Source of the DNA: Nesterenkonia alkaliphila
GTDB lineage: Bacteria > Actinomycetota > Actinomycetes > Actinomycetales > Micrococcaceae
Reading direction: 5' to 3'
NCBI RefSeq assembly: GCF_009758175.1
Contig: NZ_WRPM01000031.1
Coordinates: 1-64,000 of the forward strand
DNA length: 64,000 bases
The stretch's first letter is position 1. Each line of letters opens with the position of its first letter. Below, piece after piece: positions 1 through 64,000 of the stretch. Under the pieces are notes generated by a model, which saw nothing but the letters and a program-made list of their open reading frames with translations, searched no databases and was not told the DNA's origin. The position numbers and the translations under genes are program-made.

Positions 1-43
1 ACCCGCCGAGCACGAGCGAAACTCACCGAAATGGCAAGCTAAA

Positions 44-232
44 TCAGAGACGGACCACTAGTGCACGTCGCCCGTTCTCAGTGACCCCGAGTCCAGCGCC
101 CACTTCGGAAAACGACTGAGCCTGCTCGAACACCTTGACCCGCCAGCCTGCGCGCAACAGACTCGCCGCCGCCGTCAGCCCGGCAATCCCACCGCCTACG
201 ACGACGGCCTGGGACTCTGAGCTCAACCGCAT
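44..232 (-). pseudogene. Truncated FAD-dependent monooxygenase N-terminus
   Basis: The 62-residue frame opens with a dinucleotide-binding Rossmann motif (VVVGGGIAGLTAA, about residues 10-22). It continues with a charged end of beta-2 (VFEQA) and then GAGLGVTENGRRAL, the usual first 55 residues of salicylate-hydroxylase-like flavoprotein monooxygenases. Directly after the NGRRAL motif the frame runs into VVRL and a stop, where the family normally continues for about 330 more residues. Nothing between 1 and 43 restores the frame. I read it as a decayed remnant. It could instead be a recently truncated gene whose remainder lies outside the window. Confidence 0.6.
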
Positions 233-324
233 GCGTTGAGGCTATCACCGCTGTAATCCCTTCGTTCAGCCTCCGTCTTCTCAAAGGACCTTCGGGCCGG
301 AGGTGTTCGTCACATAGGGCTGAA

Positions 325-351
325 GTCGGGACTCCACAGGGGAGCCCCGAC
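325..351 (-). terminator. Hairpin downstream of the ABC exporter operon
   Basis: The 11-bp arms at 325-335 and 341-351 (GTCGGGACTCC / GGAGCCCCGAC) pair with a single mismatch around a 5-nt loop. They lie about 25 nt beyond the permease stop codon on the minus strand. No clear U-run follows, so termination is inferred from position and stem. The rest of 233-375 shows nothing recognisable. Confidence 0.45.
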
Positions 352-375
352 CTCAGTGGTGCAACGGTTGTTGAC

Positions 376-2037
376 TTATACCCGGTTGATCTCGCGGCGG
401 TTGAAGCCGATCAGGCCAAGGATGATCCCGGCAGCGCCGATGGCGGTCAGCCATACCACCGGGGCCCAGGCGATATCTTCCACCGGGTAGTCGGAGAGGT
501 GGCCGAAGATGTTCAGGTTCAGCACCGCCTCGGGCAGCTCCAGCAGCTGGCCGAAGGTGGACATCACGCCGCCGAAGCCCACGATCACCCATCCGACTGC
601 GCCCGCGATCTTCGGGAGCCAACCGAACAGGGCGGTCACGATGCCGATCAGAGCCAGCACGGCAGGCGCCTGCATGAACCCGGCCAGCATCAGCTTGCCG
701 AAGTACTGGCCGCCGTCCTCCTCCAGGGAGGCCATCGCGCCCAGCCCCATTCCGATGCCGACCAACACCAGGATCAGCAGCACACCGACTACCAGCACAG
801 TCAGGTGTGCGCCCAGCCAGGTGGTGCGGCCCACCGGTGCCGACATGCCGTACTCCGCCCGGCCGCGGTTCTCCTCGCCGCGCAGCTGCTGGAGCCCGCT
901 GACCCCGGCAGCCCCGATGAACACAGCCATGAACAGCGCCATATACGCCAGATAGCCCAGCATCATGTCTTCTCCGGCAAATATCTGCTGCATCTCCTCA
1001 GGGAGGTCCCCGGCGGCGTCGACCATAGTCTGTGCAAAGCTGCCGAACATCAGGCCGGTCAGCAGCAGGGCGATGCCCCAGCCGCGCAGCCCGCCCTTGA
1101 GCGTATGGGCAGCCAGCCCCAGCGGGGTGCCCAGGGATGGGCGCGCCGCGGCCCGTCCGAGCCGAGTGGGCAGCAGGCTGGCCCCGACATCGCGCTTAGT
1201 GGAGAGCCAATAGCCCAGCCACACCAGCACGACGGCGAACCCCACCGGCAGCAGCAGCGGCCACCAGCGGTCCTCCACATAGGGCGCAGTCTGCTGGGAC
1301 CAGGCCAGTGGGGAGAACCAGGACAGAGCGCTGCCGCCCGGCTCCGCGGCGTCACCGCCCATGCGGATCAGGAAGGCCAGGCCGATCAGCCCGCCCGCCA
1401 TCCCCGAGGCGCCGCGTGAGGACTCACTGAGCTGGGCGCTGACTGCGGCGGCGGCTGCAAAGAACAGTCCCACAGCCAGTCCGCCCAGTGCGACCAGGGT
1501 GGAGCCCTCCGCGGCGAAACCGCCAGCCTGGGCTGCGGCCCAGATGAGCAGGGCGGCAATGACATTGGCCAGCACCGTCAGTGCCAGAGTGGCCGTCAGG
1601 GTGGCGTGACGCCCCACGACATTGGCGCGGACCAGCTCGGCCCGGCCGGTCTGCTCCTCGACCCGGGTGTGGCGGACCACCGTGAAGACACTCATCAGTG
1701 CAATCAGGATGTAGAGGTAGAGGACATAACCTGAAGAGAAGAACCTCTCATGGGTCGGATCCTCCATGCCGAAGCCCGGCCCGGTCATCATCCGCCCGAT
1801 CGGATCGGCGAACATCACAGTGAGCGAGCGCAGCTCCTCCGGGGTCTCCGCGATCAGTTGGATCGCGTTGGCGAAGTAGAAGGCCAGCACCCCGATGCCC
1901 AGCACCCAGGCCGTAGAGCGGATCCGGTCGCGCCGGAGCATGAACCTCAGCAGCGTGCCGGTGCCGGCGAATCTCGCCTGGCCTGCAGCGGGACTCGGCG
2001 CCTGACGCGCCTCAGCAGAAACAGTTGGAGTGCTCAT
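376..2037 (-). CDS. ABC exporter permease, polyketide-antibiotic exporter type
   Basis: A 553-residue integral membrane protein with roughly twelve hydrophobic segments in two halves. The N-terminal half carries the family stretch around RFMLRRDRIRSTAWVLGIG and, in the first extracytoplasmic region, FADPIGRMMTGPGFGMEDPT. These are typical of the actinobacterial exporter-of-polyketide-antibiotics family (ABC-2 superfamily, COG3559-like). Its start abuts the stop of the ATPase gene with no gap, so the two should be translated together as one exporter in the cytoplasmic membrane. The substrate is unknown. The TetR gene upstream with twin operators suggests induction by an exported or toxic compound. 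Confidence 0.8.
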   Translation of the reverse strand: MSTPTVSAEARQAPSPAAGQARFAGTGTLLRFMLRRDRIRSTAWVLGIGVLAFYFANAIQLIAETPEELRSLTVMFADPIGRMMTGPGFGMEDPTHERFFSSGYVLYLYILIALMSVFTVVRHTRVEEQTGRAELVRANVVGRHATLTATLALTVLANVIAALLIWAAAQAGGFAAEGSTLVALGGLAVGLFFAAAAAVSAQLSESSRGASGMAGGLIGLAFLIRMGGDAAEPGGSALSWFSPLAWSQQTAPYVEDRWWPLLLPVGFAVVLVWLGYWLSTKRDVGASLLPTRLGRAAARPSLGTPLGLAAHTLKGGLRGWGIALLLTGLMFGSFAQTMVDAAGDLPEEMQQIFAGEDMMLGYLAYMALFMAVFIGAAGVSGLQQLRGEENRGRAEYGMSAPVGRTTWLGAHLTVLVVGVLLILVLVGIGMGLGAMASLEEDGGQYFGKLMLAGFMQAPAVLALIGIVTALFGWLPKIAGAVGWVIVGFGGVMSTFGQLLELPEAVLNLNIFGHLSDYPVEDIAWAPVVWLTAIGAAGIILGLIGFNRREINRV

Positions 2038-2976
2038 CTAGGACACCTTCTTCGACGTTCCGTTGCTGACCCCGCGTGCGGAGAGATCATCCCCATAGTG
2101 ACGCATCAGCAGCTGCTCCAGAGTCGGGGGATGGGCCACGATGGAGCGCACGCCCAGGCTGGCGAGGTCGCCCATGACCTCCTGGACATGATCGCCGTCC
2201 ACCTCGAAAACAGCACGCTCGCCCTCGGTGCGGAAATCGTGGACGAAGCTCAGGCCGGCCATCGGCTGGGCTGAGCGTTCAGTCTCGACCTCAATAGTGG
2301 TGCGGGTCATATGCCGCAGCTCGGACAGGGTCCCGGACTCCACGATGTGCCCGGCCCTGATGATCGAGATCCGGTCGGATAGCGCTTCCACCTGGGCCAG
2401 GATATGGCTGGAGAGCAGCACCGAGCGGCCTTCGGCCTTGGCCTCGTGGATGACCTCCTGGAACACCGCCTCCATCAGGGGGTCCAGGCCGGCGGTGGGC
2501 TCATCGAGCAGCAGCAGGTCCACATCAGCGGCCAGCGCCGAGATCAGGGCGACCTTCTGCCGGTTACCCTTGGAATAGGTGCGTGTCTTCTTCCGCGGAT
2601 CCAGGTCGAAACGTTCGATCAGCTCATCGCGGCGTTCCTTGTTATAGGAGCCGCGCAGCCGCAGGAACATATCGATGACCTCACCGCCGGTGAGGTTGGG
2701 CCACAGCTCCACATCACCGGGCACATAGGCCAGGCGCTTATGCAGGGTGACGGCGTCCTTCCAGGGGTCCCGTCCGAGTATCTGCACTGTGCCGGAGTCC
2801 GGGCGCAGCAGGCCCAGCAGCACCCGCATGGTGGTGGACTTCCCGGCCCCATTCGGGCCCAGGTAGCCATGGACTTCTCCGGGGACGATGTTCAGATTCA
2901 GATTGTCCAGGGCGCGGACCGGGCCGAACTCTTTGACCAGGCTCTCGGCGTAGATGACCGGGGTGCTTTCACTCAT
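2038..2976 (-). CDS. ABC exporter ATP-binding protein
   Basis: A 312-residue ATPase. Walker A is GPNGAGKST (about residues 40-48), the Q-loop region follows RLAYVPGDVELWP, and the signature is the divergent YSKGNRQKVALI. Walker B is VDLLLLDEPTAGLDP and the H-loop is LLSSHIL. The C-terminal 80 residues resemble the accessory domain of drug-exporter ATPases. I chose the ATG at 2976 because AGGAA lies just upstream. An open frame extends further to 3168, but that part (rich in P/S/R) does not look coding. It pairs with the permease at 376-2037 and is preceded by its likely TetR repressor. Confidence 0.88.
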   Translation of the reverse strand: MSESTPVIYAESLVKEFGPVRALDNLNLNIVPGEVHGYLGPNGAGKSTTMRVLLGLLRPDSGTVQILGRDPWKDAVTLHKRLAYVPGDVELWPNLTGGEVIDMFLRLRGSYNKERRDELIERFDLDPRKKTRTYSKGNRQKVALISALAADVDLLLLDEPTAGLDPLMEAVFQEVIHEAKAEGRSVLLSSHILAQVEALSDRISIIRAGHIVESGTLSELRHMTRTTIEVETERSAQPMAGLSFVHDFRTEGERAVFEVDGDHVQEVMGDLASLGVRSIVAHPPTLEQLLMRHYGDDLSARGVSNGTSKKVS

Positions 2977-3034
2977 CGGCCGGTTCCTTTCTGCAAGGGT
3001 GCCCGAGGAGCAGAGCGCTCGATGCGGGCGTGAA

Positions 3035-3784
3035 TTATGTGGGGGTGTGGTCTGGAGGAAAAGAGGGACGCTCTTGATCCACGGTGCCGAGCAGCTCGGC
3101 GTATGCCTCGCCGTTGATAACCGGTTGGGTGTAGAGCTCCATGATGGTCTCCAGATAGGTGGTGACATCCTCAGGCTGGCCGCGGGTGGGGTCGAAGCCG
3201 AAGTAGCGCTGCATTTGGTGAGCCATCATCAGAGAGCCGAACTGCTGCATGAGCATCAGAGCCACCCGGTTGCGCTGGTTGCGGCTGGGGTACACCAGTC
3301 CCATCTCAACTGCCTGGTCGGTGTACTCCACGGCGTCGTCGACGAGATGGTCGAACAGCTCGTCCATCTCCTCACCGCCGGCCAAAAACGCCCGTAGCAG
3401 GTATCGGAGCAGGTGCTGGCTGGCCTGCATTGCCTCGAACGCATAGTTTCTGGCCATACCGTCCAGCCCGGCCTGCAGGCCCTGAGCCTTGCGCTCCCGG
3501 AAGAGTTCAGCCACATGCCTATCGCAGGCTTTCCGCAGCCCCGCCTTGGACCCGTAGTGGTGGATCACCAGCGGTGCCGAGACTCCGGCCTGATCGGCAA
3601 TATCCTTCAGCGTGACCGGGGTGAACCCGCGCTCGCCGAAGAGCTCCACCGCTGCATTGAGAATCCGGCAGGCAGCCGGTTCCGGCGGTGAGGTGTTCCC
3701 GGTGCCGGTGATGTTGTGCGTACTGGCGGCATCCAGCGGGTTGTGCCCCGCGTGGGCCCGCGTGGCACCGTACTGATAGGCCAT
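3035..3784 (-). CDS. TetR family transcriptional regulator of the ABC exporter
   Basis: A 249-residue regulator. A roughly 35-residue low-complexity lead precedes the helix-turn-helix, seen as ILNAAVELFGERGFTPVTLKDIADQAGVSAPLVIHHYGSK. The long C-terminal ligand domain has no further recognisable motif. The ATG at 3784 has GGGAGG eight bases upstream. The alternative GTG at 3793 sits directly on that Shine-Dalgarno sequence and is therefore unlikely. The gene lies 58 bp ahead of the exporter ATPase on the same strand, and two identical palindromes lie just upstream. It probably represses itself and the exporter and is released by the exported compound. Confidence 0.85.
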   Translation of the reverse strand: MAYQYGATRAHAGHNPLDAASTHNITGTGNTSPPEPAACRILNAAVELFGERGFTPVTLKDIADQAGVSAPLVIHHYGSKAGLRKACDRHVAELFRERKAQGLQAGLDGMARNYAFEAMQASQHLLRYLLRAFLAGGEEMDELFDHLVDDAVEYTDQAVEMGLVYPSRNQRNRVALMLMQQFGSLMMAHQMQRYFGFDPTRGQPEDVTTYLETIMELYTQPVINGEAYAELLGTVDQERPSFPPDHTPT

Positions 3785-3818
3785 CACCGTCACCTCCCTT
3801 CAGTCTGAACTGGCGGTG

Positions 3819-3873
3819 GCTGAACAGCCGTTCAGCCCTGCTGTTACTGACCGTAGCTGAACAGCCGTTCAGC
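3819..3873. promoter_or_regulatory. Twin TetR operator palindromes
   Basis: The 18-bp sequence GCTGAACAGCCGTTCAGC occurs twice, at 3819-3836 and 3856-3873. Each copy is a perfect inverted repeat with 7-bp arms (GCTGAAC / GTTCAGC) and an AGCC centre. Centre-to-centre spacing is 37 bp. Position upstream of the TetR gene and exact duplication make this the probable cooperative operator for autoregulation of the TetR-ABC operon. Confidence 0.75.
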
Positions 3874-3925
3874 CTACAAGAGGCTGAATGGGAAGGGTGT
3901 GTCATTCAGAGCTGGCGAGCCTGGG

Positions 3926-4585
3926 TCAGCCAGGCACGAGCCGGTCCAGAGCCTCCTGCATATGCAGCTCCACCGCCTCCACCAGCTCATCCGCGTCACC
4001 GGCAGCGATCGCCTCGGCAATCCGCCGGTGCTCAGCCACCTGGTCCTCCGGGTCCTGATAGGTCCCCTGCAGGGCGGTCAGGCACATTCGGGTCTCGGCC
4101 ATCAGGGTCTTATGCATCCGCTGCAGCCGCGGGCTGCCGGCGGAATCCACCAGTACCTCGTGAAAGTGCAGATCAGCATCGGAGAGCTCGGCCAGTTCCC
4201 CGCGCTCAGCGGCGTCCTGCATCGCATCGTAGGCGGTCCGCAGCTTGGCCACGGCCTCGGCGGAATGCCCACGGATGATCATCCGCCCCGCCGCGGCCTC
4301 CACCGCAATCCTGGCAGCGTAGAGATCGCGGATGCCGGCGGCGTCGAGCTCTTTGACGAACAGGCCGCGATTGGGCTCAGCACGCACCAGCCCCTCTTGG
4401 ACCAGCCGTTGGGTGGCCTCGCGCAGCGGGCCCCGGCTGACCCCGAACTGAGCAGCCAAGGCAGCTTCAGAGAGTTGGGCCCCCGGCGCGATTCGGCCAT
4501 ACATGATGGCCTCGCGAAGCTGCCGGGTGATCAGCCCAGCAGTGGACTCCCGGTTGACGCGCTGGAACGGCTCGGCGGCTGCCAT
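3926..4585 (-). CDS. GntR family regulator, FCD subfamily
   Basis: A 219-residue protein. The N-terminal winged helix-turn-helix covers about residues 12-78 (LREAIMYGRIAPGAQLSEAAL, AAQFGVSRGPLREATQRL). A helical FCD domain follows. The FCD metal-site histidines are visible in FHEVL, EHRRI and LHMQE, so a metal-assisted carboxylate effector is plausible. I start at the ATG at 4585, with GGAG six bases upstream; the longer upstream frame runs through the operator. It lies downstream of the two racemase-family genes and is preceded by its own copy of a 14-bp palindrome. The same palindrome is found at the divergent catabolic promoter and at a remote ABC importer, so it is the likely regulator of all three. 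Confidence 0.85.
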   Translation of the reverse strand: MAAAEPFQRVNRESTAGLITRQLREAIMYGRIAPGAQLSEAALAAQFGVSRGPLREATQRLVQEGLVRAEPNRGLFVKELDAAGIRDLYAARIAVEAAAGRMIIRGHSAEAVAKLRTAYDAMQDAAERGELAELSDADLHFHEVLVDSAGSPRLQRMHKTLMAETRMCLTALQGTYQDPEDQVAEHRRIAEAIAAGDADELVEAVELHMQEALDRLVPG

Positions 4586-4602
4586 GATTGCTCCGATCGG
4601 TG

Positions 4603-4616
4603 GATTGTTGACAATC
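4603..4616. promoter_or_regulatory. GntR operator, autoregulatory copy
   Basis: GATTGTTGACAATC is a palindrome with 6-bp arms (GATTGT / ACAATC) and a TG centre. It lies between the stop of the upstream racemase-family gene and the GntR start, just downstream of a possible minus-strand -10 (GATAAGAT). This position suits autorepression. An identical copy is at 6323-6336 and a 13/14 match is at 40610-40623. Confidence 0.7.
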
Positions 4617-4620
4617 GATC

Positions 4621-5385
4621 TTATCCACTTCTGGCCGCACTGTGCCGTATCCCGCTCAGCAGCCGGCCCAGTCCGGGCAGCTGCGGGCACTCAGCCCCGG
4701 CAATCCGCATGCCCTCCCAGACCGTGACCTGATTGGCGGTCAGCACCGGTTTGCCCAGTGCGGACTCAAACTCCTCCACCCAGCCCAGCGAGTGCATCGC
4801 GGTATCCGGCACCAACATGGCCTCTGCCTCTGGGACGTCTACCGCGCGCAGCATCGCGATGATCTCCTCAGCTCCCATCCGCCCGACCGCCTCAGCGGTG
4901 AAGACCCCATGGGCTGCGAAATTCACCACCTCCGATCCGCCCGCGCGCAGGAACTCCCGGAAGTGGCCAGCAAGTTCATCAGGGTACGACGCCGCCACCG
5001 CCAGTTTTCTGACACCGAGTGCCTCCACTGCCCGGGCAAAGGCCAGGGAGGTAGAGGAGGCAGGCAGGCCGGCCTCCTCAGCCAGCTTCCGGGCCTGCTC
5101 ATGAGCGCCCTCCCAGCCGTAGACGAAACTGCCGGAGGTGCATGCCCACATCACCGAGTCCACCCGGTGCTGTGCCAGCATGCGCGCGGTGCCCTCGGCC
5201 AGCCGGTGGTGGGATCCGGTTTCCAGCAGGGCCTCAGGGGTGTGCTCATCCACTCCGATAGTGGTGATGGTGACCGGCAGCTGTACCGGTGGTGGGGCGT
5301 CGTCGTTCTTCAGCCGCTGTTCGAAGGCGGGGTAGTCATCCTCGGCAGCATGGCCGGGATAGAGGATGCCGACGGTGATGGTCAT
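4621..5385 (-). CDS. Asp/Glu racemase superfamily enzyme, maleate-isomerase/EutA-like (paralog 1)
   Basis: A 254-residue protein of the family that includes maleate cis-trans isomerase, arylmalonate decarboxylase, hydantoin racemase and EutA. The first catalytic-Cys loop is intact (MWACTSGSF, about residue 83). In the second half, where relatives carry the partner Cys, this protein reads LVPDTAMHS, so that Cys is absent; the following KPVLTANQVTVWEGMR block is conserved. Loss of one Cys usually changes the reaction from racemisation or isomerisation to something else. The ATG at 5385 has AAGGAG eight bases upstream. It follows its paralog by 13 bp and probably shares its transcript. Confidence 0.75.
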   Translation of the reverse strand: MTITVGILYPGHAAEDDYPAFEQRLKNDDAPPPVQLPVTITTIGVDEHTPEALLETGSHHRLAEGTARMLAQHRVDSVMWACTSGSFVYGWEGAHEQARKLAEEAGLPASSTSLAFARAVEALGVRKLAVAASYPDELAGHFREFLRAGGSEVVNFAAHGVFTAEAVGRMGAEEIIAMLRAVDVPEAEAMLVPDTAMHSLGWVEEFESALGKPVLTANQVTVWEGMRIAGAECPQLPGLGRLLSGIRHSAARSG

Positions 5386-5398
5386 CTCAGGAAGCTCC

Positions 5399-6283
5399 TT
5401 ATGCCGTGGGGGCCGGGACAGAGGTGGTCTCAGGGCTTCTCCGGCCGGTCTGCTGCAGGGCCGATCCTGGGCCGGCGTACTGGCCCCCGGCCTGGCGAAG
5501 TGCCGACCAGACTGTGGTCTGGTTGGCCGAGAGAACTGGTTTGCCCAGGTCCTGCTCCAGCTGGTCCAGGATCTCGTAAGTGGGCAGATTGGTGCAGGCC
5601 ACCAGCACAGCCTCGGCCTCGGGGTGATCGGCGGCGCGCACCAGGTCATAGGTGACCTCCCAGGGCACAGTCCAGATCCGGCCGCTGCGCCCCAGGTTCG
5701 CCGTATGCACCAGCTGCATCCCGGCCTCGGCGAAGAACCGGCCGAACAGCGCGCCGATCGCCTCGTCATAGGGTGTCGCTGCCGCAATGCGGGTGACTCC
5801 CAGCAGCTGGGCGGCCTCCAGCAGCGCCCCCGAGGTGGTCACCGCAAAGGGCTGGGCGGCCAGCTCCGGGCTGGTGGAGTCATAGGCTCCGGCGGTGTCC
5901 ACAGCGAAGCGGGCAGCGGCAGCGGCCTCCGCCCCGGCGGCTGCCATGGTCTCGGCCAGTCTGCGCTCCCCGGCCAGTCCGCGCACAAAACTGCCCGAGG
6001 TGCAGCCGTAGATATAGCCGGCCGGGCCGGTGGCGGAGGTGGCGCGCAGGGCATCAGCGATCTGATCCGGGCGGGATATCTCCCGGGCCTGCTCCACGGT
6101 GACCGCCATAGGCTGGAAGGGAGTCCGGGTGAACAGAAGATCCAGCTGCTCGAACCCGTACTCATCCTGGGAGAACTGCCGCAGCTCCCGGTCCAGGGCC
6201 ATGTCATAGGGAACCACTGCGCCCACGGGGATTGCCAGAGGCGAGCGGTCTTCAGGAGTGTGCACAGTGTGTTTGGGTGTCAT
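5399..6283 (-). CDS. Asp/Glu racemase superfamily enzyme, maleate-isomerase/EutA-like (paralog 2)
   Basis: A 294-residue paralog of the next gene. Both catalytic cysteines are present: IYGCTSGSF in the N-terminal half and LVACTNLPTY in the C-terminal half, followed by KPVLSANQTTVWSALR. A two-Cys enzyme of this superfamily can be expected to racemise or isomerise a carboxylate-bearing substrate. About 20 Thr/Ser/Pro-rich residues extend the C-terminus. The ATG at 6283 is preceded by AAGGGG. It is the first gene of a minus-strand unit that diverges from the dehydrogenase-amidase-DUF3830 operon across a shared GntR operator. The exact substrate cannot be told from sequence. Confidence 0.75.
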   Translation of the reverse strand: MTPKHTVHTPEDRSPLAIPVGAVVPYDMALDRELRQFSQDEYGFEQLDLLFTRTPFQPMAVTVEQAREISRPDQIADALRATSATGPAGYIYGCTSGSFVRGLAGERRLAETMAAAGAEAAAAARFAVDTAGAYDSTSPELAAQPFAVTTSGALLEAAQLLGVTRIAAATPYDEAIGALFGRFFAEAGMQLVHTANLGRSGRIWTVPWEVTYDLVRAADHPEAEAVLVACTNLPTYEILDQLEQDLGKPVLSANQTTVWSALRQAGGQYAGPGSALQQTGRRSPETTSVPAPTA

Positions 6284-6322
6284 AAGGGACCCCTTTGGAG
6301 ACGGCGATCAGGTGCCTTGCAG

Positions 6323-6364
6323 GATTGTTGACAATCTGCAGATGGAGTTTCTAATGTTACACCC
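6323..6364 (+). promoter_or_regulatory. GntR operator and leaderless promoter of the catabolic operon
   Basis: The palindrome GATTGTTGACAATC (6323-6336) contains a consensus -35, TTGACA (6328-6333). A TAATGT -10 (6352-6357) follows after 18 bp and the ATG comes 7 nt later. Repressor bound here would cover the -35. It sits between divergent operons, so it may control both. Confidence 0.75.
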
Positions 6365-7363
6365 ATGTCTGAGCCTCTCCCGGTGCTTACGGTGTTGCGA
6401 CCCGCCGATCCGGATACCCCGCACCACACACCTCCGGGACTCGAAGCACTGGAGGGGCGCGTTGAGATCCGCTTCACCTCTGCCGAGCAGCTCCCGGAGG
6501 ACATCTCCGGGGCCGACGCCCTGTTCCTCTGGGACTTCTTCTCCGGTGCGCTGCAGGCCGCCTGGCCCCATGCTGACCGGCTGCAGTGGATCCACGTGGC
6601 CGCCGCCGGGGTGGACAAGCTGCTCTTCGAGGAGCTCAACACCTCCGATGTGGTGGTCACCAACGCACAGGGGATCTTCGACCGGCCGATCGCGGAATGG
6701 GTGCTCGGCGCGGTGCTCGCCGAGGCCAAGGACTTTGCCGGCAACTACCGCAACCAGTCCACCAAGACCTGGGATCGCCGCGAGACCAAGCGCGTGCAGG
6801 GCCGCAGCGCCCTGGTCATCGGACCTGGAGCCATTGGGCGGGAGATCGCCCGGCTGCTGAGCGCTGTGGGTATCGCGGTCACCGGGGCAGGCCGCACCCC
6901 GCGTACTGATGACCCCGACTTCGGCGTCGTCCTGCCTTCTGCTGAGCTGCCCGAGCATATCGGCGAGTTCGACATCATCGTCAACGCCGCTCCGCTGACC
7001 CCGGCCACCCGGAACCTGATCGGCCCGCAGACCCTGGCTGCGGTCAAGCCGGGAGCCCACTTTGTCAACATCGGCCGGGGTGCCTCCGTGGATGAGCCCG
7101 CCCTCATCGAGGCGCTCCAGAACGGGCCACTGGGCTTCGCCTCGCTGGATGTGTTCACCGAGGAGCCGCTGCCGGCGGACTCGCCGCTCTGGGAGCTGGA
7201 TAACGTGATGATCGCCTCCCATATGTCCGGGGATGTGCACGGCTGGCGGGAAGCTCTGGCCGAGCTGTTCCTGGCCAACGCCGAACGCTGGCTGGCCGGA
7301 GAAGAGCTGATCAATGTGGTGGACAAGGCCGCCGGCTTCGTGCCGCGGAAGGAGAACAGATGA
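6365..7363 (+). CDS. D-2-hydroxyacid dehydrogenase, NAD-dependent
   Basis: A 332-residue member of the D-isomer-specific 2-hydroxyacid dehydrogenase family. The Rossmann motif is VIGPGAIGREIARLL (about residues 143-157). The substrate/NAD loop is NAAPLTPATRNLI, followed by HFVNIGRGASVDEPAL with the conserved Arg-Gly. LDVFTEEPLPADSPLW carries the conserved Glu, and SHMSGDVHGW supplies the catalytic-His region. It reduces 2-keto acids or oxidises D-2-hydroxy acids. It is the first gene of the divergent catabolic operon, appears leaderless from the GntR-controlled promoter, and overlaps the amidase by ATGA. Confidence 0.85.
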   Translation: MSEPLPVLTVLRPADPDTPHHTPPGLEALEGRVEIRFTSAEQLPEDISGADALFLWDFFSGALQAAWPHADRLQWIHVAAAGVDKLLFEELNTSDVVVTNAQGIFDRPIAEWVLGAVLAEAKDFAGNYRNQSTKTWDRRETKRVQGRSALVIGPGAIGREIARLLSAVGIAVTGAGRTPRTDDPDFGVVLPSAELPEHIGEFDIIVNAAPLTPATRNLIGPQTLAAVKPGAHFVNIGRGASVDEPALIEALQNGPLGFASLDVFTEEPLPADSPLWELDNVMIASHMSGDVHGWREALAELFLANAERWLAGEELINVVDKAAGFVPRKENR

Positions 7364-8793
7364 CCCAGACCCCTGCCGACCTCGCCGAACTGACCGCCGC
7401 CGAACTGCTCGCCGGCTACGCAGCCGGGGAGTTCTCCCCGGTGGAGGCCACCGAGGCTGCCCTGGAGCGGATCGAGAAGCACGACGCCGCCCTCAACGCC
7501 TTTGTGCTGGTGGACCGTGAGTCCGCGCTGGCCTCCGCTGAGGCTTCGGCCGCGCGGTGGAAGGCGGGGGAGACCCTGGGTCCGGGCGACGGGGTGCCCA
7601 CCTCCATCAAAGACATTTTCCTCACCAAGGACTGGCCCACCCTGCGCGGCACCAAGCTCATCGATGAGGCCGGCCCCTGGGATGCCGACGCGCCCTGTGT
7701 GGCCCGGCTGCGCGAGACCGGCGCGGTGCTGCTGGGCAAGACTGCCACCCCGGAGTTCGCCTGGAAGGGTGTGACTGACTGCCTGCGTTCGGGGGTCACC
7801 TCCAATCCCTGGGACACCAGCACCCACGCTGGGGGCTCCTCCGGCGGAGCGGCAGCGGCCGTGGGCGCTGGGATGGGCCCCTGGTCGGTGGGCACCGATG
7901 GCGGCGGATCAGTGCGCATCCCGGCGGCCTTCACCGGCACTGTGGCGATCAAGGCCACCTACGGCACCGTGCCGATGTATCCCTCCTCGCCGTTCGGCAC
8001 CCTGGCCCACGCCGGTCCGATGACCCGCACCGTGAAGGACACCGCCCTGCTGCTGGACATCATCTCCGGCTTCGACTCCCGGGACTGGTCGGCGCTGCCG
8101 ACGCCGCAGGGGTCCTTCACCGACGGGCTGGAGGACGGCATCGCCGGGCTGCGCATCGCTTACTCGCCCACGCTGGGCTTCGGTGAGAACGATCCCGAGG
8201 TTGAGCGCCTGGTCGGTGAGGCCGTCAAAGTGCTGGAGGAGGCCGGGGCCACCGTGGAGCAGGTGGACCCGCAGATCGCTGATCCGGCCGAGCCCTTCCA
8301 CGTGCTGTGGTTCACCGGCGCCGCTAAGGTGCTGGAGGTCTTCGGCCCCGATGCGCTCGGTCAGATCGATCCCGGGCTGCGCGAGGGCATCGAGAAGTAC
8401 CAGGATGCCACCGCCCTGGATTACCTCACCGCCACCGCCGTGCGGATGGACCTCGGTGTGATCATGGGGGCCTTCCACGAACAGTACGATCTGCTGGTGA
8501 CTCCCACGATGCCGATCACATCCTTCGACTGCACGCGGCAGGCCCCTGCGGGGTGGAAGTCCGAGCTCTGGACCTCCTGGACGCCATATACCTACCCGTT
8601 CAACATGACCCAGCAGCCGGCCGCCTCAGTGCCCTGCGGGATCGCGGAGAACGGATTGCCCGTGGGCATCCAGTTTGTGGCCGCCAGAACCCAGGACCGG
8701 TTGGTGCTGCGCGCCGCCCACGCCTATGAGCAGGCCTCGGGAGCGCGGTTCTCCCGCCCGGTGGCCCCGTCCGCTGCCGGAACGGGGGACTGA
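7360..8793 (+). CDS. Amidase signature family hydrolase
   Basis: A 477-residue enzyme with the full Ser-cisSer-Lys triad context. The Lys is in GVPTSIKDIF (about residue 84) and the cis-Ser in THAGGSSGGAAAAVGAGMG. The nucleophile region is VGTDGGGSVRIPAAFTGTVAIK. The length is normal for the family. It hydrolyses a C-N amide bond, giving a carboxylate plus ammonia or amine. Translation is coupled to the upstream dehydrogenase by a 4-bp overlap, and it is followed two bases later by the DUF3830 gene. In this cluster it probably performs the hydrolytic step of the pathway. The substrate is unidentified. Confidence 0.85.
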   Translation: MTQTPADLAELTAAELLAGYAAGEFSPVEATEAALERIEKHDAALNAFVLVDRESALASAEASAARWKAGETLGPGDGVPTSIKDIFLTKDWPTLRGTKLIDEAGPWDADAPCVARLRETGAVLLGKTATPEFAWKGVTDCLRSGVTSNPWDTSTHAGGSSGGAAAAVGAGMGPWSVGTDGGGSVRIPAAFTGTVAIKATYGTVPMYPSSPFGTLAHAGPMTRTVKDTALLLDIISGFDSRDWSALPTPQGSFTDGLEDGIAGLRIAYSPTLGFGENDPEVERLVGEAVKVLEEAGATVEQVDPQIADPAEPFHVLWFTGAAKVLEVFGPDALGQIDPGLREGIEKYQDATALDYLTATAVRMDLGVIMGAFHEQYDLLVTPTMPITSFDCTRQAPAGWKSELWTSWTPYTYPFNMTQQPAASVPCGIAENGLPVGIQFVAARTQDRLVLRAAHAYEQASGARFSRPVAPSAAGTGD

Positions 8794-8795
8794 GC

Positions 8796-9317
8796 GTGAC
8801 CCGCTACATCACCATCACCCTGCAGAAGCGCGGAGTCACCGCAGTGGCCAAGCTGCTCGACGACGCCGCCCCACGCACCTGCGCCGCAGTCTGGGATGCC
8901 CTGCCCCAGTCCGGGCAGGTATACCACGGCAAGTACGCCCGCAATGAGATCTATAACCTGGTGCCGGCATTTGCCGCGACCGAACCCGGCAAGGAGAACA
9001 CCACAGTGACCCCGATCCCGGGGGATGTGTGCTACTTCGCCTTCGACTCCGATGATCTGGGCAACCCCGCCTATGGCTACGAGGAGGCCGCCGATGTCCG
9101 GGCGCAGGATCCGGTGCAGCGTAAAGCCATTGTGGACCTCGCGGTGTTCTACGGGCGCAACAACCTGTTGATCAACGGTGATCAGGGCTGGATTCCCGGC
9201 AATGTCTTCGCCACCATCACTGAGGGCCTGGCGGAGCTGGCGGAGGCCTGCCAGTCCATCTGGATGGACGGCGCCCGGGGGGAGACCCTGAGCTTCGCGC
9301 GCCTCGAGGAGAACTGA
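8796..9317 (+). CDS. DUF3830 cyclophilin-like protein
   Basis: A 173-residue protein starting at GTG, two bases after the amidase stop. It matches the DUF3830 family as I know it: YITITLQKRGVTAVAKLLDDAAPRTC at the N-terminus, then QVYHGKYARNEIYNL, PGDVCYFAF and FYGRNNLLINGDQGWIPGNVF. The family has a cyclophilin-like beta-barrel fold and usually sits beside amidase and racemase-family genes. Its activity has not, to my knowledge, been established. Here it closes the three-gene GntR-controlled operon, so it is likely to act on the same substrate or to assist the amidase. Confidence 0.8.
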   Translation: MTRYITITLQKRGVTAVAKLLDDAAPRTCAAVWDALPQSGQVYHGKYARNEIYNLVPAFAATEPGKENTTVTPIPGDVCYFAFDSDDLGNPAYGYEEAADVRAQDPVQRKAIVDLAVFYGRNNLLINGDQGWIPGNVFATITEGLAELAEACQSIWMDGARGETLSFARLEEN

Positions 9318-9343
9318 CCCAGGGCCGCCGCTAGGCTGGTTCG

Positions 9344-10399
9344 GTGATCTCCCTAGCCCTCGGCGCGGTGCTTCTGGCCCTGTACTGGTTCTTCCGCCGC
9401 CGTGATAGCCGCATGCTGCGCAACGGTGTGCTGCTGGTAGCAGGGGTGCTGCTGACCGTATTCGGACTGGTGGACCTGGCTTGGCTGGCCCTGAGTGAGG
9501 TCCCCCGCACCGAGGGTGGTCTCGGGTACACCACTCCGCTGGCCCTGACCCTGCTGGGCCTGTTCGTGCTGCTGCCCGTGGGCTATCTGGTCCTGGTGCT
9601 GTTCCTGCTGACCAACGGGCTGACCATGCTCCGCAGAGAGAGCCGCAGCCTGAGGAATCTGCTCTCGCTGATCGCTGGACTGGGGCTGCTGGCCGCGCCG
9701 ATTGCCTGCGTATGGCTGTTGATCTCGGGCTCCGCGGCCGGGGTGGCGCTGGCGGTGCTGATCTTTTTCCTGACCGGCTACCTCTCTGCCTGCTTCCTGG
9801 TGGTTCTGGTCTACGCCTGGGTCTACGGGCGCTCTACCGCCAAAGTGGTGCCGCAGGCAGTGGTCATCCTGGGTGCCCAGGTCATCAACGGGTGGGTCCC
9901 GCCGTTGTTGCGCGCCCGCCTGGACCGGGCGATCGGGGTCTATCGCGACACCCTGGCAGCCGGCCATCCTGCCCCGCTGATGATCCCCTCCGGCGGTCAA
10001 GGTTCTGACGAATCCAGGCCCGAGGGTCAGGTGATGGCCGAATACCTGCTCCAGCGGGGCATCCCCGGGGAGCAGATTCTGGTGGAGGACCGGGCCACCA
10101 CCACCGAGGAGAACCTCCGGTTCTCCGCCCAGATCCAGAACGACGCCGCCCGCCCGGGTCCCGCAGTCGCAGTCACTAACAACTACCACGCCCTGCGAGC
10201 CGCCCTGCTGGCCCGGCGGCTGAAGCTGGACATCGAGGCGGTGGGGGCCAAGACGGCCTTCTACTATGTGCCCAGCGCGTTTCTGCGCGAATTCGCCGCT
10301 GTGATGCTGGGCCACCGTGTTCTTCACGCGGTGCTGTTCGCACCCTTCCTGCTGCTGGTGGCCGCGATTTTCGGCATGTGGCTGATTCTCGACGGCTGA
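9344..10399 (+). CDS. YdcF family (DUF218) membrane protein
   Basis: A 351-residue protein with about five N-terminal transmembrane segments. A cytoplasmic or periplasmic DUF218/YdcF domain follows (about residues 165-320): AVVILGAQVINGW, RLDRAIGVYRD, MIPSGGQGSDE, EGQVMAEYLLQRGIPGEQILVEDRA, TTEENL and AVTNNYHALRAA. One more hydrophobic helix lies at the C-terminus. The family is linked to envelope polysaccharide or vancomycin-sensitivity phenotypes (SanA/ElyC). The GTG at 9344 follows a TAGGCT -10 by six bases, so the mRNA is probably leaderless. It does not look part of the preceding operon. Confidence 0.8.
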   Translation: MISLALGAVLLALYWFFRRRDSRMLRNGVLLVAGVLLTVFGLVDLAWLALSEVPRTEGGLGYTTPLALTLLGLFVLLPVGYLVLVLFLLTNGLTMLRRESRSLRNLLSLIAGLGLLAAPIACVWLLISGSAAGVALAVLIFFLTGYLSACFLVVLVYAWVYGRSTAKVVPQAVVILGAQVINGWVPPLLRARLDRAIGVYRDTLAAGHPAPLMIPSGGQGSDESRPEGQVMAEYLLQRGIPGEQILVEDRATTTEENLRFSAQIQNDAARPGPAVAVTNNYHALRAALLARRLKLDIEAVGAKTAFYYVPSAFLREFAAVMLGHRVLHAVLFAPFLLLVAAIFGMWLILDG

Positions 10400-10412
10400 T
10401 CAGGTGATGTGA

Positions 10413-11012
10413 CTAGGGGGAGAGCGCCCGCGAGGCGGTGGTGACCCAGGCTTCCTCAAAGGTGCCGTTCAACACGCTGGCGAAGTCCTGATCCACCAGG
10501 GCTCTCACAGTGTGCGCCTCCATCAGCGCTGCCATGAGCACCACAGCCTGGTCTGTGCTGCCCGGCCTGGCGGCTCCCGCCGTCTCAGCGCGCTGCACCC
10601 AGGTGGCGAAGCGGCCTGGGACTGCCACCAGGACTGAGTGCCAGACCCTTTCGACAAGATCCGGGCGATGCTCCAGATCTCGAAGCACCAGCCGCAGTGT
10701 GTTCCGCTCCCGCCCCATGGACTCGCCGACTGCAGCAGCCACCAGGGGGAGTGCGCTCTCCAGATTATTCGGAAGCACGTCCAATACCTCATCCGTTTCA
10801 GCATCAAGACGGTCCAGATAGGCACTCACTACCGCCTCGAGCAGCTCGTCCTTGGAGGAGAAGTGCTTGTACAGCGCCCCGGAGCCTGGAGCTAGTCCCA
10901 CCGCCCGCTGGATCTCCCCGGTGCTGGTGGCTTTGACACCACGTTCGGAGAACAGTTGGGCAGCGGCCGCGATGAGCTGATCGCGAGTAGAACCTTGTGC
11001 TGGAGTAGGCAT
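10413..11012 (-). CDS. TetR family transcriptional regulator
   Basis: A 199-residue regulator. The N-terminal helix-turn-helix reads LIAAAAQLFSERGVKATSTGEIQRAVGLAPGSGALYKHF, split here around GVKA. The C-terminal domain has no recognisable ligand signature. The ATG at 11012 follows TAGTCT by six bases on the minus strand, so it should be leaderless. It is divergent from the DUF4345 gene across 48 bp holding a CTCACTT/AAGTGAG inverted repeat. That gene is therefore its likely target, along with itself. Confidence 0.8.
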   Translation of the reverse strand: MPTPAQGSTRDQLIAAAAQLFSERGVKATSTGEIQRAVGLAPGSGALYKHFSSKDELLEAVVSAYLDRLDAETDEVLDVLPNNLESALPLVAAAVGESMGRERNTLRLVLRDLEHRPDLVERVWHSVLVAVPGRFATWVQRAETAGAARPGSTDQAVVLMAALMEAHTVRALVDQDFASVLNGTFEEAWVTTASRALSP

Positions 11013-11024
11013 GGTGAGAGACTA

Positions 11025-11052
11025 CTCACTTACCAGGAGATTTTGAAGTGAG
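11025..11052. promoter_or_regulatory. Inverted repeat between TetR and DUF4345 genes
   Basis: Perfect 7-bp arms CTCACTT (11025-11031) and AAGTGAG (11046-11052) are separated by 14 bp. They lie just upstream of the leaderless TetR -10 (TAGTCT, 11019-11024 on the minus strand) and before the Shine-Dalgarno of the divergent gene. Likely TetR operator controlling both directions. Confidence 0.5.
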
Positions 11053-11060
11053 GGGAGCCC

Positions 11061-11489
11061 GTGTCGGTCCAGATTTTGCGCGTTGTGCTGATCGTTCTCA
11101 GCCTGATTCCGCTGGCAACCGGGCTCAACGGAATCGTTCAAGGCCCGCCCGGCCTGCCTGAACCCACTACCGCCACGGCAACTTTGGACAGTGAGTATCG
11201 ATTCGTCAACGTCTTCTGGCTGGGCGCCGGGGGTGTGCTGTTCTGGTCGGCGTGGCAAGTGGTGGAGCGGGCTGCTGCTGCGCGGTTTGTGCTGGTGCTG
11301 GCGGCCCTGGGCGGGTTGGCCCGGCTCTGGTCAGTGGTGCAGACTGACTGGCCGCACCCGATCTTCATCGGCACTATCGTCCTGGAGCTGGTGGTGGTCC
11401 CGGCTGTGATCTGGTGGCACTGGAGGGTCACGCGGGGCGGGGCTCGCCGCCTCTCGCCGGTGGCACAGCTTCAGCAGCAGGGTTCTTGA
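11061..11489 (+). CDS. DUF4345-type small membrane protein
   Basis: A 142-residue protein with four predicted transmembrane segments. It begins ILRVVLIVLSLIPLATGLNGIVQG and includes SEYRFVNVFWLGAGGVLFW, as in DUF4345 proteins, whose function is unknown. It starts at a GTG preceded by GGGGAG. It is divergent from a TetR gene and converges on arsR, whose stop lies inside its last 19 bases. The shared TetR intergenic region suggests it is TetR-controlled. Confidence 0.7.
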   Translation: MSVQILRVVLIVLSLIPLATGLNGIVQGPPGLPEPTTATATLDSEYRFVNVFWLGAGGVLFWSAWQVVERAAAARFVLVLAALGGLARLWSVVQTDWPHPIFIGTIVLELVVVPAVIWWHWRVTRGGARRLSPVAQLQQQGS

Positions 11490-11875
11490 GCGTCTTTGAC
11501 GGTGCGGCTGGCCTGCAGCATGGAGCCCAGGCCGGAGTCAGCGCAAAGCTCAGAGCAGAGGCTCTCCAACGCGCCCGGAACGATGGAGTAGTAAGCCCAG
11601 GTGCCGCGCTTCTCGCGGGTAAGGAACCCGGCATCGGTCAGGATCCGCAGATGGTGCGAGACTGTCGGCTGGCCCAGGCCCAGCGGCTCGGTCATATCGC
11701 AGACACAGGCCTCAGCGTTCTCACCGGCGGCGATCAGCGAGAGCAGGGCGATTCGGTTGGGGTCCCCCAGCGCCTTGAATCGGGCAGCCAGGTCCGCTGC
11801 CCGCTCCGGATCGAGAGTGGAGGACGTTGGAGTTGTGCAGCACTCGGCTGCTGACTCGTGGATCAATGTGCTCAT
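11471..11875 (-). CDS. arsR: ArsR family arsenite-responsive repressor
   Basis: A 134-residue winged-helix repressor. The metalloid site is CVCD at residues 57-60, at the start of the recognition-domain helix. The DNA-reading segment is GQPTVSHHLRILTDAGFLTREKRGTWAYYSI. Extra Cys pairs occur at the N-terminus (ECC, residues 11-13) and as the last two residues, and could add arsenic ligands. It is divergent from acr3, with a 50-bp imperfect inverted repeat between them. The 3' end overlaps the convergent DUF4345 gene by 19 bp. Confidence 0.9.
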   Translation of the reverse strand: MSTLIHESAAECCTTPTSSTLDPERAADLAARFKALGDPNRIALLSLIAAGENAEACVCDMTEPLGLGQPTVSHHLRILTDAGFLTREKRGTWAYYSIVPGALESLCSELCADSGLGSMLQASRTVKDAQEPCC

Positions 11876-11898
11876 CGAGGCCCCCGCAGCTGGCTAGA

Positions 11899-11948
11899 TT
11901 GACGTTTATCGATGTATGAGAGCATACTCGTATATCGACAGACGTCAA
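11899..11948. promoter_or_regulatory. ArsR operator region
   Basis: Two 17-bp arms form an inverted repeat with 14 of 17 positions matching: TTGACGTTTATCGATGT at 11899-11915 and ATATCGACAGACGTCAA at 11932-11948. A smaller perfect palindrome, GTATG-AGAG-CATAC (11914-11927), lies between them. The region separates divergent arsR and acr3 and is AT-rich relative to its surroundings, as expected for a divergent operator-promoter. Confidence 0.75.
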
Positions 11949-11968
11949 TATTCTTGGGAAAGGTTCCT

Positions 11969-13087
11969 GTGCCCTCAACAGCCACTGCCCCTGAAGCGGC
12001 TCCCGTCGTCGCCCGGCTCTCTGTGCTGGACAAGTTCCTGCCGGTGTGGATTCTGGCAGCCATGGGCCTGGGCCTGCTGATCGCGCTGCTCGCCCCCGGG
12101 GTCGGCCAGCTGCTCCATGCAGTGGAGGTTGCCGGAGTCTCGGTGCCCATCGCCCTCGGGCTGCTGCTGATGATGTACCCGGTACTGGCCAAAGTCCGCT
12201 ACGGGGATACACACCTGGTGCTGCGCGATAAGAAGCTGCTGATCACCTCGCTGGCGATCAACTGGCTGCTGGCCCCAGCGTTCATGTTCGCCCTGGCCTG
12301 GATCTTCTTGCCGGACCTGCCCGAGTACCGCACCGGGCTGATCATCGTAGGCCTGGCTCGCTGCATCGCCATGGTGCTGATCTGGAACGACCTGGCCTGC
12401 GGAGACCGCGAGGCCGCAGCTGTGCTGGTGGCGATCAATTCGGTCTTCCAGATCTTCATGTTCGGCGTACTGGGCTGGTTCTACCTACAAGTCCTGCCCG
12501 GCTGGCTGGGACTGGAGACCACCAGCGCGGAGTTCTCCATCTGGGCGATCACCGTCTCAGTGCTGGTCTTCCTCGGAATCCCCCTGGCAGCAGGCTTCCT
12601 CACACGGGTGCTCGGCGAGCGAGCCCGCGGCCGTCAGTGGTATGAGGAACGGCTGCTGCCCAAGCTCGGCCCCTGGGCCCTCTACGGACTGCTGTTCACC
12701 ATCGTGGTGCTCTTTGCGCTGCAGGGGGAACAGGTGATGGGCAGGCCGCTGGACGTCGCCCGGATCGCGGTGCCGCTGCTGATTTACTTCGTGGTGACCT
12801 TCTGCGCCTCCATGGTGATCGGCCGGCTGCTGGGCATGGACTATGCGCGCACCACCACGCTGTCCTTCACCGCAGCGGGCAATAACTTTGAGCTGGCCAT
12901 CGCGGTGGCAATCGCCACCTTCGGTGCCACCAGCGGCCAGGCTCTGGCCGGGGTGGTCGGCCCGCTCATCGAAGTCCCGGTACTGGTGGGGTTGGTCTAC
13001 GTAGCGCTCTGGGCCCGCCGCTTCTTCTACCGCACCGGGGCCAGCGGTCAGTCGACTATCGCCCATACCCCGCCCACCACCGTCTGA
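11969..13087 (+). CDS. acr3: Arsenite efflux permease, ACR3 family
   Basis: A 372-residue transporter with ten hydrophobic helices. The family block around GLARCIAMVLIWNDLACGD holds the conserved Cys used by Acr3, and AGNNFELAIAVAIATFG lies near the C-terminus. It exports As(III) across the cytoplasmic membrane by proton exchange. I use the GTG at 11969, with AAAGG six bases upstream. The open frame begins earlier, at 11912, but those 19 codons run through the ArsR operator. It is the first gene of the plus-strand ars operon. Confidence 0.92.
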   Translation: MPSTATAPEAAPVVARLSVLDKFLPVWILAAMGLGLLIALLAPGVGQLLHAVEVAGVSVPIALGLLLMMYPVLAKVRYGDTHLVLRDKKLLITSLAINWLLAPAFMFALAWIFLPDLPEYRTGLIIVGLARCIAMVLIWNDLACGDREAAAVLVAINSVFQIFMFGVLGWFYLQVLPGWLGLETTSAEFSIWAITVSVLVFLGIPLAAGFLTRVLGERARGRQWYEERLLPKLGPWALYGLLFTIVVLFALQGEQVMGRPLDVARIAVPLLIYFVVTFCASMVIGRLLGMDYARTTTLSFTAAGNNFELAIAVAIATFGATSGQALAGVVGPLIEVPVLVGLVYVALWARRFFYRTGASGQSTIAHTPPTTV

Positions 13088-13123
13088 AGTCACACCCCTT
13101 CACCCCGACCAAAGGAGAAAGCC

Positions 13124-13546
13124 ATGAACTCGCACACCGATGCAGCTCAGCATCTGCCTACTGTCACCTTCGTCTGCGTGCACAACGCCGGGCGATCTCA
13201 GATGGCCGCGGGGTTCCTCCGGGAACTCGGCGGTGACCGGGTCCGGGTCTACTCCGGTGGCACTCAGCCCGCCGAGGCCGTCAACCCGGTGGCCGTGGCG
13301 GCGATGGCCGAGGTAGGCATCGACATCTCCGGGCGGGGCACCAATGAACTCTCCGCGGATATGCTGCAGGAATCAGATGTGGTGGTCACCATGGGCTGCG
13401 GGGACGACTGCCCCTACTATCCTGGCAAACGCTATGAGGACTGGCCGCTGGAGGACCCCGCCGGTAAGGATCTCGAAGCAGTCCGGCCGATCCGTGACCA
13501 GATCCGTGCCCGGGTCCAGGAGCTGATCGGCTCCCTTGGCGCCTGA
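13124..13546 (+). CDS. arsC: Arsenate reductase, low-molecular-weight phosphatase type
   Basis: A 140-residue enzyme. The CX5R loop is C18-VHNAG-R24, followed by SQMAAGFLRE. The second conserved region is MGCGDDCPYYPGKRYEDWPLEDP. It reduces As(V) to As(III) for export by the Acr3 protein encoded just upstream. In actinobacteria the electron donor is mycothiol/mycoredoxin or thioredoxin, which cannot be told from this sequence. AAAGGAG precedes the ATG, and the stop overlaps the next start by one base. Confidence 0.9.
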   Translation: MNSHTDAAQHLPTVTFVCVHNAGRSQMAAGFLRELGGDRVRVYSGGTQPAEAVNPVAVAAMAEVGIDISGRGTNELSADMLQESDVVVTMGCGDDCPYYPGKRYEDWPLEDPAGKDLEAVRPIRDQIRARVQELIGSLGA

Positions 13547-14784
13547 TGGACACCACACACCCCGTCGTCGTCATCGGGGCCGGCCCAGTGGGTCTGGCCG
13601 CCGCCGCTCATCTGCTGGAACGAGGCCTTCAGCCGCTGGTGCTTGAGGCCGGAGACCACGCCGGGGCTGCAGTCAGCCACTGGGGGCACATCCGGCTGTT
13701 CTCCCCCTGGCAGTACACAATCGACGCCGCCTGCCGCCGTCTCCTGGACCCCACGGACTGGCAGCCCCCGCGCCCCACTGAGCTGCCCAGCGGGGATCAG
13801 CTCGTGCAGAACTACCTGGAGCCGCTGGCCCGCAGCACGGCGCTTCGAGAACGCATCCGGTTCGGCGCCCGGGTCACCGGGATCAGCCGCGGCAGCCGGG
13901 ACAAGACCCATACTTCAGCCCGGCAGGGACAGCCCTTCCTCATCCATGCTCTCCAGCAGGGGCGATGCCTGGAGATTCAGGCCCGCGCTGTCATCGATGC
14001 TTCCGGGACCTGGGACAGTCCCAACCCGCTGGGTGCTGCCGGGCTGCCGGCTGCCGGAGAGGGCGACGCCGCATCAGCACCTCATCTGCTGGGCCCACTG
14101 CCCGATGTGCTGGGCACTGATCGGGACCGGGTCTCCGGGAAGCGGGTCCTGGTGGTGGGTTCCGGGCACAGTGCCACCAATACCCTGCTGAACCTGGCAG
14201 CGTTGAAGCGCGAGGAACCGGCGACCGAGATTCTCTGGGCGATTCGCCGGGACAGTCCCCAGCGCAGCTACGGCGGCGGGGACCAGGACGAGCTGCCCGA
14301 GCGCGGAGCCCTGGGCCAGCGGCTGCGCAGACTGGTGGAGGCAGGGCGGATCACGCTGATCAGGTCAGCCGAGGTACGGGCCCTGGATGTCCACCAGGAT
14401 GCACTGCGGGTCAGTTTCAATGCTGGGCACTCGGAGACTGTCAACGCCCTGGCCGCCGCCACCGGCTTCCGCCCTGATCTGGGGATTCTCCGGGAGCTGC
14501 GCCTGGACCTGGACCCGGCAGTAGAGGCTCCGGTCCGGCTCGCGCCGCTGATCGATCCCCAGCTGCACTCCTGCGGCACGGTTCCGGCCCATGGGGCTGA
14601 GGTGCTGGCCCATCCGGAGGAGGGATTCTTCATCGCGGGTATGAAGTCCTACGGCCGTGCCCCGACCTTCCTGCTGGCTACCGGTTACGAGCAGGTCCGC
14701 TCCATCGCGGCGCATCTGGCAGGTGATAACGCCGCCCCGCGGGAGCTCAATCTCCCGGCAACTGGGGTCTGTGCCGCAGAATGA
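13546..14784 (+). CDS. FAD/NAD(P)-binding flavoprotein of the ars operon
   Basis: A 412-residue flavoprotein with two dinucleotide folds: GAGPVGLAAAAHLLERGLQPLVLEAG at the N-terminus (split around GLQP) and VLVVGSGHSATNTLLNLA (about residues 200-217). SHWGHIRLFSPWQYTIDAACR is typical of the flavin monooxygenase-like proteins found in actinobacterial ars operons, sometimes labelled ArsO. It starts on the last base of the arsC stop, so it belongs to the operon. A role in arsenic redox or organoarsenical chemistry is inferred from context only. Confidence 0.7.
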   Translation: MDTTHPVVVIGAGPVGLAAAAHLLERGLQPLVLEAGDHAGAAVSHWGHIRLFSPWQYTIDAACRRLLDPTDWQPPRPTELPSGDQLVQNYLEPLARSTALRERIRFGARVTGISRGSRDKTHTSARQGQPFLIHALQQGRCLEIQARAVIDASGTWDSPNPLGAAGLPAAGEGDAASAPHLLGPLPDVLGTDRDRVSGKRVLVVGSGHSATNTLLNLAALKREEPATEILWAIRRDSPQRSYGGGDQDELPERGALGQRLRRLVEAGRITLIRSAEVRALDVHQDALRVSFNAGHSETVNALAAATGFRPDLGILRELRLDLDPAVEAPVRLAPLIDPQLHSCGTVPAHGAEVLAHPEEGFFIAGMKSYGRAPTFLLATGYEQVRSIAAHLAGDNAAPRELNLPATGVCAAE

Positions 14785-16001
14785 GAGGTATGCGCCCCAC
14801 CCTGCCTGTCATTCTGGCCGGGCTGTGCATCACTCAGATCACCGCGTGGGGGATCCTCTACTACGCCTTCCCAGTGCTCTCGGCCAGGATCGCAGAGGAC
14901 ACCGGCTGGTCGGTGGCATCCACCACAGTGGGCTACTCCGCGGGCCTGGTGGTCTCGGCAGTGCTGGGCATCCCGGCGGGCAAGCTGTTGGACCGCAGGG
15001 GCCCACGCCTGGTGATGACCGCCGGCTCGGTGATCGGGGCACTGGCCGTGGGGCTCATCGCGTGGGCGCCCACCTACTGGGTGTTCCTGGTTGGCTGGCT
15101 GCTGGCCGGGGTGGGTATGACCGGGACGCTCTATCCGCCGGCCTTTGCCGCAGTGACACGTTGGTACGGCCCCCGGCGGGTCTTCGCGCTGACTGTGATC
15201 ACGCTGATCGGCGGGCTGGCCAGCACGGTCTTCGCCCCGGTGACCGAGGCGCTGGCTGAGGCTTTCAGTTGGCGGCAGGTCTACCTCATTCTGGGGGTGA
15301 CATTCGCGGTGATCACGGTGCCGATGCATGCGGTGATTCTGCGCCGCCCCTGGCCACGGCACGAACAGCACACCGCAGGGGCAGCAGACGAGGGCGCCGC
15401 GGCGGAGGACCGCTATGCCCGCCGGGTGATGCGCTCAGGCCCTTATCTGCTGATGACCCTCGGCTTGACCCTGGGATCCTTCGCCATGTTCGCCGCAATG
15501 ATCAACCTGGTGCCGATGCTCACCGCCCGCGGGGTGGACTCCGCCCTGGCCGCCTGGGTGTTGGGACTGGGCGGGCTCGGCCAGGTGCTGGGGCGTCTGT
15601 TCTACTGGGCCATGGAGCGCGGCATGAGTGTGCGGGCCCGCACCGTGCTGATCTACAGCCTGGTGGCAGTGACCACCGCAGCACTGGCACTGGACTGGAC
15701 CAATGCGGTCTGGCTGATCGCCATCTCCATGGGTGCCGGGGTGGGCCGGGGGATCTCGACCCTGCTGAAGGCCACTGCGGTGACTGACCGCTGGGGTACC
15801 CGGGCCTATGGCCGGCTCTCCGGGGTCTTCAATGCTCCGGTGATGTTCGCCATCGCCATCGCCCCAGCGGCAGGAGCCTGGCTGGCTGAGCTGATGGGCA
15901 GCTGGGAGGCGATGTACCTGGTGCTGGCTGCAGTAGGTGCGGCGGGCGTCGTCGCGCTCTTCTTCTCCGTCCCTCGTGGGGCACCGACCCAGACTGAATA
16001 G
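14781..16001 (+). CDS. Major facilitator superfamily transporter of the ars operon
   Basis: A 406-residue protein with twelve transmembrane segments. The loop 2-3 motif is GKLLDRRGPRLVMTAG. It begins with an ATGA overlap on the preceding flavoprotein gene, and a second ATG lies three codons in. As the last gene of the ars operon it may export the product of the flavoprotein or an alternative arsenic species. The sequence alone does not give the substrate. No terminator is obvious in the 56 bp before the HNH gene. Confidence 0.75.
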   Translation: MRGMRPTLPVILAGLCITQITAWGILYYAFPVLSARIAEDTGWSVASTTVGYSAGLVVSAVLGIPAGKLLDRRGPRLVMTAGSVIGALAVGLIAWAPTYWVFLVGWLLAGVGMTGTLYPPAFAAVTRWYGPRRVFALTVITLIGGLASTVFAPVTEALAEAFSWRQVYLILGVTFAVITVPMHAVILRRPWPRHEQHTAGAADEGAAAEDRYARRVMRSGPYLLMTLGLTLGSFAMFAAMINLVPMLTARGVDSALAAWVLGLGGLGQVLGRLFYWAMERGMSVRARTVLIYSLVAVTTAALALDWTNAVWLIAISMGAGVGRGISTLLKATAVTDRWGTRAYGRLSGVFNAPVMFAIAIAPAAGAWLAELMGSWEAMYLVLAAVGAAGVVALFFSVPRGAPTQTE

Positions 16002-16057
16002 TCGGTGGTCCCCGCCGGACAATCAGCATGTCCGGGGGTCTTAGTAACGTTAATCAC

Positions 16058-17356
16058 ATGGACAACGAGCACGGATTCCCCGATCCGGAGCTGCCGGAGA
16101 ACCTAAGCCATCTGGCAGACATCCCGGAGCTGGCTCTGGCATGGGACCACGCAGTGGCCTCCCGCCGGGAGACCGCCAGGCAGTTCAGTGCCCTGCTGGA
16201 TTACCGCAACCGGTGCCGGGAAGAGGCAGCTGGCCGGCACCTCTTTGCCCGATCAGCTGCGGACCAGGCCGCGGTTCGTGATGCGGGCCTGCTGCTGGGC
16301 CTGGGTGAGCGCACTGCCACGATCATCCTCAACCAGGCCGCGGAAGTCAGAGAGGTGCTGCCCCTTCTGTGGGCTCGATTCCAGGCTGGGGCGGTGTGCC
16401 TGGACCGGCTTCGCAAAGTTGCTGCTGCCACAGTCCCCATTGCTGACCGGGAGGACCTGCTGGCCGTCCTGGACCAGGAGGTCTCACAGCTGGCCGCAGC
16501 GATGAACCCCGGGGAGCTGAAGCACTGGTTGGCCCGCCGGATACCTGAGCTCGATGCGCAGCTGTACGAACAGCGGGCAGCTCGGGCCAAGGAGGACAGG
16601 TATGTGCGAATCGAGCATCTCGACGACGGGATGAGCTTCATCGAAGCGCTGATTCCCACAGCTGAGGCAGTTGCCCTCCAGCGCAGGCTCAAGGCCGTCG
16701 CCCGGTCAATGAACCTCCCCCAACCGGCAGACGAGGAGCAGGACTCCCGGCCCGGCGGTGAAGCCGCCGGTCACCCGGGCGCAGCGGAGGGCGATGACCG
16801 CACCCTTGCGCAGAAGGAAGCGGACCTCTTCAGCGCCTGGCTACGGGATGGGCGCTGCTACGGTGCCCCGGTCTCAGCCAAAATCTGCGTGATGGTCTCA
16901 GAAGAGACGCTCACCGGTCAGAGCAATGAACCAGCCCTGGGCGCCGATCGCTCCTGGGTGCTGCCGGCAGCAGATATTCGTAAGCTCGCCACTGATCCAG
17001 GTGCCGAGCATGAGTGGTACGCCGCCCTCACCCGGAAGAGCACCCGGGGTGCCGACCGAGACATCCTCGCGGTGGTCTATTCGGGTCGCTTCGCCCCCGA
17101 ACGGCTCAAAGACGCCATCATTTTCAGGGACGGCATATGCCAAGCTCCGGGGTGCACGGCCCCGGCAGAACGTTGCGACCTCGACCACATCGTTCCCTAC
17201 GACCGGGACGGTCCCACCAGCGCGGAGAATCTGTGGGCCCTGTGCCGCAGGCACCACAAGATGAAATCCCATGGCTACCTGCCTGCACCACCCCGCGAAC
17301 CCCCTGACGCTGGGGCTGACCGGCCTGAACCTCGAGCAGAAGCACGAGCAGCCTGA
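16058..17356 (+). CDS. DUF222 / HNH endonuclease domain protein
   Basis: A 432-residue protein with an N-terminal DUF222 helical domain (13E12-repeat type, residues about 10-270). A C-terminal HNH motif follows: RDGICQAPGCTAPAERCDLDHIVPYDR, split at its centre, then LCRRHHKMKSHG. Such proteins are abundant, often multicopy, in actinobacterial genomes, and their role is unclear. I chose the ATG at 16058 because TAACGT lies seven bases ahead, giving a leaderless start. The ATG at 16028 is possible but has only a weak ribosome site. The C-terminus is rich in P, D, R and A. Confidence 0.8.
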   Translation: MDNEHGFPDPELPENLSHLADIPELALAWDHAVASRRETARQFSALLDYRNRCREEAAGRHLFARSAADQAAVRDAGLLLGLGERTATIILNQAAEVREVLPLLWARFQAGAVCLDRLRKVAAATVPIADREDLLAVLDQEVSQLAAAMNPGELKHWLARRIPELDAQLYEQRAARAKEDRYVRIEHLDDGMSFIEALIPTAEAVALQRRLKAVARSMNLPQPADEEQDSRPGGEAAGHPGAAEGDDRTLAQKEADLFSAWLRDGRCYGAPVSAKICVMVSEETLTGQSNEPALGADRSWVLPAADIRKLATDPGAEHEWYAALTRKSTRGADRDILAVVYSGRFAPERLKDAIIFRDGICQAPGCTAPAERCDLDHIVPYDRDGPTSAENLWALCRRHHKMKSHGYLPAPPREPPDAGADRPEPRAEARAA

Positions 17357-17655
17357 GCCCTGAGCCCTGCGCGTTGCGGCACCACGGCCTTTGCGGCTAC
17401 TATAGATCTTTGTCTGCTTGGCCGTGCTGTGCCCACCTGCGGGGCTCAGCGCCGGAAAACGGCCAGCGCAATCAACTTTTGCACCGTCCACGCTACTTGC
17501 GTGTGCGCAGACAGCTTCGGTTGGATCTCACCCAGCCTGGTCGTCCTCGTACCGGTGCGGTAAATAGGGTCGGCGTTCGCGCACCCGAAAACCGGGCATG
17601 ACCGCCCGACCTGAAAACAGCATCAAAGTACCTAATATCCACAAGAGGAGTGATC
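17357..17655. other. Intergenic region before the rpmB operon
   Basis: 299 bp without a gene. It holds a possible promoter around TACTATAGAT (about 17397) and the half-site TGAAAAC near 17611. The half-site resembles one arm of a Zur box, but the second arm is not recognisable. No tRNA, terminator hairpin or convincing small ORF was found. Confidence 0.4.
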
Positions 17656-17892
17656 ATGGCAGCACGTTGCCAGGTGACGGGAGTGGGGCCGCAGTTCGGC
17701 AACCAGATCTCCCACTCACACCGTCGCACCAAGCGCCGGTTCGACCCGAACATCCAGAAGAAGACCTACTGGGTTCCTTCCCTGGGCCGCAAAGTGACCC
17801 TGAACCTTTCGGTCAAGGGCATCAAAACCATTGACGCGCGCGGCATCGACGCAGTCGTCGCCGACATGCTGAAGCGGGGTGAGAAGTTCTAA
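17656..17892 (+). CDS. rpmB: 50S ribosomal protein L28, zinc-free type
   Basis: A 78-residue L28. It starts [20 protein letters not shown], then [11 protein letters not shown] and a basic C-terminus. Zinc-binding L28 carries CxxC pairs; here only one Cys remains, so this is the Cys-less form. GAGGAG lies five bases ahead of the ATG; an upstream in-frame ATG (17650) is too close to it. It overlaps rpmG by one base in the rpmB-rpmG-rpsN operon. Confidence 0.93.
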
Positions 17893-18059
17893 TGGCACAG
17901 GCAAAGGACGTACGCCCGATCATCAAGCTGAAGTCGACCGCCGGCACGGGCTTCACCTATGTGACCCGCAAGAACCGCCGCAACAACCCTGACCGCATTG
18001 TGCTCAAGAAGTACGACCCGGTTGTCCGTAAGCATGTCGACTTCCGAGAGGAGCGCTGA
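17892..18059 (+). CDS. rpmG: 50S ribosomal protein L33, zinc-free type
   Basis: A 55-residue protein: [20 protein letters not shown], then [20 protein letters not shown] and a YDPVVRKHV end. This is the Cys-less form of L33, with no CxxC zinc ribbon. Its start shares a base with the rpmB stop codon, and rpsN begins two bases after its stop. The arrangement is that of the zinc-independent ribosomal protein operon known in actinobacteria. Confidence 0.93.
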
Positions 18060-18061
18060 TC

Positions 18062-18367
18062 ATGGCCAAGAAGTCCAAGATCGCAAAGAACGAGCAGCGC
18101 AAGGTCATCGTTGAGCGCTACGCGGAGAAGCGCGCTCAGCTGAAGAAGACCCTCGTTGACCCCAACGCCTCTGATGAGGACCGCGAGGCCGCACGCGTGG
18201 GTCTGCAGAAGCTGCCCCGCGATGCCTCCCCGATCCGGGTGCGCAACCGCGACTCGATCGACGGCCGCCCGCGCGGCACCCTGCAGAAGTTCGGCATCTC
18301 CCGTATCCGGTTCCGCGATATGGCGCACCGGGGCGAGCTGCCCGGAATCACCAAGTCCTCTTGGTGA
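18062..18367 (+). CDS. rpsN: 30S ribosomal protein S14, zinc-free type
   Basis: A 101-residue S14 of the long Cys-less form ([20 protein letters not shown] at the start; [12 protein letters not shown] and [19 protein letters not shown] near the end). Zinc-type S14 is about 61 residues with four Cys; none are present here. It ends the rpmB-rpmG-rpsN operon and is followed by a strong hairpin at 18396-18425. Whether it is the only S14 gene in the genome cannot be seen. Confidence 0.93.
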
Positions 18368-18395
18368 TCAGCCGCAGCTGATCCGGTAGCTCTGG

Positions 18396-18425
18396 ACGGG
18401 GTCTCACCTTCGGGTGGGGCCCCGT
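18396..18425 (+). terminator. Terminator of the rpmB-rpmG-rpsN operon
   Basis: ACGGGGTCTCACC and GGTGGGGCCCCGT pair over 13 bp with two G-U type positions around a TTCG tetraloop. The hairpin lies 29 nt after the rpsN stop. No long U-run follows. Confidence 0.7.
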
Positions 18426-18607
18426 TCTGCGTCCGCTAACAGACGAAACTGCCGGAAACACGCCCCAAAACCGCGGTTCTATGCCGGTTTGGACTGGAGA
18501 GCGTGGTAAGTTGCCAGACTGAAAGCCTAAGAAAGGCCGGGATCCGCGGAATCACGGGGAAGTTCGGCCCTACGGGACAGCAATGATCAGTCCAGGAGGA
18601 CAAACAC

Positions 18608-18892
18608 ATGGCACTGAACCGCAGCGAACTCGTCGCAGCCGTCGCAGAGAAGTCCGGCAACTCCCAGGCCGCCGTCAACGGCGTGCTGGACGCCGTCTTC
18701 GAGGTCTTCACCGAGCAGGTCTCCAAGGGTGAGAAGGTCTCCATCCCCGGCTGGCTCTCCGTGGAGCGCACTGAGCGTGCCGCCCGCACTGGTCGCAACC
18801 CGCAGACCGGTGAGACCATCCAGATCCCGGCCGGCTACTCCGTGAAGCTCTCCGCCGGCTCCAAGCTGAAGGCTGCTGCCTCCGGCAAGTGA
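18608..18892 (+). CDS. hup: HU family DNA-binding protein
   Basis: A 94-residue histone-like protein. It starts MALNRSELVAAVAEKSGNSQ and has the DNA-arm segment FSVERTERAARTGRNPQTGE in variant form (LSVERTERAARTGRNPQTGE). IQIPAGYSVKLSAGSKLK follows. It is the short HU, without the lysine-rich tail of mycobacterial HupB. It bends and compacts DNA as a dimer. AGGAGG precedes the ATG with normal spacing. It is monocistronic, ending at a terminator whose stem contains the iterated word ACGACGACGCC. Confidence 0.95.
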   Translation: MALNRSELVAAVAEKSGNSQAAVNGVLDAVFEVFTEQVSKGEKVSIPGWLSVERTERAARTGRNPQTGETIQIPAGYSVKLSAGSKLKAAASGK

Positions 18893-18921
18893 GCATGACT
18901 CACTGACTCACTGACTGACAG

Positions 18922-18980
18922 ACGACGACGCCGCCACCCTGCCTCTTATGGAGGACGTGGGTAGGCGGCGTCGTTGTTTT
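18922..18980 (+). terminator. HU gene terminator built from the iterated word
   Basis: ACGACGACGCCGCC (18922-18935) pairs with GGCGGCGTCGTTGT (18964-18977) over 14 bp with one G-U pair. A 28-nt loop lies between the arms and four Ts end the structure. It lies 30 nt after the hup stop. Confidence 0.8.
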
Positions 18981-19002
18981 CTATCGGTTGTAGAATTTGT
19001 GT

Positions 19003-19188
19003 ATGTACTGGCCCGCCCTGCTGCTTCTCAGTGATGAGCCCGCCCTGGAGGTCGATGCACCAGGCTGGGCGCCGATCCTCTTCGCCGCCGGCGCGTTTGT
19101 GGTGGTGGCCACTGTGATGGTCCTTATGTGGAAGAAGATCAGGCAGTCCGAGCAGTGGCGCCGCGATGAGGACACCCCGGATGACTGA
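19003..19188 (+). CDS. Small single-pass membrane protein
   Basis: A 61-residue protein with one hydrophobic helix (about residues 22-42) followed by a charged cytoplasmic tail (KKIRQSEQWRRDEDTPDD). A TAGAAT -10 ends six bases before the ATG at 19003, so translation is probably leaderless. The 3' end overlaps the CopD-CtaG gene by 8 bp, so the two are co-transcribed. I do not recognise the family. Context suggests a role beside copper handling or cytochrome oxidase assembly. Confidence 0.65.
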   Translation: MYWPALLLLSDEPALEVDAPGWAPILFAAGAFVVVATVMVLMWKKIRQSEQWRRDEDTPDD

Positions 19189-21223
19189 TCGGCGGCTGTG
19201 GGCGGCCCCGCTGCCGCTGACCGCCGCGGCGCTCTGCACCGGCCTGCTGGCCCTGATCATCGCCGGGACGCTCACCGGCATCGGCGAAGCCGGCCTGATG
19301 ACCGATACCGGCGCTTTGACCCGCTGGGGGCTGCCCGCCGCCCGCTATATCCACCACCTGGCTATGGCCACGGCAGTGGCAGCCGCCATTCTCGCTGCCG
19401 TGGCCATTCCCTCCCGCACCGGTCCGCGCGACCGGCAGAACCGCAACGCGGGGACCGAGCATCCGCTCTACAGCCGCGCCCTGCAGATCGGCATGACCGC
19501 CGCGGTGGTCTGGACGGTTGCGGCCATAGCCGTGCTCGTGCTGACCTTCTCCGACCTCGCCGGGCTCCGGCTCTCTGCAGACCAGGCCTTCTCAGAAGGG
19601 TTCTTCGACTACGCCCTGAACATCGCCACCGGCCAGGCGTGGCTGGCCATCGTGCTAATCGCCGGCAGCTGCGCCACCCTGCTGGCCGCGGTACGCCAGC
19701 CCGCAGCGGTGGGCTCTGCCGGGCTGCTGGGGCTGTGTGCGATCGTGCCGATGGCGATGGTGGGCCATTCCTCCTCCGGGGATGACCACACCGCGGCGGT
19801 GAACTCTTTGGGCCTACACCTGCTGGGCGTGGTGGTCTGGGTCGGCGGGCTGATCGTCCTGGCTCTGCTGGCCCCGGACATCTCCCGCACTGCTAAGGAC
19901 CAGGCAGGCTCCGAGATCCTCGGCACCCTGCTGCGCCGGTATTCGGTGTTGGCCGGATTGGCCCTGGTCACCGTGGCAGCCTCCGGGCTCATCAACGCCG
20001 GCCTGAGGGTCAGCGGCTTCGGGGATCTCTTCGGCACGGAGTATGGGCTCATGCTCCTGGCCAAGGCTGTGGCAACCCTGGTGTTGGCCGGGATCGGCTT
20101 CGCCCACCGCAGCTGGGTCATCAGAAGGCTTCCGGGCAGGGCCAAGCTGCTCTGGCAGCTGATCATTGTGGAGGTCGCTGTGATGTCTGCGGTGATCGGC
20201 ATCAGCGCCGTGCTGGGCCGCACCTCCCCGCCGGTGCCCGAGGAGCTGCCTCCGGACGCCACCGCCGCCCGTCAGCTCACCGGCTACGATCTGCCCCCCG
20301 AGCCGGGCCTGGCCAACTTCTTCACGCTCTGGCGCTTCGACTGGCTCTGGGTGGCCGTCATTCTGTTCCTGGCAATCTGGTACGTCCGCGCCGTCGTACT
20401 GGTCCGGGCCAAAGGCATCAGCTGGCCGGTGATGCGCGCCGTGGCTTGGCTGTTCGGTCTGGCGGTGCTGCTCTGGGTCACCTCCGGCGGGCCGGCGGTC
20501 TACGGAATGGTGACCTTCTCGGGGCACATGATTCAGCACATGACGCTGACAATGGTCGCGCCGATCTTCCTGGTGATGGGCTCCCCAGTGACTCTGGCGA
20601 TGCGGGCACTTCCCGTCCGTCAGGACGGAACCCGCGGCCCCCGGGAATGGATCCTCTGGCTGGTGCACTCCACCTGGTCCAAGATCATCACCCATCCGAT
20701 CGTCGCGGCGGTGAACTTCGCCGGCTCGATCCTGCTCTTCTACTACACCCCGGTATTCGGCTGGGCCCTGGAGTACCACCTGGGACATGTGTTCATGACC
20801 GTGCACTTCCTGCTCACCGGTTATATCTTCGCCCTGGTGATCATCGGCCGTGACCCGCTGCCCTCCCGCCCGCCGCACTTCGCCCGGGTGATCATCCTGC
20901 TGGCCACTATGGTCTTCCACGCCTTCTTTGCGGTGGCCCTGATGTCATCGGAGCAGCTCATCCAACCAGACTGGTTCGGCAATATGGGCCATGGCTGGTT
21001 CCCGGCCATCGATGATCAGCACAACGGGGGCGAGCTGATGTGGGGCCTGGGCGAGATCCCGGCGGTGCTGCTGGGCGTGATCGCCTGCATCCAGTGGGCC
21101 AAGGACGATAAGCGCGAGATGAAGCGCCTGGACCGGGAGGCCGACCGTACCGGGGACGCTGAGCTGGAAGCCTATAACCGCATGTTTGAGGAGATGGCTC
21201 AACGCGGAACAGATCGGCGCTGA
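19181..21223 (+). CDS. CopD-CtaG fusion: copper resistance / cytochrome c oxidase assembly membrane protein
   Basis: A 680-residue protein with about fifteen transmembrane segments in two parts. Residues to about 350 form a CopD-like copper-import domain (GHSSSGDDHTAAVNSLGLHL with conserved His). The rest is a caa3-type CtaG domain (MVTFSGHMIQHMTLTMVAPI, YLGHVFMTVHFLLTGYIFAL in variant form, FHAFFAVALMSS). The fusion is common in actinobacteria and is thought to deliver copper to the terminal oxidase. I start at the ATG at 19181, with GAGGA upstream. The open frame begins five codons earlier. Confidence 0.85.
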   Translation: MTDRRLWAAPLPLTAAALCTGLLALIIAGTLTGIGEAGLMTDTGALTRWGLPAARYIHHLAMATAVAAAILAAVAIPSRTGPRDRQNRNAGTEHPLYSRALQIGMTAAVVWTVAAIAVLVLTFSDLAGLRLSADQAFSEGFFDYALNIATGQAWLAIVLIAGSCATLLAAVRQPAAVGSAGLLGLCAIVPMAMVGHSSSGDDHTAAVNSLGLHLLGVVVWVGGLIVLALLAPDISRTAKDQAGSEILGTLLRRYSVLAGLALVTVAASGLINAGLRVSGFGDLFGTEYGLMLLAKAVATLVLAGIGFAHRSWVIRRLPGRAKLLWQLIIVEVAVMSAVIGISAVLGRTSPPVPEELPPDATAARQLTGYDLPPEPGLANFFTLWRFDWLWVAVILFLAIWYVRAVVLVRAKGISWPVMRAVAWLFGLAVLLWVTSGGPAVYGMVTFSGHMIQHMTLTMVAPIFLVMGSPVTLAMRALPVRQDGTRGPREWILWLVHSTWSKIITHPIVAAVNFAGSILLFYYTPVFGWALEYHLGHVFMTVHFLLTGYIFALVIIGRDPLPSRPPHFARVIILLATMVFHAFFAVALMSSEQLIQPDWFGNMGHGWFPAIDDQHNGGELMWGLGEIPAVLLGVIACIQWAKDDKREMKRLDREADRTGDAELEAYNRMFEEMAQRGTDRR

Positions 21224-21289
21224 GCCTGGTTGACTCAACAGATAACGACGACGCCCCACCATCAGAATCACCGAATGGGAGCACACAGA

Positions 21290-23215
21290 ATGACTGAGAC
21301 GATCCGCCGCACCTCCCGCGTGCGTGCCTCTGAGCTGCTGGGCCGGGCCTGGCTGAACACCGGGGGAAAGCAGCTGAGCCTGGAGGAGCTGCGCGGCAAG
21401 ATCGTGATCCTGGACTTCTGGACCTTCTGCTGCATCAACTGCCTGCATGTGCTGGACGAGCTGCGTCCGCTGGAGGAGACGTACGCAGAGGTGCTGGTCA
21501 CCGTGGGGGTCCACTCGCCCAAGTTCGAGCATGAGGCCGATCCCGAGGCGATCGCCGCCGCAGTGGAGCGTTATGAGATCGAGCACCCGGTGCTGGATGA
21601 TCCCGAGCTGATCACCTGGCAGGCCTACTCCGCCCGCGCCTGGCCCACTCTGGTGGTCGTGGACCCGGAGGGGTACATCGCCGCCTCCCTCTCCGGGGAG
21701 GGGCATGTGGCGGGGCTGACCTCCCTGGTGGAGGAGCTGGTGGCCGAGCACGAGGCCAAGGGCACCCTGCACCGCGGAGATGGCCCCTATGTGGCCCCGG
21801 AGCCGGTCAGCCGCACCCTGCGCTTCCCGGGCAAGGCCGTGCCCGTGCCGCAGGGGTTCCTGGTTGCCGATACCGGCCACCATCGGATCGTTCAGCTGGC
21901 AGCCGACTTGGAGACCGTGATCCGCACATGGGGCACCGGTGAGAAGGGGTATGCTGACGGACCCGCCGAGGCCGCGCAGTTCAACGAACCACAGGGGCTG
22001 ACCCTGCTGCCGGCCGAGCTGGCAGAACAGGTCGGCTATGACGTGGTCGTGGCCGATACCGTGAACCACCGGCTGCGCGGTATCAGCACCGTCACTGGCG
22101 AGGTCACCACCCTGGCCGGCAACGGCGTGCAGCGGCTGCTGGACACTGAGCGCACCCGCGCTGAGCAGCCGACAGGATCATTGGGCACCGACCCGCTGAA
22201 TGTTTCGCTGTCCTCACCCTGGGATGTCCTCTGGTCAGCCACACTCGGACGGGTGGTGGTGGCGATGGCAGGCACCCACCAGATCTTCAGCTTCGACCCG
22301 GCCAGCGGGGAGCTTGCCGTCTGCTCCGGCACCGGGCTCGAGGGTCTGACCGACGGCGCCCCCGAGCAGGCCTGGTACGCCCAGACCTCGGGTCTGGCAG
22401 AGGACAGCGCCGGGGACATCTGGATCGCCGACTCCGAGACCTCTGCGCTGCGCGTGCTGCGCACCTCAGCCGACGCCGAGTCCCCCACAGTGGAGACCAT
22501 CATCGGGCAGGGACTCTTCGACTTCGGGTTCCGCGACGGGGAGCCTGCTTACGCCCGGCTGCAGCACCCGCTGGGAGTCACCTGCCTGCCGGACGGCTCC
22601 GTGCTGGTGGCCGATACCTACAACGGCGCGATCCGCCGCTACCGGGGCGAGCACTCCGCCGCAGACGGCACGCTGGTCCCGGCCGAGGTCTCCACGGTGG
22701 CCCGAGGGCTCAAGGAACCCTCAGATGTGCTGCTGGATGCAGATGGGGAGTCTCTGCTGGTGGTGGAGACCAATGCTCACCAGTTGGTGCGTATCGCGGT
22801 GCCTGAGGAGTATCTGACGGTCGATGAGGGGGCGACCCAGACCCAGCGGCCCCGGACCCCGGTGGCAGCAGGAGAGTTCGGCCTGACCGTGAGCTTCCAG
22901 GCTCCAACCGGGCAGAAGCTCGATGACCGATGGGGTGATCCGACCCAGCTGCAGGTCTCGGCGACTCCGCCGGAGCTGATCCTCTCCGGTGCCGGGACCA
23001 CCGAGGGCCTGAACCGGAAGCTTCAGCTGAACCCTGCAGTTCCCGAGGGCGTCCTGCACATCACAGCCCGTGCCGCAGCCTGCGACGGGGCCCCGGGGGA
23101 GGAGATCCCCATGCACGCCGCCTGCCACCTCTACCAGCAGGACTGGGGAATCCCCGTGACGCTGAACCCTGAGGGCGATACGGCACTCACGCTGGACCTC
23201 CGCGGGGTCAAATAG
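21290..23215 (+). CDS. Thioredoxin-like / NHL-repeat protein (NHLRC2-like)
   Basis: A 641-residue protein. The N-terminal thioredoxin-like domain has the characteristic FWTFCCINCLHVLDELRPLE (Cys 47, 48 and 51). A six-bladed NHL beta-propeller follows, with repeats such as FLVADTGHHRIVQL, VVVADTVNHRLRGI and VLVADTYNGAIRRY. A roughly 150-residue beta-rich C-terminal domain completes it. Bacterial NHLRC2-like proteins have no established reaction; the CxxC implies thiol redox. No signal peptide is seen, so it is probably cytoplasmic. The ATG at 21290 follows GGGAG. The 66-bp gap from CopD-CtaG contains one copy of the iterated 11-mer (21245-21255). Confidence 0.85.
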   Translation: MTETIRRTSRVRASELLGRAWLNTGGKQLSLEELRGKIVILDFWTFCCINCLHVLDELRPLEETYAEVLVTVGVHSPKFEHEADPEAIAAAVERYEIEHPVLDDPELITWQAYSARAWPTLVVVDPEGYIAASLSGEGHVAGLTSLVEELVAEHEAKGTLHRGDGPYVAPEPVSRTLRFPGKAVPVPQGFLVADTGHHRIVQLAADLETVIRTWGTGEKGYADGPAEAAQFNEPQGLTLLPAELAEQVGYDVVVADTVNHRLRGISTVTGEVTTLAGNGVQRLLDTERTRAEQPTGSLGTDPLNVSLSSPWDVLWSATLGRVVVAMAGTHQIFSFDPASGELAVCSGTGLEGLTDGAPEQAWYAQTSGLAEDSAGDIWIADSETSALRVLRTSADAESPTVETIIGQGLFDFGFRDGEPAYARLQHPLGVTCLPDGSVLVADTYNGAIRRYRGEHSAADGTLVPAEVSTVARGLKEPSDVLLDADGESLLVVETNAHQLVRIAVPEEYLTVDEGATQTQRPRTPVAAGEFGLTVSFQAPTGQKLDDRWGDPTQLQVSATPPELILSGAGTTEGLNRKLQLNPAVPEGVLHITARAAACDGAPGEEIPMHAACHLYQQDWGIPVTLNPEGDTALTLDLRGVK

Positions 23216-23217
23216 CC

Positions 23218-24351
23218 TCAGTCTGAGGACTTCAGCGCGGCGCTCAGTTTCACCCGCTGGCCCATCTGCAGCAGCGAGCGGGTGTAGATCTTAGCCGCCA
23301 CCGCCATGACCAGTGCGGTGGTGGCCACCAGGATGCCCATCGAAACCAGCGGCTCCCACCAGGCCACCCCACCGTCGAAGAGCCGCAGCGACATGGTCAC
23401 CGGCGCGGTGAACGGGATGTAGGAGGTGACCAGCATGGCGAAGTCATTGTTCATGAAGATCAGCACCACAAAATAGGGGGCCATCACCAGCATCATCGCT
23501 GGGGTCATCACCGAGCCGGAGTCCTCCTGCCGGGAGACCAGGGAGGCCGAGGCGGCGAACACGCTGGCGATCAGCACGAACCCGGGCACAAAGAACAGCA
23601 CGAACCACAGCATCGGCCAGGAGAGCATCTGCAGATACTCAGTCTGCCCGGAGATCAGCAGCCCCAGCACCGCCGAGGCCCCCATGATCAGGGCCTGGCC
23701 GATCGCCAGGATCGAGTTGCCCAGGATCTTGCCCGCCAGCAGGGCCCGGGCCGGGATCGCGGAGAGCAGGATCTCCACGATCCGGTTCTGCTTCTCCTGG
23801 ATGGTGTTCTGCAGGATCATCACCCCGGACCCCATGGCCACCATCATGAACACCAGACCGAAGCCCATGGCCGCGAAGTAGCGCATCATGGAGTCCGCGG
23901 CATCGCCCTCCAGCACATCCATCGTGGGCATCACTGAGAGCTGCTGGGCGGCGCCCATCGGAAGGTCGTCCAGACCGATCAGATGCACCCCGACCGGGGA
24001 CTGCGGATCCAGGGTGACGATGGCGTCCACCTCGCCATCGCGCAGCAGCTGCTCAGCCTCGGCCATGGAGCCGGCCTCAGTGACTTCGAATCCGGAGCCC
24101 TCGATCTCCTGGACCACCTCGGCGGGCACCTCAACGGCCGCCACGGGGCTGGGATCATCATCCCCCCCGCCGAAGAAGCTCATCGCGAAGATGCCGCCCA
24201 CAATGATCACCACAGTGATGATCGTGGAGATGACAAAAGACTTGGAGCGCACCTGAGTGGTGATCTCACGCCCCGCCACCAATCGGGTGGCGGCCATAGT
24301 GCCCAATCGGGTGCTCGGTGCAGCCTGTGGGGTGCTGCTCTGGGTGCTCAT
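23218..24351 (-). CDS. ABC-2 type permease, NatB-like
   Basis: A 377-residue protein with one N-terminal transmembrane helix and a large extracytoplasmic domain (about residues 60-165). Five or six C-terminal helices follow, with IQEKQNRIVEILLSAIPARALLAGKILGN (split here as a family motif around residue 205) as in NatB/YhaP-type exporters. It starts within the stop of the ATPase gene (4-bp overlap). With the ATPase it forms an exporter, possibly for sodium or a drug. It converges on the NHL gene with only two bases between the stops. Confidence 0.8.
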   Translation of the reverse strand: MSTQSSTPQAAPSTRLGTMAATRLVAGREITTQVRSKSFVISTIITVVIIVGGIFAMSFFGGGDDDPSPVAAVEVPAEVVQEIEGSGFEVTEAGSMAEAEQLLRDGEVDAIVTLDPQSPVGVHLIGLDDLPMGAAQQLSVMPTMDVLEGDAADSMMRYFAAMGFGLVFMMVAMGSGVMILQNTIQEKQNRIVEILLSAIPARALLAGKILGNSILAIGQALIMGASAVLGLLISGQTEYLQMLSWPMLWFVLFFVPGFVLIASVFAASASLVSRQEDSGSVMTPAMMLVMAPYFVVLIFMNNDFAMLVTSYIPFTAPVTMSLRLFDGGVAWWEPLVSMGILVATTALVMAVAAKIYTRSLLQMGQRVKLSAALKSSD

Positions 24352-25274
24352 CGGGCGGCCTCCTGGGCGTTCTCAGCGGCGGGGTCAGTGGAGTCAGTGG
24401 TGAACTCGCGGAAGATCTCACTCAGCGTGGGCAGCACCGGACCGAATTTTGTGACCTGCCCGCGCTGCACCGCTTGACTGAGCAGCTGCTGTGCCACTTC
24501 GGACTCCGCCTGGAACAGGATCCGGTTCTCCTCCTGGGAGTCGACGAGGATTCCCGGCTGGGTGGCCGCCCAGCCCAAATCGGTTTCCGAGGCAAGTTCG
24601 TACCGCAGTGTGCCGTGGCGGCGTCGTAGGTGCTCACGCTCCCCAGCGGCCAGGATCCTACCCTCACCGATGATCACCAGATCATCGCAGAGCCGCTCCA
24701 CCACATCCAGCTGGTGCGAGCTGAAGAGCACCACCGCACCCGCCTGGGCTCGTTCCACCAGTACTCTGAGCACCAAATCAACGGCGAAGGGGTCCAACCC
24801 GGAGAACGGTTCGTCCAGGATCAGCACATCTGGATCATGGACGAGGGACGCCGCGATCTGCACCCGCTGCTGATTGCCCAGGGACAGCGCCTCCAGCGGG
24901 TCCTTCAGCCGCTCGCCCAGACCGAGCTGACCCAGCAGATCCTCCGCACGGGCAGTGGCCTCGGACTTGCTGAACCCGTGCAGCCGAGCCAGGTAGGTGA
25001 TCTGCTCGGCGATCTTCATCTTGGGATAGAGGCCGCGCTCTGAGGGCATATAGCCGAACCGGGAGCGGGCTGTGGCCCCGAGCTGGGCGCCGTCGAGCTT
25101 CATAGTGCCGGAGTCCGCGGCGAGCACACCCAGGATGATCCGCATCGTGGTGGTTTTTCCTGCGCCGTTGCCGCCCACGAAACCTGTCAGCTGACCCCGT
25201 GCGGCAGTGAGGCTGACATCGTGGAGCACCTGTTTTCCGGAGAAGCCCCGGCAGATCTCGTGCAGTTCCAGCAT
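24348..25274 (-). CDS. ABC transporter ATP-binding protein, NatA-like
   Basis: A 308-residue ATPase. Walker A is GGNGAGKTTT (about residues 34-43), the signature is LSLGNQQRVQIAASL, and Walker B is VLILDEPFSGLDP. The H-loop is LFSSHQLD. The SLGNQQ signature and the roughly 80-residue C-terminal extension are typical of NatA/YhaQ-like exporter ATPases. It is transcribed with the permease at 23218-24351. Its promoter region diverges from the flavodoxin gene and contains a TTGCTT/AAGCAA inverted repeat. Confidence 0.88.
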   Translation of the reverse strand: MLELHEICRGFSGKQVLHDVSLTAARGQLTGFVGGNGAGKTTTMRIILGVLAADSGTMKLDGAQLGATARSRFGYMPSERGLYPKMKIAEQITYLARLHGFSKSEATARAEDLLGQLGLGERLKDPLEALSLGNQQRVQIAASLVHDPDVLILDEPFSGLDPFAVDLVLRVLVERAQAGAVVLFSSHQLDVVERLCDDLVIIGEGRILAAGEREHLRRRHGTLRYELASETDLGWAATQPGILVDSQEENRILFQAESEVAQQLLSQAVQRGQVTKFGPVLPTLSEIFREFTTDSTDPAAENAQEAAR

Positions 25275-25450
25275 TCCGGTGAAACCCCTTATCCGTCCCT
25301 AAGTGCTGCTGTTGTTTGCTTCCGGCAAGCAACCTTACTGGCGCCGTGGCACCTGTTGCATCATCCTCAAGAGGTATCTGACGACACTCCCGCCTACAGT
25401 TCGATAAGCTCAGGGCAGTACAAGGCACCCAGCGAAAGGCGCGTGAACCT
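25275..25450. promoter_or_regulatory. Divergent promoter region with inverted repeat
   Basis: 176 bp between the NatA-like gene and the flavodoxin gene. TTGCTT (25316-25321) and AAGCAA (25327-25332) form a 6-bp inverted repeat around CCGGC. On the minus strand the TTGCTT could also serve as a -35. No other structure is clear. Confidence 0.35.
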
Positions 25451-25927
25451 ATGACCACCATGGTCGTTGTGGCGAGTAAGCACGGCTCCACAGCTGAGAT
25501 CGGCGAACGTATCGCCGCCACGCTGTCCGCCCGCGGGGTCAAAGCTCATGTCAAGGACGTGGCGGAGGCCGGAGCATGGCTGTATGAGACCGATAACGTT
25601 GTGGTCGGCATACCCGTATACCGGCAGAAACTGCTGGGCGAGGGCACCCTCTTCCTGGAGGCCCATCGCACTGAACTCACCGGCAAGCCTATGTTCCTCT
25701 ACGCGGTGGGCGGCGGGCCCCGGCTCGATCAGAGACTGGTCGAGCAGCTGCGCCGGTTCCCGCACCGGGAGCTAACCTATTTCCGCGGGATGATGGACGC
25801 GGAGAAGCTCAGCTTCTTCGAGAAGCTGCAGCTGAAGGTGGCCAGGGCACCCCATGACGCCGACTTCCGCGACTGGCCCGCCATTGAGGACTGGGCGCGC
25901 GGTCTGATCGCCTACGGCGTTTCCTGA
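25451..25927 (+). CDS. Flavodoxin-domain protein
   Basis: A 158-residue flavodoxin-fold protein. The FMN phosphate loop is ASKHGSTAEIGERIA (about residues 8-22). WLYETDNVVVGIPVYRQKLL marks the second loop, and FLYAVGGGPRLDQ the third. This type resembles HemG-like protoporphyrinogen dehydrogenases in length and motif. The host also has a cgoX gene in its haem cluster, so a general electron-transfer role is at least as likely. It is followed 9 bp later by the desulfurase-like gene. Confidence 0.7.
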   Translation: MTTMVVVASKHGSTAEIGERIAATLSARGVKAHVKDVAEAGAWLYETDNVVVGIPVYRQKLLGEGTLFLEAHRTELTGKPMFLYAVGGGPRLDQRLVEQLRRFPHRELTYFRGMMDAEKLSFFEKLQLKVARAPHDADFRDWPAIEDWARGLIAYGVS

Positions 25928-25936
25928 GCCCCGGCT

Positions 25937-27145
25937 ATGACGGGTTTCGACCTCGGAGGCTTCCGCGCCCAATTCCCCGCTCTGGAGTCCGGGGTGGCTT
26001 TCTTCGACGCCCCGGGAGGGACCCAGACCCCGCGGCAGGTGGGGGAGGCGATCGCCGCGGTGCTGACTTCTCCGCTGTCCAACCGGGGCAGCCAGTCAGT
26101 CTCCGAACGTAACGCGGAACAGGCTGTGGCGGAGTTCCGCAGCGCCTACGCCGACTTGTTGGCCGCCGATCCGCGCGGCATCGTCTACGGCCGTAGCGCC
26201 ACCCAGCTGACCTACGACTTCTCCCGGCACCTGTCCAAGGACTGGGGCCCCGGCGACGAGGTGGTGGTCACCCGGCTGGATCACGACTCCAATGTCCGCC
26301 CCTGGGTCCAGGCCGCTGAGCGCACCGGCGCCACCCTGCGGTGGATCGATATGAACCCGGCCACCGGAGAGCTGGACACCTCCGATCTGGAGACCGTCAT
26401 CACCGGGCGGACCCGGCTGCTGGCCGTGACCGCCGCTTCGAACCTCATCGGCACCATCCCTGATGTGGCGGCCCTGGCGGCCGCCGCGCACAGCCACGGG
26501 GCCCTAGTCTATGTGGATGGGGTCCACTACACGGCCCATCACCTGGTGGATATCCAGGCGCTCGGCGCGGACTTCTTTGTCTGCTCCCCTTATAAGTTCC
26601 TGGGTCCGCACTGTGCGGTGCTCGCGGCTGACCCGCAGCTGCTGGAACGCATCTGGCCGGACAAGCTGCTGCCCTCCTCTGATGAGGTGCCTGAGCGGTT
26701 CGAGTTCGGCACCCTGCCCTACGAGATCATGGCCGGTGCGACTGCGGCAGTGGACTTCATCGCAGGCACAGCCGGCGGCAGCCGAAGCCGGCGCGAGAGC
26801 CTAGCAGCCTCCCACACGGTGATCGCTGAGCACGAGCAGGCCCTGGCTGGGCGGATCGAAGCAGCCGTGCAGCAGGACTTCGCCTCGAAGGTGGTGCTGC
26901 ACTCGCGGGCCGGACGGCGCACGCCGACACTGCTGCTGACCTTCCCCGGCCGCAGCTCACGCGAGGTCTCCCGGGCGCTGCATGAGCGGGGCGTGCATGC
27001 CCCGGCCGGGTCGTTCTACGCCTATGAGGCGTTCCGCCGGCTGGGTGTGGCCGATGATGCCGGCCTGCGCATCGGCGTAGCTCCCTACACCACCGACGAC
27101 GACGCCGACCGGCTTCTGGAGGCGCTCGCCGAAGCTCTGGCCTGA
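25937..27145 (+). CDS. Cysteine-desulfurase-like PLP enzyme, class V aminotransferase fold
   Basis: A 402-residue protein of the cysteine-desulfurase-like subfamily (TIGR01976 type). The start region is FFDAPGGTQTPRQVGEAI. LDHDSNVRPW contains the cofactor-facing His-Asp, VDGVHYTAHHLVD the PLP-binding Asp and His, and CSPYKFLGPHC the Schiff-base Lys. The flexible-loop active-site Cys of true SufS is not evident, so the substrate is uncertain. Its last 61 bases overlap the 3' end of the convergent MMPL gene. Confidence 0.78.
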   Translation: MTGFDLGGFRAQFPALESGVAFFDAPGGTQTPRQVGEAIAAVLTSPLSNRGSQSVSERNAEQAVAEFRSAYADLLAADPRGIVYGRSATQLTYDFSRHLSKDWGPGDEVVVTRLDHDSNVRPWVQAAERTGATLRWIDMNPATGELDTSDLETVITGRTRLLAVTAASNLIGTIPDVAALAAAAHSHGALVYVDGVHYTAHHLVDIQALGADFFVCSPYKFLGPHCAVLAADPQLLERIWPDKLLPSSDEVPERFEFGTLPYEIMAGATAAVDFIAGTAGGSRSRRESLAASHTVIAEHEQALAGRIEAAVQQDFASKVVLHSRAGRRTPTLLLTFPGRSSREVSRALHERGVHAPAGSFYAYEAFRRLGVADDAGLRIGVAPYTTDDDADRLLEALAEALA

Positions 27146-29247
27146 GGGCCGGAGAGCTTGGAGGGCCACCAGATCTTCTGCCCGATGTCCGCACAGAGTG
27201 CCGGGACCTGGAGGGTGCGCACCACGAAGGTGTCGATGAGCACGCCGAGCGCCACCAGGAAGGCAAGCTGCACCATAAACATGATGGGCAGCACCGCCAG
27301 AGCGGAGAAGGTGGCGGCCAGCACAATGCCGGCTGAGGTGATGACCCCGCCAGTGACCACCAACGATCTCAGGGTACCCTCGGCGGCGCCCAGTCCCGGT
27401 GTCTCCTCCCGGGCCCGGGTCATCAGGAAGATGTTGTAGTCCACGCCCAGGGCGACCAGGAACATGAAGCCGTAGAGCGGCACAGTGGGGTCAGCCCCGG
27501 GGAAGCCGAAGATGTGGTTGAAGACCACCGCTGAGATCCCCAACGCGGTCAGAAACGAGAGCACAGTGGTGCCCACCAGCAGCAGCGGGGCCACCAGCGA
27601 GCGCAGCAGCAGAACCAGAATCACAGTGATGGCCACCAGCACGGCAGGGATGATGACTCTCAGGTCCCGTTGGGCCGTCTCATTGGTGTCCAGCTGGGTG
27701 GCGGAGGTCCCGCCGACCAGAGTCGGCCCTGACAGTGAGTCCAGCTCCATGCGCAGCTGCCGGACCGTCTCCTCAGCCGCCTGGGAATCACCGGGGGAGG
27801 TTAGGGTGGCGGAGATCTGCACCCAGTCGTCCACCTCTGCAGCCTCCTGGGGGCCTTCGGCTGGGGCCCCACCCTCCCCGATGAGGAAAGCCGCACCCAC
27901 ACCCTCAGCATCGGTGACCAGCTCCAGGGCCGGCTCGGCCTCCTCAGCGGAGACGAAGACCGAAGCCGGGCTGCCGGTGCCGGCGTCGAAATGCTCCTCC
28001 AGCAGGGCCTGCCCGGATTTGGTGCCGGTCTCACCGAGAACGAACTCGGACTGGGGGATGCCCTCAGCCTTCAGCTGAGGAACTCCGGCGGCACCCAGCA
28101 GCAGAAGAAGGGTCACTGCGATCCAGACTGTGCGGGGTCGGGAGCGGACTGCCGCTGCCACCCGCTGCCAGAGCCGGTGCTGGGCCTTCCGGCTGCCGGG
28201 GTCGGCAGCATCAGCTGCTTGCGGGACCTGGGGCCAGAAGGCTGGGCGTCCAGTAAGCACCAGCAGTGCCGGCAGGAAGGTCAGCGTGGCCAGCATGGCG
28301 AAGACGATCCCGGCGCTAGCCACCGGTCCGAGCGCGCGGTTGGAGTTCAGATCCGAGAACAGCAGGCACAGCAGGGCGACGGCCACAGTGCCGCCAGAGG
28401 CCAGGATGGCCGGGGCGGACCGGCGCACAGCCACTGCCAGGGCCGTGATCCGGTTTTCCCGGGAGGCCAGCTCCTCCCGGTAGCGGGCCACCAGCAGCAG
28501 TGAGTAGTCGGTGGCCGCACCGATCACCAGAATCGAGAGGATGCCCTGGACCTGCTCGTTGAGCTGAATCCATCCGGCCTGGGCCATCAGGAAGATCACC
28601 GTGATGGCTGCGCACAGCGCGCCCACCGAGGACAGCAGCACCAGCAGTGGAAGCAGCACCGAGCGGTAGACCACCACCAGGATGATCAGCACCGCCGCGA
28701 CGGCCACCAGCAGAAGCAGCCCGTCAATCCCCGCGAAGGCCTCCGAGAGGTCTGCAGACAACGCGGCCGGGCCGGTGACGTAGGCGTTCCAATCACTCTC
28801 GGGCAGCTCCTCGGCGGTGAGGCTGCGCAGCTGGCCGAGCAATCCTGCATCCGCAGCCTCCTCATCCAGCAGGGCGGTGATCTGCACGGCCCGGCCGTCC
28901 TCGGAGGGCTGCACGGGCAGCAGCTGGACGACGCCCTCCAGCTCTCCCACCTCCTCTGCCAGGGCCTCTGCGGCCCCGATCTGCTCCTGGGACAGCTCGG
29001 GGGCGTCAGCGCCGGCTGCGGTGGCGATGATGGTGGCGGGGACGGCGTCGTCCTCGGAGAACTGCTGCTGAAGCTCGGAGGCACGGGTGGACTCGGCCTC
29101 GGCGGGGAGGAAGGTGGCCTGGTCGCTGCTGGTGACTGAGGACAGGTTCCCGAAGGTCTGGCCTCCCCATGCGGTCCACAGGAGCCAGATCAGTACTAAG
29201 GCGGCCGGGATCACCGCACGGACCAGGGGGCGAGGGGCTGTGGTCAC
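27085..29247 (-). CDS. MMPL/RND-type membrane transporter
   Basis: A 720-residue protein with the two-repeat MMPL layout. One helix at the N-terminus is followed by an extracytoplasmic domain of about 150 residues and five or six helices (GAATDYSLLLVARYREELA is the conserved loop). A second copy of the same plan then ends LGVDYNIFLMTRAREE. The C-terminal tail is Ser/Ala/Arg-rich. Such proteins export lipids or hydrophobic compounds by proton-motive force. The start overlaps the DUF1697 stop by four bases, and the 3' end overlaps the convergent desulfurase-like gene by 61 bp. Confidence 0.85.
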   Translation of the reverse strand: MTTAPRPLVRAVIPAALVLIWLLWTAWGGQTFGNLSSVTSSDQATFLPAEAESTRASELQQQFSEDDAVPATIIATAAGADAPELSQEQIGAAEALAEEVGELEGVVQLLPVQPSEDGRAVQITALLDEEAADAGLLGQLRSLTAEELPESDWNAYVTGPAALSADLSEAFAGIDGLLLLVAVAAVLIILVVVYRSVLLPLLVLLSSVGALCAAITVIFLMAQAGWIQLNEQVQGILSILVIGAATDYSLLLVARYREELASRENRITALAVAVRRSAPAILASGGTVAVALLCLLFSDLNSNRALGPVASAGIVFAMLATLTFLPALLVLTGRPAFWPQVPQAADAADPGSRKAQHRLWQRVAAAVRSRPRTVWIAVTLLLLLGAAGVPQLKAEGIPQSEFVLGETGTKSGQALLEEHFDAGTGSPASVFVSAEEAEPALELVTDAEGVGAAFLIGEGGAPAEGPQEAAEVDDWVQISATLTSPGDSQAAEETVRQLRMELDSLSGPTLVGGTSATQLDTNETAQRDLRVIIPAVLVAITVILVLLLRSLVAPLLLVGTTVLSFLTALGISAVVFNHIFGFPGADPTVPLYGFMFLVALGVDYNIFLMTRAREETPGLGAAEGTLRSLVVTGGVITSAGIVLAATFSALAVLPIMFMVQLAFLVALGVLIDTFVVRTLQVPALCADIGQKIWWPSKLSGPQARASASASRSRSASSSVV

Positions 29248-29789
29248 CCTCGCTGCCTGTTGGTGTGGATCTTGGTGATGGTGTTCCAGGTGCGGGTGGT
29301 GATCTCGGCACCGTAGCGGCGCTGCAGCCAGGCCATATAGTCCGGGGTCTTGCCCCGGGTCTGGTCCACCACTGCCAACAGCGCCCGGGAGGCGGCGTCG
29401 TATCCGAGCACCCGGACGTGGGGGAGCGGCTCAGCGGGAAGCTGCTGGGCTCCGGAATCCAGGGGCTCCTTGAAGAAGGTGAGGGTTAGATAGCTTTGCT
29501 TGCCGTGGGAGAGCGCCCCGAACGGTTCACGCTGCGCCAGCTCATCGATCTCCTGCCTGCTGCGCAGGATGGTGCCGCCGCCGATGCCGGTTTGGTGCTG
29601 CAGGGCCTGCTGGATGCGGCTCTCCAGCACCGGTACGGGGTCTTCGGAGCTGGTGGTGAACAGGACGTTCCCGCTGGAGAGCAGCGTGGTGACCTCGTCG
29701 AAGCCGAGCCCGGAGAACGTCTCACGCAGCTTGTCGTTGCCGGGCTTGCCCGGGGATATCCCGCGCAGCAGCGCACAGTAGGAGGTCAC
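29244..29789 (-). CDS. DUF1697 family protein
   Basis: A 181-residue protein. It opens YCALLRGISPGKPGNDKLRE, followed by GFDEVTTLLSSGNVLFTT, the two hallmark segments of DUF1697; no function is known for the family. The GTG at 29789 lies six bases after a TACCCT -10 on the minus strand, so it is probably leaderless. It overlaps the MMPL gene by four bases, suggesting co-expression. Confidence 0.85.
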   Translation of the reverse strand: MTSYCALLRGISPGKPGNDKLRETFSGLGFDEVTTLLSSGNVLFTTSSEDPVPVLESRIQQALQHQTGIGGGTILRSRQEIDELAQREPFGALSHGKQSYLTLTFFKEPLDSGAQQLPAEPLPHVRVLGYDAASRALLAVVDQTRGKTPDYMAWLQRRYGAEITTRTWNTITKIHTNRQRG

Positions 29790-29828
29790 CAGTCCAGGGT
29801 AAGCCGTAGGCCTATCAACTCGATAGAC

Positions 29829-32192
29829 TCACTGCTGGCGGGTGGCGATCTCAGCTTCCACCAGTCCGCCGAAGCGGCTGGGGATCACTGAGCTCCAGAC
29901 CTCCTTGAGTTCATCCAGGCCGATGCCGAAGCTGCCGCCCTCGAACGGACCGGAGACCTCCAGTCCGCCGGAGACTGCGTCCACCACGCCCAGGCGCAGC
30001 GCGGGGAAACGGCGGGCGCTGGTCATATCAGTGAAGCGCAGTTCCTCGGACCGGGGCAGTGCCACCAGGGCGCGGCCCTGAGATTCGCTGAACAGGGCGG
30101 TGAAGGGGTCTACGCCATCACGTTCGCACAGCTCATCCAGGGCCGTCCGGGAGCCGACGCCGAAGCGTAGGCTCATCTCCGCCAGGGCAGCTGCGAGCCC
30201 ACCCTCTGAGAGGTCATGGGCTGAATCGATCATGCCGTCCCGGGAGGCGTTGATCAGGATCTCGCCCAGGGTCTTCTCCGCTGCCAGATCCACCTTGGGC
30301 GGCAGGCCGCCGAGGTGCCCGCGGAGTCGTGCGAACTCGGAGCCGTCCAGTTCGTCGGCGGTGGTGCCGAGCAGATAGATCGCTTGCCCGTCAGCCCAGC
30401 GTTGGAAGCCGGAGGGGGTGCGGCGGGCGACGTCGTCGAACTTGCCCATCACCCCGACCACTGGGGTGGGATGGATGGCCCGGCCGGCGGTCTGGTTGTA
30501 GAGGCTCACATTGCCGCCGGTGACCGGGATGCCTAGGGTCTTGCAGCCGTCGGCGAGCCCGCGCACAGCCTCGGCGAACTGCCACATGATCTCCGGGTCC
30601 TCCGGGGAGCCGAAGTTCAGGCAGTCGGAGACTGCCATCGGTACGGCACCTGAGGTGGCCACGTTCCGGTAGGCCTCAGCCAGGGCCAGCTGGGCCCCGG
30701 TGTAGGGGTCCAGATAGGCGTAACGGCCGTTGCAGTCGGTGGCCAGGCCTACCCCGAGCCCGGTCTCCTCATCAACGCGGATCACTCCGGCGTCGTCGGG
30801 CTGGGACAGGGCGGTGTTGCCACCCACGAATCGGTCGTACTGGTCGGTGATCCAGGAGACATCAGTCATATTCGGTGAGCTCATCAGCTCTACCACTGCC
30901 TCACCCAGTTCCTCCGCAGTGGCAGGTAGGTCCGCCGCCGCATCAGAGATGCGGAAGGTGTCTGCCTGCAGATCGTCCTGCCAGTCCGGGCGGTGGTACG
31001 GCCGCTCGTAGACCGGACCGTCATGGGCCACGGTGCGGGGGTCGACGTCTACGATCGTCTCGCCGTCCCATTCGATGATCAGCCGGCCGGTGTCAGTGAC
31101 CTCGCCCAGCCAGGAGTACTCCACGCCCCATTTGCCCATCACGGCCTCGAAGGCCTCGGCGTTGCCCGGGGTGACCACTGCCATCATGCGTTCCTGGGAC
31201 TCGCTCATCAGGATCTCGCCAGGGGTCAGTGTGGGGTCGCGCAGCAGCACTTTGGTCAGCTCCACATGCATGCCGCCCTCCCCGTTGGAGGCCAGCTCGG
31301 AGGTCGCGCAGCTGATGCCGGCGGCCCCCAGGTCCTGGATGCCCTCCACCAGCTCGCTGTGGAAGAGCTCCAGACAGCATTCGATGAGTACCTTCTCTGC
31401 GAAGGGGTCACCCACCTGTACGGCCGGGCGCTTGGAGGGCTTGGTGTCGTCGAAGGACTCACTGGCCAGCACGGAGGCTCCGCCGATGCCGTCGCCGCCG
31501 GTGCGCGCCCCGAAGAGCACCACTTTGTTGCCCACCCCGGAAGCGTTGGCCAGTCGCAGGTCCTCATGTTTGAGCACACCCACAGCCAGGGCATTGACCA
31601 GGGGGTTCTGCTGGTAGACAGAGTCGAAGACCACCTCGCCGCCGATATTCGGCAGGCCCAGGGAGTTGCCGTAGCCGCCGATGCCGGAGACCACCCCGGG
31701 CAGCACACGTTTGGTGTCCGGGTGGTCGATATCGCCGAAGCGCAGCGGGTCCATCACCGCCACCGGGCGCGCACCCATGGAGATGATGTCGCGCACGATG
31801 CCGCCGATCCCGGTGGCAGCCCCCTGATAGGGCTCCACATAGGAGGGGTGGTTATGCGATTCGATCTTGAAGGTCACCGCCCAGCCGTCGCCGAGATTGG
31901 TGACCCCGGCGTTCTCGCCGATGCCGACCATCAGGTCTTTCTTCATCTCCTCGGTGACCTTCTCGCCGAACTGGCGCAGGTGGACCTTGGAGGACTTATA
32001 GGAGCAGTGCTCGGACCACATCACTGAGTACATGGCCAACTCTGCGGCGGTGGGACGCCGGCCCAGGATCTGCACGATCCGGTGGTACTCGTCTTCCTTC
32101 AGCCCCAGCTCGGCCCAGGGAAGCTCTGTCTCCGGGGTGGTGGAGGCGTTCTCGACAGTATCGATATTGAAAGATGTGCTGCTCTGTGTCAC
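29829..32192 (-). CDS. purL: Phosphoribosylformylglycinamidine synthase subunit PurL
   Basis: A 787-residue small-type PurL. It begins with the activating linker ([20 protein letters not shown]), then [14 protein letters not shown] with the active-site His. The ATP/FGAR regions include [21 protein letters not shown] (shortened here) and GARPVA. The second half repeats the fold ([43 protein letters not shown]). It converts FGAR to FGAM with PurQ and PurS. It starts at a GTG whose last bases overlap the purQ stop (GTGA). Confidence 0.95.
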
Positions 32193-32983
32193 TTGCTGCC
32201 TCCTGCCAGGGACGAGACCACGGACGTGAAGATAGTCAGCCCGTCGGTGCCCTCCCGTAAGCCTGTAGCGTCGTCGGGCCCGTATCCGGCCTCCACAGCG
32301 TGCTCTGGGTGGGGCATCAGGCCCACCACATTGCCCCGCTCATTGGTGACCCCGGCGATGTGATTGCGCGAGCCGTTGGGGTTCTCGCCCACATAGCGGA
32401 ACACCACGCGCCCCTCGGCCTCAATGGCCTCCAGCTCCTCAGCGGAGACCACATACTGGCCGTCCTGGTTCTTCATCGGCACGGTGATCAGCTCATCCTG
32501 GGTGAATTGGGAGGTCCAGGCGGTCTCCGTGTTCTCCACCCGCAGCACCTGGTCTTTGCAGATGAACTTCAGGTGGTCGTTCTTGATCATGGACCCGGGC
32601 AGCAGCTGCGCCTCGGTGAGCACCTGGAAGCCGTTGCAGATGCCCAGCACCGGAAGCGGGGAGGACGACGCCGCGGCCGCACCTGCCTCTTTCACCACTG
32701 TGTCCATCACCGGGGCGAAGCGGGCTATGGCGCCGGCTCGCAGATAGTCGCCGTAGCTGAACCCGCCCGGCAGGATCACCGCGTCCACCCCGTGCAGGGA
32801 CTGATCGGCGTGCCAGAGGGGCACCGGGGTGCCGCCGCCGAGGCGAACGGCCCGGGCGGCGTCGCGGTCGTCAAGGGTGCCGGGGAAAGTGATGACCCCG
32901 ATGCGGGCACCCTCCAGCGGGCCGGAGGGGGTTACGGCGGTGAACTCGCCGATCAGGGGGGTGTCGGTGGGCGTCGTCGTCAT
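32189..32983 (-). CDS. purQ: Phosphoribosylformylglycinamidine synthase subunit PurQ
   Basis: A 264-residue class I glutamine amidotransferase. The nucleophile Cys lies in [12 protein letters not shown], and the His-Glu pair in [27 protein letters not shown] opens the domain after a roughly 26-residue leader that begins with three ACG Thr codons, part of the iterated word. It supplies ammonia to PurL. The gene lies between purS and purL in a purSQL operon, six bases after the purS stop. Confidence 0.95.
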
Positions 32984-32989
32984 CTTTTC

Positions 32990-33244
32990 TCAGATGTCCT
33001 CAGCCACGGTCACGGACACTACGTCCTCGATCACCGGGTTGGAGAGCATCTCGGCGGCGGCTCTGCGGGCGGAGTCCAGCAGCTCATCGGTGACCTGGCC
33101 CTCCACGGTCAGCTCAAAGCGCTTGCCCTGCCGGACCCCGGCGAATCCGGTGAAGCCCAGGTGGGGGAGTGCGTTAGCGATGGCTTTGCCCTGCGGGTCG
33201 AGGATCTCGGGCTTGGGCATGACCTCGACGACGATCGTAGGCAC
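32990..33244 (-). CDS. purS: Phosphoribosylformylglycinamidine synthase subunit PurS
   Basis: An 84-residue PurS: PTIVVEVMPKPEILDPQGKA at the start, LGFTGFAGVRQGKRFEL in the middle, and a helical end. I use the GTG at 33244 because AGGAG lies seven bases upstream. The open frame starts 14 codons earlier, without a ribosome site and beyond the usual family length. First gene of purSQL. Confidence 0.93.
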   Translation of the reverse strand: MPTIVVEVMPKPEILDPQGKAIANALPHLGFTGFAGVRQGKRFELTVEGQVTDELLDSARRAAAEMLSNPVIEDVVSVTVAEDI

Positions 33245-33312
33245 AGATGTCTCCTGCATAAGGTAGGCGGCGCGAAACTGCTGCACCAGTCTACCGGGGA
33301 TGGGCCCACTGA

Positions 33313-33774
33313 TTAGTCATCCAGGCGGTGGTAGCCGTAGAGATCGTGCATCGTCTCGTTGATGTAGAGCTGCCGACCGTTCGGCTGGAGCACGCGCAGC
33401 GACCGGCCGTAGGATTCGTCGATCACCGTGGCCTGAAGTCCCCGGTCTTCTAGTTCAGCGGCGAGGCCGAGGACGTCGCCCGTCTCACCGAGCACCTGCA
33501 CCACAGGCCTCCCCTGGGGCAGGTCCACAGCGATGGACTCCTGCCGGCGGTGTGCCAACTGCACCCGGATCCCGTCCAGTGGGTGGCCCACTGGCACCTC
33601 GCCCAGCATCAGCTGTCCGGAGTCGGCGGTGAGCACGGTCACCATCGGATCGACCGCCTCGGTGGGCCGCAGGCCGAGTTTCAGATAGAACTCTCGCCAG
33701 CGTGCATAGTCCGAGCTGAACTGGACTGGCTGAACGGTGAGGGCGGGCAGCCCGGTGGTGGGCGGCGTCGTCAC
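33313..33774 (-). CDS. Glyoxalase/VOC superfamily protein
   Basis: A 153-residue protein that fits the vicinal-oxygen-chelate fold. The first module contains VQFSSDYARWREFYLKLGL and the second QESIAVDLPQG to SLRVLQPNGRQLYINE, ending with a metal-ligand-type Glu. The substrate is unknown. The gene starts at a GTG overlapping the stop of a 53-residue CopG-like gene (GTGA), so the two are co-translated. Confidence 0.7.
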   Translation of the reverse strand: MTTPPTTGLPALTVQPVQFSSDYARWREFYLKLGLRPTEAVDPMVTVLTADSGQLMLGEVPVGHPLDGIRVQLAHRRQESIAVDLPQGRPVVQVLGETGDVLGLAAELEDRGLQATVIDESYGRSLRVLQPNGRQLYINETMHDLYGYHRLDD

Positions 33775-33932
33775 TTCTTGTCCTCCTTCTCTGCGGACTC
33801 CAGGTATTCGGTGAGGATGTTCTCCACAAAGGCGGAGAGGGAAAGGCCCTCATCAATGCAGCGGTGCTTGACCGCGCGCACCAATTCCGGGGGCAGGTAG
33901 ACGTTGAACTGCTGCTTCTTCTCATCTGGCAT
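33771..33932 (-). CDS. Small ribbon-helix-helix (CopG-like) protein
   Basis: A 53-residue protein: MPDEKKQQFNVYLPPELVRA, then VKHRCIDEGLSLSAFVENIL. QFNVYLPPELV is the beta strand and the two helices that follow form a ribbon-helix-helix DNA-binding domain. It is preceded by TAGCAT six bases ahead of the ATG (leaderless). It overlaps the VOC gene, so it may be an autorepressor of a two-gene operon. An antitoxin role is possible but no toxin is adjacent. Confidence 0.75.
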   Translation of the reverse strand: MPDEKKQQFNVYLPPELVRAVKHRCIDEGLSLSAFVENILTEYLESAEKEDKK

Positions 33933-33960
33933 ACGAGTATGCTAGCAAATTAGCGCTGGT

Positions 33961-34039
33961 GGTATTGGGCACAATGGACTGGGAGCGGGAAGAAGGGCGG
34001 GGGCTGCGGTGTTGGGCACGGTGGTAGTTCAAATTTGAA
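33961..34039. promoter_or_regulatory. Repeats and palindrome upstream of the NADP-binding protein gene
   Basis: Direct repeats GGTATTGGGCACAATGG (33961-33977) and GGTGTTGGGCACGGTGG (34008-34024) match at 14 of 17 positions and lie 47 bp apart. A perfect 12-bp palindrome, TTCAAATTTGAA (34028-34039), follows 21 bp before the start codon at 34061. Together they look like regulator sites. Confidence 0.5.
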
Positions 34040-34060
34040 GCACTCCGTGAAGGGGAAGTC

Positions 34061-34717
34061 ATGGTTCAGCAGCTGAACATCGGGATCCTCGGCGCCGGCC
34101 GAGTCGGCACCGCCGTGGGCCGCCAGGCGGTGCGTGCCGGGCACACGGTGAGGATCGCCACCGGCAAGCCGGCTGAGCAGATCAAGCTGCTCACCGAGGT
34201 GATCGTCCCCGGGGCTCAAGCGGTCAACAAAGAGCAGCTGCGGGGCTCGGACATCATTGTGGTGGCCGTGCCGCTGCACAAATACCGCAGCATCGACACC
34301 GCAGTGCTGGCCGGGCATGTGGTCATCGACACCATGAACTACTGGGCACCGGTGGACGGTGTGATGGAGGAGTTCGAGTCCGGCCGGTCCACCTCGGAGG
34401 TGATCGCGGGGTTCCTCGGTGACGACGTGCAACTTGTCAAAACCCTGAATCACATCGGCTACGGCGATCTGGAGGTGGACTCCTATCCCGCCGGTGCCCC
34501 CGAGCGCCGGGCACTGGCGGTGGCATCAGATCACGACGACGCCAAGCAGCTGGTGGCAGCTTTCATCGACTCCCTCGGCTACGACGCCGTGGACGCCGGG
34601 CCGCTGGCTGCCGGCAGGGCCTTTGAGAACGGCACCGAGATCTTCAACGGCAGGCACACGGCCGAGCAGATGCAGGCTCTGCTCAACGAGTGCGCGCGGG
34701 TGCTGGCAGCGGTCTAA
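34061..34717 (+). CDS. NADPH-dependent reductase, F420-reductase-like Rossmann protein
   Basis: A 218-residue protein. The N-terminal dinucleotide motif is IGILGAGRVGTAVGRQAVRAG, written here to its limit, followed by HTVRIATGK with NADP-type basic residues. SDIIVVAVPLHKY and VIDTMNYWAP follow as in the NADP-dependent F420 oxidoreductase family. Members in organisms with or without F420 act on various carbonyls. GGGGAAG lies just upstream of the ATG. The monocistronic gene has its own palindromic operator-like site and a strong hairpin downstream. Confidence 0.75.
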   Translation: MVQQLNIGILGAGRVGTAVGRQAVRAGHTVRIATGKPAEQIKLLTEVIVPGAQAVNKEQLRGSDIIVVAVPLHKYRSIDTAVLAGHVVIDTMNYWAPVDGVMEEFESGRSTSEVIAGFLGDDVQLVKTLNHIGYGDLEVDSYPAGAPERRALAVASDHDDAKQLVAAFIDSLGYDAVDAGPLAAGRAFENGTEIFNGRHTAEQMQALLNECARVLAAV

Positions 34718-34827
34718 CCCCGAGGTGCTGCTGTGGAGACCCCGTCCAGATAACCGGACTAACCCGGAAAACAGCTGACGCGAAGCTGATGGAGCGCTAC
34801 ACTGGAAATTGTAATCTCGCACCTGAA

Positions 34828-34871
34828 ACTTGAGGGCGGCGGTTTCCCACCAGAAGCCGTCGTCCTCAAGT
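34828..34871 (+). terminator. 19-bp hairpin between convergent genes
   Basis: The arms at 34828-34846 and 34853-34871 pair over 19 bp around a 6-nt loop. In the plus-strand RNA three of the pairs are G-U; in the minus-strand RNA they become A-C mismatches. It should therefore work best as terminator of the plus-strand gene ending at 34717. The right arm covers the stop codon of the convergent gene at 34866. Confidence 0.6.
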
Positions 34872-35750
34872 CGTTAAGTCGCCCCACCCCGCCACAACCT
34901 CACCAATCCTGGACCTCAAGGCCTGGGCCTGCTCAGAGAAGGCCTTCTGCGCCCGGGCGTATTCGGCCCGTCCTGTTGGTTCTTCAATCCTCACCGGCTC
35001 ATAGCCCCAGTCCTGCAGGTCATAGGGGGAGGCGCGCATATCCAGTTCCCGGATCCGCCAGGCCAGGTCGAAACACTCCAGCAGCAGATCACTGCCCAGG
35101 GCCGGGCTGAGCTTATACGCCCATTTGTAGAGATCCATATTGGCATGCAGGCAGCCCGGCTGCTCCAGCTGCATCTGCGTTTCTCTGCTCGGCTGCAGAG
35201 CGTTCAGCGGCTTGGCCGAAGGGGTGTAGAAGCGGAAGGCGTCGAAATGGCTGCATCGAATGGTCAGGGACTCCACCACCTCATCGGTGCCCTCAGGCCC
35301 CAGCCGCAGCGGCACCTGGTCGTGGCGCTGGCCGTGCTGGGCTGAGCGGTAGACCATCGCCCACTCGTGCAGGCCGAAACAGCCCAGCTGAGCCGGCCGT
35401 GCCGAGGTCTGGCTGAGCAGGCGACCGGCGAAGCTGATCATGGCGGCTCGTTCGGTGCAGAACGCCTTGAGGTCGACTGTGGCCCCGCCGCTGGGAGTGC
35501 CGTCCGGAACCGTGGTGTAGAACTTCCAGCCGGCCTGTTCTGCCCCGCCTGCCCCTTCCAGGACCTTGCCTGCACCGGGGTGCCAACGGGCCAATTGGCC
35601 GGGTTTGAAGGAGTAGTAGGTGAAGAGGAAGTCCTCCACCGGATGCTTCAACCCGGCATTACGGCGAGTCAGAAAGCCCTCGGTGTAGCGCCGGACCTTC
35701 TGATGGTGGGCTGCGGCACGCTGCCGGTGCTCCTCAGCGGGAATCAGCAC
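34866..35750 (-). CDS. Conserved actinobacterial protein annotated as 3-methyladenine DNA glycosylase
   Basis: A 294-residue protein. It shows HPVEDFLFTYYSFKPGQLARW, here given as its central motif, then WHPGAGKVL, GLHEWAMVYR, LRCSHFDAFRF in variant form and CLHANMDLYKWAYKLSPA. These identify a conserved actinobacterial family often labelled 3-methyladenine DNA glycosylase. I see no helix-hairpin-helix or other known glycosylase motif, so the label is doubtful. The GTG start lies six bases beyond TAGGCC, which contains the lysC stop codon. Confidence 0.6.
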   Translation of the reverse strand: MLIPAEEHRQRAAAHHQKVRRYTEGFLTRRNAGLKHPVEDFLFTYYSFKPGQLARWHPGAGKVLEGAGGAEQAGWKFYTTVPDGTPSGGATVDLKAFCTERAAMISFAGRLLSQTSARPAQLGCFGLHEWAMVYRSAQHGQRHDQVPLRLGPEGTDEVVESLTIRCSHFDAFRFYTPSAKPLNALQPSRETQMQLEQPGCLHANMDLYKWAYKLSPALGSDLLLECFDLAWRIRELDMRASPYDLQDWGYEPVRIEEPTGRAEYARAQKAFSEQAQALRSRIGEVVAGWGDLTT

Positions 35751-35759
35751 CGAACCGGC

Positions 35760-37043
35760 CTACCGGCCGGTGCCGGCGTAGACCTTGGCCTCCTCATCGG
35801 AGTCCAGCTCGAAGGCGGTGTGGATAGCCTGTACGGCCTTGTCCAGCAGCTCCACATCGGTGATCACTGAGACGCGGATCTCCGAGGTGGAGATCAGGCC
35901 GATGTTGATGCCGGCATCGCGCAGGGCGGTGAAGAACCGGGCGGAGACTCCGGGGTGATTGCGCATGCCGCCGCCCACCAGGGAGACCTTGCCCACCTGG
36001 GGCACAAAGTCCAGGTTCTGGAAGCCGATGCTCTCTTTGTTCTCCAGCAGGATGCGCTGGGCCTTCTCGCCGTCTGCCCCGGGCAGAGTGAAGGAGATAT
36101 TGGTGGTCTGGGTCTCCATGGAGACGTCCTGGACAATCATGTCGATGTTGATGGAGGCCTCAGCGATCCGGTTGAAGATCTCAGCGGCCTTGCCGGGCAC
36201 ATCCGGGACCCCGGTGATGGTCAGTTTGCCTTCAGAGGAATCGTGCGCGATGCCGGAGATGATGGGCTGTTCCAAGGGTTCGCCTTCCTTGATGGTGACT
36301 TTGTCTGACTCGTCGGGGATGACCCAGGTGCCTTCCTTCTCGGAGAAGGAGGAGCGCACGTGCAGCTTCACGCCGAACCGGCGCGCATACTCCACACTGC
36401 GCAGGTGTAGCACCTTGGTGCCTGCCGCAGCCATTTCCAGCATGTCTTCACTGGAGATGGTGTCGATCTTCCGTGCAGTCCTGACCACCCGTGGATCGGC
36501 GGTGAAGACTCCGTCCACATCGGTGTAGATCTCGCAGACATCGGCGTTCAGGGCGGCGGCCAGGGCCACCGCAGTGGTGTCGGATCCGCCGCGGCCCATA
36601 GTGGTGATGTCCTTGGACTCCCGGCTCATGCCCTGGAACCCGGCAACGATCCCCACATGGCCTTCGTCCACCGCGGCCTGCACCCGTTTGGGAGAGACCT
36701 CGATGATCCGTGCCTTGCCGTGGATGGCATCGGTGATCATCCCGGCCTGGGAGCCGGTGAAAGACTGAGCGGTCTCACCGAGCTCGTGGATGGCCATGGC
36801 CAGCAGCGCCATGGACATGCGCTCCCCGGAGGAGAGCAGGATGTCCATCTCCCGCAGCGGCGGGTGTGAGGAGATATCGGCGGCGAGGTCCAGCAGATCA
36901 TCTGTGGTGTCGCCCATGGCGGAGACCACCACCACCACTTGGTTGCCGGCCTTCTTGGTGTCCACGATCCGCCGGGCCACACGTTTGATGGACTCGGCGT
37001 CCTGAACGGAACTTCCGCCGTACTTCTGAACGATCAGACTCAT
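35760..37043 (-). CDS. lysC: Aspartate kinase
   Basis: A 427-residue enzyme. [20 protein letters not shown] forms the N-terminal phosphate site, [18 protein letters not shown] the central region, and [15 protein letters not shown] the catalytic segment. Two ACT domains at the C-terminus (from about residue 265) carry allosteric Lys/Thr control. It phosphorylates aspartate, the first step to Lys, Thr and Met. The usual neighbour asd is absent. Upstream lies an ABC importer where recR would normally be close. Confidence 0.95.
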
Positions 37044-37110
37044 AGAGGTATCTGCTCACTCCCGGTGAGGAATTGAAGGTGTCAGGGACTCTTCGGCGCG
37101 ACGGCGCGCT

Positions 37111-37142
37111 GCCCACCAGTTTACGCCGCAGGCGTGGTGGGC
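37111..37142 (-). terminator. Terminator of the Ehu-like ABC operon
   Basis: GCCCACCA (37111-37118) pairs with TGGTGGGC (37135-37142), enclosing a second hairpin ACGCC-GCA-GGCGT (37123-37135, sharing one base). It starts 13 nt beyond the ATPase stop on the minus strand. Confidence 0.6.
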
Positions 37143-37154
37143 GCCGTCGTCCTG

Positions 37155-37985
37155 TTAATGGCCCAGCACAGCGCCCAGGAACTTCTTGGTGCGCTCATGG
37201 CTGGGATTGGTGAAGATCTGCTCGGGATGCCCCTCCTCGACCACGCGCCCACCGTCGAACATCATGACTTTGTGGCTGACGTCGCGGGCGAAGCCCATCT
37301 CATGGGTGACGATGAGCATGGTCACATTGGTGGTGTCGGCCACCTCGCGCAGGATGTTGAGCACATCGCCCACCACTTCGGGGTCCAGTGCGGAGGTGAC
37401 TTCGTCCAATAGGAGGATCTCCGGGTCCATGGCCAGTGCCCGGGCGATGGCCACCCGCTGCTGCTGCCCGCCCGAGAGGCTGGTGGGGTGGGCATCGGCC
37501 TTATCCGGCAGGCCCACCTGTTCCAGCAGGGAGTGGGCCTTCTGCACCGCCTGGGCCTTGGTCTGGCCCAGCACGTGGATGGGGGCCTCGGTGATGTTCT
37601 CCAGCACGGTCATATTGGGAAACAGGTTGAACTGCTGGAACACCATCCCAATCCGGGTGCGCAGGGCCTTCTGCTGCTTTTTGGAGACCGGAACGCGTTT
37701 GCCGCCGCGCTGCTCATGGGTCAGCGGCTGGCCGTCGATGTAGATGTAGCCGCCGGAGAGCTCCTCCAGGGTCATCACTAGGCGCAGGATAGTGGTCTTA
37801 CCGGAGCCGGAGGGGCCGATCAGGGTCACTCGTTCTCCGCGGGCTACCTGGAAGTTGAGGTCCTTGAGCACCACATTATCGCCGAAGCGCTTCTCCACAT
37901 CGACGAACTCGATGACGGGGGTATCAGCAGACGACGACGCCGCAGGGCTGGGTTGGGTGCCGGCGGCTTCAGTGGGCGTAGGCAA
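37155..37985 (-). CDS. Amino-acid-type ABC importer ATPase, EhuA-like
   Basis: A 276-residue ATPase of the polar amino acid family. Walker A is GPSGSGKTTI (about residues 57-66), the signature is LSGGQQQRVAIARALA, and Walker B is ILLLDEVTSALDP. VTHEMGFARDVSHKV contains the H-loop. It is closest in motif pattern to EhuA of ectoine/hydroxyectoine importers. It starts at a TTG with GGAGAA six bases upstream. The N-terminal 25 residues are Pro/Ser/Thr-rich and contain one copy of the iterated 11-mer, antisense. It overlaps the preceding permease by 17 bp. Confidence 0.85.
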   Translation of the reverse strand: MPTPTEAAGTQPSPAASSSADTPVIEFVDVEKRFGDNVVLKDLNFQVARGERVTLIGPSGSGKTTILRLVMTLEELSGGYIYIDGQPLTHEQRGGKRVPVSKKQQKALRTRIGMVFQQFNLFPNMTVLENITEAPIHVLGQTKAQAVQKAHSLLEQVGLPDKADAHPTSLSGGQQQRVAIARALAMDPEILLLDEVTSALDPEVVGDVLNILREVADTTNVTMLIVTHEMGFARDVSHKVMMFDGGRVVEEGHPEQIFTNPSHERTKKFLGAVLGH

Positions 37986-38694
37986 GGCGCTTCTCCAATC
38001 GGTTGACGAGAACGGCAGTGGGGTAGCTGGCGGCCAGGAAGATCAGCCCGGCGATGGTGTAGACCTCGGTGTGACGGGACAGCGGTGCGCCGTATGCGCT
38101 GGCTGCGGTGACCATCTCGGCCACGCCGATCACGATCAGGAACGGGGTGTCCTTGAACATCGAGATGGCGTAATTGCCCAGTGAGGGCACCGTGGAGCGC
38201 AGCGCCTGGGGGATGACCACCTTCTGCCAGGTGCGCACCGGGGACATGGACAGGGCCGTGGTGGCCTCCCACTGGCCCTTGGGCACAGATTCGATGCCGG
38301 CCCGGTAGACCTCGGACATATAGGTGGCGTAGTGCACGCCGAAGACGATGATGCCCATGGTCAGCGGCTCGATGGTGCCCAGGAAGGCCCAGAAGACGAA
38401 GATCAGCTGCACCACGATCGGGGTCATCCGGATGAAGTTGGCCAGCCATTTCACGATCCACGCCAGCGGTTTGGGCAGGGTGAGGATCAGGACCGCGATG
38501 ACCAAGCCCAGCACTGCGGCGATCAGCGTGCCGAGCACGGTGACCAGCAGGGTGTACTTGATGAAGGCTTCCAGGATGGAGGGGAAGGCGTCGATGGCCA
38601 CATCCCAGTCCCAGAAGGGGGTTCTGCGGACCTCCTCCTCGTCGATCAGGGTGGGATCATCGATCTCTTGGGCGTAGAGGTTCTCGAGGCTCAT
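37969..38694 (-). CDS. Amino-acid-type ABC importer permease, EhuD-like
   Basis: A 241-residue permease with about five transmembrane helices. The ATPase-contact EAA-type loop is EVYRAGIESVPKGQWEATTA followed by LSMSPVRTWQKVVIPQALR. It has an unusual roughly 35-residue acidic N-terminal lead before the first helix. It overlaps the other permease by ATGA and the ATPase gene by 17 bp. Part of a four-gene importer for a polar, probably zwitterionic solute. Confidence 0.85.
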   Translation of the reverse strand: MSLENLYAQEIDDPTLIDEEEVRRTPFWDWDVAIDAFPSILEAFIKYTLLVTVLGTLIAAVLGLVIAVLILTLPKPLAWIVKWLANFIRMTPIVVQLIFVFWAFLGTIEPLTMGIIVFGVHYATYMSEVYRAGIESVPKGQWEATTALSMSPVRTWQKVVIPQALRSTVPSLGNYAISMFKDTPFLIVIGVAEMVTAASAYGAPLSRHTEVYTIAGLIFLAASYPTAVLVNRLEKRLAYAH

Positions 38695-39509
38695 CGCTCA
38701 CCCCCAGCGGTGCTCTTCTGCTGCGGCTGTCCGGCGGGGCTGGTCTCAGGGATGACGGCCTTAGGAGCGGGGGAGAGGATCTCCCGCAGGGAGGGTCCGC
38801 GGCCGAGCTTATGCTTGGCCCGGGCCTCCAGGGCCTGCATGAACACGGTGATCACCAGCGCCAGCAAGAAGTAGATGACCAGCCCGATGAAGGCATGGGA
38901 GAACCAGATGTCAGTGGGTCTGCGCAACTGGTTGAGCTGGGCGGTGAAGTCGCTGACCAGCGGAATGACGTAGGCGATGGCGCTGCCTTTGAGCAGGTGG
39001 ACCCATAGGTTGGTCAAGGAGGGGATCATCAGTGCCCAGGCCTGGGGGAAGATGACCCGGCGGATCTTATGCGGCCAGGACATCGACAGCGCAGTGGTGG
39101 CCTCCCACTGGCCTTTGGGCACGGTGGTCAATGAGGCGCGGACTGCTTCTGCCCCGTAGGCGCCGTAGTTCAGGCCCAGGGCGAAGACGCCGAGCAGGAA
39201 GGTGCTCTCTACGATGCCCCGGAATGGCAGCCCCGGGTTGTACATCCACAGCAGCGGCAGGATGTACATCAGCCAGAACAGCAGCACCACCAGGGAGATG
39301 CCGCGGAAGACCTCGATGAGGACGCGGGCGGGTGCCCGCAGCCATAGGCTGGGTGAACCTGCCATAAGACCCAGGGCCACGGCGATGACAAAGGCCAGCA
39401 GACCGCCGTAGATACTCAGCTGGATGGTGACCCAGAGGCCGTCGAGCAGACGGTCCGACCAGTTCCAGAGGACCTGGAAGTAGCCGGGCCAGTCTTCGAA
39501 GAATTCCAC
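38691..39509 (-). CDS. Amino-acid-type ABC importer permease, EhuC-like
   Basis: A 272-residue permease with about five transmembrane helices and the contact loop EAVRASLTTVPKGQWEATTA. About 45 Pro/Lys/Thr-rich residues extend the cytoplasmic C-terminus beyond the family norm. It starts at a GTG with GAGGGG seven bases upstream. The gap from the binding-protein gene contains a 17-bp perfect hairpin, which probably lowers expression of this and the following genes relative to the binding protein. Confidence 0.85.
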   Translation of the reverse strand: MEFFEDWPGYFQVLWNWSDRLLDGLWVTIQLSIYGGLLAFVIAVALGLMAGSPSLWLRAPARVLIEVFRGISLVVLLFWLMYILPLLWMYNPGLPFRGIVESTFLLGVFALGLNYGAYGAEAVRASLTTVPKGQWEATTALSMSWPHKIRRVIFPQAWALMIPSLTNLWVHLLKGSAIAYVIPLVSDFTAQLNQLRRPTDIWFSHAFIGLVIYFLLALVITVFMQALEARAKHKLGRGPSLREILSPAPKAVIPETSPAGQPQQKSTAGGER

Positions 39510-39551
39510 AGGTGTTCCCCTCAGAGCTTCGGAGCGAGGTGTTGATCAGCG

Positions 39552-39591
39552 CTTTTGCGGCCGACCCCAAGGGCGGGGTCGGCCGCAAAAG
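39552..39591 (-). promoter_or_regulatory. Intercistronic hairpin after the binding-protein gene
   Basis: A perfect 17-bp stem, CTTTTGCGGCCGACCCC (39552-39568) with GGGGTCGGCCGCAAAAG (39575-39591), has a 6-nt loop. It starts 23 nt beyond the binding-protein stop and 42 nt before the permease start. No U-run follows on the minus strand. It is likely an mRNA-stabilising or partial-termination element setting the ratio of binding protein to permease. Confidence 0.7.
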
Positions 39592-39613
39592 GAAGGCGAC
39601 TAATCCGGCAGGA

Positions 39614-40549
39614 TCAGTCGAGGTACTGTTCGGTCAGCTCCTCAGGATCCTCATCGCAGAGCTCCTGGGCGGTGATGCCAGCCGGCGGCATCTCAGCCTC
39701 GGTGAAGCCGAACTCGCTGACGATCTCGAGGTACTCGCCGGATTCCATCAGGTCCGCCAGCTCGGCGTTGAACTCATCAATCAGCTCGGTGTCCTCATGC
39801 CGGAAGGCGTGGGCGCCGATGGAGATCTCATGGGCGAACGGTGCAGTGACGGTCAACCCTTCCATATCGCCGGCCATGGACTCCAGGGAGATGGCGGTCA
39901 GGGCGAAGACATCGGCTGCCCCACCTTCCACGTAGTCCACGCCGTCGGCTGCACTGTCCACGGTGCTGTGCTCGATGCCCAGGTCATCCATCCACCCGGA
40001 CTCGATCGCCCCGGAGAGCGCGATGATGTCCAGGTCGGACTCCGCCAGATCATCGAAGGTCTCCAAGCCTGCTGCGTTCTCGTCGGCCACCAGGAAGGCG
40101 GTGGTGTAGACCAGCTCAGGCTCACCGAAGGAAGCCTGCTCACAGCGGTCAGCGTTGATGGACATGCCCGCCGAGACCACGTCCCAGTGGCCTGCGTTCA
40201 GCCCGGGAATCAGATTGTCCCAGGTGGGCTCCTCCTCGAAGGTGACGTTGTACCCCAGACGGTTCTCGAAGATCTCCTCAGCTACGGCGATGGTGGCGCC
40301 GGTGGGCTCGCCGGTCTCTTCATCGATCCAAGAGTATGGCTCCTCGCCGAAGAGGGAGATGGTCAGTTCATCGCCCTCGACGGTGATCTCCTCACCATCG
40401 CCCTCCGCAGTGCCGTTCTCCTCGGCCGCGCCGTTGCCGTTGTCGGGCTCCTCGCCGTTCTCCTCGCCGTTGTCACCGCAGGCGGTGAGCACCAGGAGTG
40501 CAGCAGCGGAGAACGCGCCTGCGCGCAGAGCGGATGTCTTGAAGGTCAT
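39614..40549 (-). CDS. Solute-binding lipoprotein of the Ehu-like ABC importer
   Basis: A 311-residue family-3 binding protein. The signal peptide ends at a lipobox LTAC with Cys 24, so it is a membrane-anchored lipoprotein. A Glu/Gly/Asn-rich linker (residues 25-58) follows. The domain shows LFGEEPYSWIDEETGEPTGA, then GHWDVVSAGMSINADRCEQA with the EhuB-like R-C pair, and GAADVFALTAISL. It resembles ectoine-binding EhuB more than generic glutamine-binding proteins. Expression should be controlled by the GntR regulator through the site at 40610-40623. Confidence 0.8.
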   Translation of the reverse strand: MTFKTSALRAGAFSAAALLVLTACGDNGEENGEEPDNGNGAAEENGTAEGDGEEITVEGDELTISLFGEEPYSWIDEETGEPTGATIAVAEEIFENRLGYNVTFEEEPTWDNLIPGLNAGHWDVVSAGMSINADRCEQASFGEPELVYTTAFLVADENAAGLETFDDLAESDLDIIALSGAIESGWMDDLGIEHSTVDSAADGVDYVEGGAADVFALTAISLESMAGDMEGLTVTAPFAHEISIGAHAFRHEDTELIDEFNAELADLMESGEYLEIVSEFGFTEAEMPPAGITAQELCDEDPEELTEQYLD

Positions 40550-40609
40550 GAGTTCTACCTCTGTTTCCTCGATTGTGTTGTGCGAGTCGATCTCTCCGCC
40601 GCCTCGCTA

Positions 40610-40623
40610 GGTTGTCAACAATC
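40610..40623. promoter_or_regulatory. GntR operator copy upstream of the Ehu-like importer
   Basis: GGTTGTCAACAATC on the plus strand matches the GATTGTTGACAATC palindrome in 13 of 14 positions (read on the minus strand). It contains TTGACA, a minus-strand -35. The site lies 61 bp upstream of the binding-protein start, the same relation to -35 as at 6323-6336. Confidence 0.7.
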
Positions 40624-40916
40624 CTACGAGTGCGGCGCGGAGATATCTAGGTCTACGCTAAGGAATAACAAAGGATTTACAAAGTGAAACTGGCTGCGCA
40701 GGGTCTGTTATCGCCTTCCAGGTGATTTTTGAGAATTACTGCCGAATTTATCGGCAACTCCCGTACATGCCCGCTATGAGGGCCCAGCAGCTGTTGCGGG
40801 AAACGCCAGAGAAAATCCAGCGAGTTAGCGCGGATCACATCTCAATAACCTTTTGGTGGGACCGCCCTGAGAGGTGGTTTAAGGCGAGATATGGCTTACC
40901 GGGGGCGAATCCGCGA
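40624..40916. other. AT-richer gap between the importer operon and recR
   Basis: 293 bp with visibly lower GC than the surroundings. No complete gene was recognised. A plus-strand frame opens at 40722, but only its first 65 codons lie here and the rest shadows recR. The region may be a junction left when the importer operon was inserted. Confidence 0.4.
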
Positions 40917-41513
40917 TCAGCTCAGCGCGGTGCGGCCTTCGAAAGCGCGGCCCAGGGTGACATCATCGGCGTACTCCAAGTCCCCGCCCACCGGCAGCCC
41001 GGAGGCCAACCGGGTGATCCTGATGCCCAGGGAGCCGAGCATCCGCACCAGATAGGTGGCGGTGGCCTCGCCCTCCAGGTTGGGATCAGTGGCGATGATG
41101 ACTTCCTGGATGGTCTCATCAGAGAGCCGGTTCAGCAGCTCGCGGATATGCAGCTGGTCCGGGCCGATCCCCGCGATCGGATTGATTGCTCCGCCCAAGA
41201 CGTGGTACCGGCCGCGGAAGCTGCGGGTGCGCTCAATGGCCATGACGTCCTTGGATTCCTCGACCACACACAGCACCGAAGGTTCCCGGCGGGTGTCCTG
41301 GCAGATGCGGCAGGTGGCCTCCTCGGAGACGTTGAAGCAGATCTCGCAGAACTGCACCTTCTCCTTGACCGTGCGGATCGCCTCGGCGAGCCGGCGCATA
41401 TCATCGGCGTCAGCCTCCAGGATGTGGAATGCCACCCGCTGGGCCGATTTGGGTCCGATGCCTGGGAGCCGGCCGAGCTCATCGATCAGGTCTTGGACTG
41501 CGCCTTCATACAC
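40917..41513 (-). CDS. recR: Recombination mediator RecR
   Basis: A 198-residue protein. The helix-hairpin-helix is [20 protein letters not shown] (about residues 12-31). The zinc finger [16 protein letters not shown] and a Toprim domain follow ([32 protein letters not shown] shortened to the family hallmark). It acts with RecO and RecF in gap repair. The GTG start is eight bases after TAGACT on the minus strand. The first three bases of that -10 are the dnaX stop codon. Confidence 0.95.
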
Positions 41514-41524
41514 AGTGGTTCAGT

Positions 41525-43849
41525 CTACGGCGTGGGGTCGTCCAAGCGGCGCTCTTCGATCAGCACGCCGTCCAGGATCCTCTCGATCGCCTTGCGGCCG
41601 AAGACACCGGAGTACTCCAGATCAGCATCGTCCTCACTGGGCACATCCTCGGCTTCCCCCGCTGGGGTGGGGGTGGGGGCCTCCGCCCAGTCCGGGGGCG
41701 GCGAGGAGTCAAATGCCTCCGCCTCCCCGCCGGGTTCATTCCAGGCCGGTGCGGCAGGCTTGCGCGAGGCCAGGCGGCTGCGCAGCTCAGCACCGGGTCC
41801 CTGAGCAGGGGGCGTGGTCTCAGCAGCCGACAACGTTTCCGGGCTGGGCGCGGAGGCGATGGGCGAGGAACTCTGGGTGCTGCGGCGGGCGAAGGCCGGG
41901 ACCACCGGCTTCTCCGGGACCTTCCGCTCAGCAGGTGGTGCATGCTGTGCGGGCTCCTCCGGAGGCCGTGAGCGCGGGGTGTAGCCGGGCTCCGCCGGCG
42001 GGAGGTCCGGCGGTTCATCGGTAGGCGGAACCCAGCCATCGTCGGGGGGCTGCGGCACCGGATTGGCCTGAGGCGCGGCCGGAGCGTCAGCCTGGCTCCG
42101 GCCCTCAGCTTTTGGGGGCGGTCCACCGCCTGGAGGCTGGACGGGATCTCCTCCGCCGGACTGCCCATCCAGGTTCAGCTGCACATGGATTCCAGCCACC
42201 TCGTGGACGGATTCCGTCAGTGCCTGTTCCCCGCCACGGTTGCTGAAGGTGTTCCGTGCACCTTCATTGCTGAAGCTCAGCGCCAGGGTCTGCCCGTCGA
42301 ATCCGGCCACCTGCACATTGGACTTGAACAGCATCCACAGCACACGGGAACGGGACTTCATCGCCTCCACCACATCCGGCCAGGCCTGCTGCATCCGCTG
42401 GGTGGCGTCCCCGCCGCCCGCCGGCACAGCGGACTGCGGTGGCTGAGCCGGCGCCGCGGAAGCAGCAGCCGGCTCCTGGGGCTGCTCCTCCGGTGGCGCA
42501 GTATCCCGCTCAGTCGGGGCGGTGTCGACCCCCGGGGCCGCCCAGCGTTCAGCCGGGCTCTGCTGGGACCGGGCGGGGGCAGGCTCAGGCTGCTGGGGCG
42601 CGGCAGGCGCGGCGGGCGTCGTCGTGCTCTGCTGCGGGTGCCCGCTGACCGGGGCCTCACCGGGGGGAGTGGTGCCGGCACCGGAGGTGAAGTCCATGCG
42701 CCGTTCCAGGCGCTCCAGGCGGGCGGCGAGGCTGGCCTGGCCGGATTCGGCGTGCGGCAGCAGCAGCCGCGCCATCAGCAGTTCCAGGTGCAGCCGCGGG
42801 CTGGTGGCACCGACCATCTCGGTCAGCGCGGTGGCGGTGATATCTGCCGCCCGGGACAGCTCAGCCGCGCCGATGTGCCCGGCCTGGGTCTGCATCACCC
42901 GGATCTGGTCCTCGGGGACCCCGCGCAGGATGGCCTGCGGGGAATCGGGCACCGACTTCACGATGATCAGATCCCGCAGCCGCTCCAGCAGGTCCTCCAC
43001 AAACCGGCGGGGGTCCTGGCCGGACTGCACCACCTGGTCCACCACAGAGAAGGCCTTGGCTCCGTCCAGGGCGGCCACTGCGTCCACCACCTGGTCCAGC
43101 AGGGCCGCATGGGTGAAGCCCAGCAGCGCCACCGCCCGGTCGTAGTCCAGCCCGGCCTCATCGGCACCGGCGATCAGCTGATCCAGCACGCTGAGCGTGT
43201 CGCGCACCGAGCCGCCGCCGGCGCGCAGCACCAGCTGCAGCACCCCGGGGGCCACCTGCACGCCCTCGGCGGAGCAGAGCCGCTCCAGATACTCCAGCAG
43301 CGGTTCCGGGGGCACCAGTCGGAACGGGTAGTGGTGGGTGCGGGAGCGGATGGTGCCGATCACCTTATCCGGCTCCGTGGTGGCGAAGATGAACTTGATG
43401 TGCTCCGGGGGCTCCTCCACGATCTTCAGCAGCGCATTGAACCCGGCTGCGGTGACCATATGGGCCTCATCGATGATGAAAATCTTGTACCGGTCGCGCA
43501 CCGGGGCGAAGGTGGCGCGCTCGCGCAGATCACGGGCGTCATCCACACCGCCGTGGCTGGCGGCGTCGATCTCAATGACGTCCAGGGAGCCGGGGCCCCC
43601 GGTGGCCAGCTCGCGGCAGGACTCGCACTGCCCGCAGGGGTTGCCGGTGGGGCCCGCCGAGCAGTTCAGGCAGCGGGCCAGAATGCGCGCAGAGGTGGTC
43701 TTGCCGCAGCCGCGCGGCCCGGAGAACAGGTAGGCATGGGAGACCGCATCTTTGCCCAAAGCGGTGACCAGCGGCCCGGTGACATGCTCCTGCCCGATCA
43801 CATCGGCGAAGGTATCGGGCCGGTAGCGTCGGTACAGTGCGGTGGTCAC
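41525..43849 (-). CDS. dnaX: DNA polymerase III subunits gamma and tau
   Basis: A 774-residue clamp-loader ATPase. Walker A is GPRGCGKTTSARILARCL (about residues 44-61). The four-Cys zinc module is CLNCSAGPTGNPCGQCESC, the Walker B region is IIDEAHMVTAAGFNALLK, and the sensor is FATTEPDKV. The last 400 residues are Pro/Ala/Glu-rich with a small tau-like domain. No polyA or polyT frameshift site for gamma was noticed. It appears leaderless: TAAGGT, seven bases, then GTG. Confidence 0.95.
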   Translation of the reverse strand: MTTALYRRYRPDTFADVIGQEHVTGPLVTALGKDAVSHAYLFSGPRGCGKTTSARILARCLNCSAGPTGNPCGQCESCRELATGGPGSLDVIEIDAASHGGVDDARDLRERATFAPVRDRYKIFIIDEAHMVTAAGFNALLKIVEEPPEHIKFIFATTEPDKVIGTIRSRTHHYPFRLVPPEPLLEYLERLCSAEGVQVAPGVLQLVLRAGGGSVRDTLSVLDQLIAGADEAGLDYDRAVALLGFTHAALLDQVVDAVAALDGAKAFSVVDQVVQSGQDPRRFVEDLLERLRDLIIVKSVPDSPQAILRGVPEDQIRVMQTQAGHIGAAELSRAADITATALTEMVGATSPRLHLELLMARLLLPHAESGQASLAARLERLERRMDFTSGAGTTPPGEAPVSGHPQQSTTTPAAPAAPQQPEPAPARSQQSPAERWAAPGVDTAPTERDTAPPEEQPQEPAAASAAPAQPPQSAVPAGGGDATQRMQQAWPDVVEAMKSRSRVLWMLFKSNVQVAGFDGQTLALSFSNEGARNTFSNRGGEQALTESVHEVAGIHVQLNLDGQSGGGDPVQPPGGGPPPKAEGRSQADAPAAPQANPVPQPPDDGWVPPTDEPPDLPPAEPGYTPRSRPPEEPAQHAPPAERKVPEKPVVPAFARRSTQSSSPIASAPSPETLSAAETTPPAQGPGAELRSRLASRKPAAPAWNEPGGEAEAFDSSPPPDWAEAPTPTPAGEAEDVPSEDDADLEYSGVFGRKAIERILDGVLIEERRLDDPTP

Positions 43850-43877
43850 GGATACGACCTTACCGCGTGGTCCGGCT

Positions 43878-45323
43878 TCAGGCCGAGCGGCGCAGATCCG
43901 CCGCGGGCTGAAGCCGGGGTGCGCTGAATTCGCCTGGCCGGTGGTGGCGGCAGAACCCGCCCTCCGGGACCTGCTGAAGGTAGGCGGCCATCTGGGTCAG
44001 CTCAGCGGCGGAGAACTCCTCCGGGCGGCGCCGGCGAGGAGCCTCCCGGACGGCCGGCTCACTGGGTGCCACCTCGATCCCGAACAGGGTCTCCAAGGCA
44101 GCGATGTACTCCTCGCCGCGGCCCTCAGCGGCCAGCTCACGGGCCCGTACGGTGGGGGTGTGCAGCAGCTTGCGCACGATCCGGCGCAGCCCGAACTCCA
44201 CCTCCTCCGCGGCGGCAGTGCAGCCGTGCTGCCTGCGGACCTTCTCCATCTCCTCGTCCATGAGCGAATGCACATGTTTGCGCAGCGTCACGATCGCATC
44301 ATCGGCGGAGCGCTGGGCCCGCTCGGCCAGGTACTGCTGGACCGAATCGTCCACCACGGCGCGGGCCTGCTCCAGGGAGGCGGAGGCCTCCTCCGGGGCG
44401 GCGATCTTCACCGACTCCAGGGTGATCAGATCCACACCGGGCAGATCGGCCACCTCTGGGGCAAAGTCGTGGGAGAGCGCTAGGTCGATCACGGCCAGCG
44501 GGCGCTCGCGGTTCTCGATCCCGGCCAGGGAGCGGATCTCCCCGGCAGTGATCTGGCGGTTCCCGCCCGAGCAGCCGATGATCAGGTCTGCCTGGCTGAA
44601 GGCCTCCGCCAGTTGGTCCATCCGCAGCGGGCGGGCCCCGCCGCCGCGCTCGGCCACGAACTGCTCGGCCCGCCCGGAGCCGGAGAACACTGCGATATCC
44701 GGCACTCCGCGCTCGCTGAGCTGGGCCAGTGCGGTCCCGGCATAGGCGCCGGTGCCGATCAGCACCACCTTGGCCTGCCGGTAGAAGGCCGGCCCGTGAC
44801 CGCGCATATCCCCCGTGATGTCCAAGGCCACTGAGACGATGGACCGGCCCCGCGCACCCAGTGCAGTCTTGGCCCCGACGTCCTTGGCAGCCCGGGTGGC
44901 GGATTCGAAGAGTTTGGTCAGTGATCCCGAGACGGTGCCTGCCGCCTGCGCCTCAGCCAGCGAACGCCGCACCTGCCCGGCGATCTCGCGCTCGCCGACC
45001 ACTGCCGAGTCCAACCCGGCCCCCACCTCAAAAAGGTGACGGGCGGCGTCGTCGTCAATGAATGTCTTGAACGAGGCGGCCACAGTCTCAGGGTCCAGAC
45101 CCGAGGACTCAGCCACCGCATCCAGCAGCTGTTGCCGGCTTGCCTCCAGCTCCTCCGGGGTATCGGAGGCGGTCTCAGCGTAGATCTCCAGGCGGTTGCA
45201 GGTAGCCAGTGTCACGGCAGGCAGATCAACAGAAGCGGCGACATCGGCCGCTCCTGAGGAGAGTGTTCCGACGGTCTCGAGGTCGAGGTCGGAGTGGGTT
45301 GCGACAAGTGAAAAGAGAACCAC
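43878..45323 (-). CDS. hemA: Glutamyl-tRNA reductase
   Basis: A 481-residue enzyme. The catalytic Cys is in TLATCNRLEIYA (about residue 42). AVVGEREIAGQVRRSLAEAQ forms the substrate site, and VVLIGTGAYAGTALAQL the NADPH domain. A C-terminal helical dimerisation region and an extra Arg/Glu-rich tail of about 60 residues complete it. It makes glutamate-1-semialdehyde, the substrate of the hemL product. It diverges from hemE. The IDDDAARH segment encodes a copy of the iterated 11-mer (45045-45055). Confidence 0.93.
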   Translation of the reverse strand: MVLFSLVATHSDLDLETVGTLSSGAADVAASVDLPAVTLATCNRLEIYAETASDTPEELEASRQQLLDAVAESSGLDPETVAASFKTFIDDDAARHLFEVGAGLDSAVVGEREIAGQVRRSLAEAQAAGTVSGSLTKLFESATRAAKDVGAKTALGARGRSIVSVALDITGDMRGHGPAFYRQAKVVLIGTGAYAGTALAQLSERGVPDIAVFSGSGRAEQFVAERGGGARPLRMDQLAEAFSQADLIIGCSGGNRQITAGEIRSLAGIENRERPLAVIDLALSHDFAPEVADLPGVDLITLESVKIAAPEEASASLEQARAVVDDSVQQYLAERAQRSADDAIVTLRKHVHSLMDEEMEKVRRQHGCTAAAEEVEFGLRRIVRKLLHTPTVRARELAAEGRGEEYIAALETLFGIEVAPSEPAVREAPRRRRPEEFSAAELTQMAAYLQQVPEGGFCRHHRPGEFSAPRLQPAADLRRSA

Positions 45324-45468
45324 GGCGCACTTATTCTACAGCCCGTCGAAGCAGTGCTGGTCCCGGCGGCGGGGAAACCCCGCTCACCTCTCGGCCGGCT
45401 TACTCTGGCCTTCGCACCTAAAATCGCTGCATCGCTTCGCTTGCAGCTCACCTGGCAGAATGAACCGC
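45324..45468. promoter_or_regulatory. Divergent hemA/hemE promoter region
   Basis: 145 bp between two divergent haem genes. Toward hemA, TAGAAT (minus strand, 45333-45338) lies 9 nt before the GTG. Toward hemE, CAGAAT (45456-45461) lies 7 nt before the ATG. A small hairpin GCGGGG-AAA-CCCCGC is at 45369-45383. No longer palindrome was seen. Confidence 0.5.
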
Positions 45469-46647
45469 ATGACGACGACGCCGCCTGCTGCCCTGCCTGC
45501 CGACCATCCCTTGGTTGCCGGGCTCACCGCCGATGCCCCGCTGCTGAACCAGTACCGGGGTGGCCGGGACGCCGCGGGCAGAACCGCTCAGCCGGCCCGG
45601 CGGCCGGTGTGGTTTATGCGCCAGGCCGGGCGTTCGCTGCCGGAGTACCGGAAGCTGCGCGAAGGCACCTCCATGCTCGACAGCTGCCTGAATCCGGAGA
45701 TGGCCGCCGAGATCACCCTGCAGCCGGTGCGCCGGCATGATGTGGATGCCGCGATCTTCTTCTCTGACATCGTGATCCCGCTGCGCCTGGCCGGTGTGGG
45801 TGTGGAGATCAAGCCCGGTGTGGGCCCGGTGTTGGACTCCCCGGTGCGCACCCTGGCCGATGTGCGGGCCCTGCCTGAGATCGATGAATCCGCCTTCGCC
45901 CCGATCGTTGAGGCGGTGCAGCGGACTACCGCCGGGCTGGCCGAACTCTCGGCGGAGGCAGGCCGGGACTGGACCACTCCGCTGATCGGGTTCGCCGGAG
46001 CCCCGTTCACCCTGGCGGCCTACATGGTGGAGGGCAGGCCCTCCAAGGACCACCTGGCGGTGCGCGCCATGATGAAGGCTCAGACCGAGACCTGGAACGA
46101 GCTGGCTGCCTGGGCCGCGCGGGCCTCCGGTGCCTTCATGCGGGCCCAAGTGCTGGCCGGAGCCTCCGCCGCCCAGCTGTTCGACTCCTGGGCCGGATCG
46201 CTGAGCCGGGCTGACTATCTCGACTATGTGGCACCTTTCTCCCAGGCCGCGCTGAGCCATGTGGCCGATCTCAAGGTGCCGCTGATCCACTTCGGCACCG
46301 GCACCGGCCAGTTCCTGGATGCCATGCGCGCTGCGGTGGAGGCCGCCCTGCCGGATCCTGCCGCCGGCCACCCGGTGCTGGGCGTGGACTACCGGCTGAA
46401 CCTGCGCGAGGTGGCCGAGTCGCTTGGGAAGGGTGCCAACGGGCGGAACACTCCGCTGCAGGGCAATATCGACCCAGCACTGCTGTTCGGGGACTGGGCC
46501 ACTTTGGAGGCCCATGTTCGGCAGGTGGTGGCCGAGGGTGGCGCCGCCGGCGGCCATGTGGTCAACCTGGGCCATGGAGTGCCCCCGGACACTGATCCGA
46601 GCGTGCTCACCCGCGTGGTGGAGCTGATCCACTCGATCCACCCGTGA
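45469..46647 (+). CDS. hemE: Uroporphyrinogen decarboxylase
   Basis: A 392-residue enzyme. RRPVWFMRQAGRSLPEYRKL is the N-terminal signature and FFSDIVIPLRLAGVG follows. FAGAPFTLAAYMVEG is the second signature, and LGVDYRLNLREVAESLG, LQGNIDPALLFG and VNLGHGVPPDTDP complete the family set. It yields coproporphyrinogen III. I use the ATG at 45469, seven bases after CAGAAT; the ATG three codons earlier overlaps that box. The ORF begins with three consecutive ACG Thr codons forming the iterated 11-mer. Confidence 0.93.
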   Translation: MTTTPPAALPADHPLVAGLTADAPLLNQYRGGRDAAGRTAQPARRPVWFMRQAGRSLPEYRKLREGTSMLDSCLNPEMAAEITLQPVRRHDVDAAIFFSDIVIPLRLAGVGVEIKPGVGPVLDSPVRTLADVRALPEIDESAFAPIVEAVQRTTAGLAELSAEAGRDWTTPLIGFAGAPFTLAAYMVEGRPSKDHLAVRAMMKAQTETWNELAAWAARASGAFMRAQVLAGASAAQLFDSWAGSLSRADYLDYVAPFSQAALSHVADLKVPLIHFGTGTGQFLDAMRAAVEAALPDPAAGHPVLGVDYRLNLREVAESLGKGANGRNTPLQGNIDPALLFGDWATLEAHVRQVVAEGGAAGGHVVNLGHGVPPDTDPSVLTRVVELIHSIHP

Positions 46648-46672
46648 TTCCCACTGAGGCGGGAGCGAAGCG

Positions 46673-48079
46673 ATGACGCCGACTTCAGGTGCGAAGGCCG
46701 CGGCCCCGGCGACTTACGCTGTAGTCGGCGGCGGAATCGCCGGGCTGACCGCGGCCTGGGAGCTGGCCTGCGCCGGAGCGCAGGTGGAGCTCTACGAGGC
46801 CTCCGAGCGGCTCGGCGGAGCCCTGGCCCCGCTGCAGCTCGGCGGGGTGCGGGTCGATGCAGGAGCCGAGGCCTTCGCCACCCGGACTCCCGCAGTCCGC
46901 GAGTTCCTGGACGAGCTGGGGCTCGCCGATCGGATCGTCTCGCCGAACCCCGCCGGAGCCTGGCTGCAGCTGCCGGGGCTGGCCGCACCACTGCCTGCCA
47001 CCGGCATCCTCGGCATACCCGGTGATCCCACAGCCGGCGAGGTCGCGCGCCTGCTGGGGACTGCCGATGCCGCCCGCGCCGCCGAGGACCTTACCGCGGC
47101 GATGACCTGGACTGCGCAGCAGAGCCCGAGCCTGGGTGAGGTGGTGGTCGACCGGATGGGGCCGGCGGTGGTGGAGAAGCTGGTCGCGCCGATCACCTCC
47201 GGGGTGCACTCCGCAGACCCGCACCAGCTGCCGATGAGCACCGCGCATCCGCGGCTCTATCAGGCCATGCTTGAGCACGGGTCGCTGGCCCGGGCAGTGG
47301 CCGCCCTGCGCGCCGCGGCCCCCGCCGGATCATCAGTGCAATCGTTGCGGGGCGGGATGAACACCCTGATCAGTGCCCTGGAGGAGCAGCTGAGGCAGCT
47401 CGGGGTCCGCATCCGCCTGAACACCCCCGTAGCCACTGGCCCGCCCCCGTGGCTGCTACAGGATCTTCAGGGCAGGGAGTACAGCGCCGTCATCCTCGCC
47501 GCAGGTGCCCAACAGGCGGCCCAGTTGCTGGGGAGCCCCGGAGACGGTCCGGCCGGCGTGGCCCTGGTGACCCTGCTGGTGCACGCACCGGAGCTTGACG
47601 CCCACCCGCGCGGCACCGGGATGCTGGTGGCCCCCAGCGTGGCCGGCATCGGGGCCAAGGCAATGACGCATATCTCTGCCAAATGGGCCTGGGCAGCGCA
47701 GTCCCTGGAGGCCCAGCTGGGTCCCGGCCACCATCTGGTGCGGCTCTCCTACGGGCGTACCGGGGACCACGGCGCCGCCCTGGGCTTCCACTCCACCGAG
47801 GAGGCTCTCTACCGAGCCGCCCTGGCAGACCTCCCGCAGCTCACCGGCACCGCAGTCACCCCCGAGCAGGTGCTGGACCACACTGTGGTCCGCTGGCGGC
47901 GCGGCGGCATCAGCCCGCAGGCCCAGGGGCTCCAGGAGAGGCTGAAGGCCCAAGCCGAGCGTGGCGGCCCCGAGATCGCGGCCGTGGGGGAGAGCTTCGC
48001 GGGCACCGGCTTGGCCCAGGTGATCCCGCACGCCCGCCAGGCCGCCCGGCACCTGCTGGGGCAGGGGCGCGCCGCCTAG
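46673..48079 (+). CDS. cgoX: Coproporphyrinogen III oxidase, HemY/CgoX type
   Basis: A 468-residue FAD oxidase. The FAD motif is VVGGGIAGLTAAWELACAGA followed by QVELYEASERLGG. VRVDAGAEAFATRTPAV is the substrate-side motif, and a C-terminal VAAVGESFAGTGLAQVI region closes the FAD site. In Gram-positive bacteria this enzyme makes coproporphyrin III. GGGAG precedes the ATG. The order after hemE, followed by chdC and cpfC, is that of the coproporphyrin-dependent haem pathway. Confidence 0.92.
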   Translation: MTPTSGAKAAAPATYAVVGGGIAGLTAAWELACAGAQVELYEASERLGGALAPLQLGGVRVDAGAEAFATRTPAVREFLDELGLADRIVSPNPAGAWLQLPGLAAPLPATGILGIPGDPTAGEVARLLGTADAARAAEDLTAAMTWTAQQSPSLGEVVVDRMGPAVVEKLVAPITSGVHSADPHQLPMSTAHPRLYQAMLEHGSLARAVAALRAAAPAGSSVQSLRGGMNTLISALEEQLRQLGVRIRLNTPVATGPPPWLLQDLQGREYSAVILAAGAQQAAQLLGSPGDGPAGVALVTLLVHAPELDAHPRGTGMLVAPSVAGIGAKAMTHISAKWAWAAQSLEAQLGPGHHLVRLSYGRTGDHGAALGFHSTEEALYRAALADLPQLTGTAVTPEQVLDHTVVRWRRGGISPQAQGLQERLKAQAERGGPEIAAVGESFAGTGLAQVIPHARQAARHLLGQGRAA

Positions 48080-48096
48080 CCCGGCGTCGTCGTGAT

Positions 48097-48138
48097 TTCT
48101 ACGTCACGTAGAAGAACTGCGCTGACCCGCGCTAAGCT
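48097..48138 (+). promoter_or_regulatory. Palindromic operator and leaderless promoter of chdC
   Basis: TTCTACGT-C-ACGTAGAA (48097-48113) is a perfect inverted repeat with 8-bp arms. It covers the expected -35 zone of the TAAGCT -10 (48133-48138), which is followed by seven bases and the ATG. A copy of the iterated 11-mer lies four bases upstream of the palindrome (48083-48093). Confidence 0.65.
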
Positions 48139-48145
48139 GGGACCC

Positions 48146-48919
48146 ATGAGCTATGGCCGCAACCCTGTGCGCAGCCCTGAAGAGGTCAATGCCTCCGGCA
48201 AGGACTGGTTCACTCTGTTCACCGTGTTCAAACGAACCCAGCAGCAAATGGCCGGCAGCATCTACCCCCGCGGCGGAGCCCCCGAGGGGCGCAAGGCGGA
48301 GAAGATCGCCACCGAGTTCGACGAGGCTGTGTCCACCCTGGCCGGCGGCGGCCTGGGAGCCGACGAGGGCGCCGTGGTACTCCGCGGCGCCTATGACGTC
48401 TCAGCGATGCGGGCTGATGCCGACATCATGCTGTGGCTGACCGGCCACCGGGCCGAGAGCCTGCAGGCCGCGCTGCGCAGGTTGCACCGCACCGAGCTGC
48501 TGAACACCACTGAGATCGCCTTCTCCGCAATGGGTGTCCACCGGACCGCCGAGTTCGCCCGCGGTCATGTTCCAGCCTTCAGCCGCGGCGTGGAGGCCGA
48601 GGACTGGCTGGTGGTCTACCCCTTCAACCGCAGTTACGACTGGTACCTGATGGACCCGGCCGAGCGCGGCAGAATGCTGCGTGAGCACGGGATGCTGGGC
48701 CAGGAGTTCCCCTCAGTGCTGGCCAACACCACCTCCGCCTTCGCACTCAACGACTGGGAGTGGCTGCTGGCCCTGGAGGCCCCGCAGCTGACCGACTTGG
48801 TGGACATGATGCGCAAGCTGCGTGAGTCGGAGACCCGCTACCACGTACGGGATGAGACCCCGTTCTACACCGGACGCCGCCTGCCCCGCACCGACGATAT
48901 CCTCGAGGTTCTAGCCTGA
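48146..48919 (+). CDS. chdC: Coproheme decarboxylase ChdC (HemQ)
   Basis: A 257-residue chlorite-dismutase-fold protein. LRGAYDVSAMRADADIMLWL is the family motif; PFNRSYDWYLM and RGRMLREHGMLGQEF carry the haem-side residues. It decarboxylates iron-coproporphyrin III to haem b. The ATG at 48146 is seven bases after TAAGCT, so it is probably leaderless; the longer open frame through 48092 crosses the promoter. It has its own palindrome-controlled promoter although it lies inside the haem cluster. Confidence 0.93.
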   Translation: MSYGRNPVRSPEEVNASGKDWFTLFTVFKRTQQQMAGSIYPRGGAPEGRKAEKIATEFDEAVSTLAGGGLGADEGAVVLRGAYDVSAMRADADIMLWLTGHRAESLQAALRRLHRTELLNTTEIAFSAMGVHRTAEFARGHVPAFSRGVEAEDWLVVYPFNRSYDWYLMDPAERGRMLREHGMLGQEFPSVLANTTSAFALNDWEWLLALEAPQLTDLVDMMRKLRESETRYHVRDETPFYTGRRLPRTDDILEVLA

Positions 48920-48921
48920 CC

Positions 48922-50088
48922 ATGACTGACACCTTTTCCCCTGTCGCCACAGATAACGACGACGCCCGCACTGCCTCGGTGCCCCAGCAGCCGGCTGAGG
49001 GTGAGCTCCGGCCCTATACTGCGATCCTGCTGGCCAGCTTCGGCGGGCCCGAGGGCCAGGACCATGTGATCCCGTTCCTGCGCAATGTCACCCGCGGCAA
49101 GGGCATCCCGGATGAGCGGCTGGAGGAGGTGGCCACCCACTACCGGGCCAATGACGGAGTCAGCCCGATCAACCAGCAGAATCGCGACCTGATCGCCGCC
49201 CTGGAGACTGAGTTGGCCGGCCGGGAGATCGATCTTCCCATCTACTGGGGCAACCGGAACTGGGACCCCTACTTCGCTGACGCCTTCAAGCAGCTGGCCG
49301 CGGACGGGCATCAGGATGTGCTGGTGCTGGTGACCTCGGCCTATGCCGGCTACTCCAGCAATGACCAGTACCTGGAGGACTTCGAGCGGACCCTGGCGGA
49401 GACCGGGCTGAAGGGCCAGCTGAACCTGGTCAAGGTCCGCCAGTTCTTCTACGACAAAGCCTTCACCCGGCCCAATGAGGAGTTTCTGGCCGCCGGGGTC
49501 CAGGATGTGAGGTCCCAGCTGGCTGGAGCCGGTAGGCCTGACGGGAAGATCAAGGTGCTCTTCGTCACCCATTCCATCCCTACTGCGGTGGCCCAGCGCC
49601 AGGGTCCGGCCCGGATCAAGGAGCTATTCGGCACCGATGTCTACACCGCCCAGCACCAGGCGATCGCTGACTACCTGATGGGGGCAGTGGCTGAGGCCGA
49701 GGGCATCGACTACCAGGTGGTCTTCCAGTCCCGTTCCGGCAGCCCGGAGACCCCGTGGCTGGAGCCGGATATCAATGACCAGATCGAGGAGGATGCGGCA
49801 GCCGGGTATGCCGGCGTCGTCGTGATGCCCTTCGGGTTCATCTCCGATCATATGGAGGTCATCTGGGACCTCGACACCGAGGCCAAGGAAACTGCCCAGG
49901 AGCAGGGACTGGCCTTCCACCGGGCGCCCACCGTGGGCACCCACCCGGAGTTCATCTCCGGACTGGTGGACATCATGGGCGAGTACATCGCCGGTGAGGG
50001 CGGGCAGCCGCTGGCCAGCGGTGAGCAGACCGTGCCCGGGGACTGGTCAGACCTGACCACCGAGGGCGGCTGGGACACTCCGCTCTGA
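48922..50088 (+). CDS. cpfC: Coproporphyrin ferrochelatase
   Basis: A 388-residue ferrochelatase (hemH type). AILLASFGGPEGQDHVIPFL opens the domain and VLFVTHSIPTAV contains the metal-site His. FQSRSGSPETPWLEPDI and VVMPFGFISDHMEVIWDLD complete the active site. It inserts iron into coproporphyrin III. About 25 polar N-terminal residues precede the domain and encode a copy of the iterated 11-mer (DNDDA). It starts two bases after the chdC stop and overlaps hemC by one base. Confidence 0.93.
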   Translation: MTDTFSPVATDNDDARTASVPQQPAEGELRPYTAILLASFGGPEGQDHVIPFLRNVTRGKGIPDERLEEVATHYRANDGVSPINQQNRDLIAALETELAGREIDLPIYWGNRNWDPYFADAFKQLAADGHQDVLVLVTSAYAGYSSNDQYLEDFERTLAETGLKGQLNLVKVRQFFYDKAFTRPNEEFLAAGVQDVRSQLAGAGRPDGKIKVLFVTHSIPTAVAQRQGPARIKELFGTDVYTAQHQAIADYLMGAVAEAEGIDYQVVFQSRSGSPETPWLEPDINDQIEEDAAAGYAGVVVMPFGFISDHMEVIWDLDTEAKETAQEQGLAFHRAPTVGTHPEFISGLVDIMGEYIAGEGGQPLASGEQTVPGDWSDLTTEGGWDTPL

Positions 50089-51113
50089 TGGCTGAGACCT
50101 TCCGCGTGGGCACCCGCGGCTCCAAGCTGGCACTGACCCAGACCCGCACTGTGGCGGAGGCTCTGGCTGATCTGGCGGGCCTGGAGGCACAGCTGGTGAC
50201 CATCAAGTCGGAGGGTGACGTGCTCACCGGGCCGCTGAGCCAGCTCGGCGGGACCGGGGTCTTCGCTGCAGCCCTGCGTCACGCGCTGTTCGAGGACCAG
50301 GTGGATGTGGCAGTGCACTCGTTGAAGGACCTGCCGGCCAAGGATCTTCAGGGGCTGAGCATCGCCGCGGTGCCGGTGCGCGCCGATGTGCGCGATGCGC
50401 TCTGTTCTGCGGATGAGCTGACCCTGGAGGAGCTGCCTGAGGGCGCCAAGGTGGGGACCGGCTCGCCACGCCGGGCGGCCCAGCTGCTGGTGGCCCGCCC
50501 CGATCTTCAGATTGTGGATATCCGCGGCAATGTGGGCACCCGCCTGGCCCGGGTGCGGGGGCGTGAGGAGCTGGCGGAGGCTTCCAGCCAAGCCCCCGAC
50601 GCCGCCCGCGGCGACTTGGATGCGGTGGTGCTCGCCGGTGCCGGGCTGGCCAGGCTGGGGCTGGATGACCAGATCTCCGAGCTGCTGCCACCTGAGGTGA
50701 TGCTGCCGGCACCTGGTCAGGGTGCCCTGGCCGTGGAGGTCCGCGAGGCGGATGCCTCGCTGGGCCAGCCGCTGGGGATCGGCCTGGCCCAGCTGGAGGA
50801 TATCGACTCCCGCCTGGAGGTCACCGCCGAACGCGCGCTGCTGGCTCGGCTGGAAGCCGGCTGCGCAGCCCCGATCGGAGCTCTGGCACGGTGCACAGCG
50901 GAGCCCGACGGGGGAGTGATGCTGCGTCTGGATGCCGTAGTGGTGGCTCCCGACGGTTCGGACGCCCAGCGCGCCGGGGCCGAGATCACCCTGGAGGCCG
51001 GTGCGGAGCGTTCCTCGGGCATCGAACAGTCCGCCACCCTCGGCACCCAGGTCGCAGAAACCCTGCTGGACGAGGACACCGGCCTGCTGAAGCATGTCAC
51101 CGGCACGCACTGA
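50088..51113 (+). CDS. hemC: Hydroxymethylbilane synthase
   Basis: A 341-residue porphobilinogen deaminase. FRVGTRGSKLALTQTRTVAE is the start motif, and VAVHSLKDLPAKDLQGL the substrate-site region. GTGSPRRAAQLL and DIRGNVGTRLARV follow. The dipyrromethane-attachment Cys is in LEAGCAAPIGALA. It starts on the last base of the cpfC stop. In most relatives hemD would follow directly; here about 2.8 kb of accessory genes intervenes. Confidence 0.94.
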   Translation: MAETFRVGTRGSKLALTQTRTVAEALADLAGLEAQLVTIKSEGDVLTGPLSQLGGTGVFAAALRHALFEDQVDVAVHSLKDLPAKDLQGLSIAAVPVRADVRDALCSADELTLEELPEGAKVGTGSPRRAAQLLVARPDLQIVDIRGNVGTRLARVRGREELAEASSQAPDAARGDLDAVVLAGAGLARLGLDDQISELLPPEVMLPAPGQGALAVEVREADASLGQPLGIGLAQLEDIDSRLEVTAERALLARLEAGCAAPIGALARCTAEPDGGVMLRLDAVVVAPDGSDAQRAGAEITLEAGAERSSGIEQSATLGTQVAETLLDEDTGLLKHVTGTH

Positions 51114-51144
51114 GCGGCCGTCTTCGATCTCCGAGCCTGTTCAT

Positions 51145-51171
51145 ATACTTGCCTGGGCAGAACACAAGTAT
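51145..51171. promoter_or_regulatory. Inverted repeat upstream of the repeat-protein gene
   Basis: ATACTTG (51145-51151) and CAAGTAT (51165-51171) are perfect 7-bp arms 13 bp apart. They lie 14 bp before the start at 51186, in the AT-richer segment after hemC. Possible operator or promoter element of the insert. Confidence 0.4.
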
Positions 51172-51185
51172 GTTGAGGGGGTTGT

Positions 51186-51581
51186 ATGAGTGCCATTGTT
51201 GCTGAGACAGTCGATCTTGACCGCGCTCGGGGGGAGATTCAGACGATTGTGGATCTTGGGCAGAGAGCTGGCATTGACTCAGCTGAGCTGCGGCAGCGTC
51301 TGAAAATCTTTTACCCAATGGTGCCCGAGCATGAGCTGGCATCAGTCATCGGCATCGAGCAGGATGAGCTTCGCGACAAAGTCTCGAAGCGAGACTACGA
51401 GGAGGCACAGGCAACCACTTCGGTGTACTTTGCTGTAGCGCGGGAGAACAACCAGAAACCCGTCAGCGTGCCCCATGCCGTACTGGATACCAAGACTGCA
51501 TGGTTAGTCGCTGTCAGGGCGGGCCTGCGGGACTATCCCGAACTGCCCGGTACGGTGCTGTGCCAGGTGCTCGCCGGTTAG
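51186..51581 (+). CDS. N-terminal part of an unrecognised, apparently frameshifted gene
   Basis: 131 residues with no family I recognise. The helical N-terminus (GIDSAELRQRLKIFYPMVPE) could be a helix-turn-helix. It starts with GGGGG five bases upstream of the ATG. It stops at TAG 51579-51581, while the next frame reads on from just that point as LAYAQEQAKRG with normal-looking coding sequence. Adding one base after the last GG restores one protein (AGLAYAQ). I infer a single gene of about 579 codons broken by a one-base deletion; a sequencing error is possible. Base composition is lower in GC than the haem genes on either side. Confidence 0.55.
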   Translation: MSAIVAETVDLDRARGEIQTIVDLGQRAGIDSAELRQRLKIFYPMVPEHELASVIGIEQDELRDKVSKRDYEEAQATTSVYFAVARENNQKPVSVPHAVLDTKTAWLVAVRAGLRDYPELPGTVLCQVLAG

Positions 51582-51634
51582 CGTACGCTCAGGAGCAGGC
51601 CAAACGTGGCGCTGAAGCAGTGCCTTCACTCTCC

Positions 51635-52924
51635 ATGCCTGCGTACAACGCACAGAGAGAGGCCTTTTTTCGCGAGGACCTGGGCCTGACAGCCCGTGAA
51701 CTGAAACAGCAGGGTGTCAGCCGTTGGCCGCTTCCGGTCACCCAAGTACGGGATAAGTTCAAGAAAGTCTGGGGCAGCGGCTATGGATGGCACCGGAGTC
51801 TCGAAAGGCTCGATCTGCGGGCCACCAAACCGGTCCGGACCACCGCCGACGAATGTCGCTTTGCTCCTCTGAAGTTCGCCCAGTGGGCGGCGGACAACGG
51901 CGAGCCGCTCAACGGCGGGAGGTACCAGGTCTGGCGGCAGACGCACACCGTGGATGAGCCGCCGACGCGCCAGACTCTGGAGCGGAACCTGGAGGCGAAG
52001 ATTGACGGGAAGACCCTCCCCAATCTCATAGAGATCGCAAGGGAAGAACTGCTTCACTCCTGTCGCGAAGCAGTATCAGAATTCTTCGAGGACCAGAAGC
52101 CCGGAGAGGACTACGATCCTGTCCTCTACGAGGGCTGGCATGCGGATCAGGCCGAGGAAGGCATTGACTACCCTCCGCGGGAGGCCGTAGAAGCGCTGGC
52201 CTCAGACGTGTGGGCGAAGAAGCGCACAAAGTGGCGTGACGAGGACGCCGTGCGGCAGGAGTGCCGCACACTGTTCCGCGAGTTCTGCCTGAGCTATCCC
52301 GAATCGGATACTCCACCCAGTAATGAGGACTACGAGACGTGGTGCGCGGGCCAAACCCTGGATATTGAGCCCCATCCGGGGCACCAGGTCGTGGAATCCT
52401 TGGGACGGGACATCCCCACGCTGTGGGAGCGTTGGCGCAGTGATGTTCAGGCAGCCTTGGAGAGCGCAGCCGAAGACTTCTTTGCCGCTGAGTCATCTAC
52501 TTCCATGCCCGCCATCGAGTCTTTCTACCAGTGGATGCGTGCAGCAGATGAGCGTCCTCCTGCCGCTGAACTGCTCTCCGCCCAGAGGTGGCGTGCCCTG
52601 TGGCGGAACTGGAGCCAGGGCGCTGGAAGCCAGGCGCGGGTAGCCCGTGAACGCTTTTTCTCCAAGGCCTGGGAAGACGGTCATAGGAAAGCCGACTACA
52701 CGACGCTGAAGCTCCCCTACGAGACTTGGCGTCAGGACCATGAAGGTGCAGACGGCGGTGCGCTGCCGCCCTGGTCACAGATAGAGGTCTACGGTGACTG
52801 GGCTGAGAAATGGCCGGAGTACCGAAAGTCCCGGCGCAACGAGAAATGGCTCCCTGCCATCATCCCGAGCCTGGTCTTCTTCCTGCTCGGCTTTGTGGTT
52901 TCGCTCGTCATACCCTGGGCTTAG
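51635..52924 (+). CDS. Tail-anchored membrane protein with W/Y repeats
   Basis: 429 residues from the first ATG of the frame; the frame is open from 51500. Five imperfect repeats of about 45-70 residues share a core of F-x(12-17)-Y-x-x-W, then 11-14 residues and PP or P. Examples are KFAQWAADNGEPLNGGRYQVW, cut here as the first, and YEGW, YETW, QRW and YETW in the others. The pattern resembles homing-endonuclease-associated HNH_repeat modules. One hydrophobic helix at the extreme C-terminus anchors the protein with the repeats in the cytoplasm. No enzymatic motif is visible. It is probably the continuation of the gene at 51186. An ADP-ribosylglycohydrolase gene follows at 74 bp. Confidence 0.6.
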   Translation: MPAYNAQREAFFREDLGLTARELKQQGVSRWPLPVTQVRDKFKKVWGSGYGWHRSLERLDLRATKPVRTTADECRFAPLKFAQWAADNGEPLNGGRYQVWRQTHTVDEPPTRQTLERNLEAKIDGKTLPNLIEIAREELLHSCREAVSEFFEDQKPGEDYDPVLYEGWHADQAEEGIDYPPREAVEALASDVWAKKRTKWRDEDAVRQECRTLFREFCLSYPESDTPPSNEDYETWCAGQTLDIEPHPGHQVVESLGRDIPTLWERWRSDVQAALESAAEDFFAAESSTSMPAIESFYQWMRAADERPPAAELLSAQRWRALWRNWSQGAGSQARVARERFFSKAWEDGHRKADYTTLKLPYETWRQDHEGADGGALPPWSQIEVYGDWAEKWPEYRKSRRNEKWLPAIIPSLVFFLLGFVVSLVIPWA

Positions 52925-52998
52925 GACAATTCAGTCTCGGTACCGGGTGACAGAGTTGTTCTCCTAGGCAATGGGAAGCAATGCTTGAGGAGGCGCTT

Positions 52999-53931
52999 AT
53001 GAAGAATCACCTGATGGGGATGTTCATCGGACTGGCAGTGGGTGATGCCCTGGGCCGCCCGATTGAGGGCAACGACCCCCGGCAGGTGCAGGGGATGGAG
53101 GATGGCGGTCCGTTCTCGCTCAGCCTTCCGGCCGGCTACTGGACCGATGACACCTCCATGGCGCTCTGCTTGAGCGACTCTCTGCTGGAGCAGGGCCGCT
53201 ATGACAGTTATGACGTGATGCAGCGCTACAGCCGGTGGGCCGCCCAGGGATACCGCAGCTCCACCGGGGTCTGCTTCGACATTGGTGGCCAGGTCCGCCG
53301 GGCGCTGGCTGACTTCGAGACTGCCCCGGAGGTCGGCGAGACCGAGCCCCGTACCGAGCGGGCCGGAAACGGGTGCATCATGCGCTTGGCTCCTGTGGTG
53401 ATTGCGGCACTGGCAGTTGGGGGCGACGTCGGGTGGCTCTCCAGGATGAGCGGGCGGGAGACGCACTACTCGGAGCTTGCCGAGCATGCCACGGAGATCT
53501 TCGGTGAGATGCTGGAACGCGCCGCGACCGCAGGAGCACAGGGCGGGCGCAAGGAGAGTATCTACCCCTCAGCAGGTACCAACCCGGAGCTTGCCCGCAG
53601 GCTGCATGCCGCGGCAGATAAGTCCGCGGAGGAGCTGACTCCCAGCGGGTTCGTGGTGGACACCTTGGAGGCGGCTCTCTGGGCGTTCATGACTGCTGAG
53701 GACTTCGCCGCCGGGGCGCTGAAGGCGGTGAACCTGGGCGGGGACGCTGACACCATCGGCGCTGTCTATGGCCAGCTGGCCGGCGCCTACTACGGCCTCA
53801 CCGAGATTCCTGCCGAATGGCGCGGCGACCTTCACGACTACGAGGAACTGCTCCGAGTCGCCGAGGCGCTGGCCTCTCTGGGTAGTCTCAGCGCGCCCAG
53901 AACCCGCTTCGCCGAGGACAACCCCCGGTAG
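52999..53931 (+). CDS. ADP-ribosylglycohydrolase family protein
   Basis: A 310-residue protein. GLAVGDALGRPIEGND opens the fold and WTDDTSMALCLSDSLLE contains the first metal cluster. GNGCIMRLAPVV and NLGGDADTIGAVYGQLAGAY supply the second set of Asp ligands. Two Mg ions would cleave ADP-ribose from protein, DNA or small molecules. GAGGAGG lies seven bases ahead of the ATG at 52999; an ATG six codons upstream is less likely. It is inserted, with the repeat-protein gene, between hemC and hemD. Its stop codon is the start of the hemD -10 box. Confidence 0.88.
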   Translation: MKNHLMGMFIGLAVGDALGRPIEGNDPRQVQGMEDGGPFSLSLPAGYWTDDTSMALCLSDSLLEQGRYDSYDVMQRYSRWAAQGYRSSTGVCFDIGGQVRRALADFETAPEVGETEPRTERAGNGCIMRLAPVVIAALAVGGDVGWLSRMSGRETHYSELAEHATEIFGEMLERAATAGAQGGRKESIYPSAGTNPELARRLHAAADKSAEELTPSGFVVDTLEAALWAFMTAEDFAAGALKAVNLGGDADTIGAVYGQLAGAYYGLTEIPAEWRGDLHDYEELLRVAEALASLGSLSAPRTRFAEDNPR

Positions 53932-53940
53932 CCTGAGGTG

Positions 53941-54645
53941 GTGCGCATTATCCTGACCCGAGCTGCTGAGGCCGCCGGAGCACTGGAGTCTGGCCTGCAT
54001 GAGGCAGGGCATGAGGTGCTGCACCTGCCCCTGACCCAGCAGGTACCGGTACAGGATTCCGGACAGCTCACCACGGCGCTCGCAGACCTCCATGCCGGGA
54101 GGTTCAGCTGGCTGCTGCTCACCAGCGGGAACACTGTGCGGTTCCTCAGCCGGGCCGGCTGGGACGGGAGCCTGCCGGAGCAGACGCGGATCGGCGTGGT
54201 CGGACCTGGGACTGCCCGGACTCTGGAGCATCTCACAGGACTTGCCAGCCCATGGCGGCCCCGGCAGTACAGTGCTGCCGGGATTCTGACCGAGCTCCCG
54301 CCCCCGGCGGCCCAGGATCGAGTGCTGCTTCCCCAGTCAGCCCGGGCCCGGCCTGCCCTTGCGGAGGGTCTCCTCGAGCGCGGCTGGCAGGTCACTCAGG
54401 TCTCCGTCTATGACACTGTGCCCGTGGAATGCCCGGATGTGGGCACCCTCCGCTGCGGCGACGTCGTACTGGTCACCAGTTCCAGTGCTGCTGAAGTATG
54501 GGCGGGCCTGGCAACGCCTGAGGTCACCGTTCTGGCCATTGGCCAGCCCACCGCTGAGACCCTCCGGCGGCTGAGCAGGCCGGCCGCCGCCGTCCTCCCC
54601 GAACCTACCGCGGCAGGGGTGCTCGAGGTTCTCAGCAGACCCTAG
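53941..54645 (+). CDS. hemD: Uroporphyrinogen-III synthase
   Basis: A 234-residue protein of the weakly conserved HemD fold. [18 protein letters not shown] opens domain 1, FSWLLLTSGNTVRFL and GVVGPGTARTLE lie in the middle, and DVVLVTSSSAAEVWAGL near the end. These match the usual landmarks. TAGCCT (53929-53934), whose TAG is the stop of the previous gene, is followed by six bases and GTG 53941. It is therefore likely leaderless with its own promoter, which would uncouple it from the insert. A GTG three bases upstream is the alternative start. Confidence 0.88.
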   Translation: MRIILTRAAEAAGALESGLHEAGHEVLHLPLTQQVPVQDSGQLTTALADLHAGRFSWLLLTSGNTVRFLSRAGWDGSLPEQTRIGVVGPGTARTLEHLTGLASPWRPRQYSAAGILTELPPPAAQDRVLLPQSARARPALAEGLLERGWQVTQVSVYDTVPVECPDVGTLRCGDVVLVTSSSAAEVWAGLATPEVTVLAIGQPTAETLRRLSRPAAAVLPEPTAAGVLEVLSRP

Positions 54646-54660
54646 GATGCGCGGGCCTCC

Positions 54661-56727
54661 TCAGACGAGATCCCGAGGGATACTGCGCTCCCTGTTCTGC
54701 GAGTACACCCTGGGGCTTCCCTGCTGCTCGTCCAGCTCGTAGGCATCGAGCTGGGCGTTGATGAGAAAGTGCTCCCGGGTGGAGGTCAGCACAGTACGAG
54801 TCACGACTTCCACCCGCCAGTCATCGCCTCGCTCCAGTCTGCGGACAGTGCGCGTCTCACCTCGAACCGAATTCACATCGTTCCAGCGGAAGCTGTACCA
54901 CTCTCGGGTGTCCCGGTGGATCACGGTGCCGGTGTCTTCGATCCGGAAGGAGCCCTGGTCGTTGATGATCTCCAGCGTGGAGACATCAGTGGCCAAGTCT
55001 CTGGTGACCTGCCAGGACTGGGTCCCGGGCGAGAGGGTGGTGATCTCCTCCTCCGGGGTTGCCTCGGGCGGGCCGAGGGGTCTGAGGCCCTCATCCTCGG
55101 CACGTGGCTGGCGCACCGGCAGGTAGAGTGCGCTGCCTGTGGTCTTGACCGTCACCATCGCAGGCTCGGGGGCCGGCCAAATGAGCGGCCAGTACGAGGT
55201 GGAGATGGAGATGCGCAGGCGATGTCCGGCAGGAAAGGACTGTGCGACGCCGTTGAGCTGAACCTCCACGTGGTAGGTTCGGCCGGGCTCCAGGGGCTCA
55301 GGGTGCTCACTGTCCTCCCGGTGGGTCAGGTTCAGCACCCCGTAGGTGACGCGTGTGGCTTCCCCGTTCGGTGCGACATCGGAGAGACGCACTGCCACTT
55401 GGGCCACCGGCCGGTCCGCTGAGACCTCCAGCGCCACACGAGGCAGACCGAGGATCTCCGTGGTCTCTTCAAGCGGGCTGGTTTCGAATACCAGCGCTCC
55501 GCCGGCCTCTTCGCGCTGGTCATAGGGCAGGTCCGGCACGGCCGAGTAGGAGGCCCATTTCCCGGCGAACATGCCTACGCTCAGCGGGGACTGGATGCTC
55601 AGCTCCTCAGCCGCGGACTCCCCAGGATCACCAACGGGGTCATCGGTCTGACCGCTGGGCACCAGATGGTGGGCGGTGAACCGGTACTCGCGCTCTTCGA
55701 TCCCCGGCGCAGGCCAACTCTGCTCGGCGACCCAGCGGCCGGGCCGCTCAGCGTAGGAAGCGCTGGGCGGGACGCTGTCCTGCATCCACGCCCGCAGCAT
55801 CGGCTCCTGTTCCACACCGGTGTCGAGACCCTTGAGCCAGTGGTCCCACCAGCGCACCATCTCCTTCAGGAAGCCGACAGCTGGTCCTGGCACACCGAGA
55901 TGGGGGTAGCGGTGTCCCCATGGGCCGATCAGGCCCTTGCGGGGGACGTCCAGATTCTCCAACAGCCGGAAGATTGCGTTGGTGTAGCCATCAGCCCAAC
56001 CACCCACAGTCATTACCGGGCATTTCACCTGGGTGTAGTCCTCACAGACCGAGGCCGGCTTCCAGTAGTCGTCGCGGCGTTGGTGCTGCAGCCAGGTCTC
56101 CAGCCACAGACCGCTTCCTTCAAGCCGCTGATGCCACATCTGGCGCCAGCGGTCTCCTACCACAGCCGGGTCAGGGGGCATGCTGTTGAAGGCAAACATG
56201 ACTGTGGCCTCGGAGAGGTTGTCGCCCAGGAGGCACCCGCCCATGTAGTGCATATTGTCCACGTAGAGGTCGTCGGTGGCTGAGGCGCTGATCACCGCTT
56301 TCACAGCGGGCGGGCCGAACGCCGCCATCTGGAGGCTGTTGAAGCCGCCCCAGGAAATGCCCATCATCCCGACACTGCCATCACACCAGGGCTGCTCTGC
56401 GAGCCAGTTGATGACGTCAGTGGCGTCCTCATGCTCCTGTGGGCGGTACTCATCCACCATGACTCCGTCAGAGTCACCACTGCCGCGAAGGTCCACCCGG
56501 ACACAGACGTAGCCGTGTCCAGCCATATAGGGGTGCAGGCTCGCATCCCGACCACGCGTGGCATCACGTTTCCGGTACGGGATGTACTCCAGGACCGCCG
56601 GCACCGGGTGCTCGAGAGCATCGGCGGGCATCCAAACCCGCGCGGCGACGCGTTGACCACCCCGTAACGGGATGAAGACGTTCTCAATGGTCTCTACAGC
56701 GTGGGGCAATTCGTCTACAGTCGTCAT
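54661..56727 (-). CDS. CocE/NonD family alpha/beta hydrolase (peptidase S15 type)
   Basis: A 688-residue hydrolase. The nucleophile elbow is MMGISWGGFNSLQMA (Ser about residue 126). The acid lies in GGWADGYTNA and the His in GPWGHRYPHLG. An X-Pro-peptidase-type C-terminal jelly roll carries PAGHRLRISISTSYWPLIWP. The family cleaves amide or ester bonds of acylated amino compounds. There is no signal peptide, so it acts in the cytoplasm. It overlaps the upstream ATP-grasp gene by one base. Both lie between hemD and hemB, in opposite orientation to the haem genes. Confidence 0.83.
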   Translation of the reverse strand: MTTVDELPHAVETIENVFIPLRGGQRVAARVWMPADALEHPVPAVLEYIPYRKRDATRGRDASLHPYMAGHGYVCVRVDLRGSGDSDGVMVDEYRPQEHEDATDVINWLAEQPWCDGSVGMMGISWGGFNSLQMAAFGPPAVKAVISASATDDLYVDNMHYMGGCLLGDNLSEATVMFAFNSMPPDPAVVGDRWRQMWHQRLEGSGLWLETWLQHQRRDDYWKPASVCEDYTQVKCPVMTVGGWADGYTNAIFRLLENLDVPRKGLIGPWGHRYPHLGVPGPAVGFLKEMVRWWDHWLKGLDTGVEQEPMLRAWMQDSVPPSASYAERPGRWVAEQSWPAPGIEEREYRFTAHHLVPSGQTDDPVGDPGESAAEELSIQSPLSVGMFAGKWASYSAVPDLPYDQREEAGGALVFETSPLEETTEILGLPRVALEVSADRPVAQVAVRLSDVAPNGEATRVTYGVLNLTHREDSEHPEPLEPGRTYHVEVQLNGVAQSFPAGHRLRISISTSYWPLIWPAPEPAMVTVKTTGSALYLPVRQPRAEDEGLRPLGPPEATPEEEITTLSPGTQSWQVTRDLATDVSTLEIINDQGSFRIEDTGTVIHRDTREWYSFRWNDVNSVRGETRTVRRLERGDDWRVEVVTRTVLTSTREHFLINAQLDAYELDEQQGSPRVYSQNRERSIPRDLV

Positions 56728-58007
56728 TACTCGTCTTCTACGGGGTCGAACTCGAAGGTCAGAATCTGAAGCGCCTGCTGAAACTTAGCTGCCAGCTCAT
56801 CGCGATTCTCGGCACCGAGGTACAGATCGCCCAGTCTGAACCGGTAACTGTCCTGGTGCGGAAGCTCGGACAGCTGATCCCCTGGGGCGACGTCGATGCT
56901 CACCTTTGTGCCGGCGATGCTGCGCTCCACCTCGGCGATCTCCTCCTGGTCCGGCACTCGCCGGACGATGCCGTCGGTCTCACGGGTGATGCGCCATTGG
57001 GCTGCCACTTTGAATGGGCCCTCATGGCGGGGCATGTGGGGAGTCTCCCCGAGGGCGACGTCGATAGCGACCTCGTGGTTGGAGGTGCCGTCGACCTTGA
57101 GAAACAGATCGCTGTGAGACTGAGAGATCCTGGTGTTGACCTCGATCAGCCGCAGCCGGTCGGTCTGCTCATCCCACATGTACTCGGCGTTGAACGCGCC
57201 GTTGTCGAATCCGATGTGCCGCAGCAGCCGCTCGGTGGTCTCGACTATCTTCTGCTGAACTTCGGGTGGGACGGAGGCAGCCGGGTAGTCCAACCGCTCC
57301 AGGCTCCTACCGGTGGGATCCTTCAGCATATCCACCACACCATGGACGCTGAACTGACCCTGAGTCACGACCCCCTCCGGCTCAACCTGGATACCCGTGA
57401 CGATTTCCTCGGCTAGGCATGTGTTGCCATCAGCTCCACGGAGCTGCTCCGGCAGGTCGACCCGGCTCAGCACCTGATTGAACGCATCGCCAATATCGGT
57501 GATCTCCTGCCGGATCTCGGCAACGGCGTGCCGGAAGTCCTCCTCATTGCGGACCTGGAACCCCAGGCTGGAGGAATGGGCCTTCACGGGCTTGACCCAG
57601 CACGGGAAGGGCAGGTCGATGCTGTCCAGGGCGTCATCGTCGAAGGGGTCGAAAGCGGCGAATCCGGGGACCACCTCGGGGACTGCCTCACGCTGCATCA
57701 GACGACTCCAATACTTGTGTTCGCACTGGAGCATACTGGTCAACGTCGGTGCAGGTATACCTCGTTCCTGGGCCAGGATCGGTGCGAGCATCGAGCTTGG
57801 AAAATCCCAATGACACACGATGGCGTCCACCGAGCCGCCGAACTCATCGAGTTCAGCGCGGGCCCGGCGCAGCAGATCGTCGAAGTCATGGTTTGTCTCC
57901 ACGACCAAGGTTTTGTGGTCCAGAAGCGGATGAAACCTGAAACGATCGGCTCCCCTCACGCTCTCCAGTTCTTCGCGGTGCGGTTCCGTGAGGCCAAGGA
58001 CAAACAC
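56727..58007 (-). CDS. ATP-grasp domain ligase
   Basis: A 426-residue ATP-grasp protein. An N-terminal preATP-grasp fold covers about residues 1-100. PFPCWVKPVKAHSSSLGFQV is the ATP-site strand and loop, and VEPEGVVTQGQFSVHGVVDM the lid. RLIEVNTRISQSHSDLFLKV is the metal-binding signature with Glu and Asn. It should join a carboxylate to an amine or thiol with ATP. The start is uncertain: GTG 58007 lacks a ribosome site, and plausible coding (SATQARN) extends upstream without ATG. It is paired with the CocE-type hydrolase, suggesting synthesis and hydrolysis of the same amide. Confidence 0.75.
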   Translation of the reverse strand: MFVLGLTEPHREELESVRGADRFRFHPLLDHKTLVVETNHDFDDLLRRARAELDEFGGSVDAIVCHWDFPSSMLAPILAQERGIPAPTLTSMLQCEHKYWSRLMQREAVPEVVPGFAAFDPFDDDALDSIDLPFPCWVKPVKAHSSSLGFQVRNEEDFRHAVAEIRQEITDIGDAFNQVLSRVDLPEQLRGADGNTCLAEEIVTGIQVEPEGVVTQGQFSVHGVVDMLKDPTGRSLERLDYPAASVPPEVQQKIVETTERLLRHIGFDNGAFNAEYMWDEQTDRLRLIEVNTRISQSHSDLFLKVDGTSNHEVAIDVALGETPHMPRHEGPFKVAAQWRITRETDGIVRRVPDQEEIAEVERSIAGTKVSIDVAPGDQLSELPHQDSYRFRLGDLYLGAENRDELAAKFQQALQILTFEFDPVEDE

Positions 58008-58151
58008 ATTGCGGGCTTGAGTAGCTGAATCGCTCAGACTCGCACGCTAACAGCGCGATCCGGACTGCTGCCTTAACGGATTCTGGGCAATACCTGCATG
58101 CATATCAACCCAGCAGTTCTGCGGGTTACTCCCTGCAATAGACTGTTGGTC

Positions 58152-59132
58152 GTGACTTTCCCCCACTCCCGTCCCCGCCGGCTGCGCAGGACTCCTGCGC
58201 TGCGCCGTCTGGTGGCTGAGACCCGACTGCACCCTGCAGACTTCATCCTCCCGGTCTTCGTCCGGGAAGGGCTGACCGAACCGGCGCCGATCACCTCCAT
58301 GCCTGGGGTGGTTCAGCACACTGAAAAGAGTCTGCTGAGCACCGCCGAAGAGGCTTCCCAGCTGGGCCTGGGCGGGATCATGCTCTTCGGCATTCCCGCC
58401 CAGCGCGACCCGCACGGCTCGGCCGGACTGGACCCGGAGGGCATCCTCAACCGCAGCATCCGCGCGGTGAAGGAGCAGGTGGGGGAGTCGCTGCCGGTGA
58501 TGAGCGACCTCTGCCTGGATGAGTTCACCGATCACGGACACTGCGGGGTGCTCAACCCTGCCGGGGAGGTGGACAATGACGCCACCCTGGAGATCTACGG
58601 GCAGATGGGCGCCGCGCAGGCCCAGGCAGGAGCAGATGTCGTGGCACCCTCGGGCATGATGGACGGGCAGGTGGCAGTGATCCGGGAAGCGCTCGACGCC
58701 GCCGGCCACCACCACGTGCCCATCCTCGCCTATGCGGCCAAGTACGCCTCTGGCTTCTACGGCCCCTTCCGGGAGGCCGTGGACTCCCAGCTGACCGGAG
58801 ACCGCCGCCAGTACCAGATGGACCCGGCCAACCGCACCGAGGCGCTGCGCGAAGTCGAACTCGACCTGGCCGAGGGCGCCGATATGGTGATGGTCAAACC
58901 CGCCAGCGCCTACTTGGACATCCTCTCCGACGTGGCCGGGATCAGTGACGTGCCGGTCTCCGCCTATCAGGTCTCCGGGGAGTACGCCATGATTGAGGCC
59001 GCCGCCGCCAAGGGTTGGATCGACCGCAGGATGGTGGTTCTGGAGTCCCTGATGGCGATTCGCCGCGCCGGGGCCACCAATGTGCTGACGTATTACGCCG
59101 CCGAGGCAGCCCGCTGGCTGCAGAAGGACTGA
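58152..59132 (+). CDS. hemB: Delta-aminolevulinic acid dehydratase
   Basis: A 326-residue porphobilinogen synthase. [16 protein letters not shown] is the metal-site loop, with the middle Cys of the zinc type replaced by Asp. [16 protein letters not shown] and [20 protein letters not shown] contain the first site, and [13 protein letters not shown] the Schiff-base Lys. I start at the GTG at 58152, seven bases after TAGACT (leaderless). The open frame extends upstream to 58098 through the promoter. It is followed 7 bp later by hemL. Confidence 0.93.
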
Positions 59133-59139
59133 GCCTCCG

Positions 59140-60444
59140 ATGACCACCAACCAGGACCTGTTCACCGCCGCCCAGAACCTGATGCCCGGGGGTGTGAACT
59201 CCCCGGTGCGGGCTTTCGGCTCCGTGGGCGGCGTCCCTGTCTCAATGGTCGCCGGAAACGGCCCTTATCTCACTGACGCTGAGGGCAAGGAGTATGTGGA
59301 CCTGGTCGGTTCCTGGGGGCCGGCACTCTTGGGCCACAGCCACCCGGCGGTGCTCGAGGCTGTTCGCGCTGCGGTGGACAAAGGGCTCGGCTTTGGGACC
59401 TCCCACCCCGCAGAGGCGCAATTGGCTCAACTGGTGCGCTCCCGGGTTCCCGGAGCCGAGATGATCCGCATGGTGTCCACCGGCACCGAGGCCACCATGA
59501 CCGCCATCCGCTTAGCCCGGGGTGCCACCGGAAAGAACCTGGCGGTGAAATTCGCCGGCTGCTACCACGGGCACTCCGACGGACTGCTGGCCGCAGCCGG
59601 CTCAGGGGTCGCCACATTGGGCCTGCCCGGCTCGGCCGGCGTCACCCAGGCGCAGGCCTCCGAGACCATCGTGATCGAATACAACGACCGTTCGGCCCTC
59701 CAGACCGTCTTCGCCGAGCATGGCGAGGACATCGCCGCTGTCATCACCGAGGCCACGCCCGCCAATATGGGGGTGGTCCCCCCGGAGGCCGGGTTCAACC
59801 AGCTGATCCGCAGCCTCACCGAGGCACATGGTGCCCTGATGATCTTCGACGAGGTGATGACCGGGTTCCGCATCACTGAGGCCGGCTACTGGGGCGCTTC
59901 CGGCCGCGAAGAGGGCTGGGAACCGGACCTATTCACCTTCGGCAAAGTGATCGGCGGCGGGCTGCCGACTGCCGCAGTAGCAGGGCGCCGCGAGATCATG
60001 GAGCAGCTGGCCCCCACCGGTCCCGTCTACCACGCCGGCACCCTCTCGGGGAATCCGGTGGCCATGGCTGCCGGGGTGGCCACTCTCCAGCATGCTACCG
60101 CCGAGGTCTACCAACACATCGATGCCAAAGCCCAGGTGGTGACCGACGCCCTGGCCGCAGCGCTGAGCGACGCAGGGGTGGACCACACCATCCAGAAGGT
60201 CGGAAACCTGTTCTCGGTGGCGTTCGGCACCAGCCAGAGCGGTGTGCACAACTACTCGCAGGCCCAGGCGCAGGAGACCTTCCGCTACGGTCCGTTCTTC
60301 CACACCATGCTGGAGGCCGGCGTGTACCTGCCGCCCAGTGTGTTTGAGGCCTGGTTCCTCTCGGCTGCTCATGACGACGCCGCTGTCGAGCGGATTCTCT
60401 CCGCGCTTCCCGCAGCTGCCCGGGCCGCCGCAGAAGCCTCCTGA
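59140..60444 (+). CDS. hemL: Glutamate-1-semialdehyde 2,1-aminomutase
   Basis: A 434-residue PLP enzyme. [20 protein letters not shown] is the start motif, and [20 protein letters not shown] the cofactor phosphate region. [14 protein letters not shown] carries the PLP Asp, and [16 protein letters not shown] the Schiff-base Lys. It makes 5-aminolevulinate from the HemA product. It is the last haem gene of the cluster and converges on the envelope-type gene at 60454 with 9 bp between stops. Confidence 0.95.
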
Positions 60445-60453
60445 GCGGGCAGC

Positions 60454-61224
60454 TCAGGGCAGCAGCCCCTCGAGCTCCTCGCCCCAGCCGCTGAAGGTGT
60501 CCTCCAGGTCCTGCCACTGGTCTTCGGTCCAGTCAGCGACCCCCTGGCCGGCGTCCTCAATCTGGTTCTGCATCGGATTGGTCAGAATGATCGCCGCCAC
60601 CGGCCGCTCAGTATGGACCTCGGCGACGTCCCAGTTGCGCTCCACCCATACCCCGCCGCGGTCGGTGAGCACCTCATAGTCTGCACCCTGCTCAAGCCCC
60701 GCCTGCTCCAGGGCGTTCTGCGCTGCCGGCCAACTCATCCCCTCCAGGCCGAGCTGGGCGATGAGCCCAGCGGCATCCAGCTCCAGGTGCACCGTGACCT
60801 CATCGCTGCCGGAGTCGATCTCCACGTGTTCGACTAGCAGTTCGGCCCCAGCATCGGCCGCGGCAGACTCCGGCTCCACCAACTGGTATTCGTTGTCGCC
60901 CACGCCGGCGCTGCGGATCTCCTGACGGGCCTCCGTCCACTCCTGGCCCACGATGTCCAGGTCCTCAAAGACCTCCGCAGTACTGGGCCCCAGGGGAATC
61001 AGAAGCCGGAACAGCAGCATTGCAGCAAGCAGGGCCGCAATCACCGCGCCAGCGATGATCAAGTTCTTCCGCGAGGCTCGGCTGCCGGTCTCGTCTTCGC
61101 CGGGTAACCCCGGGCCGTCCAGAGGCACAGTGGGCTGATAGGTGCCGCCCAGCGGGCGGGTAGTCTCCAGGTCCTCATCATCTTGGACCGAGAGTCTCAG
61201 CTCGTCCAGACGCCGGGTGCTCAC
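60454..61224 (-). CDS. Single-pass membrane protein with extracytoplasmic PASTA-like segments
   Basis: A 256-residue protein with a charged cytoplasmic region (residues 1-52) and one transmembrane helix (about 53-75). A roughly 180-residue acidic extracytoplasmic part follows, with two segments like weak PASTA repeats (EWTEARQEIRSAGVGDNEYQ; SWPAAQNALEQAGLEQGADY). I use the GTG at 61224 because GGAGG lies at proper distance; a GTG three codons earlier overlaps that site. The family is not recognised. An envelope role is inferred from topology. Confidence 0.6.
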   Translation of the reverse strand: MSTRRLDELRLSVQDDEDLETTRPLGGTYQPTVPLDGPGLPGEDETGSRASRKNLIIAGAVIAALLAAMLLFRLLIPLGPSTAEVFEDLDIVGQEWTEARQEIRSAGVGDNEYQLVEPESAAADAGAELLVEHVEIDSGSDEVTVHLELDAAGLIAQLGLEGMSWPAAQNALEQAGLEQGADYEVLTDRGGVWVERNWDVAEVHTERPVAAIILTNPMQNQIEDAGQGVADWTEDQWQDLEDTFSGWGEELEGLLP

Positions 61225-61242
61225 AGCGTGCACCTCCGGAGC

Positions 61243-61587
61243 TCAACCCAGTCCGAGCACGGTCGCCAGGGGCTGAAGGGCTCCCGCCGCCCCATCACTG
61301 GCCCCGCCGATGTTCCCGTAGTCCACATACTGTCCCCGCCAGCGGCGGAACAGCCAGAACCCAAGGATGAACAGCGCAGCGGCGATCACAATGATCGTGA
61401 CGGGCAGCCCGCCATTGGGGGTGCGCTGAATATCCTCCGGGATGTCCTCCCCCCGGGCGTGGATGTATCCCGTGGGGCCGGTGTACTTCTCACCGGGGAG
61501 ACCCTGCGGCGCCGCATCTCCTGCGGCCTCCGGGTGCTCCTCCGGCTGATCCGGTTCAGGACTCTGCCCCTCCGGGCGCTCAGTCAT
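61243..61587 (-). CDS. Small single-pass membrane protein
   Basis: A 114-residue protein with a 60-residue Pro/Glu-rich N-terminus. One transmembrane helix (about residues 63-82) is followed by RRWRGQYVDYGNIGGASDGA and a Gly/Ala-rich end. GGAAGGG precedes the ATG. It lies between the exonuclease gene and the PASTA-like gene, on the same strand with short gaps, so the three may form an operon. The family is not recognised. Confidence 0.6.
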   Translation of the reverse strand: MTERPEGQSPEPDQPEEHPEAAGDAAPQGLPGEKYTGPTGYIHARGEDIPEDIQRTPNGGLPVTIIVIAAALFILGFWLFRRWRGQYVDYGNIGGASDGAAGALQPLATVLGLG

Positions 61588-61602
61588 GGTGACCCTTCCT
61601 GC

Positions 61603-62322
61603 TCACAGCGGCCACGCCCCGTTGACCACCGCATCCGTTTTGCCCTGCCGGTGCAGATAGGCCTGGAAGTCCTGGGCCTGTTCCGCCTTCCAGCCGACCT
61701 GAAGGTTGTGCAGCTGCGCGGCCGGCATCTGCAGCTCCGGGTACTTCTCCGCCAGGCACTGAGCCACCTGCACCGTAGCCAGGGCATCTGGCGCTGCCGA
61801 ATGTGCCTGGTCCAGCAGCACTCCGTAGACCCCGCAGAGGTCCCCCAGGGTCCGTTTGCCGCGGCGGTACTTGTCCAGCTGCTTATCGATCACCAGCGGA
61901 TCCACCACGGGCTGAGGCTCCGGGAACTCCAGGCCGTAGCGTGCGGCCTCCTGCTGCAGCACGTTGAGGTCATAGGGAGCGTTCATCACCACCACCGGCA
62001 CTCCGGCAGCGAACTCCAGGGTCAGGGCGGTCAGCAGCTCTGCGACTGCCTCCTGCGCCGGCTGACCGTGCTGCTGTGCATACTCAGTGGTGATGCCGTG
62101 GATCTCCACAGTCTCCGGCGAAATCTCCACCCCGGGATCCACCAGCCATTCCCGCACCAGAGGTGAGCCGGCGGCGTCGTCGTCGAAGACCACCAGGGCA
62201 GCGGAGACGATCCGCGCCTCGGCAGGGAACCGGGAGGTGGTCTCCAGATCGAAGCCCACGCGGCGGCCGCGGTGCCAGGAATCCTCCGCGGGGTGCAGCT
62301 CGAAGAGTGCGTTGCTATCCAT
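61603..62322 (-). CDS. DnaQ-like 3'-5' exonuclease
   Basis: A 239-residue DEDDh exonuclease. Exo I is VGFDLETTSRFP (Asp 25 and Glu 27), exo II is VVMNAPYDLNVLQ, and exo III is QAHSAAPDALATVQV with His and Asp. ITTEYAQQHGQ is the usual loop. It is a stand-alone nuclease, possibly proofreading or RNA/DNA trimming. The C-terminal 50 residues (LHNLQVGWKAEQAQDFQAYL) are typical of actinobacterial members of this group. Confidence 0.88.
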   Translation of the reverse strand: MDSNALFELHPAEDSWHRGRRVGFDLETTSRFPAEARIVSAALVVFDDDAAGSPLVREWLVDPGVEISPETVEIHGITTEYAQQHGQPAQEAVAELLTALTLEFAAGVPVVVMNAPYDLNVLQQEAARYGLEFPEPQPVVDPLVIDKQLDKYRRGKRTLGDLCGVYGVLLDQAHSAAPDALATVQVAQCLAEKYPELQMPAAQLHNLQVGWKAEQAQDFQAYLHRQGKTDAVVNGAWPL

Positions 62323-62455
62323 GCCGGCAAGATTACCGTCAGCCTCGGAGATGGCCCGGACCCGGTGCCGGAAGTTTCGATGTCGGTGCCTGGCTCTACT
62401 GTGAAATCACCACCACAGAACAGAAGAGATGAGCGATCCCAAGGAGGTAGTGGTG

Positions 62456-63631
62456 ATGACCGTGAATGAGACTGTACGCATCGGCCAGGGCCAGCGGCTG
62501 CAGGAGCAGATCAGGCACAACCTGCGCATGTACTGGGATGACGCCTGGGATGTGCCGCTGCCCTATAACACCGAACTCACTGTGGAGAGGTTCATGCTGG
62601 GAGCAGATGCCCGGGCTGAGACCGTATCCGTGGAGATTCGCGGCAGTACCCGGGGTGCCACCGAGCGGTACGTGCTGCACCTGGCGAGCGGGATGGAGCA
62701 GGTCACCTGCCACGGTCCGGAGGGGCCGGTGGATTTTGTGCACCCGCTGACTATGCGGCAGTGGGGGCCCGCGGCGACTCTGCCGCTGTGGTTCGACTGG
62801 CTGGCCCGGCGGGATGCGCAGAACGCCCATGACTGGGTCTGCACAGAGGAGCACTGGGAGTCGGAGGATATTGAGGCTCAGCTCTACCGGGTGGAGCAGG
62901 GCATCGTGAGCTTTGACGCCACCGCCACCCACACAGCGAACTTCCGCACCGCTGAGCAGTTCACTGAATGGCTGCAGCAGGCGGCTGGGCCCTCCACCGC
63001 CCGGCTGAAGGCTTTGGCGCTGACTGATGCCCAGGCCTTCGCCGCCGGAGCCGAGCTCCGCCTGTACTGCACTCGACTGAGCGATCAGGACCCGGAGGCC
63101 CCCGGGGAGCTGGTGTCCCGGCCCTTGGACATCACCCTGGGTGAGTTGAGGCAGAAGCCCCTTGGTGTACGCAGCCTGGGTGTAGGAGTCGGGGACTGGG
63201 CAGGCTTCAGCCTGGTGATGGACGGTCCGGCAGTGGAGCAGTTCCACGGCGACGACATGGTCCCGCTCTCCCGGGTTCAGCAGGCCTTCGGCAGCGGCGA
63301 ACCCCAGTACCCCTGGTGGGGCGTCACCGTGGCGGGGGTGGACAGCGTGTTGCTGGTCCCGGCGCGCAAGGCCGTGGTCACACTGCGCTATGACCGTGAC
63401 GGTGCAGATGTCTGGTTCAGTGCGCAGTCTGATGACGAGCACCTCAACAAGGCCTGGGCTGAGGAGATGTGGTCCCGCCGGTGGGGCCGGGAACTGGACC
63501 ACACGGTTCAGCTGAGCCAGCAGGAGGTTCAGGCAGCGGTGCAGAGCGCTGAGCAACAGCTCGCTGAGCTGCACTACCAGCAGGAAGAACAGAGGAACGA
63601 CGACGCAACGAGCACAGGAGGCCGGCAATGA
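62456..63631 (+). CDS. Unrecognised protein, first gene of a three-gene set
   Basis: A 391-residue soluble, acidic protein with no family I recognise. Tryptophan is frequent (WFDWLARRDAQNAHDWVCTE; PQYPWWGVTVAG). There are two alpha/beta-looking halves, and a Gln/Glu-rich coiled-coil-like C-terminus (LSQQEVQAAVQSAEQQLAEL). AAGGAGG lies eight bases ahead of the ATG at 62456; an ATG nine codons earlier has no site. It overlaps the next gene by ATGA, and a P-loop ATPase gene follows. The three probably work together. Confidence 0.65.
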   Translation: MTVNETVRIGQGQRLQEQIRHNLRMYWDDAWDVPLPYNTELTVERFMLGADARAETVSVEIRGSTRGATERYVLHLASGMEQVTCHGPEGPVDFVHPLTMRQWGPAATLPLWFDWLARRDAQNAHDWVCTEEHWESEDIEAQLYRVEQGIVSFDATATHTANFRTAEQFTEWLQQAAGPSTARLKALALTDAQAFAAGAELRLYCTRLSDQDPEAPGELVSRPLDITLGELRQKPLGVRSLGVGVGDWAGFSLVMDGPAVEQFHGDDMVPLSRVQQAFGSGEPQYPWWGVTVAGVDSVLLVPARKAVVTLRYDRDGADVWFSAQSDDEHLNKAWAEEMWSRRWGRELDHTVQLSQQEVQAAVQSAEQQLAELHYQQEEQRNDDATSTGGRQ

Positions 63632-63924
63632 GCACGACCACAGCGAGAACCGCGGGGCGCGGAGTCCAGAGCGTCACCGGGCTGCCCCCGGTTCCTGACC
63701 TGGGTGAGGGTGAGGGCAACCCACGCTGCATGTGGGACTGGGACGTATGCCCCGAGACTCCCACCAAGAAGATCGTCTGGCGGGGCAATAACGGCACCGA
63801 GAACTACGCAGAGACCCTGTGCGCCCGCCACTACGCAGTAGAGCTCTCACGGTTCACCGAGGTGCATTCGGTGAGCTGCAGCGGCACTGTGGCCAGCCAC
63901 ATTCTGGCCCTCGGAGACATGTAA
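63628..63924 (+). CDS. Small unrecognised protein, second gene of the set
   Basis: A 98-residue protein. Four Cys and an Arg-His pair are visible in NPRCMWDWDVCPETPTKK, LCARHYAVELSRF and VSCSGTVASH, so a metal site is possible. No family is recognised. Its start overlaps the upstream gene by ATGA. Its TAA stop is the first part of a TAATCT box placed seven bases before the next start. Confidence 0.65.
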   Translation: MSTTTARTAGRGVQSVTGLPPVPDLGEGEGNPRCMWDWDVCPETPTKKIVWRGNNGTENYAETLCARHYAVELSRFTEVHSVSCSGTVASHILALGDM

Positions 63925-63934
63925 TCTGGAACAG

Positions 63935-64000
63935 GTGACCACGATGCTTGCCCCTGATCGGCCCACCCTGCTGCTTGGGGCTCCAGGTTCGGGAAAAACC
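63935..64000 (+). CDS. P-loop ATPase, partial (runs off the window)
   Basis: Only 22 codons are present, starting at GTG 63935. They contain a Walker A motif, LLLGAPGSGKT (residues 12-22), very near the N-terminus. TAATCT seven bases ahead makes it probably leaderless. The rest lies beyond position 64000, so the ATPase class cannot be assigned. Confidence 0.6.
   Translation, partial: MTTMLAPDRPTLLLGAPGSGKT

Follow-up and report, generated by a model that had tools for sequence, protein, structure and literature searches.

The window analysed here is a stretch of 64,000 nucleotides of Nesterenkonia alkaliphila DNA in which hemC ends at position 51113 and hemD starts at 53938, and the two are separated by a real insert of 2,824 bp (51114-53937) whose coding DNA is oriented like the haem operon. 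The features of the locus are as follows:

50088-51113, forward strand: hemC, hydroxymethylbilane synthase, the left flank (PF01379, E-value 3.4e-70; TIGR00212 above its cut-off)
51145-51171, no strand assigned: dyad ATACTTG-13-CAAGTAT upstream of orfA, a possible operator or promoter element
51186-51581, forward strand: orfA, 131 aa, low in GC and without a known family; its ribosome site, GAGGGGG, is good and the codon signal follows this frame to about 51510
51500-52924, forward strand: orfB, an open frame of 474 aa with weak repeat units and a C-terminal membrane helix; codon signal from about 51570
52999-53931, forward strand: ARH, ADP-ribosylglycohydrolase, 310 aa, with its start behind GGAGG (PF03747, E-value 1e-57, scored with the longer start at 52981)
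53938-54645, forward strand: hemD, uroporphyrinogen-III synthase (PF02602, E-value 1.9e-38)

The order orfA-orfB-ARH-hemD is all forward, with gaps of 74 bp between orfB and ARH and of 6 bp between the ARH stop and the hemD start. While a sequence-only reading had described the insert as visibly lower in GC, this is true of orfA (58.1%) and orfB (61.8%) only, whereas ARH, with 66.5% GC and a GC3 of 0.81, resembles the seven hem genes measured; low GC as a hallmark of the entire insert was accordingly rejected. The dyad is the sole match to its pattern in the window and appeared in none of 100 shuffles, the pattern having been picked after being seen, and as RNA it is no more stable than shuffled sequences (z -0.93). 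A sigma-70-like promoter was not found in 50900-54100, nor a tRNA within the window, nor a direct repeat of at least 14 bases flanking the insert, with shorter target duplications still possible. A landing of the insert marked by an integrase, tRNA or repeat was rejected, as there was no sign of any.

The assignment of an ADP-ribosylglycohydrolase to the insert is clearly borne out, the protein scoring 196.4 bits against PF03747 with its gathering score of 26.2. The start at 52999 behind GGAGG is preferred over that at 52981. The nearest solved chain is the ADP-ribosylglycohydrolase 2cwc (same sequence in 2yzv and 2yzw), matched by ARH residues 9-307 of 316 with an E-value of 5.5e-63, and 6dre, presumably Tri1, is matched with 4.3e-46. 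The best NCBIfam match is Tri1, ADP-ribosylarginine hydrolase (NF041672), at 217.1 bits and thus below the equivalog cut-off of 490; unlike Tri1, ARH has no toxin family beside it in the insert or in the flanking genes scanned. Dinitrogenase reductase-activating glycohydrolase, DraG (TIGR02662), shares the family with ARH and scores 152.9 bits, under its equivalog cut-off of 337.05, and unlike the DraG setting the insert contains neither a nitrogenase nor a DraT gene. ARH keeps 43 of 44 strongly conserved columns, including E23, TDD 49-51, D249 and D251. Residues E23, T49-D50-D51-T52, T155-H156, D249, D251 and T252 all occupy columns at least 90% conserved among 141 homologues, and we take this set (the glutamate, TDDT, DxDT and TH) to be the active site of the family. 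The active site therefore appears to be intact, and the protein would be catalytically active. According to PMC9503650, the metal site of ADP-ribosylglycohydrolases is binuclear and the family carries a TH motif.

The orfA and orfB frames overlap in different registers, and the codon signal switches frame at about 51510-51600 and is continuous across the two frames from orfA into orfB. The latter has no ribosome site of its own and its coding portion probably starts at about 51560-51640; past the overlap its frame is open for about 447 codons. Together they are possibly one frame-disrupted or frameshifted gene. A classical -1 slippery heptamer in the overlap was rejected, none being found, and a base error in the 103-contig draft assembly would mimic the frameshift. 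The "tail-anchored repeat protein" proposed earlier for this region is only partially upheld. A C-terminal hydrophobic helix of orfB is clear, its 19 residues starting at 453 averaging 2.74 on the Kyte-Doolittle scale against a best value elsewhere of 0.22, but the protein spans two overlapping frames and its repeat is weak, with units of about 65-70 residues and a best self-diagonal of 59 (shuffle mean 40) that 10 of 500 shuffles equalled. The composition of orfB includes 22 Trp. For orfA, no Pfam, NCBIfam, PHROG or PADLOC family scored above its cut-off (TfoX_N, E-value 0.15, lies under its own). Structure models have mean pLDDT values of 42.9 for orfB and 50.2 for orfA; of the 157 matches that a Foldseek search gave for the orfA model with E-values of 10 or less, none reached 0.001, and orfB had a single match among PDB sequences (E-value 0.64).

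The hemC-hemD junction itself is evidently variable. The assumption that the two genes are normally adjacent is correct for 13 of 26 measurable genus relatives, where the gap is at most 130 bp, but in the other 13 it exceeds 300 bp (381-4,178 bp). The other hem junctions exceed 300 bp in 6 of 153 measurements (Fisher p 9e-9, relatedness ignored), a difference that supports the idea of the haem operon as a landing site. At least four unrelated sets of cargo occupy hemC-hemD in the genus, and the cargo of the window has no common protein match at an E-value of 1e-8 with 14 other junction stretches. The hemC-hemD junction is thus a plastic junction of the haem operon in this genus and has repeatedly gained cargo. 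Distances were taken between the ends of tblastn matches, some of them in draft or incomplete genomes, and hem matches of less than 38% identity (60% for hemL), on the opposite strand or spanning more than 3 kb were dropped before counting; three of the 29 relatives gave no measurable hemC-hemD distance, L191 and L210 owing to contig ends and L200 with hemC out of reach. Pfam found no integrase or transposase family in ten cargo proteins of the relatives, nine from hemC-hemD (that of L210 from a stretch truncated where its contig stops) and a tenth from hemD-hemB; three of these proteins had no family at all, and the remaining cargo frames were judged by eye only. The L187 gap contains a masked run, and a link between the L187 and L202 cargo (74 residues, 38%) was judged spurious. 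A literature search found no paper combining hemC, hemD and Nesterenkonia.

Within the genus, ARH is present in one of 30 genomes, its own, and absent from the 29 others searched. Relatives occur in 125 of 248 genomes of the order, the 29 best after its own having 47%, 42% and otherwise 29-38% identity. In a quick tree without bootstrap, ARH pairs with the L071 gene (SH-aLRT 97), whose contig is phage-like with phage-type terminase and methylase genes, and lies apart from its counterparts in G036, G211 and G268, three members of its own family. Relatives are also found in 48 of 50,697 phage records, with identities of at most 39.5% among the 20 matches listed, and, at an E-value of 1e-20, in 47 plasmid records out of 72,556, with 44 of these 47 predicted to be non-mobilizable; in viral contigs ARH as a single query found none, and its alignment as query found 32 loci. 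With no copy in the 29 other genus genomes searched, a tree partner from a phage-like contig and relatives in phages and plasmids, ARH is taken to be horizontally acquired. As for a partner enzyme, DarT had no match in the genome (its control matched in one of 14 genomes) and the search consisted of DarT and PF01129, the control for which gave no match, so that other transferases may be present.

By comparison, orfA/orfB were found in their own genome only, one of 395 family genomes, and orfB in one of 396 genomes of the order; plasmids, phages and viral contigs gave no match, and the 149 loci retrieved, 146 of which are ARH neighbourhoods, contain no relatives. PADLOC-DB yielded no family for orfA, orfB or ARH at E up to 1. 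The proposal that the genes form a module is not supported, since orfA/orfB have no relatives in any search and their pairing with ARH was seen once. The sequence-only reading had named a failure of the two to co-occur in other genomes as its refutation; such a failure is what the searches show, though only because orfA/orfB lack relatives altogether.

The reading that we favour, with slightly better than even confidence, is that ARH is an acquired stand-alone eraser and orfA/orfB an unrelated orphan that merely share an insertion-prone junction. The hemC-hemD junction readily takes extra genes, and the two accessory items here would simply be neighbours. As the last gene before hemD, ARH is probably on the haem operon transcript, leading straight into hemD translation, and most likely cuts ADP-ribose off macromolecules modified by outside enzymes such as phage transferases or toxins of rival bacteria; a defence use of ARH alone against foreign ADP-ribosylation is plausible. 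The orfA/orfB gene would be a fast-evolving orphan, membrane-held via its C-terminus and now in two overlapping frames, perhaps disrupted. Four points count against this reading. First, the order, spacing and strand of orfA-orfB-ARH-hemD would equally suit a functional operon. Next, the distant ARH of G036 adjoins a protein related to the kind of repeat protein that orfB weakly resembles. Third, the substrate of ARH is not readable from sequence. Finally, other transferases may be present, the partner search having covered DarT and PF01129.

It is possible, though unlikely, that orfA/orfB are what a frameshift has left of a larger acquired gene and that ARH is carried along as a passenger of little use. 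The codon signal running unbroken through two frames, the missing ribosome site of orfB, the lower GC of orfA/orfB and their lack of relatives all suit such decay; however, the long open frame of orfB and the conserved columns of ARH indicate recent selection on both, and the draft base error mentioned above would resemble a frameshift.

Distinctly improbable is a two-part conflict module, a divergent ARG-centric relative in which orfA/orfB would be a membrane-held sensor or binder and ARH its enzyme. The ARG-centric systems, proposed to act against viral ADP-ribosylation, have an ARG domain without a genomically coupled transferase or sirtuin (PMC9503650, section 3.8), and a Nudix or WYL regulator, a phosphatase and a chaperone beside ARG each occur in part of the published systems only. 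Like the systems of that section, ARH has no transferase or sirtuin by Pfam in the insert, hemC, hemD or the two genes after hemD, which speaks for the module; unlike them, the insert lacks Nudix, WYL, phosphatase and TY-chaperone families, and TY-Chap3 was not found in the genome at an E-value of 0.001. Also in its favour, the ARH neighbourhood of G036, from the same family, fits section 3.8: it contains an NrtR-type Nudix regulator, a fragment of Sigma70_r4, a stretch that resembles a phosphatase but scores below cut-off, and a TY-Chap3 protein of 533 aa that matches the L070 repeat protein with an E-value of 5.2e-6, but ARH belongs to a different clade from that of G036 and the pair was never seen twice.

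The other link to such a module is the similarity of orfB to the homing endonuclease associated repeat (HEAR; PF18780, HNH_repeat), found in proteins with Sigma70_r4, for example in L068. The orfB units share a Y/F..W and P pattern and a weak profile similarity with it, and the score of the six units was reached by none of 200 shuffled and realigned sets, a harder null than the earlier column shuffle (also 0 of 200). Once an orfA unit is included, however, the score of the seven is matched by 10 of 100 nulls, and the similarity is unstable. It is also weak: the hhalign probability is 13.7%, the HEAR profile scores orfB at 1.9 bits and orfA at -0.1 bits, and it matched no frame of the window at E up to 1. 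PF18780 likewise matched neither orfA nor orfB at E up to 1 and has no match in the genome, and unlike PF18780 proteins orfB has no Pfam match and carries a C-terminal membrane helix. Among the best 80 of at least 576 confirmed ARH loci, which make up the named set, HEAR found no match with an E-value under 0.5, and the match of the G036 protein is by construction, its own repeat being in the profile, with no PF18780 called there by Pfam. In pairwise alignments of orfA/orfB stretches with HEAR-bearing and G036 proteins, four of 12 comparisons seemed to exceed chance: orfA against the 420-aa protein of L068 (2 of 200 shuffles), orfB against L070 (6 of 200), and orfA and the orfB start against the G036 533-aa protein (1 and 16 of 500). 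The other eight were at chance (45, 118, 84 and 60 of 200; 88, 85, 206 and 119 of 500 shuffles), and the likeness may serve as a lead only. More doubtful still is a new membrane-anchored anti-ADP-ribosylation system riding on the haem operon, in which a fast-evolving, HEAR-like, tail-anchored two-frame protein would recruit or sense ADP-ribosylated molecules at the membrane and ARH would erase the mark; such an ARG-centric variant would rest on weak similarity and on a single example within the family, that of G036.

That the two frames form a toxin-antitoxin pair, orfB being a toxin that acts on the membrane, is highly improbable: a small gene overlaps a larger one behind it and the dyad lies upstream, but neither protein matches a toxin or antitoxin family in Pfam, NCBIfam, PHROG or PADLOC, and known membrane toxins are small, unlike a tail-anchored protein of 450 residues. 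Least credible is a role of ARH in the haem pathway, such as de-modifying HemC or HemD, as suggested by its position 6 bp upstream of hemD, since ARH was not found in the 29 other genus genomes, all with a hemD match, and none of seven ARH neighbourhoods judged by eye (L063, L064, L071, L072, L074, L115 and L127) is haem-cluster-like.

The hemC-hemD junction is a case of repeated gene gain inside an essential biosynthetic operon of an actinobacterial genus, the nine hemC-hemD cargo proteins scanned showing no recombinase, and the series of junctions provides a small natural set for asking how an operon can take up cargo and stay intact. As a member of a widespread family, ARH by its placement would offer a clean test of whether stand-alone erasers protect cells.

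The haem operon of the window reads hemE, hemG, hemQ, hemH, hemC, an insert, hemD, a second insert on the opposite strand, hemB and hemL. The hemC and hemD genes are identified by Pfam and NCBIfam, and the others are what we take to be hem genes from their sequence and order. The sequence-only reading had placed an insert between hemC and hemD, and this is borne out: 2,824 bp separate the hemC stop from the hemD start, with three forward reading frames inside, the last of which, for an ADP-ribosylglycohydrolase (ARH), stops 6 bp short of hemD.

Features of the hemC-hemD region
stop at 51113, forward strand, hemC (Pfam, NCBIfam)
51186-51581, forward strand, orfA, 131 aa
51500-52924, forward strand, orfB, 474 aa
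52981 or 52999-53931, forward strand, ARH (the 52999 start has the better ribosome site)
start at 53938, forward strand, hemD (Pfam, NCBIfam)

The insert between hemD and hemB (54661-58007, reverse strand) holds a CocE/NonD-type S15 hydrolase and an ATP-grasp ligase-like gene. The lower GC ascribed earlier to the whole hemC-hemD insert holds for orfA (GC 58.1%, GC3 0.65) and orfB (61.8%, 0.70) and fails for ARH (66.5%, 0.81), which lies within the ranges found across seven hem genes (65.3-73.3%, 0.75-0.86); the lower-GC DNA is therefore orfA/orfB only.

The ARH belongs to an already known kind. Its full length is covered by PF03747 (E 1e-57), and among solved chains it matches 2cwc (E 5.5e-63). 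Of the 44 columns with a conservation of 90% or more among 141 homologues it retains 43, including E23, TDD 49-51, H156, D249 and D251; the sole deviation is G24, mostly F in the homologues. The cut-offs of Tri1 and DraG are not reached. The gene was not found in the 29 other genus genomes searched (1/30, its own), and some ARH is present in 125 of 248 order genomes, a count that includes its own, where the best 29 matches after the own genome have identities of 47%, 42% and then 29-38%. A quick tree with 142 rows pairs the window ARH with that of L071 (SH-aLRT 97), a locus of an uncultured bacterium with phage-type large and small terminase and methylase genes, and joins these next to Schaalia/Actinomyces genes (92); the ARHs of the same-family genomes G036, G211 and G268 lie elsewhere in it. 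Phages and plasmids carry relatives as well: 48 of 50,697 phage records, with identity of at most 39.5% among the 20 matches listed, and, at E 1e-20, 47 of 72,556 plasmid records, 44 of them predicted to be non-mobilizable. On the simplest reading, the ARH is an accessory gene gained from outside the genus.

Codon preference learned from the hem genes favours the orfA frame up to about 51510 and the orfB frame from about 51570. A GAGGGGG ribosome site precedes the orfA ATG. None of the possible orfB starts has a site of similar quality, and a classical slippery heptamer is missing from the overlap. The frames may be one gene broken by a frameshift, either real or an error of the 103-contig draft, a single gene using an unusual frameshift, or two coupled genes. 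Pfam, NCBIfam, PHROGs and PADLOC give no match above cut-off for either frame, and structure prediction, made without relatives, is poor. The C-terminal end of orfB is a clear single membrane helix. In genome searches orfB was found in 1 of 19 relatives and 1 of 396 order genomes, orfA in 1 of 198 genomes, and an orfA+orfB read-through query in 1 of 395 family genomes, each time the own genome; orfB has no match in genome contigs, plasmids, phages or viral contigs, and orfA none in viral contigs.

Self-comparison of orfB gives units of about 65-70 residues, equalled by 10 of 500 shuffles. When six units were compared as a profile with the homing endonuclease associated repeat (HEAR, PF18780), the score beat all shuffled and realigned sets (0/200). 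Against this, the hhalign probability is only 13.7%, scores against the HEAR profile itself are 1.9 bits for orfB and -0.1 bits for orfA, that profile picks up no frame of the window at E up to 1, and with an orfA unit added the comparison score drops to one reached by 10 of 100 nulls. The apparent HEAR resemblance of orfA/orfB is thus a lead only.

ADP-ribosylglycohydrolase-centred (ARG-centric) systems are proposed, in section 3.8 of PMC9503650, to counter viral ADP-ribosylation, and the content of one same-family locus fits the systems of that section:

L221 (from G036) 7005-10499 and 11312-12025, likely ARG-centric system

The ARH there differs from that of the window and is fused to a phosphatase-like stretch (PF00782, below the Pfam cut-off); its neighbours are a 74-aa Sigma70_r4 frame, an NrtR-type Nudix regulator and a 533-aa TY-Chap3-domain protein. 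The last of these has a match at E 5.2e-6 to the repeat protein in locus L070 and is therefore probably HEAR-like as well; Pfam does not call PF18780 in it, the PF18780 match of L070 falls under the family cut-off, and the HEAR-profile match of the 533-aa protein arises by construction. The window ARH falls in a different clade from that of G036, a scan of its insert for the published partner families gave no match, and a search of the own genome did not find TY-Chap3. Genome G018 has a PF18780 match, in a gene that is helicase-like by eye, at a distance of about 2 kb from an ARH. HEAR matches are absent at E <0.5 from the best 80 of 576 named ARH loci and at E up to 1 from 32 viral ones. The earlier suggestion that the repeat protein and the ARH form a defence or stress module is unsupported, as no orfA/orfB relative occurs in 149 fetched loci, of which 146 are ARH neighbourhoods (29 with 1.5 kb flanks only); five loci are longer pieces of genomes that had been counted before. 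The orfA/orfB frames are best taken as an unrelated orphan, fast-evolving or decaying.

Most likely, the ARH would be made together with the haem operon and would cut off ADP-ribose that foreign transferases add to macromolecules. ARH-like enzymes such as SCO5809 can also reverse phosphate-linked RNA ADP-ribosylation, according to PMC11833690. DarT has no match in the own genome, in a search whose control matched in 1 of 14 genomes, and no control gave a match in the PF01129 search.

The region around hemD was fetched from 29 genus genomes, and the other hem genes served as tblastn queries. The hemC-hemD distance, measurable in 26, spans 23-130 bp in one half of these (13 genomes) and 381-4,178 bp in the other (13). 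The comparison supports the idea of the haem operon as a landing site and reveals an insertion-prone junction, since only 6 of 153 measurements at other hem junctions exceed 300 bp (Fisher's p 9e-9, the related genomes being non-independent). In G004 and G001, the nearest relatives by HemD, the distance is 130 and 45 bp.

Other hem junctions longer than 300 bp
hemD-hemB, 3 of 29
hemG-hemQ, 2 of 25
hemE-hemG, 1 of 24
hemB-hemL, 0 of 28
hemQ-hemH, 0 of 21
hemH-hemC, 0 of 21
hemQ-hemC, 0 of 5

Five genus genomes (L190, L194, L196, L197 and L203) lack a hemH match between hemQ and hemC, so that hemQ adjoins hemC; in L203 (reverse orientation), hemG and hemQ are also separated by about 5.4 kb of additional DNA that holds several genes. 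Within the window, 11471-16001 carries an ArsR-like HTH_5 gene, an SBF-family (ACR3-like) transporter, an LMWPc-type reductase and an FAD oxidoreductase, presumably an arsenic-type gene cluster, and 16028-17356 is a DUF222-HNH gene of the same kind as in the L187 cargo.

Among the hemC-hemD cargos are an ABC transporter with an FtsX-like permease, a DUF222-HNH gene accompanied by a glyoxalase and a ROK protein, and an NmrA-type reductase. They were grouped by all-against-all comparison, with one short link set aside.

Cargo groups at hemC-hemD
L188, L202, L205, L210, transporter set
L201, L206, L207, L209, lipoprotein/NmrA set
L189, L204, L211, small membrane protein set
L187, own group
L203, L184, stretches without a convincing gene

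There are therefore at least four cargo sets besides that of the window, which in this comparison has nothing in common with any other. No recombinase family was found among the nine cargo proteins scanned, and no direct repeat of at least 14 bases brackets the window insert. The plastic hemC-hemD junction is the more interesting part of this locus, more so than the ARH that it carries.
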